Positions 1-64,000 of a DNA stretch of 64,000 nucleotides are shown here, one piece after another; the stretch's first letter is position 1, and every line of letters begins with the position of its first letter. Below the pieces are notes generated by a model that saw nothing but the letters and a program-made list of their open reading frames with translations, searched no databases and was not told where the DNA came from. Position numbers and translations under genes: made by a program. The stretch is from Watersipora subatra (lineage: Eukaryota; Bryozoa; Gymnolaemata; Cheilostomatida; Watersiporidae): contig NC_088717.1 of assembly GCF_963576615.1 (NCBI RefSeq), positions 37,142,802 through 37,206,801 of the forward strand. Direction: 5' to 3'.

Positions 1-1474
1 ACTTTGGTCGAACACTAATTTGAAGCTTTTATTGTTTCACATGCCTAATCAAGTAGAAACAAACTGATTAGTGTATTAGAGTGCTTCTTCTCAGAAGATT
101 CGTATTGCTAACAAGTATAGCACTGACAGAGTTTCAGTGTGTGAGGTGGCAGAACGGGAAATGTTTATGGAGATGAGTTGTTGAAGTCACTCATCGACTC
201 AGGCAAGAGTGATAAGATTTGGATAAAAGTAATTATCACCCAATCTCTCCGAATCCCACTCTCTACCCTCTCCCTCCCCCATGTGATGATATAGTTGTGG
301 AAGCAAGATACTATCATTAGGGCTGTTAACCCATTGACTACGAGGAGCTCTATTCCTGCAGGCTCATCTGGCTGAAATGCACAAAAGAGCCACTGCTGAT
401 TTACATGTCATCGTGAACATAATAAAACTTGCAGTTGTCTTGTCAGTACAGATAATAGTGTGTAAAGCAATGGAAACAGGTTCTCTATGATGAATCAGCT
501 TCTACAGTTTGGAAATCTTGCTGAACTTCAATTTATGAAGTGGACGGACCATTCTTACCGTAACAGTTAGGCTTCTCATATCATTTCTGGTATCGCTTTG
601 AATGGCTAGTTCTGAAGTTGGACAGGTTGATTGTTTGCAGTACTTTTTCACTGTGCAAAGCAAAAAAATTCCAAGCGGTCATACTTTATTTGGTGAACTA
701 GTATCAGATTGGCAGTTCCAAGAGACACCAATTGCATGCCAACATGCCAAACTGACATTGCTGCAAAAGAAAATTTTGAAAGGTTGCCATGGTCAGCACA
801 GAGCTAGATTTGAATCCAATTAAAAATGTGGCAGCAAATGACCACCGTATGATATTGTCTAAAACCAAATGATCACCGTATATTGCCTAAAACCAAATGA
901 CTACCATATGATATTGCCTAAAACCAAATGACCACCATATGATATTGCCTAAAACTAAATAACCACCGTATGATATTGCCTAAAACCAAATAACCACCGT
1001 ATGGTATTGCCTAAAACCAAATGACCACCGTATGATACTGCCTAAAACCAAATGCGAACAAAGGAAGAGCTGAAGGGGTTACGAGAAGCGGTTGAGCAAT
1101 TCGTAACAATCAAAACATAAAGCCATAAAAATACAAGTTGACCAATAAAATTATGAGCCTTTGATAGGTATGAAGACATGTTTCCTTATCTTGACACAAG
1201 CAAGGTGTGATTATTATCCAATCCAATGTCCCTTCTTAGGGTCGCCAATAAATGTCACAAGAGTCATTCTATAAATGCTTTTGTTTGATTTGTGAGTTTA
1301 AAATTTTGTTACTATAGTCACATTCTGTGTTTGGCATCGTTGTTTTGAAGCTCAACACAGAATGTTGAGACAGCCCTAGTCACAGCCCTAAACGATCGCT
1401 TGAGGAATTTGATACAGAAATTATAAAGTTCTATTATGATATGATTCAACAGAGCAGTTTGTGATTTTTGGCAG
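1..1474. other. Left edge: HELQ intron or upstream region, no exon recognised
   Basis: No HELQ exon is recognised here, so this is probably intron. A TTAACCC motif at 326-332, followed by ATTGACTACGAGG, resembles a piggyBac-type terminus, but no partner end was found. A 31-bp tandem array lies at 835-1054. The open frame at 602-823 begins at an ATG but matches nothing I can defend. Confidence 0.4.
835..1054. repeat. 31-bp tandem repeat, about 7 copies
   Basis: Units read approximately AAATGACCACCGTATGATAT followed by TGCCTAAAACC. Variation between units is mostly single substitutions. One unit is shortened, lacking GATAT or a similar 4-5 bp. Confidence 0.85.
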
Positions 1475-4400
1475 CTATGGAGTAGCATACCATCATAGCG
1501 GACTTACCATGGATGAAAGGAAACTCATAGAAGAAGCCTACGTGCTCGGGACTCTCTGCTGTATCATTTGCACTTCTACACTCGCTGCCGGTATTAACCT
1601 TCCAGCTAAAAGGTCAGTAGCTTTTGTTAGTTTTTAATTTAAAAAATGGTTGGGGATGCTCATATTTTAATTGTATGAAATTTTGTGGTTCACTTTGGAT
1701 ACCTAGAACACGTAGAAGCCCAAGCTTGTTAGGTGCCTATAAGCTGGATTGTCTCACCTGTTTGCTGATAGACAGAAAATTATATACAGTGCTCCCTCGG
1801 GTTACGATGACACTATTACATGATTGTTTTGCCTCACGATGTAGAACATGTTTTTTTCGCCCTCTCTATATGCAATATTTTTCATCATTCGATATCAACA
1901 AAAATTTCTCTCAAAATTCAGATTTGGCAGTCGGTGTGCTGATTATGTCGAAATAACAAATATGCTGATATGCTATTTGCCGAAATCTCTCTCACAATGC
2001 ATGAAAGAGATACGATGCTCGATCTCTCTCAGTTCAGCATTATCCGTTATTAGTTATTGTGAAAATGAAATTTGAAACAGGTGATAAAATTCTAGCGATG
2101 AAAAAGTTGAAGTTTAGTAAAATAGCTAGAAATACATACTAAAACTTAGCTTGAAGTATGTTTTTAGTAAGCTAAATTCATTCAAGTTACATTCAATGTT
2201 TATGTTATACGTCTGTCTCGAAGGTAAGAACTCCCTACAGTACGTACTGCACATTGTGCATTGTATTGCATTGTTACATTTTATTGCAGATCATAACCAC
2301 TAAATACACTAAAGTTACTGTAGGTAACTATAGTTGCTAAGATTAACATGCTATTTTGCTACTAATTTTTAGTATGTACAGTACGTATATAAAATTTTGA
2401 TGATTTTACTAGGGGGTATTTGCATTAGATAATTACTATGGGTTTCTATACCCATCTATACAAAATTGTTGCCTTGCGACGCCAACACTGAAATGAATTA
2501 AAATCATATGGCGAGGTTCCACTGTAAGTTTGTCTGAAGTGAATGCTGCCCTAGATAGCAGCTGGTGTTACCTGTCTGTAAAGATCTTGCCGACAAATCT
2601 GTTGGATTTTTTAACCGTTATCTGACTGAAGGTAACTAGCTAGCATGGATTATGTGATGCATCAGAAAAATTATTCTCAACAAGATAATTTTGCATAATC
2701 CCTGCAAAAAGTGGCTTAAAGGTGTTTTCTGATTCCCTACATGTTGCGAGTAAGTAGTTGTGATACACATGAGGTGTTTCGGTTCCAATTGTGTACCTCT
2801 CACAAGTTTTGGAGAAATACGATATTTTATGCCTTGATTGAGGTACAACGATGGTAATTGATAATTATAAAAGTCAGTTCACAGTGGAAAAGAAAATTTG
2901 TGGCGATGCATCAGCAAAGGCTGTAGTCCTTTGCTGATCTTTATAAATAAAGATCAGCAAAGGACCATAAAGTCTTCATAAATAGTTGTATATATTTTTA
3001 TACAATTATTTATAAAGATCTTATAAGTAATTGTTTTCGGCTATGATAACTAAACTCCCATCTATAGCAAACATATCAGATGTATGCTAACATGCATACT
3101 GATGCATGTTGAACCTGTTCACTGTTCTTTGATAGGTTATGCCATGTTGGTCACACGTAGCTAAAACTGGTTCATAGAAGATAACTCCAAGTTTATTGAT
3201 ACACAGTACATACACAGTACTCAGGCAAAGCTTATCATGTACCTCATGCCTCAACAAATATTTTTTCAACATGCTGTCAAATGTACCTGTCGATGGTATG
3301 CATAGAGAATCTGACCGTATGCAAAGGCTGTCATCCTGTATTTTGACTTATAAATTACTCATTGTTGCAAATATGAGTACAGACTGCTGCTAGATATCAG
3401 TTTTTAGTAATGTTTTTGGAATGCTAGTCTTGAAGTGTTTTTCAGCTACCGCTATGGAGGCACGCTATATGATGAACGCAGGTTATAAGCAATGCCCATT
3501 CCAGGTTGAGCACGGATTACTTTACAATTCACTGACATATTGTAAAAGGCCTGCTCATTTCTTGGTGTCATATATTACAGCCCAAAATGTAGTCTCCGAT
3601 TTGCTACATATTTCCTGTCATAATATAATATTTCTTTTAGAAATTCGAACATATCTTTAAGTAATAGGATTCCATTTTTGTTGCTGAGTTACAGCATTTT
3701 AGCAGATACATAGGACTCTAGCTCCTGAATGTCTGGTGAAGCTTTTACTAATAACTAGGTTGAATTGTCTGCCATACTTGCAACACTACATTCTGTCCAA
3801 TCAGCTCTCTTTGTACCTTAGTTAAAATTACATAAAGTGGTTTACGTCTTTGATTAAAAGTTGAACTAATGAAAACACTGTCTAAAGTGGTCATTATTTT
3901 TAAAGACGCAAGACAGTCGCAAACACGTGTTTCATGAAACTCAAATCCTTACGTTAAGGGTTAGCCAACGGCATTTGAAAGTTACATCTATTTATACCAA
4001 TATAATCAAAATATTTCACTCTTTTGCATTTTAAAATAATTTTGGTGTTAAAAGAGCAAAAAATAAATTTGTAGACAAAAATGCTTGCGATGCAAGCTCG
4101 AAGCCGTGCCAACACAAGGCAGTCAATTTTTGGCAAAGCTCAACCTTTTTAATTACAATGTCAATGCCAACAATTAGCCAATTCTTGAAGGTGAGACTAA
4201 AGTTTTGTGTTTGCCGCCATTCTTATACATTTTTTCATCTAGTCACTACGCTACATCGTTATGGTTACTCAACTTGCCAAATAATTATAATGCCAAAGTG
4301 GATCTCACAAATACCGAAAAAGTTTGTGCTCTCTTTATATTTAGTCGCATTAACTTTTGACTGCTGGTTATAGAATTACGACATTTGGCTTGTGCATACA

Positions 4401-7400
4401 TTTAGTGGAGTGCTGGCTAGAAATTCTTCCTTTGCATAAATAAAATAATTTCGTAAAATTTAGCTATTCTCAAATAAGGTTTTGAACAGACAGTTTTTAA
4501 ATAATTTAAATAGAAAAGTGAGTGATTTTAATATAATTATAATATGATGTAATTATATAGCACTGCAGTTGTTTCTGGTCAATATTTTGCAACGATCGCA
4601 AATGTTACTGTCTATTTTCATTACTTGAAAATATTGATAGAACCTGGTATTTGGCCAAAGTTACACAAGTATATTATTAAAATGTCAATCTGTAATATTA
4701 TTCGCTGCTGTCAATGTTATAAAAATTCGTGCTGTCAGGTACCCACCTTTAATATAAAGGGATTTCTTCATCCAACAGTTCATCATCATTATGAGTAGTA
4801 CCGCATTGTCGCTGTTATGATTAATTAGCCAGATACCTACTTGGCTAACTAAAAAAACTTCCGTTTGAGGCAATGTATTATATTGTGTAGGACTCCTTCA
4901 GATTTCTGTTTAAGATAGCCTAATATTCATCACAAAAATGTATCCGAATACTAATGAATTATGGGTGCATTTTTATCGCTCTTAAAATTTTTGGAAATTC
5001 TTTGCAAAGGTAATTAGATCAGTTTTATGTCGCTGTCTATGAATATGCGCGATGTTATATGGCTGTTTCGATCGCTTGAAAATCATCAAAATCCAATTTC
5101 GATTTAAATTGTTTTTGTTTCGTCCAACTTGTTGCAATATTGCATAAATAGCAAATGTAAAATCTCTTAATTTTGGTTGGCAGCATTTGAATGCGTAAGA
5201 AGGCAGATTGAGGAGGCAAGTGTAAAACTCGTTTTCACGTAAATTATAATAATTGAGGAGGCAAGTGTGAAACTCGTTTTAACATACCGTAAATTATAAT
5301 ACTAAAAAGTGTTTATTGTGTAATGTTTGTAAAGGTTTTATTTTATGTCGTCTTTAAAACCTCTTTTTACCTTATACAGCGTATACGTACAGTGTGTATG
5401 TACAGTGTATATATACAGTGTACATGTACAGTGTATATGTACAGTGTATATGTACGGTGTGTATGTACAGTGTGTATGTACAGTGTATATGTACAGTGTG
5501 TATGTACAGTGTGTATGTACAGTGTGTATGTACAGTGTATATGTACAGTGTGTATGTACAGTGTGTATGTACAGTGTATATGTACAGTGTGTATGTACAG
5601 TGTATATATACAGTGTATACGTACAGTGTGTATGTACAGTGTATATGTACAGTGTGTATGTACAGTGTGTATGTACAGTGTATATGTACAGTGTATATGT
5701 ACAGTGTATATGTACAGTGTATATGTACAGTGTATATGTACAGTGTACATATACAGTGTGTATGTACAGTGTATATGTACAGTGTGTATGTACAGTGTAT
5801 ATGTACAGTGTGTATGTACAGTGTATATATACAGTGTATACGTACAGTGTGTATGTACAGTGTATATGTACAGTGTATATGTACAGTATATATGTACAGT
5901 GTATATGTACAGTGTATATGTACAGCGTATATGTACAGTGTGTGTGTACAGTGTATATGTACAGTGTATACGTACAGTGTGTATGTACAGTGTATATGTA
6001 CAGTGTATATGTACAGTATATATGTACAGTGTATATGTACAGTGTATATGTACAGTGTATATGTACAGCGTATATGTACAGCGTATATGTACACCAGACG
6101 GTACCATAGGAAAATGGGTATAATTTATTGAAAGATCTAAGTATGATATATTTTATATTGTATACTATATTATTATCATATTAAAGGGGTTGGTCGTGGT
6201 ATTTCTCCGTGATATGCAAAGTGCTGCCGATTTATTGAATAAAAGCTATTATAGTTGTACAATATTGTGTTGAAGGGTGATCATAAGGGCGCCATATGTA
6301 GGATTATCATTGCTCGGATCGAGCCAATATCGACAGATGATTGGTCGAGCTGGCAGAGCAGGAATTGACACATCTGGAGAGAGTATATTAATTATTCAGC
6401 CAAAGGATCGTAAAAAGGTGGGGTAACGATTTATCAAGCACTCCCCACGCTTAATATCCTGTGATTGTAGCATCTCTTTTTTGTGCATCATTCTAAAAAC
6501 ATTTTTTGGTTATAATTATTGACAACACCATTTCTGTAAACTGCCACGCCTTTATAATTTTATATTTACAGTTTACACCAGCCAATTAAAGACAACTTTA
6601 GCAACATACTTTTCCATAGTTTCCGATTGCCATACTATTCTTTTATCATGCCCAGATTGTTCAGCATTATTGAAAAAAACTTGGAAACTGACATTTTAAA
6701 ATGATTTAACAGATAAATGATTAAAGAGTATATCGTAATAAGTCACCTCACACCCTTCCACTAAATACTTATCCACTCATGCTAGTAAGCATGGGAATAG
6801 AGCAACCTGCTGAATATCTTTGCTTTTTGCTCACTGGTTTTGAAAAAATCTCAAGTTTGCTACAAAAATGAAAAATTAAGAAAATTCCAGCTAGTCATCA
6901 CAGCTGTAGTTTATTTATTCTGTGTGTATGATTGCATGATAAACATGAAGCGTAGAGTCCTTTTGCTGACCAATGCAAGTCATCTGTTTCTGCTTTGCCA
7001 TATCCTTTGCTTATCGTATGAGCTCTTGGAGAGTTGACAGGATAGTTCAAGAATCTTCAAAAAGGGAACAACTTTTTAGATTTCAGTTAAAGTTGACACT
7101 AAATTTATTTTTGGCTCCTCTTGCAAGTTATTTGATTAATAATATATGCAAAAGCTTTTGACTATGACTTTTGCTGCTGTGTATGCAATAGCTCTTATAA
7201 ATTTTTGAATTAAAACTATCCAACTGGTTTCATATTTCTTGTTTCGATAAAATGGAGATTTGAAACTGTTTTTTGACCAACTATGTTTTTATTAACTCTA
7301 TTTGAACACTAAACTACCTTAATCCTTTATGACTTATGGAATATTACTATAGCACACAAACATGTGCAATAATCATAAATAAACTGAAATCTTTTTAGGC

Positions 7401-10400
7401 TGTATGCTGCTTAAGAATTTGGTATCAATTTTCAAACTGAGTTTCGATAAGGCATCAATAAGAAAGAGGAGCTTGCCACTGGACTGGTATTAGTTACTAT
7501 TGACAAGGTTCTATGAGGACACATAGCATAGAAATATTGTTATTGTTAGTGTGACCATATGTCAACAATGAAACAGAATGACAAAATTTTATTAATCAAT
7601 GTTTTCAAATTAAAATTAAGTGGCTTTCTCGCCATTGATTTCACATAAGGTCAGTTTTTTTGGCTGTTATACGATTATAAAATTTATAAAATACTCCAGC
7701 AAAAGTCATGTTATGAGTGTTACAACGTAATCTGTGGTACGTTTATGCGGAGCGGCAGTGTTAAAATCTTCAAATAATAAATGTTTTGTATTATAATTGA
7801 GGCCTTCTAACGATCTTCTCTGACTTGTGTGAGATTAGCAGTTCCTGAACTATGACCAACACTGTCTGTGAGCTTATTGTACCCTTGGAGATTGTATGGT
7901 CAGATATCATGCCATCTCAGTATCACAATCACATATGTTTGCTTAAGGTAGAGACTATCGTGGCCGGTCCAAGCACCTGCTGCGAGAGCAAGTTGAATGT
8001 ACAAGATGGCACTGCTATGAGGAAGCTTGTACTCAACCTGATTGGCATCAAGGTTGGTAGTTGTAGTTATCGCGTTCAACTTTAGAGTGTCTATGGGTTA
8101 ACTCCTTGCATACGGCGAGATGCGTAGTGCAGCTCATGCAAAGTTTGTGTATGGCTAAGAGTCGTTTGGTGTGGCTTTAGTAGACTTCGTACAAAACATT
8201 TCTGATTAGTGAGTAGTTAATGAACCGCCCATCGTGCTTGTACGTCAACAAAAGGAAACAGCTATCTGCCTTCTTTGAACCAATATAAAGTATGTTTACA
8301 TTTCATTTTGAGCTTAGTTTCACTTGGCAAAATCTTTATTTACTATCAAAATTACTTCTTAGCAGTGATCAGTTGTGCTGGATGTGTTACAGCTATGGAG
8401 ATTTTATTAATTGTAGATCAATGGACTTGTTATGATTATCTATTGAACAATAGTACTACTGAGAATGGTTATTATATTGTTAACAGTAATAATAATACCT
8501 TATGCTATAGTAATATTGATAATTCGGCCAACCCAAAACACGCTCACTGTCATAGCGCAAAGGATTGGAAAAGTGTCTGAGCTCATTCTGTAACTTATTT
8601 GTAGCTTTTCTAATGGTATCAGCTGATGTAAAATTTTATGCCGATTAATTTGGTATCGAAATATTTTAGATAGAGCGTGTGGCTCTATGAAGAGTTATTA
8701 CAATTTATATCCGTCTTTTTCAAATTTTAGGTTTTAATGGAAGTTTAACTATGTGCTATTAAAAAAATTAATTTGATAGCGATGGAATTAAGCAACCTCA
8801 CTGTTGTAAGTCACAACAGGTGTAAAATGGGAATTTATTCGAACAAGCTGCTTGTCATGTATGCTTAAACTGTCAAAAGGAATATTAAGCAAACACTCTC
8901 ATACATCGACATTAGATTTTATTGTCTTAGGATTAGTTTTTCATTGTAGTAGTGTGCCAGCTGATAACTGCAACTTGAGCCGCATCGCGATGAGGGAGGG
9001 TAAGATGACAACTCCCTATTTTTCATATCAATTTTAAAAATGATTGCTCATTTGCTTTTGGCCATGGATAGATAAGAATAGACAATGCGATAAGTCTTTA
9101 GCACTTTATAGGAAGGATAATATCTTATAATGCTGCCATCAATCATAAAATATGTGTATACACGTATATTATGTAAAAGCCAAGCTATTTGGCAGCTACA
9201 TATACGTGTAGCTGCCAAATGATTGTATATCATCACGAGCGATTTATGTCATCACTATATCAGTCTAAAACATTTCTTACTTTTTTAAATGGATTCACTT
9301 TCAAAAATATGCTTTCTATTAAATATGTATGAACTTTTATAGATGCATACTCCAATAGAATTGTGTAGGTTGTCATAAATAACTATTCTGTATGTCTGTG
9401 CACCTACATAGCTACATGCTTTATCATAAATGTATCCGAATTCATAAATCCCTGATCTATGATAGATCTTGATAGATACAAGCTATATTATAGTTGTACA
9501 CACAGTTATATCACTTTTTTAGAATAGATTTATGCACTTTTATAAAAGATAGTCTATCATACATGTCAATTCACCTTCATCATAGCAGAGGTGTATCCTC
9601 TCTCATTGATGTATGCACTCTCATAGATGTATCCTCTCTCATAGATGTATACTCTCTCATAGATGTATACTCTCTCATAGATGTATACTCTCTCATATAT
9701 GTATGCTCTCTCATAGATTTATGTTCTCTCATAGATGTATGCTCTCTCATAGATGCATGCTCTCATAGAAGGTTATGATTATTTTAGCTAGCTTCAAACG
9801 TACAAGAAGTGTATGACGCTGTGCAGACAACTCTGTATGCCAAACAACACAAAGAAAAGACAGTGCTGAGTGCTTGTAACGCGGCACTTTCGAGTCTTTC
9901 TGATCTCAAGTTGGTCATTCAAAAGTGCAATAGTGAGGGTGTAACAAGACTGGAGGTGTCTGAACTTGGCATCGCTGCCTACAAAGGTTTGCTCCTCATA
10001 TTTCAGCTATTCCTTACTTGGTAGTCCCTCATTCTATTCTCCCTTTTGACTAGAACTTTATTTGTTTATGATGTTCGTATCAACTGCAAGAGTTCAACCT
10101 GCTCTTGTTACTTTTCTATGCATCTTAAAATACTTGTAAACTTTCCCCTCCAAACATGCATAGCGTATCTTTCCAACTACATAGATGTGGCTTCATGTAC
10201 ATGGATTGCTGGTACTAGCCTAAGTAATGCCATGTGTTTGATACACCGTTTGTACTGTCATAAGGAAAAGCTGTAATAAGCAAGCATGGAAATATAGAAA
10301 ACTTTCTTCTCTAATTTTATTCTGATTTTTACTTTTGTCATAGCTTAAAGAGAGCCAACTATATCAACTAGTCAGATAAGATACACATTTTGGTTTACCG

Positions 10401-13400
10401 AGCAAAGTGTTGAACTTTCTTATATTTGCAATTGCATTAACGCTGTTGACTTTGTGGGGTAAACTAGTCATTTTACAGAGTGGTGTTGGTGCATTTGACA
10501 CTCCTAATAGATAGCAAAGCTCTATGAGAGTTATCTGCCCTATTTGTCTGGTTAAGGCACAATAGTGCTTTCCCTATTACAGGCACTATAAATGTTGACA
10601 TTGCCAATAAGCTATATGAAGATCTCTATGCTGCCCAGAGAGCTCTGAGTGTGCAGAATTACCTCCACCTTATTTACCTTATAACTCCTTATGAGCTTGT
10701 CTCACAGGTGAATGTGGACTGGTCACTCATGTTTGATATGGTGAGTATATATGATGTCCACTTAAGGATATCAAATTTATGAATGTAGAGTCTATATATG
10801 CTTGTCTAGGTTATATCTAGACATATACAGTACACATTTGTAGCCATATTATTCATATCTAGTTTATCACATGGGTGTGTATTTTTAAAACTCCTGCTTA
10901 CATTCAATAATAATGTGTGAATCACCTAATATAATTGATCATATCATCTCAGGCATGACTTACTATTAATGTATCTCTGTCAAACCTCCAAATATAATCA
11001 TATAATCGTAAATAAATCTGTTCTGAGATTTTTCCGCTTGTTAGTCATCTCATGTTGGAGCAAATATTTTTTATAAGCATGCAGTCTCTTTCATTTAATT
11101 TGTTCCAATGATAAATACTTCATAATATATAACATTAAAGCAAATGCATTATATAAACTACATCATTAACTAAATTATTTGTAAAAAAAAACTAAGCAAA
11201 TAGCATAATAATCAATAAAAAAGGTTTTCATTGCCACTTAACTTTTACATTAAAGACATGCATTCATCGCCTTGTATACCTGTAGCATGCCTGTACTTGT
11301 AGGTACAAATATAGACTTACAGTAGTTATCTACTCGTGGCTATTATTTGTTTTAGCATGGAAGGTTAGGTGAACCTGATTCTCATGTAGCAGACGCAGTA
11401 GGAGTCTCTGAACGATTCCTCCATCGTATGACAATCAACTCAAAGAAGAATCTTGTATGAATTTGCTTCATTTTCCCATTTAGTTACCATCTGCATGTCA
11501 ATATCCATACGAGTGCTGACCTCTTTTGCAACCAAATATGACTCTAGTTTAGTATGAGTAGAAACCACATTGTTGATAGTCAATGCTATGCACTGCTTTT
11601 GTTGTGTGATAGTGGATCAATGAAACAAGGAAGCCATGTTTTCCAATGAAATGTGATAAGGTTTACTGTAAGTAAACCAAGTTGGATGTAACCAATATTT
11701 TTATAGCAGCTTTAAAAGTGTAAAAGCATGAAAGTGGCTTTGTCCAAACAACAAATATAATTAGAACTCTGGCATCTCATTGGTCAAACTTTCTTTATCA
11801 CATCACCTTGATCTTCTGCAGCTTATGAAAGCGGTAAAAAATGTTTGGGTTTTTTTTCGATTTGTCATACAAACACTGCAATACAAAATATTACTGATTT
11901 TTTAGTGTTTTTGCATAAGTCATTGTAATACCTGCTACAAAGTTATGCTAAAATGCTGTTTTACTGTTGCAGAAGTTGGAGAACGTGCACATACGGTTTT
12001 TCATAGCTTTAATGCTTTATGACTTGTACAGAGAGATGCCCGTGTGGCAGGTGGCTGATAAGTACCACCAGAACAGAGGTTTCGTACAGAGCATGCTGCA
12101 GTCAGCCATTAGCTTTGCCAGCTGTGTGTATAACTTCAGCAAGGTAATCATTTAGCTTCACTTCTTTAACGAGTGACAGACAGATCAAGTGGTTGGCAGG
12201 GAACATGGTGTCGGTTTAACTGCCCAGCACAAGTTACTTCTACTTGTAGCTACTGGTGTTTTTGTTAGACCTTCCAATAAATACTGTTAACCTCTCTCAC
12301 AAATACTGACAAGAACCGTTCACTACTGTTTTGTCCATGTGATCCATGTCCATGCCCTGCTCCCTGCCTGCCAACTGAGCTCTGCACCTCGAGTAGCCAA
12401 GTCAATGTGCACATGGAGCATCACTGATTTTCATGATGTATTTTTTGCAATTGTCTTGATAAAAAAATATCGGTTCAATTCAATAACTTGCTTCATGAAT
12501 ACTGGCAAGCATTGTTTACCTCTCTCATAAGTACTAACTAGTAATTTTCACTCATGTCAGGATTGGGTGAAGAAGTTATTCAAATTATTATTTTAGGAGC
12601 TAGAACAGCTATGGGCTTACTCAATTCTTTACGAACAGTTCATGAAAAAGTTTTCTTTGTGTGCAAGGCCTGAGCTAAACGCTTTGATGGAACTTCCTGG
12701 AGTCAAAATAGTAAGTGTTTAGTTATGTTTGTTATACTTTTCTACCACACTCGCCGCACCATTTGACAGGTTTGTAAGATGGCGGGGCGGTTGTAGGCAG
12801 TCCTTAAAGAGGAATTTTCACAAAATTTTAGTAAGTTTTATCGGAAGGTATCAGTATTTTTCCATTAGCTGCGATTGTTTTTGATGTTTGGGATGATCTG
12901 ACTGCCAGGATGTTTCAAGATTAAAATCAACAAAACCTGATGGCGGTTAAAAGACTGAGATCAAGCGAAAGTGCAATTATGACGTCTATAGTTGCAAAAA
13001 GACCGACAAAATAGAGACGCATAACTCTGCGAGTTGAACGCAATAGTCAACTATTAATAGTAACAACAACGACCAGTGAGGTGATTTTGCACATATTTTT
13101 CCTCTGAGTGTTTTAATCGTGATCAAGTTTTGTCGATTTAAACCTTGAAACATCCTGGCAATCAGATAATCTTAAACATCCAAAACAATCGCAACTGATG
13201 GAAAAGTACTGATACTTTCTCATAAAATCTACTATAATTTTGTGAAAGTTCATCTTCAAGGAAGATCGGAGGAGGAAGGGTAACTCTCATGCTCACTGCA
13301 CTTTGATTGGGAAGCAGGAAATCCCTATTTCTCTTACTAACTCTCAGGTAGGACTACAACGTATGTTTATAGCCAGTAATAATATATTGTGGGAAAGGTT

Positions 13401-15976
13401 TCTTGACACAGTTAGGAATTTCACTGGATTTATATAACTCAATGTTATTCAACTGGAAGATCGTTCTGTATTGGAGACAACTACGTGTATATGCATGCAT
13501 CAGAACTTAATCTTTCATCTGTGTATCCTAGGGCAAGGCGAGGCTTCTGTACAAGGCTGGCTTTGCCACTCTTCAGCAAATAGCCTTCTCCGAACCCCAA
13601 GAGCTTGTCACTAAAGTTGATTACATGAGCAGAGCACAGGCTAGGCAGCTCAAGGCCTCAGCTACGGTAAATCATCATTTTATTTTTTCTTTCTGAAACT
13701 TTCGTTGCCACACTTGTAATACGCTTCCCTCTTTCACAGCACAGTCATTAGTCACTATATAGCAGGCATTCTTTTCTATTTATGAAGATCTCTTGATATT
13801 CTAAAGAACCAACAGTGATCTCACTTTTATGCCCTCTAAAGTAAGCACCTGCTAACTCCTTTCAAAAATTTTATGTTTATTCACATCATAATGTCTCACA
13901 AGTATTTGTAATGTTGGCTTCTTGTGGCAGTTTATTCACTCAGCACGAATAATGCTGAGTGAATGTTGAGCAGTCTTGTGTGGTCTGGACAACACTTATC
14001 TATTCTTATAAGCTGCCATCAGCGCATATTTTGCTTTCTACATGTATGTCACATCCTTATACAGCTGCTTTATTTGGTTGTACAATTGTTTCCCTATTAG
14101 GATTGGAGGTCGATAACACACTACTCTGCAAACTGCATTAAATGTACAAATTCAGTGTGATGCATTCTGCGAGTTTCTGCCACTTGTATACAAAAAAGGA
14201 TAAAAGTACGAAACATAAAAAGAAAGGTTTAATAACGTATTTTCTAAATGAGAGTGCTCTACTTATAGATGAAGTCGCGTAAAGAAAAGATGGGAATAGG
14301 TGTAGAAAATACTTAGCTTTTTTTTTCGTGGAGATGTAAAGCTGCATGGATTTACATGCATTCGTTAATCGTTACTCAGAGTTTGTGTGAGATGCAAGTG
14401 TTACAGATCATACGCTTCATAGTGTTCTTGTATCCACTATTGAGTGTATAAATATGATCTGTTATTAGCAATATTTGAAACATCAAAAGTGAAAATAGAC
14501 ATTAACAGTTCGACAGCCATTTTAGAACGTAGGGTAAATATTGTAATAATTGACTATTATGTGATATTGAATGTTTTTATGTGATATTGAATCTTAATTT
14601 ATCCTTTCGATTGTCATTTTATTTGACCAAACTATTTTATTTACGTGTTAACAAACATAATTTGTTTAAGGGCAATTGTAAAGGCAGGTGTGTAAAAATC
14701 TTAAATGGAATTGTACTGAATCAATCTGTTGTTCAGCGGTTTCTGGTTGGCGTTTAGTCTACAGAGTAATAGAGAGCTTAACTAATCAGAACTCGTTTGA
14801 AGCAGGCTGAAAGTACCAAAATTGTGTTTAGGATACTCCTGCGTTTCTCTTTCATGTTTTGGCTGGAGTCAACACTAGTTGCTAGTTACTGTTGAGTCAT
14901 GAATAACCTGTAGCGATGTGTTTCGACATGAATTCATTTCAAGAGCTGGGCAAGTAGCAATATCGTTCACTAAAAGTCTACATAGTCCAACTAACTACTA
15001 ACTAGTTGACTAACTACTTATTACTAACTACTAATATTCTACTAAAAATCAAATTAAAATATGTTTCGGTTTTGTAGGAGTCGAATTATTAAACTGGTAC
15101 CCACTCTTTTTTTCATATTTTCCAAGTTGTACACTTATTGATCAATATTACTGTTACTACTGAATACTCGGCTTTGCACGGGCAATAAAAAGTTTTTGCA
15201 CAGCAAATTCATTTGTTATTTAACATCCAACATTTACCATTCCAACTTTTAAATGAATGTGTTTGTTTATTGCCGTGTATCCTGCCAATGCATGATTCAA
15301 ATATTTCAAAGCTTGAGGCATAGCTATAACAGATTATTGAAAAACATTTCTTACCTCTTATGCTACACATTCATTCAAGATTTAAAACACTTATAAACAG
15401 TGACAGGTAACGTAGTTGCTATTGGCTAAGCTTCTTTACCCAATGAATTTGAGTAACTTAAGCTAGTAACTTGAGCTAGTAACTTGAGCTTGTCTAAATC
15501 TTTACCATTATAAGAGGTGTGTCCGTCTGTGTGAAGCCAGCTTGCGCTTATAAGTGTGCTTATAATTGTTATGTTATGCGTCATGACCTCTCACGACCTC
15601 TCACGCAAGCATGATCTTTAAGCATGCTAATAGTAACCAATAATATTTTCGGCAAGCATGCTTATTTAAATCAGTGTAATAAGTATATGCACAGTTATTC
15701 CATAATATAGCAATGATAGCGTAGTGTATATAAAGCCTGTTACGGAACGGGTGTTTCCAAGTTCAATTTCAGTGTGAAGCAGGTTTTTCGTTCTTAAATT
15801 TTAATCGTTAAAACTGGACACACGAACGACAGACAAACAAACATTGAGATTTAAAGACTAAGGTTATTATTGTTATTTTTTGTCAGCTCCTGATACATGA
15901 AAAGTCTGAATCTCTGAGAGCAGAAGCTGATGCAGTAATCGCTCTTCCTACACCTGTGCCAGCTGTCAGTCCGTAG
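1475..15976 (+). CDS. HELQ: HELQ-like DNA repair helicase, 3' ten exons (5' part off the window)
   Basis: Exons read in phase: 1475-1612, 6276-6417, 7873-8052, 9788-9986, 10583-10740, 11356-11454, 11973-12143, 12597-12710, 13532-13666, 15887-15976 (TAG). Together they give 474 residues, about the C-terminal 45% of HELQ. The first exon reads [16 protein letters not shown] and [14 protein letters not shown] (motif V). The second carries motif [14 protein letters not shown]. Later exons match the winged-helix and ratchet region ([34 protein letters not shown]) and the helix-hairpin-helix end ([17 protein letters not shown]). HELQ is a superfamily 2 Ski2-like 3'-5' helicase acting in the nucleus at stalled forks and interstrand crosslinks. 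All junctions are GT-AG and the total is divisible by three. The acceptor at 7873 is weak. No upstream HELQ exon was found in 1-1474. The gene converges on LRRC51. Confidence 0.93.
1787..2524. mobile_element. Tc1/mariner-like MITE, diverged
   Basis: The left end is TA then CAGTGCTCCCTCGGG. The right end, read in reverse complement, is CAGTGGAACCTCGCC, also flanked by TA (1785-1786 and 2525-2526). A CAGT terminus with TA target duplication is the Tc1/mariner signature. The 738-bp interior shows no transposase. The terminal repeats match at about 10 of the first 13 positions, so this is an old copy. Confidence 0.6.
5376..6093. repeat. 13-bp minisatellite, about 55 copies
   Basis: The unit is GTACAGTGTRTAT. 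Because 13 is not a multiple of three and no unit creates a stop, long frames (about 240-265 codons) stay open in several frames on both strands. They are artefacts, with monotonous Tyr/Val/Cys/Thr/His content. The unit is nearly all alternating purine-pyrimidine and contains the palindrome TGTACA, so non-B structure is plausible. Confidence 0.95.
6418..7872. other. HELQ: HELQ intron, nothing recognised
   Basis: AT-rich sequence. The open frames at 6840-7037 and 6973-7161 do not match HELQ or any family I know. Confidence 0.5.
7873..8052 (+). CDS. HELQ: HELQ exon with extra residues and an uncertain acceptor
   Basis: The exon links motif VI to the winged-helix region. Its end, [12 protein letters not shown], matches the HELQ motif around SLIGLK, and its start, LIVPLE, matches ISSPLE. 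Between these lie roughly 25-30 residues more than I recall for human HELQ. The phase agrees with both neighbours. The acceptor used (CTGTGAG, 7866-7872) has a poor pyrimidine tract, and a clearer AG at 7839-7840 runs into an in-frame stop. The true exon may be split: a good donor (CTTAAG then GTAGAG) lies near 7949. Confidence 0.6.
9187..9220. repeat. Perfect hairpin, 14-bp arms
   Basis: ATTTGGCAGCTACA is followed by a 6-base spacer and its exact reverse complement. It lies in a HELQ intron and no flanking element was identified. Confidence 0.85.
9596..9770. repeat. 18-bp tandem repeat, about 9-10 copies
   Basis: The unit is CTCTCTCATAGATGTATA with small variations. It is pyrimidine-rich on the + strand and abuts the acceptor of the 9788 exon of HELQ, so it may supply part of the polypyrimidine and branch region. 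Confidence 0.85.
12804..13259. mobile_element. TTAA-type foldback MITE, copy 1
   Basis: Long inverted arms of about 180 bp (left about 12808-12990, right about 13080-13255) surround a short core. Outer ends read TTAA-AGAGGAA and, in reverse complement, TTGA-AGATGAAC. A related copy lies at 38731-39200. There is no coding content. It sits in the HELQ intron 12711-13531. Confidence 0.7.
13667..15886. other. HELQ: Last HELQ intron (2.2 kb)
   Basis: The first 1.5 kb shows no gene; ACTA-rich low-complexity sequence lies near 14980-15060. The 3' part is occupied by a Helitron copy (about 15162-15862) ending about 25 bp before the final exon. Confidence 0.6.
15162..15862 (-). mobile_element. Non-autonomous Helitron, copy A
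   Basis: On the + strand it begins with a diverged ACTCGGCTTTGCACGGGCAA (the family 3' end) and ends with ACGACAGACAAACAAACATT and GAGATTTA (the family 5' end reversed). It shares internal blocks with copies D and E, including GAGGCATAGC, AAACAGATTATTG and TTTACCCAATGAATTTGAGT. The tRNA-like block (about 15705-15780) is decayed. The terminal CTAG is not intact. Confidence 0.6.
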
Positions 15977-16295
15977 TAGGCAGAAGGAAACACATGCACC
16001 AGCTGTCAGTACTAGGGCAGGCACCTGCATCAGTCCTTGTAATCCTTAGTTGATGAACACGCCGCGAGTGGTTCGTCATTAGTAGCTGGAAGAAACTGCA
16101 ACAACTGGTGGTTCATCATTAGGTGTAAGGCACCTGCTTTAGCTGTCAATTCTTTATGATTGCGTAGGACCAGTGCATTAACAATGGTTAATTGTAAATA
16201 TCAAATGCTTATATCACACCCATTTCTTAAAGTATTTGAAAACATATATATTTATTTTCCTATTTTTATTTATGGCTATGCTCTCAGCTTACTAT

Positions 16296-16301
16296 AATAA
16301 A
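16296..16301 (+). promoter_or_regulatory. HELQ: Putative HELQ polyadenylation signal
   Basis: Canonical AATAAA about 320 bases after the HELQ stop. The assignment is by position only. Confidence 0.45.
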
Positions 16302-16593
16302 TTATTTTTCATATATGAATATTAGTAGTCACCATGACTTTTTTCCTGGGTAACCTAAAACATTGAATCATTGTTGTACCAACTGGAGTGCTGTGCACAT
16401 CCAAGCTACATATGGGCGTGTCCATAAATAATGATGGGATTTAGAGTTATTTGATGCCAACTGCACATGCACATTTGCTCCCATTATAAAATTCTTTGAA
16501 TTAATTGATGCATATTTTCTTGGCTTTCAGATAATATAAAGTTTACTGCTTTCAAAATTGTAGTTCCGCAACTATGAAGTGCAACATGCGTAA

Positions 16594-16779
16594 ATGATGG
16601 GACATCACAATTGTCTCATCATTTATAATGGGACATTTGTGATGTCCCAACCGATCCAGGGTCGATGTTCGACCACTCTGGATCAGTTCTTTACAAAATG
16701 TCAGGCAAGACCCTCAACTGACAGTAAACCTGAACTGAAGAAGGTGAAAGTTGACAATGATAACAGCTTGAGCAAGTAA
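16594..16779 (+). CDS. Short unassigned open frame with PIP-box-like motif
   Basis: The frame is 61 codons. The part from the internal Met at MSQPIQ onward contains STTLDQFFTK, resembling a PCNA-interacting peptide (usually Q-x-x-hydrophobic-x-x-F-F; the leading Gln is not in register), and then a Lys-rich tail (ELKKVKVDND). No splice partner or promoter was identified. It could be a tiny gene, a terminal exon or a transposase scrap. An inverted repeat GGGACATCACAA/TTGTGATGTCCC (16599-16650) overlaps its start. Confidence 0.25.
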   Translation: MMGHHNCLIIYNGTFVMSQPIQGRCSTTLDQFFTKCQARPSTDSKPELKKVKVDNDNSLSK

Positions 16780-16892
16780 AAAGGAAATGAAAAACTTATT
16801 TTTTGTATTATCTGCTACAATCATTTTTATGGTAAATGTGAAGCAATTTATTGCATGTGCTTGTTACAGGTTCTGCTGCAATTTGTAAAAGA

Positions 16893-17276
16893 CTAGGTGA
16901 ATGCCTGTGATTACATGGGTAATAAAATAATTACCCAATAAATTTGAGTAACTTAAGGTAGTAAAACTAGTAACTTACTATAATAAGAGCCGTGTCCTAC
17001 ATAGGAAGCCAGCTTGTGACATTACACGTAACGATCAAGTGTGTTAGTTAATAACCAATAGTATTTTCACAAGTACTCTAAGCGTGAGTATTTTAACCGA
17101 TGTAATGTATATGTGTACTATTATTAATCACCACAGCCAGGCTCGCCTGTCTGCAGACCTGGAGGTTGTGAGTTCAAGTCCTCAGCAAGGCAGATTTTTC
17201 TTCCCTAAAACTATATTGCTATAACTGGACACAGCGTGGACAGACAGACAAACACTGAGATTTATATATATATAGA
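16893..17276 (-). mobile_element. Non-autonomous Helitron, copy B, both ends intact
   Basis: On the + strand it runs from A-CTAGGTGAATGCC to TATATATATAGA-T. Read on the - strand it therefore starts with TC next to A and ends with CTAG next to T, the rolling-circle rule. It is only 384 bp, shortened internally relative to copies A and E. It contains the best tRNA-like block (about 17127-17185, B-box-like GAGTTCAAGTCCTC), on the strand opposite to Helitron polarity. Confidence 0.8.
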
Positions 17277-18169
17277 TTTATGCCCGATTATTAAGGGGCA
17301 TCGAACCGATCAAGGTATTTAAAGGGTAAAAATCATTTCTACTTAAGAGATGTTCACGTTATGAAATGATTTCCAGAACATATTTATTTTGTAAGTAGAG
17401 GTACACCTGTAATTACTTGAGTTTTTAATGGCTGAAGATATTTACAAAATGAGGTATGTACACTGGTAACATACAGTAAGATTCGACATGTTATGGTTGC
17501 TGAAATCACCGACATGAACCTTAGAATGAGTCATACTAACACTTCTTCTATTGCTTTATCATTTGATAATCATATTCTTGGTCACATTGATAGCGGACGC
17601 ATATTATTTTTCTGTTTCAAGTTTGTTTGAACTTTTTGTATCACAGTCAATGATTCCTGTTGTACGTTTCTCACATTTTTATGAATTTTTAATTTCTATG
17701 CACACATTTTCCTGAAAATAATTCCATTGTTTAGAATAGCCAGGGTATAATCGGTGGAGTTAATAACTTCAGCAAAGCCATTGTGATTATTAAATTCATG
17801 GTTGTACACCTGACAGCACAGCGTTAACACACATTGCTTAAAAGTAATTACAAGACAGCATAGTAGACCCGGTCATATACTCCTGCTATAACCATTCAAC
17901 CTCTTTGTTACAACTATAAGTAGGTCGATGTAGTGGGGTTGCATAGGGCTTAATATTTACTTTAAACAATTTCCTTACATATGAAAACATTAATAAGGTT
18001 GTCCACCTGTTGGGTGTCCATTCTAAAACAATTTTTACTCATTCATTTGTAAAACAGCATTATAATACGCTGCCTCTGATGGCATGCAATAATAATGATA
18101 GGAATTCGGACGTATACATATAAAAATAAAATAAATTTTAAATATGGCTGACTATACATAAAAACTCCT

Positions 18170-21100
18170 TCAGTCCTCTTTCTTCACTTTACGCTTTCCT
18201 TTTCTGTTGTTTTTGTTCATTCCTTGGAGAGTCGCAGCAGTACGTCTGTCAGCTTTCGTGATTCGACTAAAATCCAATGTGTCGAGCTGCGGTAGCATTG
18301 CCATCACCATGTACTTGTATCCCTAAAATAGTTACCATTGTAAGTTATGTCTACATTTCTAAAATATGTGGTGCTTATGTGAGACTCTATTTTCTGAAAA
18401 TATTAAAAACTGAATATTGTTTTTGTTTTACCCAACTATAATTACTATTATTTATATCATTCCTATTATTATATTATCACTATTATTAGGCCAATGGCCA
18501 TGCTCTTTCTGCAACGCTACCACACTGCAATATATTCGCTTAGAATTTCTTACCCACATTAAGCTAGCATTGTTGCATTGAAACTGGCTAGGTAAGGGGT
18601 CTACCAGTTGACAGACTTCTATCAATATAGTTCTGTTTTAAGCTGCAAATAGTGAATTCATTATGCCTGCCGGCAGCAACATTTTAGCTCTGCTATATAT
18701 AATGGGAGCTATGTTATTAATTTAAAAGTTAAAAAGAATTCTTTTTTTACAACTGTTTTTTCTCTTACCTTGTCGTTCTCAATAGGGTTTCCATGTAAAG
18801 ATAATTTCTTTAGAGAAGAAATCTTTGCAAGCTTTTCGATTTCACCCATGTCGGTGAACTGGTTTCCATGGAGATAAAGTATCTGTAGATTCGGAAAGTG
18901 TAGCAATATCTAGAAAAATTAATAGATAAATAAATGCGAAAATAAAGAATAATAACATAGTAAACAGTGAGGAGTACGTCATAACCTTACTTTAGCCTAA
19001 AACCAAACTTTCAGTCTGTATTTAGTCTGCCATAAGTACATATATTGCAATCATTTAGTCACCCATGTAAGGTTATGTAACCTACATGTAACTATGTAAC
19101 TTTAAGAGTTTTGGGTTTTTGTGTAGGTCATTAACTCAGCTCATAATTTATGTGGTTTGTATTCAGTTTCTATAAAAAGTACAAATAAATTTAAACTGTT
19201 CAGTCTGTCGACACGTTACAATTTATTATTAAGTGTATTCCAAGCATCATATTTTCAATAAAGGTAATTCCTTAAAATACTTTCTGTTGTACAATCCAAC
19301 AAATTTATTCTGATTCATGAGAGTAGTAGTCATAGTCACGGATATGCGATAAAAGTTGTTAAAGCAAATACTTTACTGCAAGGCTATAGTACTTATTACT
19401 TACATCATCAACTTTGGTAAGTTCGTTGAAGGACAAATCTATCCAAGCAATGTTGTCACAGTCCTCAAAGAGTTGCTCAGCAACTACCTTGAGCTCGCTG
19501 ACTTGAGGCAAGCAGTTGTTATTTAGCTGTAAAAGAAAACCACCATTATTGTTGTTTATGGCCGGTATGAGATTACACCACACAACTTGGTAACTGGATA
19601 GCTGAGAACCACCAGCCATTGTTGTCAGTTTAATCGCTGTTTTAGTCAGATAACTCAGAATTTTAATGCAAATAGTGACACTTTTAAAGAAAGTATGAAA
19701 TTAAATATGCAAGTTCTGTGTTTTATTCATTAAAATAATCCATTTCTATAATTTTCTGTTCAAGTTTGTAGATTATAAAAAAGAAATACATGGCAGTATA
19801 CAACAAAAAGCGACAGCCCTTCGTTGCAAAAAATATAAGCCTGTAGACCAGTGGTTCCCAACTAGTGGTCCATGGACCCCTAGAGGTCCACAGGAAGTTT
19901 TGAGGGTGCCCACAGGCTGGTGCCAGTATTGGTTTTTCTAGTTAGATATTTACAGCTATTTCTGTCATAGTGGTTGGATCAATGATATAAAACCCTAAAA
20001 GGATAGGCAACGGCTATCATATGAGCGGGATTTAATAATCGAAGTCTGTTGGGATTGTGCTAGCTTGGGTTTCGGGGCTAATGCAATTCCCGCGGGGTGG
20101 TCGCGTTGTCCTGTTAGGTTTTTGAGTCAATACTTTTATCACCTATGTGCGTCAATCGCTGGATAGTACCTGATTTTCGGTTAGTAGTACAAAACAACAT
20201 AACCTGTAACCAGCAAACACGTAATTCTCTCTTTCCGTCTTCAATATCTGCGATATACTAAGATCCATGGAAAATAAAACATTTCAACTTACTTATTTTG
20301 ATCAATTTTGAGATTTTTAGGGGTCTTATATATGCTTAAATTTAAATATAATTTACCCGAAATCACCTGAAAAACGGCCTTTTTTCCCTAGTTTTTAATT
20401 AATATTTTTCCACCTCTAATATAAATTGTTTGACCCGACCAATAAGATGGGACAGCAGGCAAAGCTGTGTAGTTTTCATACTCAAAATCTAAATGTAAGA
20501 CCAAACTTGGGTCATTTCACAGTGGCGACTATTAATATCATGAATGCTTGTTAATGGCAGCCGAATGATCATAATTGTGACAATATTTGGCAACTATATT
20601 TATTTGACAACAAAATGAAACTAGCAGATCGGTAAAATAACCAAAGATGTTTATGAAGATAAAACCATTGAAGAATTTTGGCCTTCCATGATTCATCCAT
20701 ATCCACGAACAACCAAACACTCCCTTCGAGATCTGCTCCCAATTGTGGCTACATACTTATACGAGTCCGCTTTCTCCTCCACGGTTGTTCTCAAATCGAA
20801 ACGACAAAATCGACTGGGGCTTGAAGACGACATGCGATGTGCTTTGTCAACCATTTACCAAAAGATTAAGAATTTGGGGAAAAATAAGAAGTACAATCCA
20901 TCCCACTAACAAACTGACAACTGAAAATTAACAGTCAAAGCAATTTAGTATAGCACTGCTTTATATAAGTAAATAAATAGAAACATGTCAAATCGATTGA
21001 CTCTTATATTATTCTAATTCATTATGTACGCCAATTTACAATGCATTGTTATAAACACCATCTATTATGATGTTTATAAAGGGGTCCATGACTTTTAGAT

Positions 21101-22597
21101 AAAGAGCTCAGGGGGTCCATGGCTCTAAGGTAGTTGGGAACCACTGCTGTAGACCTTCCATAACAAGTAAATAGCTCTTATAAAAGTTGCTAGTCGAACA
21201 AATCAAGTTTTAATAGTTTGTTTAGGTAAGTGGGTAAGTAAAATTTCTTGAAAGTAAAATATTTCATATTAAACCAAATAACATGGATACTGTCTGATGT
21301 AACATATACTCGAATAAATAACTGTCCTGCTGGCTGAAAAATATATGCTTAGAGTCACTGACGCCCAAGTTTGTCATTGCGGAAAAGACAGGTCAAAGGG
21401 TTAATGGGTGGGTCAAAGGTTCAATAAGCAGGTCATAGGGTCAATGGGCAGTTCATAGGCGTAATAGACAAGTTAAGTAAATTCACATGTAGTTCTAGCC
21501 GGATTCAAAAAAGAAAAACTTGGCAATAAGAAACTCCTATCTGACGACACTTACCTTACAAACTACATACCTTAAAACATTTACTCTTTGAAAGCTTCTG
21601 TTTGGCTGATGGGCTAGATTTTTTTGGCAGTATTGGGTTTCCTTTGACTCCAAGACGAGCATCATTCTCTTGTACCTCTAAAAATATTTTTGTCATATCA
21701 CATGTTTACGTACAAAGCTGAAACATGCATGCTGACAATAAGCAACTATCTGCTTATCATTTTTCTTCCGTGTCAGTTAGAGGGCAGTTTTACAAAATGT
21801 GCTAAATGTGTTCTTGCAACTAGCTATTCCAGTAATGCATGCATATAAAGTTTGCTACTGTTTTCAAGGAAGTTACTAAAACTTAAGCTATACAACTACA
21901 ACTGATGGAATAATTTGAGCAGTTGAAACACTCTGGAAAGAGGAACTAATAACACAAGTGGAAAGTTAACAACATACAAGGCAGAAGAATAGCAAGCAAA
22001 CGGCACAGCAGCGTAGGGCAAATTATAACCTGTTTCTAATATACTCCTTTGGGGTGGTGCGTAACCCTGTCTGGGCTCCCAATTCTCGAAATCTGTGACG
22101 GAATGATTAGAGAATACAAACGTAACAATATACATGTTTAACATAAACAATTGGTATAAAAAACAAAGCATTACTAAAATGTAATGTCAGTGCTGCATTG
22201 AAGTTCACCAGGATGTGCTTTTACAACACCAAGTTTAGGTTAGACTAGCTAAACGCTTGGCGTTGCAAAAGTGATAAAAACGTTTTTGCATTGAAAATTT
22301 ATTTTTAATCAATTATCAGCTCTGCTATGCAACCATCTCGCTTAGCTTTCAGTTTTCTGATAGTTCTATTTTGATTAAAAATGCTCATTGTTGTGTTTAG
22401 TATACAACTAATTCTAAAGACCTAATATATGACAAACTTTAAGTTTAAGATTGGTTCAAAATATCTAACTAGAATAAGACAACAAATTTACCATTCACTG
22501 AAGTCATTCCATAAAACGAATAATCCAATGGTGCCTCTAGCTCTGTTGAGTAGCCCATATTTTTCCTTGGTGATGCTGGCGGTTTTGCTGCTTGCAT
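18170..22597 (-). CDS. LRRC51: LRRC51, leucine-rich repeat protein, complete
   Basis: Coding exons in gene order: 22597-22492, 22092-22030, 21677-21571, 19526-19404, 18909-18769, 18322-18170. Phases join exactly to 693 bases, 230 residues (human about 192). An in-frame stop lies just before the ATG, fixing the start. The N-terminal APLDYSFYGM matches the family PPLDYSF motif. The leucine-rich part reads LNNNCLPQVSELK, NIAWIDLSFNELTKVDD, LQILYLHGNQF, then SLKKLSLHGNPIENDK. The C-terminal LDTLDFSRITKADR is diagnostic for LRRC51. The tail is very basic (NNRKGKRKVKKED). The family is poorly characterised; no catalytic role is expected. The intron between exons 3 and 4 contains a hAT element. The gene is convergent with HELQ and divergent from XPNPEP3. 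Confidence 0.93.
19849..21146 (+). mobile_element. hAT DNA transposon, internally deleted, perfect 8-bp TSD
   Basis: The ends are CAGTGGTTCCCAACTA and its exact reverse complement, with a second shared block CCATGGACCCC just inside. The 8-bp direct repeat CTGTAGAC flanks it at 19841-19848 and 21147-21154. At 1298 bp it is far shorter than an autonomous hAT (usually 2.5-5 kb). It retains only the C-terminal transposase segment. It lies in a LRRC51 intron, in antisense to that gene. Sharp ends and an unmutated duplication suggest a fairly recent insertion. Confidence 0.92.
20625..20909 (+). pseudogene. hAT transposase C-terminal dimerisation segment (remnant)
   Basis: An open segment of 94 codons reads KTIEEFWPSMIHPYP, then LRDLLPIVATYLYESAFS, then LKSKRQNRLGLEDDMRCALS. 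This matches the hAT C-terminal dimerisation region of the ZBED5/SCAND3-like group (typically LLPFATTYLCESGFS and LKTKYRNRL). The N-terminal zinc finger and catalytic core are missing, so it cannot be an active transposase by itself. Confidence 0.85.
21388..21475. repeat. Degenerate repeat of about 22 bp, 4 copies
   Basis: Repeats of the form GGTCAAAGGGTTAATGGG with drift, in the LRRC51 intron between exons 3 and 4. Confidence 0.5.
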
Positions 22598-24849
22598 TTT
22601 TGTCAAACTTTATTAATGGTCAATTTGCATTTCTAAAATAGAAATATAAAGACACATACAACTTCAAGCCTTCATATTATTCATCTGTTTGGGCAAACAC
22701 TTGGTACTTAATAATCTACATCAAACTAGCTTAGTTCGTAGAAATGAAGTTAATTTATTGTTTTGTTGTTAGCAAATATAAGTAGTTTAAAAGGATGTTT
22801 TATAAATCATATTTTTTTCACAAACTAATATTTAAAAAATCACTAGCCAAAGATTTGTCCTCATCAAACTTGATCATGATGTTGATACTAGGGAAAATTA
22901 TTTACTACCGTGTTACTAATGCTATGTCTCACATGAAGTAAGATTGGTTGTGGTATTTGTTTAATGTTAATTCTATGTTTTAGTTAACATTATCACTTTG
23001 TATTTTCTGTTTCAGTGCTTACCAACTGTCGTCAATAAAACGCATCCTACACTAGTTATACTCACACAATGTCACACTGTGTCAGCCATTTGTAAGTGTT
23101 GTCACGGTTACAACGCACGCGTACTTATGATTAACCTTGGTTCTAAAAGCAGATACGTATTGACGAGTCGAGTAAACAGCTTTCGCTTATTCTGTGCACA
23201 TGAGAACTTTTTTCTGCGACGGTACGCATATTGCATTTGATTATCGTCAATCGTTTCTATTATTCAATCTAGTTCTTTTACTGTTAAAATAAATAAAATT
23301 GTGAACTTGGTAAGCTATTTATAGTAAAAATTTTGCATGTCCGTATATTACAGTTTCGTGATTTGAATTTTTTTATTAATAACCCTACGCATTTCTAAGT
23401 GTGACGACGTATTCGCTCTAAGTATTTGCGGGTCATAAAATATTGGTGTGTGTTCAACAGTGTTTTAGACTTTTTGTTGCGGAGCTATGTGTATAAAAAA
23501 CTGTATTTAATGACAAAGAGCGTGGACATGCCACCACAAAACCAAATTATTTCGTAGTAAGTGTAGTTATTTATTGGGTTATTTATACAAGTGTCATAGT
23601 TATTCGTCGACTTCCTCCTGTGTTGAGCAAAGCAACTTAATTCTTTGCATAATTGTACATTAAATTGCCTATATGCTCTTTTTCTTGAAATTATTTTTGA
23701 GTATTGAATTGATTCAAGTATGTCTTTTAGACAAACGTATAATATAACAAACAATTTTTATAGAAATTTGCTGCTGTAACAGTTAAATGCCATTGAGAAC
23801 AATAAATTGGATTCTCAGAGATACAGACCAAAAGACAAAAACGATGGCTTATATTTCACTGGTTAGACTTGGTCTTGAGTATGGCTGCACGGTTTTGAAC
23901 CCTTACCTAAAAGAAGATATTATTTTATAAGAGCGAATTCAAATTATTGGACTGAAATTTATATGTAGACAAAAAGGCAGAGTTAGTTTTACTGAGCCAA
24001 GAGAAATTAATTTTTTTGAATCCTTGGGCGAGGCAGAGTTAATCTTAGTCATGATAGTTTTAGTAAAATTCTAGGGTGGTGATATTGACATACATATAGC
24101 TGGAGGAGTTAAGATTAGGAGATAAGGTTAGAGATAGTAGTTTGTCAGAGGAGGCTAAGTCTTCTGCATTTACTACTCATTTTAGCCACTCCTAACTACC
24201 TTTTACTAAAACTGACTAGCTTAAGTGCTCTTTCTAGCCTCATACTGTCCAAAAACTGCGTACTGAGATCCAATAGATATTTAGAATAAAATGAGTACAA
24301 GTGTAATTTGTACCTCCTTGGATGGTCTTTTGCAAAAATTGTAAGCTGAAGCTAAAATGAAAATGTAAATTGTGATAAAAAACCACGAAGTTATATAATT
24401 GATTATTTAGTAAAACTAGCTTCAACAACAACAAAATAGAGCAGTAATGGCCTAGAAATTAGAGTATGCCCCTGCAGTCACCAAAGTCAGGATTTGAATG
24501 TCGCAAAGTATCATTGATGGTGTTAAAAAAGGCTGCCTATTTGAAACACTTGCTTCAAACCAGCAGGGAACAAACGCAAGAAGTAAAATATGTTTGAAGA
24601 GCATGCTAGAAGTTATTGCCTCTTTTGAAGATTTCAATTGTCAATGGGAATGTCATACTGTGCAACTCTTTGTATATTTGCGCATTATAGATTGTCAATC
24701 AGTCATTAGCTTATAACAGTTAGAATTTGTTTTGTAGCAAACTAGGATGTTTTAAAAGACTTAACCAACTCCAATATCACTGTCGACATTAAATTATTCT
24801 GGCATTGGACATACATCATCGGAATTACTGTCATACTCCTAATCTAAAG
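22598..24849. other. LRRC51/XPNPEP3 divergent intergenic region
   Basis: 2.25 kb between two divergent start codons, expected to contain both promoters. No TATA or GC-rich promoter element is convincing. A tRNA-like SINE fragment lies near 24440-24500. The other open frames show no motif. Confidence 0.5.
24440..24500 (+). repeat. tRNA-like SINE fragment
   Basis: A box A-like TGGCCTAGAAATTAGAGTA is followed about 35 bases later by box B-like GGATTTGAATG. No real tRNA cloverleaf can be drawn with confidence. Confidence 0.3.
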
Positions 24850-27800
24850 ATGAAACGAGTTTGCTCATGGAGGTCATTACAAAGAGCTCTAGGAATCAAT
24901 GTTCAGTCTTTCCATTCAACGACTATGGCGCAACTTGGCCAGCCATGTCATGCCACTCATCCAGATATAATCGGCAAAATGGAAGTAACGCCTAGGATTA
25001 CGCAAGAAGAATATCGGTCTCGAAGGATCAAGCTAGCCAATGCTATTCGTTCGTATGGTATGTCCTAGACCACACATTTCCATAGACCTTTGTTAGGATT
25101 CACACATCAAATCTCAAGATTAAATTTAAGTTTGTTGATATTATATAATGCTTGACCTTTGCGATTAATTTCAGAGGACAAAAGATTAGTTTGCTCGAAT
25201 TGCTCCTGCTGTGTAGTTTTTTCATAATTCTTGAAATTCACAGAATTAGGTTTAAGCTATAAACCTAACAAAGCCTTGCAGTCAAATCATATCCCAACTT
25301 TTGTTTAATTGATTTCATATTGTTTTGAATAGATGAGCAGAGAGATCATGTAGTTATCATCCCATCACATGACAGAAGTTACATGTCAGCTGGTGTTCCT
25401 TTCATTTATAGACAGCACAGTAATATGACGTATCTAACAGGTAATGTCTTTTTTAATATTAACTCGGTGCAAATAACTATTGCATAGAAATATTTTATTT
25501 TGTCAGACATTTTAATATTTTTGTTTGACCATTAATCTATTTGTTCTCGTGTAAGTTATAATGCTTTTATTCGAAAATTCAACAAATAAAGCTCGTTACT
25601 TTTATTAAAAACATGTTGTTTTATCGCCAACGGATATATTATTCAATAAAGACCTGCATAGAAACTTTTATGTGCAGCAAGTACCTAAAAATATCAGACA
25701 GCCCTTGCAGGTAATGAGCTGCATTATGAAATCCTCAATTTGCATTTGGTTGGCTTATGTCTATTATTTCTCTATTGTTGTAACTGGCAAGACTTTGTTA
25801 TAGTCCTAGTTATTTCTTACTGTTGCCATGCCTCTGGCAATTATTGAAAGTCATACATGTCAAAATTGTGGAATCTGGACATTTAAAAAGCTTTTGCTGT
25901 AATTAAGCAAACTTCTTTTTCAAGGGTTCCTCGAAAATGAAAGTGCACTGGTGATGAACATAGACAAGTCTGGGCATACAAGCACTCTCTTTGTGAAGGA
26001 ACATACGGAACAAGAGAACCTGTGGGAGGGTGAGAGGTCTGGGCGAGCCGGTGCCCTTGAGCACACTGCGATTGATGACACAGATAACATAAAGAACTTA
26101 GAGCTACATCTCCTGTCCTCTTTGCATGTATGCTAAAAGTTGACTCTTGGTGGTAGACAGCTTCAGCAGACAGCATAGTTATACGGTTAAACGCACTGCC
26201 TTGTTATATAAGTAAACTAGCCACCCAACAGCTCACTGTTATAGATACATGAAAGCTTGAGTTAGTTATTATAGTCGAAATCATACTCGACATAAGGGCT
26301 TAATGAGTTTAGGACTGAGTTTATAGTATAAGCCAAGTCCCAAAACTTGAGAAACAAGTTCTTTCATACTTTGAGATATGAAAAAATTGACATATTGACA
26401 ATTTTTTTTATATCTCAAAGTACTATTACCTATATAAACGAATAAAAACAAATTAATATGTTCCCGTAATATGAAAAACAACCAAAAAACAAGATATTAC
26501 GATGCAAAAATATGTTTTTAATTGGTGTAATTCACTACCTACGCTCAAAAAGTAATAAATACCTATTTAGTGGTTATGATCTGTGGTAAAGTATAACATT
26601 ACTATCTGCAGTATTGTATGGAATTTTTACCTTTGAGAAATATGTAGTGGTTAACGGCGGTGTGAGAGAGATTTGACAGACATGCATTCGGTACACTAGA
26701 CTTTTGTGATGCTACGTTACATAACATAATTTTTGAATTTAACCCAACTAAATATTGCCTACTAAACACGCACTTGAAGCTAAATTCTAATCTTTTACTA
26801 AACTTGACCTTAATTTTGTCTTCGTCTCAATTTTTTATTATCTATTTCCGGCTTGGCGCTTTTGGCCTCACTTTCACTATAACTTTTAGCCGACCTTTTT
26901 AAAACTATTTTCAAACTGATTTGACGAGAAAGACTAGGCTATGCTATTCTCGGAAGTGGTCTCTAGCATACCTGGCCATTTAGTGGCTATCAAGAACCAG
27001 CTCATATCTCAAAGTTTTGTCGTATCTCAAGGCAGAATCCTGCCCGTAATTTACTATATATGAAGGCTTGAATTAACCATTATAGATGCATGAAGGCTTG
27101 CGTTAACCGTCTACATGTATAAATCTGTGTTTGTCGGTTGATCTGTTGTTCATGTGTCCAGTTATAGCGCCAAAGTTTAGGAATGAAAGATCCAGTTTGC
27201 ACTGGATTTGAATTTAAAACCCCCAGGTCTGCAGATAAGCGGCTAATCCACTAGGCCAACCAGCTGCATTGCTGTACAAAGGCATAATTGTGCACATAGT
27301 TATGCACCTGCCAATCTTTAATGCCGATTGGTTAAAGTAGCACGCTTCGGCTTGCAGGCTTGAAAATCATGATCAATACTTGTAACATAACAATTATTAA
27401 GTTGGCTTTAGACATGGCACTTATAGTAAGTTACTAGCTTAAGTTACTCAAATTAATTGGGCAATTATCTCTCACACTCATGATCAAAATACATTCATCA
27501 CACTCTCCAGATCATCCGTAGGTGTGATCCCACCAACTATTCCTTACATGCCACAATCAAGACTACTCCACTAAAGTACCTTTTCAGCTCTGTGCCATCA
27601 GCGAGTCTGACCATGACCCTTCGACTAGATTGTCGGAGCCTTGAGTGGCAGCTACAATCATTCCCAGTTGCCAAAGATTTTTGAGCTTGCCATCTTCCTT
27701 TGCACTATAACATCTTCAACGGAAAGACTCATTTGTGGCTTTGACAATTTTTTCTACTTTGTAAGGATTTCATGTACTCCACCTCCCACCATTTCCAGAA

Positions 27801-30800
27801 CTTGCCAGTTAAAGATTTCATTGTTGACTTTTCATTGTTGTTTCTGTTCTGCCACTGTATACAGTCGGATTATTTCGGAGGTTTCATCTTTGCCTTGTTC
27901 CTCGTCGCCTTGTTCCTGTTGTGGCGCTGTATATGGTCTGGGTATTTCAGAGTTATCTTCACCTTGTTCCTGTTCTGGTGTTGTATATGGTCTGGGTATT
28001 TCAGAGTTATCTTCACCTTGTTCCTGTTCTGGCGCTGTATATGGTCTGGGTATTTCAGAGTATTTATCTTTACCTTGTTCCTCTTCATCTTGTTCCTGAT
28101 CACCTTGTTCCTGTTCTGGAGCTGTATATGGCCTGGGTATTTCAGAGTTATCTTTACCTTGTTCTTGTTCTGGCATGTATATGGTCTGGATATTTCAAAG
28201 TTTTTATTTACGCCTTGTTCATGTTCTCCTTGTCTAGGACAGATTAAGTTGCCTCTTCTTTTGTTAGAAGACACAAAGTATGGATCAATGTTCGCCAAAG
28301 GTTTGCCTTACTGTAGATGAAGTTTGCAGCATTTGTAAAATCTGGTTATTTACCTTTGCTTTATCATTATTCGTGTGACTATCTATTCCATCTGTTGACT
28401 AAAGGCTGCGGTAGCAATTCGATCACTCTCTCCATTTTACAGCTGTCATTGAGGAATCCTGATCCTGGCATAGTTTCCATACGTGCACAGATGTGTCTCA
28501 CATAACCAGTTTCATCAGCTGTTATCCGGACATCTCCTTCACCTTCGAGCATGTAGCATAGTCTCATTATGAAAGCATCTGAAATAATTAGTGGCTTGCC
28601 AGATAGATATAGATATAGAAAGCTTGAGTTAGCCATTATAGATACATGAAAGCTTGAGTTAACTATGATAGATACATGAAAGCTTGAGTTAACTATGATA
28701 GATATATGAAAACTTGAGTTAACTATGATAGATATATGAAAACTTGAGTTAACTATGATAGATATATGAAAACTTGAGTTAACTATGATAGATATATGAA
28801 AGCTTGAGTTAACTATGATAGATACATGAAAACTTGAGTTAACTATGATAGATATATGAAAACTTGAGTTAACTATGATAGATACATGAAAGCTTGAGTT
28901 AACTATGATAGATATATGAAAACTTGAGTTAACTATGATAGATATATGAAAGCTTGAGTTAACTATGATAGATATATGAAAACTTGAGTTAACTATGATA
29001 GATATATGAAAACTTGAGTTAACTATGATAGATATATGAAAACTTGAGTTAACTATGATAGATATATGAAAGCTTGAGTTAACTATGATAGATACATGAA
29101 AGCTTGAGTTAACTATGATAGATACATGAAAACTTGAGTTAACTATGATAGATATATGAAAGCTTGAGTTAACTATGATAGATATATGAAAACTTGATTT
29201 TACCATGATGGATATACTAGCTAAATGCCCAGCATTGAACAAATAAAAAAATTTCTGTACAGAAAATTTATTTGTGTTTAACATATACAATATTTACCAT
29301 TCTAACTTTTAAATGAAGGGATTTGTTTATTGGAAAGCTCGAGGCATAGCTAAAACAGATTGTTGGAAAACATTTCTTACTTCTTATGCTACACATTCGT
29401 TTGAGACTTAAAACAGCTTACAAACAGTGTCAAAACATGTGGTTGACATTTGTTAAGTTTCTTTACCCAATGAATTTGAGTAACTTAAGCTATTCTAAAT
29501 ATGTATAATAAAGTGTTCATCATTTGTGTTTTTTTATTTATATATTTTATTTTTTATATTTAGCCAGCATGTTTGCGCTGGCTGACACTTACGTTTGTCA
29601 TTTCTACCCCACCTATGCTAAAGACAAGAGGTGCACTGCCCATTTTTTAGGATGGTCAGTCCCCAGTAGTGTATCAACCACCAAAATTTTATACAATGTG
29701 TAATATCTAAAGAATTTGATTGTTGTACACAAAGTTTATTATGTGAAAATGAAAATACAAGTCCTCCAAAACTTCATATCATCAGTGAAGTGTTTTGTGC
29801 AGTTGAAATAAATTAAGGGAAAAATAAAGCGCGAGTAAAAGTTTTTGAATGTGAAATAATTAACCAGTAATGGCTAGATAAAATCTGTTCTACTACAATG
29901 ATTACTATTAAAATGATTTGCTACTGAAACATTTAATGCAAACAGAGAAAATAAAACAAAAATCATGAATATGTAGAATAAATAATAACAAGGAGTACAT
30001 GAAAGTGTGTGTATAAAAAAGGTTACTATTCCAGAAGCTATCCATCAAAATTTTGGACATAACGATAATTGTACACACGTAAAAATGAGATATCAGAATT
30101 AAATACACTGCTGAAGCATGCGGGGATAAACAATTTTCTTTGTCTGACCGAATGGAGACAGAATGTATAAGTCATTTTTACTGCTTACCCGAGATAACGC
30201 AACATACAACTGTCCTTGTGAAAAGCAAGGTGGTAATAGGTGAATTTCAGTTTTTCAGTGATTAACCTTGGGATTTGTTGATAGTCAATGCAAATGAAAG
30301 TCGAACAAGAAATTGAAGGCGTTTAAATTGAAACGGAAAAGTAAAACAAACGCAAAAAGCAATAAAAAGTACATACTTAGCTTGTATCTTGCAATCACAG
30401 CTCGAATAAATTTAAAAGAGAAAATAATTTTATCTTACAAAAAGTGGTAATACAACTCTGATATGCCGAACCAATGCAATAACCATTATTTTAATAACCA
30501 ATAGTTTCTCCGCGGTTAATGATTTTAACCAATTGCTATTCACTGGATACACACGAGACAAAAATACAAACACTTAATTTTATATATATACATACTAGGC
30601 GAATGCCCAGCGTTTCACGGGTAATAAAGAATGTATCATTCTAACTTTTAAATGAAGGCATTTGTATATTTCTGTGTGTGTCCAGCCAGTACATAATTCA
30701 AATATTCGAATTCTTGAGGCATAGCTAAAACAGATTATTAAAAAACATTTCTTATTTCTTTATGCTAGACATTTGTTCAAGATTTAAACAACTTATAAAC

Positions 30801-33800
30801 ACTGGCAGGTAACGTAGTTGCCATTGACTAAGTTTTTTTTACTAGTCTAAATCTTTATTATAAGAGCCGTGCCTGTCCTTACATCAGGGTATTAAGAAAA
30901 AAAGTTGCAACTCACCAGAATCAAATTCGACAGATGTGAAACCTAGCGCACTACCATAGGTTGGAATATTTGTACTTGAAATCGTTATGGGTCATGATCT
31001 CTAACGCAATTGTGATCTTCCAAGCGTGTTAGAATCATTCTAGTGTGCTAATTATTCTATATTATCCCAAGTAGGATGTGTGGCATAGTAGATAGCACGC
31101 TTGTCTGCAAAACTGTTGTTTCCGAATTCAACGTCAGTGTGAATCGATTGTTTTGTACTTTTGTGTCAGATAACATTATCCCTATAATTGGACATAGGAC
31201 AAACCAACAAACAATAAGATTTATATACATGGATAGATGAAAGCTTGAATTAACTATTATAGATGTATGAGAGCTTCAGTTCACCATTAGACCTATGCAA
31301 ATAGGTATATGAAAACTAGAGTTTGATGTTCAAATGACTCAATAATATTTTTCAATATGAAATACAAGAGCTGTGCTCTTTGGTTTTATTTGAATATTAA
31401 TTCAAGTTTTAGTTACAATTTGTGAATCTTTTCCCATGAGCTTGTGTGCCCAAGAGTTCATGGAATGTCAGGCTTACTCAATACACGCTAATCTGTTGTA
31501 TTTTTATGTATTTATGTTTACTGTTTTGATTGGCTGACTGAATCATCATATATGTTCTCTTTCCCTCTTGTTTAACGCTGAGAATGTCTTTACTCATTAT
31601 ATTAGTAATGAGCTGATCTGAGCGGGTCTGACGTGAAACTCTGTTTGCCTAGGCAGATAGTTTGGTCTGGTATAATAAGACGACTCCAATCAGCAGAACC
31701 CTACATGAGAAATATCTACTTCCTTTTCTTGCCAGAGTCTCACCAGCTCATCTGAGGTGAGTCACTACCATATGTTTATTTCTTACTGTAATTTGGTGAT
31801 ATCCCACGGTTCAAGTTTTGACAACAACTGTAGGTACAAATGAGCAAAATGAAGTAGCTGATTCATTACCTGATATGGTAAATTTTATTCACAATTGACT
31901 ATTGACTTCAGATATTTTTGTCGGCTTATGAATAAACAGTAGATTTTTACAGACTGCAGAAACATTTTTTCTGAACTTGAAAGGAATAACATGCACATCT
32001 AAGATTAACACCATCTCCCTATCATATTTAGACTTATAGCATATTGTGCTTTTCTATTGTTATTTATAGTATTACGCTTGGCAGTTCTGTGCCTCGTGAG
32101 AGACCGTAAGGCATATGCGTATATGCCTTACGCCTATGCCAACATTGGTATATGCGTACTTAATTAGGCAAGGCGACCGAATGTTGTAGGGTAGCGCGCT
32201 TGCCTATGAATCTGATACCTCTGGTGCGATTCCTGTGCCGGGCAATCTTTTATTCCTAATGTTCTTAGCATGGCCTCAGACAAACAGACAGACAGTTTTT
32301 ATAATAGCAAGGATTAAATAAATCTGAAATATAAAATGTTGTCTTTTCAAAAAAGACTTGAATAGGCGATTTGCTACATTTTAACATCGCCACTACTATT
32401 TTGTAATGTATGACACTTATAGCTGTTTTATTGAGTCGTATTCATTTAACTAAAAAACTCTGGTTTTTAAAAAGTGTCTTTGCAGTTTTATAGATAATTA
32501 CATTGTATCTGATCTTATGATCAGTATATTGCTGTTCTTCTGCTGCTAGAATTTCTATGCTGCTCATGCTTCCCGTAGCACTTTTCATTGTATCCCAATA
32601 AATAAGCGGATAATTTTTTAGTACGATATTATTTAGGCGTTTACTTCAGCCCGTAGCTTTTGCATCTGCCGAACAACGGCCATTGTTTATTATTGTATAG
32701 TGTTATATACATAGTATGCTATTATAGTATAGGAAAACACCTGTCATGGCTGACAATGCTGAAGAGATAAAACTAAGTCGCAGGTCTTGAACAGAGCTTG
32801 ACAGAGCTTAAGTTACTTGAGATTTACAAGCTCATTTATTTTGTTATCTCAATGTTGATGAACTTGCCAGACATCTGTGCTTTCGGAGAGTACTACTTAA
32901 CACTCCATATCTTTTAAATCTCGCCTTAGAATGCTACTGTATATATTCTACATCTCACTTTAGAATGCTACTGCATATATTCTACAACTCACTATAGAAT
33001 GCTACTGTATATATTCTACAACTCACTTTAGAATGCTACTGTACATATTCTACATCTCGCTTTAGAATGCTACTGTATATATTCTACAACTCACTTTAGA
33101 ATGTTACTGTACATATTCTACATCTCACTTTAGAATGCTACTGTATATATTTTACATCTCACTTTAGAATGCGACTGTATATATTCTACATCTCACTTTA
33201 GAATTCTACTGTATATATTCTACATCTCGCTTTAGAATGCTACTGTATATCTTCTACATCTCGCTTTAGAATGCTACTGTATATCTTCTACATCTCACTT
33301 TAGAATGCTGTTGTATACATTCTATTATGTTTGTGTTTTTTTCTGTAACTTTATAGTGTTACAATCATCTTTAAGTATTCAATATTCCAGATTAAAACAC
33401 TGGAATAAATGACTAAGTAAAAAGATTACTGACTGTCCATCTTTACCATTGAGATTCAGTTTCAGTACAGTTTTGTACCAGTTCCTTAGAGTAAACAAAC
33501 ACTAAGGAGTTATCTACTCTACAAATGGATAACTCTGTTGGGATGATTATTGCAGAAATGCGGATAGTGCGGTTGACAGGCTAAGATTGTTCAAGTCACC
33601 CGCTGAAGAAGATTTGATGAGAAAGTGTGGAGATTTGACTGCTGAGATGTTTATGGAAACAATGCGCTTCTCTGTGGATAATGTGAGTTGGTTGTTTGAT
33701 TGCGTTGTCAATGTGGCCGCTTCGAATTCTTGAGTTCTCTACTGACTGTTTGTCATAACATCAGCGATGTCACTGCTCATTTGATCGGCCAGGGCTGAAT

Positions 33801-36800
33801 GTCATCATTTAAAAAAATAAAACTCCTTTTTATAGCTTCTATTTGCAGTGCTGCTATCGAAATAGCTGAAATCCAACATCTATTAACATCTGTAGTATTG
33901 CCATATCCTTGATGACAGAGGTTTCCCTCTAGCTTTCTATGACTGCTCTATTGATAGTTTGTTGAAAATGCAAAATACATAGATATTTGCAGTAGCCATT
34001 AACGGTATTGCCATTGGGAATCATTTTAAACAGGTAGCATGTATTTTCCATTTACAGTTGATGGCATCACTGCTAGGAATTCTCCTTAACATGCTACACG
34101 ATTTTAATTTTTTAGAGTGTTTTACCTGTTTACTGGCTTTTTAAAGACATGAATATATACTTATTTATATCTATTTTACATTAAGATTAGAGAAATGTAA
34201 TTGTTTCTTCATGAACTTAAAGGGGTAGTTTGTATGTGCTCAGGGGATATATCTGTGATATAAGTAGATTCCTATGACAATTGATAATCAAACCATCCCT
34301 ACTAAACTATTACCTCAACAGTTGTTCTATCATACAGTAATTCTAATCAGCTCTTTTTTATCTACATGCAAGTAACATTTGAACATTAGAATAATAACAT
34401 TTTAGAGTTTTATATATTTAGAACTCTAACATTTTATTGTTCTGTGTTATATATAAACATGTATAAATATATATACAATGTATGTACTACGGATAGACGA
34501 TGAATACTGATACGATATATCCTATGTTTGGGAGTTGTCTTCTTGATATATCACGTTACCGATAACTACCTGATATTGGTGATGCAATCAACTACCTACC
34601 AAAATAAAACAACTATTGACCTATCGGTCAAATAAAACATTGAGTTGACAGAAAAGAATTTAAAAAATCTCAATAATTATCAAAGGAACAAGGACTGTCA
34701 TGGCACAAGATCTACCGAAATGATAAGATTGTGTGTGTGAAAAATAGTCTTCAAAAGTTTCAGTTGGATGTTTAGGCTTCAGTCAGCATTTATTCGGATA
34801 ATGAAACTACCTTTGATTCAGCAACAAAATCGCAGCCACAATAATCGTGATATCGTGATCCATGAATAGAAAGGATGTACTGTAGAACAAAACAATCTGC
34901 TGCAAAAAAAATTGACAAACAACATATTGAGGTGTGAACAATCGATGAGAAAAAGAAACTACCGGTAAGATAGATAACACGATAGGACAGTTTTACTTCG
35001 ATTTATATTATCGAGAAGACAACTATCGAATATCGCTATCATTTATCGTTATCTTGTCCATCCCTAGTATGTACTAGCTGTGCTACCCGGCGCTGCCCGG
35101 GTATCAAAAATCAGGTTATAAACAATGAGAGGTAATGAGAGTTGCCTGCCACTTGCTATTGGCCTGGCACAATGCCAATGAATAATTTGAGTAAACTTAC
35201 TAATATGAGCTACCCTTATGACGTTAAGCCATCGCTTTGCATCGTGACCAACAGCAGTAGCTCATTTGCGCCAATATAGCGACATGTATTGCCTAGCGAA
35301 TCTGTCAAGCTCACGTGGTTTAGTTAGTAAGGTGTCCAACCCGGCGAACTGGAGGTACTGAGATCAAATCTGCTGCTTTACGGATTTTTTTTCCAAAATT
35401 TTAATAGCTATAGCTGGAATGACATACATACGACCAACTTTGAGAAATATGTACCATACTTTTCTGACTATAAACCGCACCCCTATATAAGCCACATCTG
35501 CTTTATTTTCCTAAAAACGATAATAAAACAATACATAGGCCGCACCTTGGTATAAGCCGCAGGACTCAGGATGATGCTTTTTAACGCGACAGCAACTTTG
35601 CTGTTAAAACGAAACAGTGCCTAACCAACGCTTTTTAACCTAGTGCCTAACGGAACAGTACCGTTAGGCATTGGTTCGTATTTTCTTTCATCGCTAGAGG
35701 CGCACTAACTGGAGATTCTGGTTTTACCCTAGCGGTGAAAGAAAAAGCCACAGATTAGCCACACCCTTATATAAGCTGCATGGCTCAAATCATCAGAAAA
35801 AAAGTAGCGGCTAATAGTCGGTAATGTTATTGTTATGTTATGTTAAAGTTAATGTCATAAAAAAGTACGGTATATAGATATATAGGGTATATGCACACAC
35901 CAGAGACCTACCTCCTACCAGAGACCTGGGAAGGCTCAAACTCCCAGGTATCTGATAGGAGACCCAAATTAAAGCAGAAATTACCACCCATATGGGTTAA
36001 CTAGGGGTAAGGAAACAATTTTTTTATATATTCACATGTATATATATGTATCTAATTTGATGCCGAGAAGACCTTTGTTAGCATAACTTGTCAGCCTTAA
36101 TGATGGAACTTGTTTATACAAGAACATATCTATACGTTTGCCTGTTTCTTTTCTGTTTCTTTTAATGTCATAAGGGTAGCTCTTATTAGTAAGCTTACTC
36201 AAATATTGTGGTTGGCTCAAGCCAAAACTATTTAGTTTTGCACTTTTATATCAAAGCCAATGCCACCCTTTGTTGGCGTGTCAGTTTTCCTGCGTGCCTC
36301 GTCTGCTTGTGATATTGTAACAAATATACTGTAAATTTGAACTTCGTCTTATTTTACTGAAGCAACATTTCAATGCAAAACGGGGCTACTAAGGGAAGCT
36401 CCCCTTAGGATAGCATAGTTGGAGTAGCGTGCTATTACATATATAAATAAGTAATCTAGTTAGAGGGGTTAGGTAACTACTTTTCTTTTTAGCTGTGGTC
36501 CTAAATTCAAGGTGTTACTGTGGTATTACAACATATTTACAACAATTTTGAATTAATTTTTGTTCATTTTATTATTTATTCCATTCATTTATTTTTGTTT
36601 GTCTATTTGCCATGTAGTGGTTTTTACTACCGTTTAGAATACCCATCATTCATCAGCGTATTTTGTACACACCGCCGTTAGCTCAGTATCTCAGTATTCT
36701 ATTGGCTTTATCTTTTGTATTGCAGCCACATGAACACGCACTCTTTGCTAAGTTTGACTATGAATGTAGGATAAAGGGTGCTAGCAACCTAGCATACCTA

Positions 36801-39800
36801 CCTGTCATAGCTGGTGAGTACAGCTATGTTGTTAAAGGGTAAATTGTGATGCTTTACTCACTGCCTCCATTGTAAATGAGTTGTTACTTGAATTAACCGA
36901 TCTGATTATCTGAATAAGTTACCTACATTTCTCCTACTCATTTTACAAACATGACAGCTTGTCTCTCTAACAACTCATGTCTATCGACTTTATTTACTAA
37001 AAACCTTTTTAGACACAGTTTTTACCTGATCGTTTAAATAACTTGACCTTATTCACTAAAAACGTTTTATGTGCTGTTTAGACACACTTTTTTCTTGATG
37101 CTTCAAATAATGCATATGTTATACATTCTGTAGGATCTACCCTGCCTGTCTACATTGCTTTAGCTGCTGGTTTCTGGCATACGAATATCAGAAATCACGT
37201 ATTTAATTTCTGGTGTTCTGTCGTGCTCTTTTAGGCGGTTCGAATGCCCTGGCTGTTCACTATATAAGAAATGACCGACACATAGACAAAGACTCTATGG
37301 TGCTAGTCGACTGTGGCTGTGACCTACATGGTTATGTCTCTGATGTGACTCGTACCTGGCCTGTCAGTGGTTTGTAGTCTTTATTATTCCTCTCTATAGA
37401 AGTGATCGTTAACTCTTGCTAACCTCTCATATTCCATCACCATAATTTTGATGTTTCTGCTAGTTTTTCACATTTTGTAAAACATTGACTAGACATTCTT
37501 CTTAAAACACCATATTTCACTGTTGGAGGTATTTTTGTGTATTCAACAGATACTATGTCATTTAAGGGTTACAGAAAATATAATCTGCACGGTATACTAT
37601 GAAGGTTGCATATCTGATCTATATGATAACATATGAGAGTTGCTGTGTATCTGATTAGTAACATATCGTATGAAGGCTGTATTGTATCTATATACATAAG
37701 TACATGTATATGAAGACTGGAATGTATTTAATTTGTACGATGTCATACGAGCGCTGCGGTGTATCTAATATTTATGATATCATACAACAGTTGTGATGTA
37801 TCTGTTATGAGTGATATTGTACAAGAGCTGTAGTGTATCATACTGTACTGTATCGCTGTAGTGTGGGTACGAGGGCTGTGGTGTATCTAAATTGTCCAAT
37901 ATTATGTGCAAGCTGCAGTGTATCTTATCTGTATGATACTATATGTAAGCTGCAGGGTACCTAATAATCTTTTGTAGCACATATGCTAGCAATGGTGCAA
38001 TGAAATACAATATCTGTCAGGTTACATATGTGGCTCTTCGTGTGCTTTTATTTCTGTTGATTTCACTCGGCTCACAAGGCTGTCAAGACATACAAAGCTA
38101 AGCCTGGTTTATAAGTCTTTTAAAAAAGTTTATTTTTATTATGAACATGTTAAAGAAAAGAACTGTGAGTTTGTTTGTCAATCTGTAGCACTAAGGCTAG
38201 TTTTTTGACACAATAGTATCAATTACGTGTTGTAAATGCCCATGTTACGGCCAGGGGAAGTAGAGGTTTGAATGTGCACAAGTCATTACAGACAAATGCT
38301 ACGCTGTGGTTAAAGTTGCCCTTTACTCGCCATCTCGAGTGTCTGCGTGTTGTAGGAAAGTTTAGCTCAGCACAAAAGGAGATGTATGAAGCTGTGGAAG
38401 AGGTATACAAAAGCTGCCTTCATTTTTGCCAACCCGGAGTTTACTCTCTCAATGATATTTTCTCTGTGATGATGGCCCTCATCGGTCAGCAGCTTGAACG
38501 ACTCGGTATCGTCACAAGCTCCATATCAAATGATGAGCTCTCCAAGGTGATGCCTCATCAGAAGGTTCTTAACAGCTGCTTATTGCTGCTGGGTTTGTTT
38601 AGGTAGTTGTTCAAGCTTATTTAGTAGGTCCACAGATGGAAACTAACTTGTATGTAAATGCGGACACATGCCTTTCCTCAACACAACTAGACATGATCTA
38701 CTATCATTGCAAATCTAAACTTTTCAACCCTTGAAGATAAACTTACACAGAATTTTAAAAGATTTTTCCAGAATGTATCAGTATTTTTCTATTATTTGAG
38801 ATTGTTTTTGATGTTTGAGGTGATCTGACTGCCCGGATGTTTCAAGATTAAAATCAACAAAACGTGATTGCGGTTAAAACGCTCAGAACAAGCGAAAGTG
38901 TGATTATGACATCTTTAATAGTTGTAAATAGACCGGCAGAATGGAGACAGGTACCGCTGCAACTTGATCGCAGTAGCTGATGTTAATAACTAGGTAGGCA
39001 GACAGCCGCGCAACTAGTTATGTCTTTCACCACATCTTTTTCTTCTGAGCGTTTTAACCGCGATCAAGTTTTGTCGATATTAATCTCGAAACATCCTGGG
39101 AGTAAGATCGCCTCAAACATCAAAAACAATCTCAAATGGTAGAAAAATACCGATTCTTTTTGATAAAATCAATGAAAATATTGTGTAAGTTCATCTTTAA
39201 AACATGGTAAGTCTGTTATAGCGTCTCAAGTATGAATAGTGAAGTTATCTAATGGATATAAATCATTGTCTTTGTCTGTCATTCTGATCAATACTAGCTG
39301 GACCTTGCTGATCATTTTAAAAGCATGACTAACAAAAGACCAGTCAAGTCTCAACTGGTTTAGCATTTAAATACCTACGCGCGTTTATTTCTGCTTGTGA
39401 CAATTGTAGTCATGAGGAAACTTATCTATGTGATCATGTGATATACTTTTTACACAGTTATCATCTTTTCCGATCATCGCATTGATTATCCCTTTTGTTG
39501 TTTGTCATCTTATGCGCATGTCCCGTTTTTCATGGTAGTCACAGCAGACTAATGGCTAAGTTATGTTAATTGCAGTTAGTGCAGAAGATGTGTCCACACC
39601 ATGTCGGGCACTGGTTAGGAATGGATGTACATGACACACCTACAGTTTCGAGATCAATGAAGCTGCAACCTCACCAAGTTATATGCATTGAACCAGGTAA
39701 GAGTTTTGTTAGGTATGACGTATTACTTATATTATAAATAATTCTTTGGAATTATCAAGAGTTCTCTCAACACTCTAAGTATCAAGAAAATCGTAGTGTA

Positions 39801-41061
39801 TTTATTTTCAAGATTATGAAACTGAAACCGTTAACAATTTAATGTAGTCATAGTGATAACGTTGTGATAGTGATAATGTAGTGATAACGATGACATGATG
39901 AAAAGAAATTATTAACTCTTTGAACACTGGCGGTCCTAGTCGATGCATGTCAGTATCCCGGGGCAATTTGTCAAAAAGTAGGGCATTTTGAAACTTACAG
40001 TAACTGTATCTAAATCTTAACACTGGAAAGGAAGTCCAACAACACACAGCAAATGTTGCCTAATCAAAAAATATTTTAGACCAAAAACATCAAATTCATT
40101 TATTCGCCAAACAAATTCTGAAAATTTTTCCAGTATCATCATATTCATTGAGCACACGTTGATCATTGTTTTTTGACTCGAAATCAAAAGCAAAGTTGTG
40201 GTTAGTATCACATGATTCTTCATCCGCATCACTATCATCTATCACACACAACAAATGAGTCATATCAATTTTTTCACGCTATTGTCCCACTAAAGTTGTA
40301 ATAGCTACGGAAGATGATATCCAAAAAATATATAATAAATGTAGGTTAAATTTTTGGTCTGAAGCCCAAGAATTAATGTAAGAATTAATTTGGCTGGTTT
40401 GTGCTGTTACTTTGAAATGGCATTATGTAAACATAGGCATGCGAATGCTAGGATAACTGGTCATCACAGTTTTTGACACACTATAAAACGCCGAAATACT
40501 GGTCAGCATGGTTCAAAGGGTAAATTTAAAAGTAATTTGTTTTAGTTCATCAACAATAGACAGATAACCTTGCCTGGTATAGCTTGTCTTTTGGGTTACA
40601 CAAAATTATTCAAAGTACTTTCACTAGCAAAATGGTTCGAATGGCAAGAAAGCTTTATTGTGCTGCAATTTGCATCAAAATACTGATTATACTGAGCTAC
40701 CATTATTGCTCTGGTACTTGAAATATCATCTGGTTGATCAGAGCATTAATAGAACAAAAAGTTTGATGTCTTTCCTGTTACGCACAAAATGAAGGTTTCT
40801 GCTACCAGTTTTACAAAAAGGACCTTATGGTCACCAATGAATGTATTTTTACTAGACATATAACAGCTGATAACTCCCTCTCCCCTGACTTGTACAGGTT
40901 TATATTTTGGCAAAGATGACCAGAGAGTACCAAAAGAGATGAGAGGTGTAGGAATACGTATAGAGGATAACATACTCATCACGGAGAATGGATATGAGAA
41001 CCTTAACACAATGTTACCTACTTCAGTCAAAGAGATTGAATCTCTACTTAATGATGACTGA
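24850..41061 (+). CDS. XPNPEP3: XPNPEP3, Xaa-Pro aminopeptidase 3, complete
   Basis: Exons 24850-25057, 25333-25440, 25925-26127, 31653-31756, 33556-33682, 36726-36813, 37235-37369, 38356-38546, 39576-39696 and 40898-41061 join in phase to 1449 bases, 482 residues (human 507). The start [14 protein letters not shown] is Arg/Ser-rich, like a mitochondrial presequence. Next come [10 protein letters not shown], the aminopeptidase P N-domain ([23 protein letters not shown]), and the pita-bread M24 domain. The expected metal ligands are present: Asp305 (LVDCG), Asp316 ([11 protein letters not shown]), His400 ([14 protein letters not shown]), Glu427 (CIEPG) and Glu451 (GIRIEDN). The enzyme removes an N-terminal residue ahead of proline in mitochondria (yeast relative Icp55). 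A frame open upstream of 24850 has no ATG. The 5.5-kb third intron is a transposon sink. Confidence 0.95.
26368..26423. repeat. Hairpin with arms of about 24 bp
   Basis: TACTTTGAGATATGAAAAAA pairs with TTTTTTTATATCTCAAAGTA across a short spacer, with few mismatches. Confidence 0.75.
27110..27466 (+). mobile_element. Non-autonomous Helitron, copy C, 3' truncated
   Basis: Opposite orientation to copies A, B, D and E. It starts TCTACATGTATAAATCTGTG and contains the family blocks for GTCCAGTTATAG and CAATTAATTGGGCAA. On the - strand it carries a good tRNA-like block (about 27195-27265: TAGTGGATTAGCCGCTTATC, then AATTCAAATCC). The CTAG end is missing. Confidence 0.65.
27500..28590 (-). other. Unassigned coding-like block, possibly a retroelement fossil or captured gene
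   Basis: On the - strand there are stretches with non-random protein content: [20 protein letters not shown] with [13 protein letters not shown] (28379-28578), then [14 protein letters not shown], then the 54-bp Glu/Gln/Pro-rich repeats, then [13 protein letters not shown] near 27600. The last could be a scrap of LTR-retroelement protein, but I cannot place it firmly. Helitrons flank both sides, so a captured host fragment is also possible. It appears broken and old. Confidence 0.25.
27835..28195 (-). repeat. 54-bp coding-type repeat (18-residue units), about 5-6 copies
   Basis: On the - strand the units read approximately [18 protein letters not shown]. Units differ by whole-codon indels and the frame is kept through most of the array, which suggests it was once translated. 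Confidence 0.7.
28614..29200. repeat. 30-bp minisatellite, about 19 copies
   Basis: The unit is ATGATAGATAYATGAAARCT followed by TGAGTTAACT. A 30-bp period keeps a frame open on the - strand ([10 protein letters not shown] repeats), which is not a gene. Isolated units of the same motif, in the same orientation, occur at about 26240, 27057, 27085 and 31237. Confidence 0.95.
29217..30590 (-). mobile_element. Helitron D, deletion derivative carrying helicase remnant
   Basis: The 3' end on the - strand is ...CAATGCTGGGCATTTAG-CTAG-T (29217-29220). The 5' end lies near 30590 (ATGTATATATATAAAATTAA, then GTGTTTGTATTTTTGTCTCG). The terminal 280 bp at the 3' side match the small family members. About 1.37 kb remain of an element that is usually 5 kb or more. 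It keeps the C-terminal end of the Rep-helicase protein (30099-30249), so it or a relative could be the source of the mobilising protein. Confidence 0.65.
30099..30249 (-). pseudogene. Helitron helicase C-terminal remnant (PIF1-like)
   Basis: The - strand reads [18 protein letters not shown], then [17 protein letters not shown] and MLQQCI with a stop. QLYVALSRV is the conserved final helicase motif of PIF1-like Helitron proteins. The Rep (HUH) domain and the rest of the helicase are absent. Confidence 0.8.
30595..31236 (-). mobile_element. Non-autonomous Helitron, copy E, both ends intact
   Basis: On the + strand it runs from A-CTAGGCGAATGCCCAGCG to ATACATGGATAGA-T. It is 642 bp and contains a decayed tRNA-like block (about 31078-31140, GGCATAGTAGATAGCACGC then CCGAATTCAACG). 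It is joined almost directly to the 5' end of Helitron D, a tandem arrangement seen when rolling-circle elements insert side by side. Confidence 0.8.
32145..32318 (-). mobile_element. Helitron-related fragment with tRNA-like block
   Basis: The + strand reads GGGTAGCGCGCTTGCCTATG, then GGTGCGATTCCTGTG (box B-like), then CAGACAAACAGACAGACAGT, the family 5' end reversed. The 3' half is missing. Confidence 0.45.
32914..33326. repeat. 34-bp tandem repeat, about 12 copies
   Basis: The unit is TCTCACTTTAGAATGCTACT followed by GTATATATTCTACA. It lies about 230 bp upstream of XPNPEP3 exon 5. Confidence 0.9.
34489..35067. mobile_element. hAT-like MITE with 8-bp direct repeat
   Basis: The ends are ACGGATAGACGATGA and, in reverse complement, CTAGGGATGGACAAGATAAC; both sides contain GATA-rich inverted sequence. 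TATGTACT flanks it at 34481-34488 and 35068-35075, the 8-bp duplication expected of hAT. It has no coding content. Confidence 0.65.
35074..35450 (-). mobile_element. Non-autonomous Helitron, copy G
   Basis: On the + strand it begins A-CTAGCTGTGCTACCCGGCG and CTGCCCGGGTA. On the - strand this is a GC-rich hairpin (CCCGGGCAGCGCCGGG), 8 bases, CTAG, T: a textbook Helitron 3' end. The other end (CATACATACGACCAACTTTG) is diverged. Confidence 0.7.
35452..35872. mobile_element. Inverted-repeat MITE, copy 1
   Basis: Terminal inverted repeats TACCATACTTTTCTGACTAT and TACCGTACTTTTT (rc), with sub-terminal AAGCCGCA/TATAAG blocks. The same family as 60559-60942. An insertion of about 40 bp near the right end separates the outer from the inner terminal repeat. 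Confidence 0.65.
36030..36240 (+). mobile_element. Possible Helitron fragment, reverse orientation
   Basis: The reverse complement of about 36150-36215 contains TTTGAGTAAGCTTACTAATA and AGCTACCCTTATGAC, matching copy G internally. The ends are not preserved. Confidence 0.4.
37570..37975. repeat. Degenerate minisatellite, unit about 35 bp
   Basis: Repeated themes GTGTATCTRATNTGTATGAT and ATCATATGARRGCTGT with much drift; it fills XPNPEP3 intron 7. Confidence 0.5.
38731..39200. mobile_element. TTAA-type foldback MITE, copy 2
   Basis: The outer ends are TTGA-AGATAAACTTACACAG and, in reverse complement, TTAA-AGATGAACTTACACAA. The long arms contain the same blocks as copy 1 (GATTGTTTTTGATGTTTG, GGATGTTTCAAGATTAAAAT). 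It lies in XPNPEP3 intron 8. Confidence 0.7.
39912..40524. mobile_element. piggyBac-like non-autonomous element, copy 1
   Basis: It starts TTAACTCTTTGAACACTGGC and ends GCATGGTTCAAAGGGTAAA; TTAA-CYCTTTGAAC is a piggyBac-type terminus. The - strand carries a short acidic coding-like remnant ([13 protein letters not shown]) typical of transposase N-termini. It lies in XPNPEP3 intron 9; a diverged relative is at 56420-56945. Confidence 0.65.
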
Positions 41062-41088
41062 TTTGGACTTGAAAGGGGGCATAACTTT

Positions 41089-41094
41089 AATAAA
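41089..41094 (+). promoter_or_regulatory. XPNPEP3: XPNPEP3 polyadenylation signal
   Basis: Canonical AATAAA 28 bases after the stop codon. Confidence 0.7.
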
Positions 41095-41285
41095 TAGAAC
41101 AATGTAAAGGCAATTTATTGCTATTGAGGTTTTCTAATCCAAATATGCAAATCGGTATGAATCGAAGAATGTGTGCTGATAATGAGTTGAAATGTCAACT
41201 TTATTTAACCAGATCAAAGATCTGGGTTTCAAATAGCAAAAGGCATGGTGAGGTATTGTTGATCACACTCTTACTCAAAAGGATT

Positions 41286-41291
41286 TTTATT
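41286..41291 (-). promoter_or_regulatory. Polyadenylation signal of the EGF-repeat membrane gene
   Basis: AATAAA on the - strand, 22 bases beyond the stop at 41313. It is about 190 bases from the opposing XPNPEP3 signal. Confidence 0.65.
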
Positions 41292-41312
41292 TTCATGGAA
41301 GGAAATACAAAT

Positions 41313-44300
41313 TCAAGATGTCTTAGTTCCTTTTTCCTTGCCATTCTCCTTGCCATTCTCCTTGCCATTCTCCTTGCCATTCTCCTTGGTTGTTTTGGCC
41401 TTATTAGAGCGATTGTTTTTTGTTGAAGATTTTCTTGCTACACGTTTTAAAGATGGCGTTAAGGTCTTGGCCGAGTTTTGCATGTGAAACACTTTCACAG
41501 TTGGTGCCTTTAGGAATATTTCAGGGAGAGACTTAGGTTGTTTTTGATGTGGAATAGAGGCGGACAGAGAGGAAACTACTGGAGTTGTTGTTGCCGAAAT
41601 AGAGGCAGCAGGAATGGATGGTGTTGGTGAATTGAGTAGGTGGTTGGTGTCGATCATCTGGGCGGAGTGTTTGGAATGAGACTCTTGGATGCTATTAAAA
41701 TGCAGTTTTATAAAATGTCTCGTGGTATATGCAGCGATGCTTTGGAAAAAAGTTACCTTGCAAGCTAACCTGTAGAATAAATCAGTAAATTACAGCCTAG
41801 CAACTCTTGCTATAAGAAATTCGGCCAAGCATCATATCAGAAAAGATATTTCATTAGTTGAAATCTTAAAGCAAGTTGAACCCTACCATTAGTTATACAA
41901 GTTTTGGGGCAGATCTAAAGAAAATTATATTCAGCAAATAATTAAATATGCTGCAAAACTATTATTACTGGTATATGTAGTTGAATGGGTTACCTTGTTT
42001 CGCTGGCACTATAGGAGTCGATACTTCTCTTACTACGCATGGATATTGTCGGTTGGTGATCGTATGTGGACTTGTCCTCTTTCTGACTATGTATGGACTT
42101 GCTTTCCATGCTCGCTCTACTGAAACTGCCTGGTGGTTGCCGAGCAGAGGACGGGATGCTGCTGAGCCTGCAGAAGAAAGACATACCAGCATCATGGTTT
42201 ATTATATTGTCGTAAAATGGGCTCCATAGCATAGACATGACTTTCGCATCGTCGTCAACAGATGCGACATAAATTATCAAGATTATGTTATTAAGATTCG
42301 CAATACAGACCATAGCAAACATTGACACGAAACCATTAATTCTTCAACCTACACATAGAAGAGCCCCACTATTCACACTCTTAAGGTAAAAATTACTATC
42401 CAAAAACTCTAGGATTATCTCCTTAGAACCATTAGAACAACCATCTTTTGATGATTCATGATGAAATTTCTACAGGTTTCTCAAACCTTTTATTTACTAC
42501 ACTTTAAAGGTACTTTTTAATTACGTATAGTGTACATTTCAATGTAGTACATATATTTATTTATTTGCATATACATGTACGTGTATTTTTTATATTTTAT
42601 AACACATGTAAAATGACATTTCTCTATTGATCTTGCTCTTAATACTTTTTAATACCTTTTAATATATTTAAATTTTATTGTTATCATTGTTCCATGTGGA
42701 GCTCAATATCACACATACTTCATTGTTCAGTGTGGAGCTCAATATCACACATACTTCATTGTTCAGTGTAGAGCTCAGTATCACACATACTTCATTGTTC
42801 AGTGTGGAGCTCAATATCACACATACTTCATTGTTCAGTGTGGAGCTCAATATCACACATACTTCATTGTTCCGTGTGGAGCTCAATATCACACATACTT
42901 CATTGTTCCGTGTGGAGCTCAATATCACACATACTTCATTGTTCCGTGTGGAGCTCAATATCACACATACTTCATTGTTCCGTGTGGAGCTCAATATCAC
43001 ACGTACTTCATTGTTCAGTGTGGAGCTCAATATCACACATACTTCATTGTTCCGTGTGGAGCTCAATATCACACATACTTCATTGTTCAGCAAGCTCTCC
43101 ATACAAATTGTTCAAATCGTGTTCAAATCATAACCTTGCATGACATATTGACTTTCCATTTTAAGCTGTATTTTCTCAAGCCTTAAATACTGCAAAAGAC
43201 ATACACACATTCTCGACACACTATGCTCCTAGTATTGCTGTAAAACTTAGCATTACCTTGCTGACAGGGCGCTAGACTTCTGGCTGAAGGCAGACCTGGT
43301 CATTGCAATATTTAACGGATGGTAAACCGAAGACTGCATTCTCTGGATCCTAAAATACGTAAATTTGTAATAAGTTAAAAAAATTGTTGCAAAAATGCCT
43401 AGCAGAATGCTCGACACGCATCAATTACTATCGAGCACATAACTCCAAAAGCCTATTCAATACACTGAAAACTTCCTGATACTGCAGGTAAGCACTGCAA
43501 CAATGCTAAAATTTCAACGCGTAAAATTCGACATTTTTAATAGCTTTACAAGCCAATTTCTGAATGTACTTTCAGATCATACGCGAAAACAAACAATGGA
43601 GAGCGAATAACTCCAAATCAATTTTTAATTCAAATAACTCAAGTACTTACCCATCATATGCCAACCTATTTTCAGTGTTTGTTTGCACAAGCTGACCTTG
43701 GGCATTTACGTCATCACCAGCAGGCCCATTAGCCATCTTGTACGCAAGAGCCACAGATAATAAGGTCACGAGAAATAGGGTGAACAACAATACAACGTAC
43801 CTAAAAAATAGTTGGCATGATTGTACTAGGGCATTTGAGAGTATCACTATTACTAGATAATGAATTATAATATGGTCAATATAATTTATATCACTACATT
43901 GGGATAACTTATATGGATTAGTAGTTAGAAAACAAGTTTGGCTATCACAAACTGTATGGGCATTAAGGTGAGACATGTGGCATTACCTTTCCATCATAAA
44001 GAAAGACCTTCAATACAAGTGAATGAGCAACAAAATATCCAACCATTGTTTAAATAAGAGGTAGCTGGTCAAACAAACAGTGAAATGCTGTGTAAATGCA
44101 AAAGAACTAAAATAAAACAAAAAGAACAAATATAGTTTGCAGAAAATTAGCCATTGCTGAAGTTAACAAGAGTTGGTGTCATTGGTAGAGCATCTGGATT
44201 CCAAAAGAGCCGAGTCAAAAAACTGCCCGGAGTCTAGATTTCCTTTACATCATAATGAAATTATTTTCACAAAATTATTTTTGGATAGATCTTATATTTG

Positions 44301-47300
44301 ACAGAGGTAGCCGCTATCTAGAACTACATAAAACTGCTACTTGTAAACACTTATTCAGGTGACTTCAACTATCTCTACCATTAATTAATCACTATCCTAT
44401 TGTTTCATTATTGCTGGAAACAGTATGAAGGTGAGGTCTGCAAAGTTGGCGTACCGATGGAGTTTATACATAGCAATAAAGAGTATCTATACATACAGCA
44501 TATAAACTTCGGGCAAACTGTAAAACCAGTCAAACATACTGGATTGAAGTGTCAAAAACAACCAGGTTCATGAACTAAATATCACGATTGATATGATTAT
44601 TAGGAATAGACATCAAAGGAGAGCTTACACACTAATCCTAGAATGTTCTTACATGAAATGTAGGTAAATTGTACGCTACAGGGCGGAATGTATATGCGAA
44701 GGCAAGATGTACAAAGCTGGACAGATGGTAGATAATAGAGAGAATCGTGCATGCATAAATACATGTAGAGCTAATATACATTCACAAGCATTGAGTGTAC
44801 ATATACGCCTCAGTGTAAAGGATGTGCAAATAGCAAACCATAGTATATATACATGTACATGCCAAGAATGAGTTAACACACCCACCAGTAGTGAGTACAT
44901 GTACATTGAAAGATTGAGCTTACATGCATCACAAATAGTTAGTGCACATGTACACATAAGGGAAGAACTAACAGACTTGCATAAGTAGCGAGTGTACATA
45001 TATATAGCAAGTGTGCACACAAGTACATACAAGTGTACTTATATGTAGCAAGTGCACATAATGCCTGTAGCAACTGTACATATATGTAGCGAGTGTACAT
45101 TCATGTAACAACTGTACATATACCTATATGTGAATACCGAGGCAGAACTAAAATACATACACAAGTAGAGAGTATACATGTACTTACCAAGGCAGGGTAT
45201 GTTCCGGTACTTACCAAGACAGGGTATGTTCTGGTACTTACCAAGGCAGGCTATGTTCTGGTACTTACCAAGGCAGGATATGTTCTGGTACTTACTAAGG
45301 CAGGCTATGTTCTGCTACTTACCAAGGCAGGGTATGTTCTGGTACTTACCAAAGCAGGGTATGCTCTGGTACTTACCAAGGCAGGATATGTTCTGGTACT
45401 TACTAAGGCAGGGTATGTTCTGGTACTTACCAAGGCAGGCTAGATTCTGGTACTTACCAAGACAGGCTATGTTTTGGTACTTACCAAGGCAGGCTAGGTT
45501 CTGGTACTTACCAAGGCAGGCTAGGTTCTGGTACTTACCAAGGCAGGCTAGGTTCTGGTACTGCAAGCAAGCTGATAGGAACATTCTGCAAATCTGGTTT
45601 GCAGTCAGCCACTTTGTCAGCAGAGCAACCTAAAATATTATGGTAGAGAACTAAGGAAAATAAATTTAATAAACATTTAAAACTGTCTTACTCTAGTTCA
45701 GTTTCTCAGACAACTTTTACCAAAGAGTACAGCCAGAACAATTACTGATGATGCAGTAGGAACACACTCTTGCTTTGTATCACAACTATCACAGGCTTTC
45801 TTACAAATTTTGTTTAGAAGAGTAAAACCTTATGCTTAAATACCAATGTGTTTCGGTTTGGTTCAACTGTATAAAAAGTGGTGTCATTGCGAAAGCGCTG
45901 GAAAAAATTGGTTTGGCACAAAGCCAAAGCATCATAGATCCTGTTCCCATTGGTGTGAATAATTTTGCTCTTTTCAAACATTTCTAATTTTCAAGCTTTA
46001 AACAACTGGCAATTGTTCAGTTTTTTCAGCAGTATCTTTATTTTTAATAGTGGTGAGTTAACTTAAGAAAATAATTTCAAACTGAGCAGTCACAATCATT
46101 ACTATAATACCGAAGTGTGTAACTGTCTTCATTACATTTGTTTGTTTGGTATAAAATTTCAAATAGAACTGCCGTTGCTTGAAATAGTGTAGTTTCAGTT
46201 TGCAGTAACAGTTTCAATTCGCAAAATTGTAGCTTCAGTTTGTAATAGTGTAGTTTCATTTTGCAATAGTGTAGTTTCAGTTTATGATACAGTAGCTTCA
46301 GTTGCACAAAATAGTTTCAGTTCATGGTAGAGTAGTTAAAATTTACACTAGAGTGGGTTCAATTCACTCTACAGCAGTTTCAGTTTGCACTGAACTAGTT
46401 TCGGCTCATGCTACCATAGTTTCAGCTTGCACTAAAGTGGTTTCGGTTCTTGTTGCAGGAGTTTCAGTTTTCACTACAGTGGTTTCAGCTCATGCATTGC
46501 TAACGTACATGTAATATACATACCACACATGTAATATATATACCACACATGTACATGTGTGATAGTTTCATTTCGCAATAGTGTAGTTTCAGTTTATGAT
46601 ATAGTATTTTTAGTTGCACAAACTAGTTTCACTTTATGGTAGAGTAGTTACAGTTTACATTAGAGTGGTTTCAATTCATTCTACAGCAGCTTTAGTTTGC
46701 AGTAAACTAGTTTCGGTTCATGCTACCATAGTTTCAGTTTGCTATAAAGTGGTTTCGGTTCTTGTTGAAGGAGTTTCTGTTTTCACTAGAGTGGTTTCAG
46801 CTCATGCAATACTTACGCACATATAATATCTACTAGTATAAACAGTAAACTTTCAAGTCTAAACTGTGACCTACAGTGTCCATTGATGCAGAATTCTGTA
46901 GTTAGACAGAGTTGTCTGCCACCGCAGAGTTCCTTCTTCGTCTCACAGTAGTCACCCATGAACTGATCTGTGCAGCGACATTGCTCAAAAAAGAGGAAGC
47001 AGTCTCCTCCGTTGTGGCAAAAGTGAGGTACGAAGTTGTTGGAGCCGCACTGTACAGGTTCTGTGACATGAGAACATTTGAAAATTGTAGTTGCAGTCCT
47101 TTACTGGTTGTAATGTGGATGTACATTATGCTGAACTGTTACCTTTATCCAGCAAAGTTCCATTACCTTCATCAATATTAGCATGAATTATGTTATTCTA
47201 TGTTAGACTAGGAGGATTCCTAATTAATTAGGTTGTGAGTTTGGTTTTTGTATAATAGGGTTGACTGCATCAATGCAAATGAAGCAATAACTGGTGACTT

Positions 47301-50300
47301 TATAAGCCAAATTTGTAATGCAAAGGATTATTTCTACAGCTAGAAAAGTTACCATCTTTCTTAAGATCAGTACCTTGGCATCATAGCATCATAATCTAAG
47401 ATTGTCATGTGGCCACTAAACAACACCATAGCAACTCTATCGAATGAGTGGTAGGTGGCTGTGATATCATAGTAAAATTACTATGTCCTTTTTGAAAAGG
47501 TAAAATTACTAACAAAACAATGAAACTTGGATTATGGCCTGAGAACAGAAAATATTCATACATAGCAAATACACTGAAAAATTCTGTTCAAAAATTTTGA
47601 TGATTCCAGTTTGTCATTTGCAGAGACAGAAATAATCAGATATCAAGTTACTGTAGGCTACTTACCAATCTGACAGAGAGACCCACTATAGTGACTGGTA
47701 CATAGGCATTTCTCTCCTTCCAACTCACCACAAATAGAGAACTGGCTACAAATTGTGGATGAGCAGACCTTGTGGTGGCAATGTTCTCCGGTGTAACCTC
47801 CATAACATGTGCAGGCACCATCTCTCGAGCAGTCTCCCTGATAGCAGGGCAAATGCGTCTTACGGCATATCTTCATCTCACAATTGAGCCCTGCGTTGTC
47901 ATATATATGCATGTGAAGATAACTTCCCAAAATTATATTACAGCAATGATGAAGAGCTGGTTGAAGCTGCCCAACCAAGTGTTTACAAGTAGGAAACTTG
48001 CCTTTTGGTAATAACTAACTCTGTTAAATATGAGGGTTATTCAATAAATAAAAATAAGTTTATTAGTTTATTATAGTGGAAATCTAAATTTCGGACAGTC
48101 TTGTGACCCTGCTCTGCTAGAATCTAGCTGCTTTACCAACTTTTCTAACGTTTCAGCAATAGTGAGTAGTTATAGTGTGATAATATATTTGTAGCATAGA
48201 TATATAATACGAAAATAGCACACATGAATGCATATGTCGCAGGCTTGGTTAGTCCATCACCTTGGTGGAATTGTACTCTATACATAATCCTTTTGATATT
48301 CCTGGCGGTCCCAAGAGCTTTATTCATCTACTCCCTTAGCTAGGAGTGGACTACGCGTCTGGCTTAGCCTGCTGGCTCATACGGCTGGCCTGTCCGATTG
48401 GCTTTCACCCGGCTGGCCTGTCCGATTGGCTTTCACCCAGCTGGCCTGTCCGATTGGCTTTCACCGTGAAAGGTCAAATAGTAGCAACACGCCTAATTTT
48501 TAACAATTATAATCTTTCAAGAGCTTCAATATCTTCATATCTATACGGTAGCATCTACTAACCTTTGAAGTTACTTATACATTCTTGGAGACTAATTCAA
48601 AGTGGCTGCTTTCTTGAGTCAAATTTACTTAAACTGTTAATGAGACAGGAGCGTCAAAATTTTTGTGAAGTGAAGGTGTTAGGCCGAGTGAAATTTCCAG
48701 GAAAATTAATGCTCAATATAAAGGAAACTGTAAGTTAAAGTAGTCTTCAAATGAACTGACAGTTTTAGAGATGGCCTTGGTTGAGAATAAGCTTAGGTCA
48801 AGCAGACCCAAAGAGGCAGCCAGATCGAAGAAATAGAGCCAGAAATAAACTTGTCAGCGCAGATGGAGGCTAAAATCTAAAGAAACTGCTGAATCATGAA
48901 GCATCTCAATTTAAATGGTGCACTTCATTTTGCATGTCAACCTTGGATTCTCAAAAGCGAGCTGCAGGCAGGAGCTAAAAATCTGTCTCAAAAACAACGA
49001 TAAACATTTGAAAATGTATAAAAATAATCCGGAAAAAAGAAAATTTTTATTTTCAACAGAATTGGAACTTGGGTAGCACACTGTGCAGAGCAGAAGCAGT
49101 AGCCCCCAGCAACTTCAGTCACAAAAATTCAAAGGGCAGAAGTGTCATAATAGTAAGGTTTGCAGTTTGTCCAGACAGACATCCCATTACAACAAATTCT
49201 CTAGAGGACAGTGGTACTGACAACTAAATCATGAAACACATTAAGAACAAGAGATGAGGCATGGAATTTCGCGGAGTGATTTTTCGCCAAAACAACTGCC
49301 AGCTGTGCAGCACAAACCAACAATATCTTGGGGTGAGAAGAGCTGCCCCATCTCCCTTACACATTTGACTTAGACCCTTTAGACTACCACTTCTGTTGAA
49401 CTCCAAAACCTCTTAAAAGAGAACTTCAAATGAAGAGTGAAAACGAGGTCAAAGCCACTATGAGTGAACAGCTTTGAAAGTCAATCTAAGGATTTCTTTG
49501 CTGACTGAATACAAAATAATACTGCATCAATGGGTAGCACTCTCAGGGATTTTTTGAACAAAATTGTGTCAATTACAACTTGAGAAGCAACCAAATTATC
49601 TTGCTTATAGAATTTAATAATATGTGAGATTTTGATATGTTTTTGCAACACAAGTGGAAGAGTGTTTAATGGTGACTTTGTATCACAGATAATAGAGTAG
49701 CTTTTATCTGTGATACAAATAAAAGGCCTCTGAGCATGAAAAAGGAAAAATGTATTAAAAATTTGCATGGCATCTTCGCCTGACATCAAAACACCGAGTT
49801 TGTTTTCTGTTCATGTAGCAAAAATATTTTCATTGAATTAATTAAATGCATAGATTATGTTTTAATCTGATACATGTGCCTACTGTCACCATAGGATTGT
49901 TCTTATTAAATAGCCATAATACACCAGCAAAGATTGAACCGACTTGGCTGCCTGGCACTCTACCATCTGCACCGATCAACCACTTTGCTGCATTTCAGAA
50001 TAATTGTGCACATATTGATTACACCTGATGATCTCTCACAGTGCACTGGACTGCCAGCTTACTAGTTGATGATAAACTATGATCAAAGCATTATTTGCAC
50101 ATTCTAAATAGCGAGGTCGCATCATCGTTACTGGGATATAAATCAGGCACTAAATTAGCATGGAGGCTCTTTCTGTATCGCTCCAAGTTAAAGGGCTACA
50201 TATACAATCGCTTCTAATCTTCTTCTACATATACAATCGCTTCTAATCGTCTTCTACATATACAATCGCTTCTAATCGTCTTCTACATATACAATCGCTT

Positions 50301-53300
50301 CTAATCGTCTTCCTGCTTTGATAATTTAGTTTACTAGTAGAGGAGTTGGCTCACATTTTTAGTCGAGCTGCACCCTATTGGTCAAATTGGAACACAACTC
50401 GTCTTTCGACATCGTATAATCACATGTTTTTGTAACATAAAATTTTCATTTGACATAATGCATTTCATGCTCATGTATCTGGGCCTTTAATGTTGATATG
50501 CTACTTTTGTGTCACTCATGACGACAGAGAGTGTTGATACAGTGACTTTTGTCACAGATAATGGTAGAATTTGAATATGGTAACTTTTTGACACAGATAA
50601 TGGCAGAGAGTGTTCATATAGTTACTACTACAGACGTCATATGAACTATATGACATCGTTGGGACAGGTCAGGCCATTGCATTCAATTTCATCACACGAT
50701 ATGGTAGTAACTATAACAATTTGTTTCTAAGAGATAACTATAATAATGCTTTTCTAAGAGAGTTTTGAATATGACATGACCCAAGTATGTAGTGTTCTAT
50801 GTGTCTGCACAGATCCCTAAATAGATGGAAACTCACATTTATCCTCACACACGCAGCTCAAAAACTGTTCCGAGGTTGAGTAGGCATTACAAGTTTAAAG
50901 TTTTCTTTCTTTTAAATCAAGTTGTCGGCTCGTACATTGTTCTCAAGGAAGCTCTTATAAAGTGTTTTCGGTATATGGGAAACTCTTACCAAAGAATCCA
51001 CTCATGCAGACGCAGCTTCCGAGGCGGCAATAACCATCATTGAGACACGTCAGACCATTGCATTCAATTTCATCACACGACGCGGATGTATAGCCACTGT
51101 TACACTTACATATTCCTTGTTCACAGTTTCCATGAACGCATCTATGAAAATAGATCAGCTTGTAATATACCAAAAAACCTGTCGACATAATAATTAAGGG
51201 ATAACTCTTTGACTCTTGATGTAATCAATTGACCTAGGTGATACATCTATTGAAGATTAAAAACAACTCTGACAGCTGTGAAAGCTTCTACTGATATGAA
51301 ATCATTATAGCCTACGGTTTTTGTTCGTAAGTTGATAGCTTTATTCATCCCCATGCGACATGTAGAATACACGTTAGCTCACATAGAAAATGATACTTGA
51401 GTAAACAGGTTGCACTAAACCTGAAACTAGTTTTTATGTTCGTAAGGCCATTATTTACATTGGAAATGTAACTATGTTTTCTACTATTAACACAGTGCTT
51501 TTTCCAGTAGCAATGTGTGAAATATCATACCTGCCTGATATTGAGCAAATCCGATACTCGCACCGGTTGCCATGGTATCCAGGGTAACACAGACAACCAA
51601 GTTTAACGTCGCAAATACCATATGCGCACATTCCTACAATACTATATCAGTGTGTATATTCACTAACTATGTCAAACTTGTGAGAGGTAATATTGGAGTA
51701 GCCAGTGAAAAATGATGACAATGAAAGCAGAGATGAAGGTTGCGATGCACCCGCTAAAAAACATCCTAAGGAGTGTAAATCTTTGTGCCATTTGGCGAAT
51801 AAGCTAGTTAATTTATGTTTGTTTCTTTATGCGTAGAATTGCAAAGGATAAAAACTTGCAACTGTATAAAAACTCATTTTGATTTTATGTAAAACTATTT
51901 TAAACACAGCATTGTCAAAATAAAATATTTGTGCGAGTCAAATCTACTGATGATCAACTCGTATCTGTAAGCTAGACTGTGAACCTATGCATTGACCAGA
52001 GTCATGAGCAAGGATTAATTGTGAACTTTTATAGTGAGAATTATCAGTCTATTGTAAGATGACTTATTTGGTTAGAGCATCAAAAGTAAATAATTCAGTA
52101 CATAAATGCTACAAGCAGACGACTCTTACCTCCAAAGCTCTCGCTGCAATACCTATATTCACAGTTGACACCGGTGAACTCCTGGTGACATACGCATTGT
52201 TTGGGGGCATGGCAGTCTGATCCAGGGCTATAGCATGGCATTATGTATCCTCCATTTCTGTAAAAGAAACATAGACTAAAAATCTGTGCTCTGCATCAGG
52301 TAAAACTTTCCAGGACTAATGTGCATTCATGTACTTTAAAAAAGTTGGAGTTGTGTTTCCTATAAATACCACATAAAGTGGAAAAGCTATATATATGGAG
52401 TTATCTTCGTCTAAACTATTATAAGACGCATCTCTATGACAAACTACCTATTTCTTCAAGATGCTGTATTAACCTGGATAGCAGAAACATGAATCATTTA
52501 ACTATTTTACTATCATGCATACCTACACTCAGTGTTTGTATCAAGGGCAGTAGTCAGGTCATCTCGTGTTATACAGTATGGTACAGGCCTTCTGTTCAAG
52601 GCTTTGTGCAGCAAGACACAAGTCTGCTCTGTAGGGCATGCCAAATCATCACATGTCTTTGCCGTACCTGAATTGTGAACAGTGTGACATTATGGTAGTA
52701 ACACGTGAGCAATTTTGTATTAAATAATTCCTAGAGTTGAATTTTTCTTAAAGAATTAGGACTGAGAAGCATGCCAAAACAATAGTTAAAAACACATGTT
52801 TTTGAGCCAGTATACTTTATCAGAAAAGGCATTGGTCAAGGCTCAAAGCTCATTATAAATTCTGGCAGCCTTTTATAACAAAATAGCTTATTGCTTTTTG
52901 CTCATTATTTTGTTGATTACCAATAAAATTATTCTATTATATTTATTATTATTTTATTGATAGCCAATAAAATGTTATACATATATACAACGCTCAACTT
53001 AGAACATTTAATTGTTGAGCAGATAGTTTGACAAGTTAAATATATTTACCTACTTCAAGATCTAAATAGGTATGTTTTGATATTCTAAAAACCTCCCATC
53101 ATGTCTTTCGCCGAGTAGGATACAAAAGAGGTTAATTCTATTTAAATGAAAATTTATTTGCATTTGGGGGAGAATTGGGATACACAATTATTCTTTTTTA
53201 TTCTACAGGATAAATTTCCAACACTTCAAACAGAAAAAACTTGAATGCATAGTTCCAGAAGATTTTCACATCCTTCACATTTCCTTACTCAAGGGAAAAT

Positions 53301-53473
53301 GAATTAATGAAGGGAAATACTTGCATCAGTTCTATACGCGTGATTAGAATATTTAGTTTTAAACAATACTATACAGTGCTGGACCAAATGAGTCAAATAT
53401 AAAGTATTAGTAAGTACTTACTATACAGTCGAGGTGGGATGAGAACCAACAGCCAGAGTACACGCGCTGCCAT
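41313..53473 (-). CDS. EGF-repeat single-pass type I membrane protein, complete, family not recognised
   Basis: Exons in gene order: 53473-53422, 52667-52523, 52257-52130, 51633-51531, 51141-50990, 47890-47666, 47060-46875, 45629-45539, 43800-43651, 43349-43257, 42167-41994, 41691-41313. All phases join to 1878 bases, 625 residues. Residues 1-18 are a signal peptide (ARVLWLLVLI). Residues 22-51 form a Cys-containing unit (CDDLACPTEQTC...PYC). About seven EGF-like repeats follow, e.g. CVHGNCEQGICKCNSGYTS, CLNDGYCRLGSCVCMSGFFG, CYQGDCSRDGACTCYGGYTG and CHNGGDCFLFFEQCRC. A short stalk follows. The membrane helix is 362-381 (YVVLLFTLFLVTLLSVALAY). The cytoplasmic tail of about 240 residues is Ser/Lys-rich and ends with ENGK repeats. 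It is presumably an adhesion or signalling surface protein; no named orthologue is claimed. Confidence 0.85.
41323..41390 (-). repeat. 12-bp coding repeat (ENGK) in the cytoplasmic tail
   Basis: Four to five units of CCTTGCCATTCT on the + strand encode KENGKENGKENGKEK near the C-terminus of the EGF-repeat protein. The length is a multiple of three, so it can vary without a frame change. Confidence 0.85.
42685..43090. repeat. 36-bp tandem repeat, about 11 copies
   Basis: The unit is CATTGTTCAGTGTGGAGCTC followed by AATATCACACATACTT, with very low divergence, in the intron between exons 10 and 11 of the EGF-repeat gene. Frames stay open on both strands because 36 is a multiple of three; they are not genes. 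Confidence 0.95.
44165..44235 (+). repeat. tRNA-like SINE fragment
   Basis: Box A-like TGTCATTGGTAGAGCATCTG is followed by a weak box B (GAGTCAAAAA). It lies in intron 8 of the EGF-repeat gene. Confidence 0.3.
44780..45180. repeat. Degenerate TGTACAT-rich repeats
   Basis: Repeated GTAGCRAGTGTACATATA-like motifs at irregular spacing of about 30 bp, running into the 27-bp array on its right. Confidence 0.5.
45181..45558 (-). repeat. 27-bp minisatellite of splice donors, 14 units
   Basis: Each - strand unit reads approximately CCAGAACCTAGCCTGCCTTG then GTAAGTA. The first unit in gene sense overlaps the end of exon 8, whose donor is at 45538-45533. All fourteen units keep GTAAGT; twelve have CTTG and two have CTTA before it. 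Units nearest the exon are the most alike. Confidence 0.93.
45533..45541 (-). promoter_or_regulatory. Exon 8 donor with built-in stop codon (TGG-TAA)
   Basis: Exon 8 ends CCT-TG and the donor is GTAAGT. Unspliced, the frame reads CCT TGG TAA. The same phase recurs in every 27-bp unit, so only use of this first donor allows the transmembrane exon to be read. Confidence 0.8.
46257..46828. repeat. Tandem duplication of about 310 bp built of shorter GTTTCAG repeats
   Basis: 46257-46514 and about 46570-46828 align along their length (for example GGTTTCGGTTCTTGTTG and GTGGTTTCAGCTCATGCA in both). Each half is made of degenerate 15-30 bp AGTTTCAGTTTGC units, which also extend left to about 46160. 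It lies in intron 7 of the EGF-repeat gene. Confidence 0.8.
47061..47665. other. EGF-repeat gene intron 6, nothing recognised
   Basis: AT-rich sequence without open frames of interest or recognised repeats. Confidence 0.5.
48382..48464. repeat. 28-bp tandem repeat, 3 copies
   Basis: The unit is GGCTGGCCTGTCCGATTGGC followed by TTTCACCC. It is unusually GC-rich for this window. Confidence 0.9.
49677..49719. repeat. Perfect hairpin, 16-bp arms
   Basis: TTTGTATCACAGATAA and its exact reverse complement with an 11-base spacer. The related phrase TCACAGATAATGG recurs at about 50552 and 50593. Confidence 0.85.
49890..49985 (-). repeat. tRNA-like SINE fragment
   Basis: The - strand reads GGTGCAGATGGTAGAGTGCC and then GGTTCAATCTTTG, resembling box A and box B. 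It is not a functional tRNA as far as I can fold it. Confidence 0.35.
50193..50312. repeat. 29-bp tandem repeat, 4 copies
   Basis: The unit is TCTTCTACATATACAATCGC followed by TTCTAATCG, nearly identical between copies. Confidence 0.9.
50661..50700 (-). pseudogene. Partial copy of exon 5 of the EGF-repeat gene
   Basis: ACAGGTCAGGCCATTGCATT and CAATTTCATCACACGA match exon 5 at about 51042-51080 with two or three changes. It lies in the same orientation about 380 bp away, within the adjoining intron. Too short to encode a full EGF unit. Confidence 0.7.
51634..52129. other. EGF-repeat gene intron 3, nothing recognised
   Basis: AT-rich, no repeats or conserved open frames seen. Confidence 0.5.
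52668..53421. other. EGF-repeat gene intron 1, nothing recognised
   Basis: AT-rich, with a duplicated AATAAAATTATTCTATTATA-like stretch near 52920-52970. Confidence 0.5.
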
Positions 53474-53750
53474 GCTTTTGCAAGGCTTTATGTAAACAAA
53501 CAAACAGCAGCTGAGGAATTCAGAGTAACGTCGCACACCAAGCACTGTATTGTATTTCTTCATGACAATTATACGCAATGAACACAGCAAGGGACTCCAT
53601 AACAAACCATAAACATAATCCATAATAATTTCATTCCTAATCGTAGAAAAATATTTGCAGGCTAATGCCACTTTGGAGTTTGGCCTTACATAAACAATCA
53701 AGAGCGGACAATTCCATAAGGATTATAACTTTTTAAAGATGTTTTGAGCA

Positions 53751-56700
53751 TTATGTTTTGACATTGTCTATGTAGTCCTTGGCTTCATTGATCTTAGCTG
53801 CTAGGTATGGAGAGCCACCTGAAACAAGATGATAAAACTTACATTGTACTTTATGCTACACCTGATTGTTTTCGAGTAAGAAAAGACAAACGATGTTCTG
53901 ATGAATGACTACGTCCACAGCCAGCAACAAGTTTTCAACCAGACAGTGGTAGAATCTGGTCAAAATCAGTCTGGAGAGTATCTCGAGTGATAAATTATAA
54001 AAGCAATTGCCGACCTACACAAATGTCGCAAAGGGTTCACATAAATATTAATTTTGCGCTCTGATTTATAAACACTTCTCATTCCTTATTACTCTATGTA
54101 TCTCGACTAAGCACAGAGCTTTAGTTAAAGGTTGACTTGCAACAAAATTCACATTACAATTATTTGATATGAAAAGATTCACCATGTCTTACGCTGTTGT
54201 GTTGTAGGTGCAAAACATGTGGAAATGTGATTACAAGCTCTTAAAAGCTCAAAAACGAACAGTTAATTGCAGCCACACAAGACCACCGTAGTTTGAATTC
54301 TCTTTCCAAAACGGCTCAAATGTGACGTAGCTGTGGTAGATGGTTTCTGTTTACACTTTCATGCAACCTTATTCGTCGAAATATTCTCACAAATATACTT
54401 CACACATTCAATAAAACCATGTCTATTGTTCTTATGCGTCTGTTTTATCATCATTGTAATCCTGTCACTTTTAGCAGTGACATCTTATAACTTACCGTAA
54501 AAGTTTGTTTAATTTTTTAGCCTTAGCTTAAAGGAGTACATATCATTGTCTGATAATCATGACGAGCCTGTTGGTCACTTGTGATAATTGAAAAGTGCTG
54601 CAGAAATTATTTGTGAAATATTGGGTCACATGATCAGATTACGACTTGCCGATTAGACCAAACCGAAACAAAACTGTAAAGTAGCAAGCATCTATATTTG
54701 ATACAGGGTCTTCGGTAAAACCCGAAATGTTTGTCATAAACTAGTGCTACGATAAGTTTTATATTGAGCTTTGTATTGGCCTTTCAATTCACGTGAGAAC
54801 ATCACGTGACAAGACAAATAAATTTCATGACTACGTCAGAGAAATAAAGAGATTCCAATCTACGGCGGCTTTTCGTTTTTGAGCTTTTAAGAGCTTGCAA
54901 TCACATTTCCACATATTTGGCACCTACAACACAACAGAGTAAGACATGGTGAATCTTTTGATACCAAATAACTGTAATGTGAATTTTGTTGCAAGTCAAC
55001 CTTTAAATAATGATCGGGCAGGTGATGTAGTCATTTGATTTCATCAGCATTTATTGCATCACAGCTTACATATCTGTTCTAGCCCACGACCAAAGAGATA
55101 ATGGAAAAAGAAAGGGTACTGCCAGTTGAGAAATGCAATATTAGCCGTCAAATGGCACTGCAGTGCAATAGGAGAACTGCAATGGTAGCTGCAATGGTAG
55201 CTGCCATGGTAACTGTAATGTACTGGGTGTTATTATTTACAACAAACAACAATAATGAAAGGAAAAGATGATATGTTTATATATCTCCCTGCAATAGGAG
55301 AAATGCAATATTAGAAGTAAAATGGCAAGCTGCTGTGAAATATACATATACATATATACAATTATATATAAAGCTGGGGGGCTGTATATCATTGGTCATA
55401 GCAACCAATATCAAGAAGTTGTGATATTTATTTAGATTTCTGTATTTTTATATAAAAATTTTTGCTGAATTTAAAAATCTAAACAGATTTTAGCTGGTTG
55501 TCATAGCAATAGATGCATATCTATAAGAAAATGTAGGCTTATTACTAAATTTTGCAGAAATTAAAAATGGCTTGGCAGAACCGCGATATTGGGCGCAGCC
55601 GCAGTATCATCAACAAAATCTTTAGAAAAATAATAACAGTAACATATTGCACACCATCGGTCACTATATACTTCGATCTTGTAAATTCGAATGACTATCC
55701 TCACAACTATATATTATAATAACCTTATAAAATCGAATAATTATTCTTACAATTGAATATTGTAATAATTTTATAAGAATCGTTAGAAAAATATCATCGT
55801 CGTTTCCTTTACTTTCACTGCTTTGGACATCAGTTGGAATACCAAAGTACTCATTATAAGTGTCCAAAATGTCAGAGTCCGGTAGAATCGGGAAAAAAGA
55901 AGCGGTTACTTTTCAGTACTTCTACATTAATTACAGAAACATTCGGCAATTGGACAATGCCATAGACTGGTGAAATGTGAACGTTTTTCTCGTGAAATGC
56001 GCATGACTTAATGGTTCTACTCTCTGTCGCACGGCCTTATTGGCGTTTCGTTGGCCGGTCTTAATTATGATTAGAAAACGCTTGTCAAGTTTTTATTGCG
56101 ATTTTAGGCCAAATTAATCTGTCTAGTTACGTATAATCCGACCAGATGGGTAAGTTTTAGGATATTGTGTCAACTTTTCAAAGACTTGATGACATATTTA
56201 AATAGGTTTATATGTGTGTTGTATCATTATCATACTTAAACGATTCTACACAAAAATGGTTAAATTTTTTGATGGGATTTTGGTACAAGGGTTTGGTCAC
56301 TGCCTTTGACGGATAGTTTTTCGGGAGTTGTGTGCGCATATGCATTTATCATAAAGCTCTCAAACAATCGCTTCGCTCGTGTTTGGTCGTGAGACTAAAC
56401 ATGCTCATAATACAATCATATTTGGTAAAGCATTAGTAAAAAGGTCGAGCAACCCACAGCAAATGTCATCAAACAGAAAAAAAAACAGTGCGTCACCATT
56501 ATTCGGGCCAAAACTATAAAAGTTTGTATGATTTTAAAAAACTCATAAAAACATTTACAGTAGCATCATATCCATTGAGCACATGCTCATCATTAATTCA
56601 TGACTCAAAATATAGTGGAAAATTATAGTTAGTATCATAAAATTCTTTATTTGCATCACAATCATTTATGACCTACCAACAAACGCGTTGTATCAATTTT

Positions 56701-59700
56701 TTTGCGATACTGTTCTAATAAAATTTGTTATTAAATCGAAGTGAAGATATTTGAAAACTGTTACAAATGGATGAGACAATTCTGGTCAAACATCCTGTGC
56801 AAGAATTAATCTGATTGGTTTACTCTGCTACTTAGAAACTGCTTTAGTAAACAAAGCCATGTGAATGCCAGAATTCCAGCCATTTGGGATGTTGACACGT
56901 CCTACACAATGCTGCAAAATCGGCCGTTAGGGTTCAAAGGGTTAATTCTACGGGCGGGCCAGACGTTATTGATTTTATGATAGAGGCTGCGGGCCGGATG
57001 AAAATTGACCCTGGGCCGCATTTGGCCCGCGAGCCGGACTTTGGACATGTCTGGCTTAAGCAATGGTTCATATAAGCAGATGAACAAAAGAATTAAAAAC
57101 TTCAACTGTTTTCACCTGTCTAGTGCAGCTATAAATTGAGCCACAACAACTAACTAAAACTCAAGGAAAAAAGCACCAAGTATTTCAATACTTGAGCGTG
57201 AATGGAATCAGCCAGAGATCTACATGTATGTGATCAACAATTAATTTATACAGAGCTGTGTTTGATGATGCTAAAACTACCTGTATAATCTCAAACCCTT
57301 TTACTTTGTGAGCCGTAACACACCCAAACCGATAGATATTTTACATGTTTTGCTGACTGGGGAAGCACGTGTACAGCAACCAATAGTGTGTGAACTTGTA
57401 GCGCTGCCAAACTACATTTCCTCTTCCACAGAAGAAGGAAATGCAGTTTGAATTGTGATAGTCGGCTCTACGTGTAAGTAAATCTAATTCCTCAGAGAAC
57501 GGGCAATTCAAAGAATGCGAATGCATAGGGATTAAACGTATTGATGGTAGAGGGATACTTACCTCTGTCTGGATGATTCAACAGCATTATCCTTTTGTGT
57601 GCATCCTTCACTCGCTTTGCATTCGCAGATGGACTGTAAGATATAACAGCGGTAATTACAAAGCTAGACATGAGTGATACTTTGTCTAGTCACCCTCACA
57701 ACTAGCATGTGGAGTGCGATTCTTTAAGATCCCAGAGTGTATGGCGACAAATGCAGAATTCAAAATACAAGTGTGTGACAAATTCGTAAAATTTTGCCTG
57801 CGCCTGATAGTTACTGCAGCAGATGAAAAACAATAGTTATTATTAAAAACAATTCCATACTCCATAGGAACTAATATGAAACTCTATGGGAAGCAATGCT
57901 ACTCTTTATGAGAACCAATGCTACACCCAGCTGGAACCAATGCTACACTCTGCTGATACTGTGTATAATCGATGTTAAACACTGCTAGAAGCACCGGTAC
58001 ACTCTGTTGGAACCAATGCTACACTTGTTAGAACCAAAGAAAAATTCGGTTAGACACAGCTAAGCAATATTATGTTAGAACCAATGCTATACTCCATTGG
58101 AACCAAGGCTATACTCTTTTGGAACCAGTGTAGAACTCTGTTGGAAAAATTCTGAAAACTAGAGAGCCAAAGTTAAATAAAAGTCATTTACGAAAAACCA
58201 CGGAGATGTCCAACAAGCTATGCATGACAAAGTTCAAGGATAAACATTACATAATAGTAAAACCAAATGAAAAAGGAGCTGAACCAGCATCAGTAAAGAA
58301 TTTCAAGTAGCATTTTATCATGACTGGAGGCTGATGCAGCCAGCACTTTAATAAGTGAATGTTAGGCTCTGATACATACAGGTGCCAATTCAATGTAAGT
58401 CATATTTCAGAGAGTTAAGTTCTGTATGAGCTTGAGTGATAAATACTTGCCTCACGCCTAAAATTAAACCGGCTTCTCTTTTAGACATCTTTGTATCAAA
58501 TCCTCCCTTATAATACGCATTCATACCCTGCAGAAAAGGAAAGAGATGAGACATTCTGAGAATAACCCTCTCTTGTGGCAAGCCTACCACCACCACCAGT
58601 AGACCTAGATGACCACTTCATATTATATTATTTATTCGTATAAAGCCGAGTTACAAAGGTTTTGTATTTTCAATAAATGACCTGAGAACACACTGATACT
58701 AGCTTAACTCGTTTCAAGTAACGTTGCCAAAACCTACTGACTTGCCTAAATATTCCTATAGCTCAGTGAGGTGACAAAAACTTTGACCTTTTCATCGATT
58801 TCCCTTTTCATTACAATGACAACAATAATTCGTGGCACTGTCAAAAAATCAAAATAGAATGTGGAAGCTCACCTCTACCCTTCTATACATTTACTACCGT
58901 CAGTTTCGCGTTTTAATAATCGTACTCATTTTAACTATTAAATTTTGTTATTTTGCCTCCACTCTATGTTGTTATTATTCTATGTAAATTAGACTTCATT
59001 AAAATCTCTTCATTTTAAGCACAATATCATAAAATTTTACTATCTAAATTTAGATATAGTCTAAATTTCACTATATTTAGCTATAAAGTTTTTCACACTC
59101 TGAAGTGCTGTTAGTAGTTGTTAGTTTGAAGCAAGTAGCGGATGGCAGTTCCTCATCTTACCATAAATGTGCCTATTTCTTTTAACAACGTTCCTATAGC
59201 AGATTACAAATAGTTTTGGTATGCCGTTTACAGATGGAATTATCCTGTATCATTTTAGTTGCCTCATCGGACGCGAGCATCCTTATCAAGATGCCAAATG
59301 TAAAACCTGAACTTATTTCTCACTAAGTTTACAACTACCAACTGACCATTGCACAGATACACATCGCAATACAATGTATTTATACATTTACTACCTGCAG
59401 TTTTAAATGTTAATATTCTTAAGCGTTTTAATTATTCATTTTTTATTTTATCGCCACTCTATGTAGTTATTATTCTACATATTCGCTCTATTGTATATGT
59501 CAACATGTTAATAGCTATTATTACCTAATAATCATACATAGAGGGAAAACATTATCCTATTTCTTTTTAATGTCATGAACGAGTTAACTCTGTGGTGAAA
59601 GGAGTACACAACTCCACACAATAGTTTACACTGGCTCCCCTGCATATCCCTTATTGACTCATGCAGCCCTATAAGACATATATGAATGCTTAGAACTGTA

Positions 59701-62197
59701 TAAAAAGCATGCAATATAAGTCAAATCAAAAAAGGGTAATATTATAGTTAGCTCAAACAAACTTTTTCAAATAATCCCCACATAATAGGAACTACCATAT
59801 TTATTCAAGTAAAAGTCGCACCGCTATATTTAACATGTAAAACAGTACAAGTTTTTTAAATCCTCTATTCACTGCAATCCAAAAACATGGAATGTTTACC
59901 CTCTGCAGCTATGTTTCCAAAGTCTTTCACGAATTCTACAACCTTCAGTTTAAAAGCAGCATCATAACATGCACGCTTTCCTTTAGAAACCATAACAACA
60001 AGCAAATTTTGCTCATTAAGTGTTTGTCTCTGACGGCTTTAATCACGCGTAATTGAACGTTGTAGTCCATGCAAAGGCATTTTGCAATTAGGTATGTGTG
60101 CCATGTGCTATAGATCATAAGCAACAATAGCAAGAAAATACCTCCAAAAATTCACTTATGTATAAGTCTCACCTGACTATCTGAGTGATATTTTGGTACA
60201 ACAAAATGCGACTCACATTCGAATAAATACAATATATATACAATATATACTGTATTATCTAAAATATATAAATTGGATTTATTGTATACAATATATACAA
60301 TAAATCCAAATTATATATTTTAGATGATCTGGAGGAATTAGACCCACGACGCCGAACATATGCAGCTGTTTGGAGGACCGTAATATGAGTAGATGAACCT
60401 CGCCGTATGAGACATACAAACTTATAGCAGTGCGAAATCAACTGGACCACCTTGTTGATAAACTAAAACTCTCATTAACAGATTTGTACGCAACGTAAAT
60501 TTAGTCAATAGACATAAATTACATGTTAAATTAATCCTCCTTTTGTCCTGATTTCAAATACTGTACTTTTCGGACTATTAGCCGCTACTTTTTTCTGATG
60601 ATTTGAGCCTTGCGGCTTATATAAGGGTGCGGCTATTCTGTGGCTTTTTCCTTCATCGCTAGGGCGCATTAACCAGATTCTCCAGTTAGTGCGCCTCTAG
60701 CGGTGAAACAAAATACGAAACAATGCCTAACGGTTCCGTTAGGCACTAAGTTATAAAGCGTCAGTTAGTACGAAACAGTGCCGTTAGGCACTGTTTCGTT
60801 GTAAACAGCAAAGTTGCTGCCCTGTTAAAAAGCACCGCCCTGAGTTCTGCAGCCTATGCACTGTTTTATTATCATTTTTTTTAGAAAATAAAGCAGATGC
60901 GGCTTATATAGGGGTGCGGTTTATAGTCCGAAAAGTACGGTATGTAAGCCGTAAAATTATTAGTAGCCTAAACACTGAACATTTCATTTTTTCCAATCAT
61001 TGAAGGTAACAACCTGTACAAATGTGACCGCGCCAAATACATTATTATTTGCTTAAATAAGCAAATAAAGCGAACAAATAATATGTGTAAAAGGGTCCAA
61101 TTGGATTGATGCTAGTCTGAGTTTACACTTGTCACTTGTACAACACATTGGTTGTGGATACTTCCCAGTAAATTAATTCTATTCGCAGTTATTCACACAG
61201 AACTAACATACTGCGCATAAGATAGCATATAGACAAATTAGTGTCACCTCCTGTGCACAACTCCTTCACCGCTGTGCAGGTAAAAGCTTTAAACTAACAT
61301 TGCTGACGATACAGATGCTCACAAGTGAGACTTTTCGATGTAATCTATATACAGAAATAGCAAAATCTGTTGTGTGTATGTTTAGTTGTAGCAGATTATT
61401 TTTTAGTGACAAAAAAATCTGCTTCGCAGAGGATTCAATATCGGAATCCCCGTAGCAGTTCCGGAGGCATGAAGCTTAACCATTAGACTACATATTCAAT
61501 TGTATGTAGCAATCAATAATAGCGATAAAATACTTCAAATTGGTTAAAATACACATAACGACTTTGCATAACATGTTTTTTATTACCCGCGCAATGCAGG
61601 GAATTCATCTAGTTATGTACTAAAAAAGAGTTACAAATGTGCAACAATATGCAATACACACAGCCCCACTTTGGCCAAATACACACAGGTGCTGCACTAC
61701 AATATATCAGACTCACCGAGACAGGCAACTTTCCAGTTTTCATGGCCATCTCTGCCTCCCGAGCATACTTAGGCATAGTTCTGGCAATATAGCGCATACC
61801 AAACCCTAAGGCAGCCAGTCCAAGACCGGCAGCCACCAGACTTGATGACTGCAACAGATTATATAGAGAATAGTAAAAAGAGAGTGAGAAATTCTATGTC
61901 ACAGTTATAAGGCAAAGAACATGCAAAGTAGCAGGCTTTGGCAGGGCTCACCTAGCTTCAGACTGTAACAAATATATATACTGTATATTTGTCCTCTTTA
62001 TATTAACAATTTCCAATAAACATCAACTAGCCTGATAACTTCACCATGTATTGCTGCTCACCAACTTTATCTTGCTGTCCATTTAAAAATACAGCAAATA
62101 CTAAGTAAACATCACACAATTGTCTAATCCTTCTGCATCTTAGTTTACATATCGGTTGTAGAAAAGCTGGATGATGCACCTAGACTTAACGTACCAT
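53751..62197 (-). CDS. DNAJC19: DNAJC19 / TIM14 (Pam18), complete
   Basis: Exons in gene order: ATG alone (62197-62195), 61848-61717, 58527-58451, 57633-57563, 53818-53751. They join in phase to 351 bases, 116 residues, the same length as the human protein. An N-terminal membrane helix (SLVAAGLGLAALGFGMRYIA) precedes the Tim14 signature YYKGGFDTKMSKREAGLILG, then the J-domain with VKDAHKRIMLLNHPDRG (HPD at 91-93) and AAKINEAKDY. It is the inner-membrane J-protein that stimulates mitochondrial Hsp70 in the import motor at TIM23. The ATG-only first exon is inferred: human DNAJC19 also has its first intron right after the start. Intron 3 has a GC donor. Conserved length and residues argue that the gene is functional. 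Its stop lies 278 bp upstream of the EGF-repeat gene start. Confidence 0.93.
54125..55006. mobile_element. Foldback element with TTAA duplication, Kolobok-like
   Basis: The termini are TTAA-AGGTTGACTTGCAACA and its near-exact reverse complement followed by TTAA. The arms are about 135 bp with few mismatches (AAAATTCACATTACA, CACCATGTCTTAC, TGTTGTGTTGTAGGTGC in both). The core of about 600 bp is non-coding. A TTAA target with purine-G-rich ends suggests Kolobok; piggyBac would normally begin CCY. Confidence 0.8.
56420..56945. mobile_element. piggyBac-like element, copy 2, left end worn
   Basis: Aligns with copy 1 at several points (CCACAGCAAATGT, CATATCCATTGAGCACATG, AAGAATTAATCTGATTGGTT) and ends AGGGTTCAAAGGG-TTAA, a cleaner terminus than copy 1. 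Confidence 0.6.
56948..57053. mobile_element. hAT terminal fragment
   Basis: GCCGCATTTGGCCCGCGAGC followed by CGGACTTTGGACATGTCTG is the well-known end of a Charlie-type hAT. It abuts the TTAA of the piggyBac-like remnant. Only one end is present. Confidence 0.65.
57634..58450. repeat. DNAJC19: DNAJC19 intron filled by degenerate repeats of about 24 bp
   Basis: GGAACCAATGCTACACTCTG-like units, about ten recognisable, between 57858 and 58145. The rest of the intron has no feature. This intron begins with the GC donor. Confidence 0.6.
58445..58452 (-). promoter_or_regulatory. DNAJC19: GC-AG intron donor in DNAJC19
   Basis: Exon 3 ends GGC-GTG-AG and the intron starts GCAAGT. Joining at this point gives GTG-AGT-CCA-TCT (VSPS), exactly as in the family. 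The site otherwise matches the donor consensus fully (AG|GCAAGT), as usual for functional GC donors. Confidence 0.85.
58880..59482. repeat. Spaced direct repeat, 2 x about 105 bp
   Basis: Both copies run from TATACATTTACTACC to CCACTCTATGTNGTTATTATTCTA. They are about 500 bp apart, with small indels between copies. Confidence 0.6.
59793..60235. mobile_element. Possible MITE with ATTTATTC termini
   Basis: Left TACCATATTTATTCAAGTAA followed by AAGTCGCA; right, in reverse complement, ATTGTATTTATTCGAATGTG followed by AGTCGCA. No coding content; the target duplication is unclear. Confidence 0.45.
60257..60325. repeat. Near-perfect hairpin, 29-bp arms
   Basis: ATCTAAAATATATAAATTGG followed by ATTTATTGT pairs with its reverse complement with a single mismatch and an 11-base spacer. 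It is strong enough to extrude or to form a stable RNA stem in the DNAJC19 pre-mRNA. Confidence 0.85.
60559..60942. mobile_element. Inverted-repeat MITE, copy 2
   Basis: The termini TACTGTACTTTTCGGACTAT and, in reverse complement, TACCGTACTTTTCGGACTAT are nearly identical, with sub-terminal GCGGCTTATATAAGGGTGCG on both sides. Central GTTAGGCACTGTTTCG-type palindromes recur. 384 bp, no coding content. Confidence 0.8.
61369..61612 (+). mobile_element. Non-autonomous Helitron, copy H, 5' truncated
   Basis: It ends ACCCGCGCAATGCAGGGAAT then TCAT-CTAG-T, the family 3' end (hairpin CCCGC...GCAGGG). It carries a reversed tRNA-like block near 61420-61485. It lies about 105 bp past the end of DNAJC19 exon 2, inside intron 2. 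Confidence 0.65.
62195..62197 (-). CDS. DNAJC19: Inferred ATG-only first coding exon of DNAJC19
   Basis: On the - strand the sequence reads CTTACC-ATG-GTACGTTAAG: a good donor directly after an ATG, in the phase needed by exon 2 (TCA TCA AGT CTG), about 345 bases upstream. No in-frame ATG exists at the start of exon 2 itself. Confidence 0.6.
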
Positions 62198-64000
62198 GGT
62201 AAGTGGAATACGTTGAAGAGTGTGAACGAAAGGCTTCTACTGCTTCTTTTTATGTGACGAAGTAAGGTGGCACAAATATATCAGGTGTCTGAAGCGGAAT
62301 ACGGGCAACTATGTGGGGATTACAGCTGAGTCTTGTCTGGTTCAAAACCCCATCCTATAGCAAAGAATGGATCATAAACATCTAAGTGAACAGACTGGCA
62401 AACATAGATATCTTTAAACAGAATTAATTTGTAGCAACTTGAGGGATCAGAGAGATAACTTCTGTCAGTACCCTAATCTAGTTGCAAGTGCTTACCAACA
62501 AGCTGTTTTGTATAAAAAAAGGGCCTGCCCATTACCAGATGCCATAACAAAAATCAAATTTTGGTATCTAATCGATGGCTAATCCTAAGCCACCACCTTT
62601 TGCATTCATAGCAAACCAAGTATGCATAACTATTGAGTAGATATTTTTTATTGATAAAAACATCAAATCAGTTTCTTTTGCACTGCCCACCTCAACTTAT
62701 ATATAAAAAGAGGTGTTCATAGACACTAACTCTACACAGAAAATGTCAACAAGGTATCACGCATTGACTATATTTGAATGATATTTGCATTAAATGCTTT
62801 CCTCTTTTAGACTATTAAAAAGTTCACTCAATCAACATTCCATGCATACAATGACAACAATGTAATGTAAATAAAGTCACAAATCAAATAAAAAATAGGC
62901 CGGTACAAAAAAAACTGGCTGTGATGTGCCAGGTTTCATGTTATTCCACATGAAAATGTTTTTCTATTGATCTCATTATTCCGCGAACTGAGCATCAAAC
63001 TTTAATATTGGTCCCACGAGTAGAAATTAGGTGTTGATCTGAGTTTGCTTTAGCAAGTAACACTCAGTTTAATTAGAGATGGAATTAGCATCATTGAATT
63101 AGAATTAAATGAATAGAAACTAACAACAAAGACGCTTTAAGGACTGCACTTTAGCCACGAAAAAAACCTTGCATCAGAAGTCGGTTCCTTTTCTTTATTG
63201 TCCTTTAATTAAGACAAATGTAATGTCTATCCCACGTATTCCTACAGAAGAAGAAGGCATGCTTTCTAGTCTGTCAATAGGATTTCTATGATGCGTCAGG
63301 TTAAAAGTCAGCTTTTAAAAATCCATTAGCATTTAGGTCTATGTTTCTGATTTTTAGTTCTTAAAATTCTCGTTTAAAAACTTAAAAATAAATCTCACAG
63401 CTAGCCTATGAACAAATGCAGATAACCATTCCATATGCTTTCACGAGCATGAGAACTGATGAAATGTAGGAGAGTTCCCCGCAGTCAGCCTTAGAACCAA
63501 AAACAATACACATTTATGATGTTTTTCTATGAACTCACTATGATTTGCGCGTTGTATACTGATATATACCGTAATATTGGTAGCCAATAATACGAGTCTT
63601 ATTAATCTTAGCGATTGCAATTTTGTTTTGTTTTACATAGTCCTAGTAGGTAGTCAAAACTAGATTACATATAAACCTAATAAATGACTGGCAAAAAGGA
63701 TTGGCAGACTATGGTATACTTCTACGTCAATTATTTATTATGACTGCCTTTTGTATAATTACTAGCCTTGCAATTGAGAGCCGGTCGCTATATTGCGCAG
63801 TATCCGAGTTCATCGCATTCAGACGGGTACTTATCGAGATTTAGTAATTGTAATAGTTTTGGATATTTGATTGAAAGTTTTGATCGTATGTCTCAATGGT
63901 GTTTGTTAGCTTCTCAAGGGCTTACACAATCATGAAAAATATACAGTATACTCATTCTCAAACAGCATACCGTAAACTAACATTTTCATATGCAATGTAC
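62198..64000. other. Upstream of DNAJC19, right edge: nothing recognised
   Basis: AT-rich sequence expected to include the DNAJC19 promoter and 5' UTR. No conserved coding sequence, RNA gene or clear transposon end was seen. Confidence 0.5.

Follow-up and report, generated by a model that had tools for sequence, protein, structure and literature searches.

Does a minisatellite that repeats a splice donor 14 times across the end of an exon switch a cell-surface protein between a membrane-bound and a secreted form, or is it an accident of repeat growth? The question is raised by a predicted EGF-repeat gene, in which exon 8 ends inside an array of 27-bp units and the next exon encodes the membrane anchor. 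The original prediction for this locus read the array as a switch.

Minisatellites that carry splice donors at the edge of an exon are known, for example from the human genes IFI6 and ABCA7, and the present array belongs to this kind. The array of IFI6 (6-16) has a repeat length of 12 bp; its multiple splice donors were reportedly described by Turri, Cuin and Porter in 1995, and the 130-aa form of the protein is made from the first donor. According to the part of a later article available, two downstream units of the IFI6 minisatellite serve as donors, three mRNA species result and the 130-aa form is predominant (PMC4526556). The VNTR in intron 18 of human ABCA7 consists of 25-bp units, and its first two bases form the donor of exon 18, as given in the available sections of the report (Acta Neuropathol. 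2018, PMC5954066). For human tandem repeats at exon-intron boundaries, 27 intron modifications are mentioned in the accessible portion of another study; there, exon-edge minisatellites alter splicing and this is shown as variation between paralogs, whereas the present case is a single sequence (PMC2812944). In Caenorhabditis elegans, the intronic minisatellite CeRep25B is over-represented near regions of alternative splicing; the excerpt available describes regulatory motifs (PMC4039745), while repeated donors at an exon edge are found here. In the literature on minisatellite and VNTR splicing we met no donor-bearing minisatellite outside human genes, and the phrase "duplicated splice donor" gave no match.

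Results

A predicted EGF-repeat membrane protein gene

The window, i.e. the whole 64-kb stretch of DNA analysed, contains on its minus strand a gene that is probably an animal cell-surface protein gene (Table 1). The predicted protein begins with a hydrophobic stretch, followed by EGF repeats, a stalk, a single transmembrane helix and a long tail. Pfam matched the 625-aa model to EGF_TEN (PF25024; E 1.2e-20, 74.6 bits against a cut-off of 65), which identifies teneurin-type EGF repeats, and to EGF_2 (E 3.5e-6). At E 0.001 or better, 14 distinct PDB sequences matched the model, and these relatives include teneurin-2, teneurin-3, Delta-like 1 and WIF1. Teneurins carry NHL and YD repeats in an extensive extracellular part. 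Neither repeat was found in the 625-aa model, for which Pfam at E up to 1 returned three EGF families only. The EGF array is alike (EGF_TEN), whereas the protein predicted here is short and single-pass, with a different tail and no further teneurin domain. The claim that the exon after the array encodes the transmembrane helix held, since without exon 9 no 19-residue window at hydropathy 1.6 or above is left in the whole remaining protein.

Near the C-terminus of the 625-aa protein, a perfect 12-bp coding repeat of 4.5 copies (41335-41388) encodes ENGK repeats. In intron 5, a stretch at about 50655-50700 (minus strand), noticed by eye around CGTGTGATGAAATTGAATGCAATGG, closely resembles part of exon 5 and is apparently the remnant of a partial exon duplication. 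Elsewhere in the window, an M24 peptidase-like stretch on the plus strand (38217-38603; Pfam E 4.5e-4, 20.5 bits against a cut-off of 23) may be part of a gene that runs towards the EGF gene, and a weak leucine-rich-repeat match on the minus strand (19362-19700; Pfam E 0.0019) lies below cut-off. Ten further open frames of the window gave no Pfam match above cut-off, and Rfam and tRNA scans of the 64 kb gave no matches.

Table 1. Features of the predicted gene and of the donor array; positions are those of the window
Feature	Position	Strand	Remarks
Predicted 12-exon EGF-repeat membrane-protein gene	coding span 41313..53473	-	exon-by-exon rebuild, 625 aa
Exon 7, final EGF-type exon	46875..47060	-	donor at 46874 (ACT/GTAGGT) weak
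Rival exon 7 donor TGC/GTAAGTAT, phase 2	46811..46816	-	would splice in frame to exon 9, omitting exon 8
Predicted exon 8, 91 nt, phase 1 in, 2 out	45539..45629	-	juxtamembrane stalk (CSADKVADCKPDLQNVPISLLAVPEPSLPW)
27-bp minisatellite, 14 units, spanning the exon 8/intron 8 boundary	45180..45561	-	TRF and direct reading
First donor GTAAGT	45533..45538	-	its TAA (45537-45535) is an in-frame stop if unspliced
Thirteen further GTAAGT donors, one per 27 bp	45182..45511	-	those of units 6 (45403) and 10 (45295) weakened
Intron 8, 1738 nt, containing units 2-14 and the final 4 bases of unit 1	43801..45538	-	no AATAAA/ATTAAA
Exon 9, 150 nt, phase 2 at both ends, transmembrane helix	43651..43800	-	exon model and hydropathy

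Fourteen donors across the end of predicted exon 8

TRF reports a 27-bp unit in 14.2 copies with 91% matches (45180-45562). Read directly, 14 units fill 45561-45184, the next four bases, GTAC, start another unit, and the same four bases stand at each side of the array. The original prediction had every unit keep GTAAGT and exon 8 end within the array. TRF and the hexamer positions bear this out: GTAAGT is kept in 14 of 14 units on the minus strand at a spacing of 27 bp (45538, 45511 and so on to 45187), and the whole minus strand of the window has 33 GTAAGT, these 14 included. The first 23 of the 27 bases of unit 1 are exonic in the model, so that the array straddles the exon edge. Given the predicted exon 8, it is a multiple-donor minisatellite, i.e. 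an array lying over the donor of an exon with a consensus donor in each unit.

In the frame of the model, exon 8 reads ...SLP-TGG-TAA at the first donor, as had been proposed. The unit is nine codons long, therefore the in-frame TAA recurs in every unit and all 13 downstream donors give one and the same product. The observation of 14 donors, their frame and a built-in stop is confirmed, with exon 8 itself a predicted exon. Scored with a weight matrix of human-type frequencies, which may not match the preferences of this species, 12 of the 14 donors reach the same 5.04 bits, and those of units 6 and 10, which have A at -1 (TTA/GTAAGT), reach 1.70 bits. Sequence strength thus does not favour the first donor.

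When the 34 TRF rows of the window were merged by hand into 23 arrays (both strands), two arrays besides the 27-bp one were found to hold at least five donor-like sites at 2.5 bits or more. Both are on the minus strand, one with 34-bp units and eight such sites (32907-33324), the other with 54/72-bp units and five (27838-28227). The highest copy number among the TRF rows is that of a 13-bp unit repeated 55 times (5375-6093).

Evidence for exon 8

Exon 8 is the least secure part of the gene model. The exon is open in the required frame, its phases match those of its neighbours on both sides, and it has an AG acceptor and a TTG/GTAAGT donor. With 11 of 16 pyrimidines, compared with 7-12 in the other acceptors, the acceptor is not unusually weak. 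The GC content of exon 8 is 0.495; the other exons have 44-54% and the 11 introns 0.29-0.38. The codon score of the exon is +2.4 bits; of 1324 overlapping open intron windows of 29 codons, 1.4% do as well or better. Taken alone, the part unique to exon 8 is less clear and scores 0.46 bits, equalled or exceeded by 6.1% of 2085 windows, and its GC content is equalled by 5.3% of 1914 intron stretches. These codon scores come from a model of low power, since it was trained on 586 codons of the same gene model and gave negative values for exons 1, 2, 9 and 12 when these were left out.

Composition and codon use thus speak for the exon 8 of the original prediction, whereas the weak donor of exon 7 with its phase-2 competitors speaks against it. 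If there were no exon 8, exon 7 would end at a phase-2 donor (46816 or 46870) and join exon 9, and the array would be unused intron. The phase-1 donor at 46874, which is needed for exon 8, scores 0.19 bits and matches U1 at 5 of 11 positions; the one at 46816 is similar in score (0.37 bits) and has eight consecutive U1 matches, and from both phase-2 donors the frame reads through into the membrane helix. However, the donor at 46870 scores -2.71 bits, and the extension of exon 7 to 46816 has a GC content of 0.31 and scores -12.7 bits in codon use, values that compare poorly with those of exon 8. We therefore consider a gene without exon 8 unlikely, although it is the alternative to be taken most seriously, and exon 8 itself likely to be real.

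The codon across the exon 7/8 junction would encode Cys and give ...CINGHCC..., a familiar pattern. Cysteine parity was rejected as an argument for exon 8: after the last EGF repeat there are four cysteines without the exon and six with it, an even number either way. An alternative acceptor 21 nt upstream (45630-45650, minus strand) is in frame, would add seven residues and would replace one cysteine of the pair.

Predicted products and fate of the messages

An exon-by-exon rebuild reproduced the 625 and 361 residues of the original prediction: in the 12-exon model, splicing at the first donor yields 625 aa, and read-through into intron 8 yields 361 aa. In messages spliced at a downstream donor, the stop of the 361-aa product lies 23 to 347 nt ahead of the exon 8/9 junction and 440-764 nt ahead of the last exon junction, and four junctions remain after it. 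As a general rule, from which this species may differ, a stop upstream of exon junctions leads to nonsense-mediated decay. By this rule, the downstream-donor messages are expected decay substrates, and in the model they look like such substrates rather than like messages for a secreted form. Intron 8 contains neither AATAAA nor ATTAAA and has two TATAAA variants only; the absence, noticed post hoc, is shared by 76 of 2492 overlapping windows of the same length. A stable message terminated within the intron is therefore not favoured.

These results bear on the proposal that downstream donors or retention of the intron yield a regulated, secreted 361-aa ectodomain in a ratio tuned by array length. 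In its favour, all 13 downstream donors and intron read-through alike run into the same in-frame stop, and 12 donors are equally strong. In the available part of the work on MIR137, VNTR length goes with the use of alternative donors, although those donors are located inside the sequence of the miRNA precursor; by analogy, this case speaks for tuning by length in general. Against the proposal stand the position of the stop, for which decay is expected, and the intron without a canonical poly(A) signal. Moreover, in the sections of the ABCA7 report at hand, the donor one unit downstream is used in 2 ± 1%, independent of VNTR length (PMC5954066). Of the proposal, the 361-aa product from all downstream donors stands, its secretion is weakened, and for a donor ratio set by length the known cases point in both directions. 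We regard a regulated secreted ectodomain of this kind as rather improbable.

On paper, a second product without the membrane helix exists besides the 361-aa one. Skipping of exon 9 would leave a 575-aa protein, in frame and with no early stop, and its message does not look like a decay substrate, unlike those for 361 aa. An effect on the membrane-bound versus soluble form is thus possible by a route that was absent from the original prediction, and a longer array might promote it as in ABCA7. In the portions of that report available, skipping of the next exon, exon 19, rises with VNTR length, whereas unit retention does not (PMC5954066). In this skipping, the extremes of combined diploid length differ 3.2-fold in lymphoblastoid lines, and the two alleles of one patient differ 4.1-fold (same source). 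However, the cause suggested by the ABCA7 authors is splicing-factor binding motifs within the repeat unit, as stated in the text at hand, and the unit here differs; the alleles compared there (315 to 9711 bp; PMC5954066) are mostly far longer than the 378 bp found here. In addition, the splice sites of exon 9 score as ordinary, and 5 of the 10 internal exons of the gene have equal phase at both ends, so that the symmetry of exon 9 alone proves nothing. We hold length-driven skipping of exon 9 to be very unlikely, and the broader claim that copy number sets the ratio of membrane to soluble receptor mainly in this way, so that individuals differ in soluble dose, has a slim chance.

It may also be asked whether U1 bound along the array would aid recognition of exon 8 and silence cryptic poly(A) sites. 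Inclusion of exon 8 is required for the frame if exon 7 ends at 46874, where skipping leads to a stop after 341 aa; however, intron 8 offers no AATAAA or ATTAAA to be silenced, and the acceptor of exon 8 is not unusually weak. We give this helper function little credence. Finally, a coding repeat on the plus strand, where a frame of 154 residues (45169-45633) is open through the array, can be practically dismissed, as its Pfam match is sub-threshold (18.3 bits against a cut-off of 25) and a 27-bp unit keeps any stop-free frame open, so that such a frame arises automatically.

Origin and placement of the array

Minisatellites can be born by slippage between short direct repeats. Because both edges of the array are GTAC, it probably arose through slippage from one GTAC tetranucleotide to another 27 bp away. 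The edges, together with the identity of units 2 and 3 to unit 1, point to the end of the exon as the source and to recent copying. Compared by eye, units 1-3 are identical and units 6-7 are similar to units 10-11, a pattern suggestive of recent expansion next to the exon and of block-wise copying; the three identical units at the exon end are a hint of recent change in the array.

The constancy of GTAAGT is nearly explained by copying alone. In 17 of the 27 columns of the unit the base is invariant, therefore an unvarying motif of six columns is unremarkable. All six GTAAGT columns are spared with P = 0.042 when the 10 variable columns are placed randomly among the 27, and with P = 0.063 when at least 11 substitutions are dropped randomly. 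For the seven columns of GTAAGTA, the two simple counts give P 0.022 and 0.037, which leaves some room for selection. The base at -1, relevant to donor strength, is altered in 2 of 14 units. With these values for the six columns and the changes at -1, selection on GTAAGT was rejected as unconvincing.

Nor does the placement require selection. Tandem arrays cover 7.6% of the window, 15.7% of the gene span and 17.8% of the introns of the gene. Random placement at a coverage of 7.6 to 15.7% would put 1.7 to 3.4 of the 22 internal exon edges of the EGF-repeat gene inside an array; a single one is found there.

RNA structure and donor choice

Structural masking of the downstream donors was considered and rejected, since the array RNA folds no better than its shuffles (z -0.51; 29 of 100 equal or surpass it) and the units are much alike in their unpaired fractions. 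In a 651-nt fold the mean unpaired fraction is 0.33 for unit 1 within a span of 0.23-0.34 over the 14 units; in 400-nt contexts, the accessibility of the unit 1 donor is 0.38, against 0.03-0.49 for the other donors of the gene. The donor 14-mer TTGGTAAGTACCAG (45182-45538, minus strand) is nearly self-complementary, and donors of different units can pair. Its self-duplex has -13.0 kcal/mol, a value reached by 4% of 2000 shuffles, and in the predicted fold donor-donor pairing amounts to 0.65-0.82 in 8 of the 14 units and to 0.07-0.46 in the other 6 (0.31 in unit 1). The donor of exon 9 (43650, minus strand), unpaired at 0.03, is predicted to be the least accessible among the 10 non-array donors folded.

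Work on other genes gives some guidance on how splice sites compete. In DOK7, as far as the available text goes, splicing prefers the intron-proximal donor of a competing pair, which is also the stronger one, and suppression of the upstream site is compromised when the intron-proximal sequence is placed upstream too. By such a rule of proximity, splicing might prefer a later donor of the array, leaving the membrane form in the minority. Another report, available in part, describes poor splicing of a pre-mRNA with two strong 3' splice sites, which by analogy hints that crowded splice sites can hinder splicing. The choice among several equal 5' sites is not settled in the parts available of the literature on U1/U2 occupancy.

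Discussion

We propose that the minisatellite originated astride the 3' boundary of exon 8 and thereby would have added 13 intronic copies of the exon's strong donor. The first donor would give rise to nearly all functional mRNA and thus to the 625-aa membrane protein, and the other donors would be mostly redundant U1-binding sites, i.e. bystanders. Slight use of the one or two donors that follow may produce stop-bearing messages, mostly lost to nonsense-mediated decay, so that a 361-aa soluble ectodomain would be present in traces at most. The array would then be an evolutionary accident with a mild cost to splicing and not a dedicated switch. Taken as a whole, this account of an accidental donor-copying array with a dominant first donor and a slight leak to decayed messages has, in our judgement, about an even chance of being right. 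The original prediction is partly supported: its description of the array stands, and its interpretation as a switch is weakened.

The two known systems nearest in architecture, IFI6 and ABCA7, suggest by analogy, as read from the text available, that most donor use is at or near the first donor. With IFI6 the present array shares, in what is accessible on that gene, the provision of several splice donors by a tandem array. The longer products of IFI6 are extended proteins, whereas downstream donors here lead to a stop. The array of ABCA7 is closer in this respect, going by the available parts of the report: a minisatellite abuts an exon, the next unit has a usable donor, and unit retention leads to a premature stop. 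In these same parts, the class of unit-retaining products is sensitive to nonsense-mediated decay, and messages with a premature stop increase with cycloheximide (PMC5954066). Judged from them, the two arrays also differ. That of ABCA7 is wholly intronic and opened by the donor, while here the first unit contributes 23 coding bases; its 25-bp unit shifts the frame, while the 27-bp unit keeps it but holds a TAA; and the exon that follows encodes part of a nucleotide-binding domain there and the membrane anchor here.

The same report, in the sections available, also shows that such arrays need not be mild. ABCA7 expression is lower with longer VNTRs, a drop that the authors do not, in those sections, attribute to decay, exon skipping increases, and alternative transcripts are common, jointly exceeding the canonical one in 90% of the samples from one brain area (PMC5954066).

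If the route through exon 9 were true, differences in array length would translate into differences in the dose of a soluble ligand or receptor between individuals. The array adds an apparent animal gene to a short list of donor-bearing minisatellites that were otherwise met, in the literature searched here, only in human genes. If its donors are used, 14 near-equivalent sites would be a natural experiment on how the spliceosome chooses among like sites, with a built-in readout of donor choice in the membrane form, the decayed message and the soluble form. If the extra donors are ignored, the locus would indicate that a first, exon-defining donor can beat many equal copies downstream.
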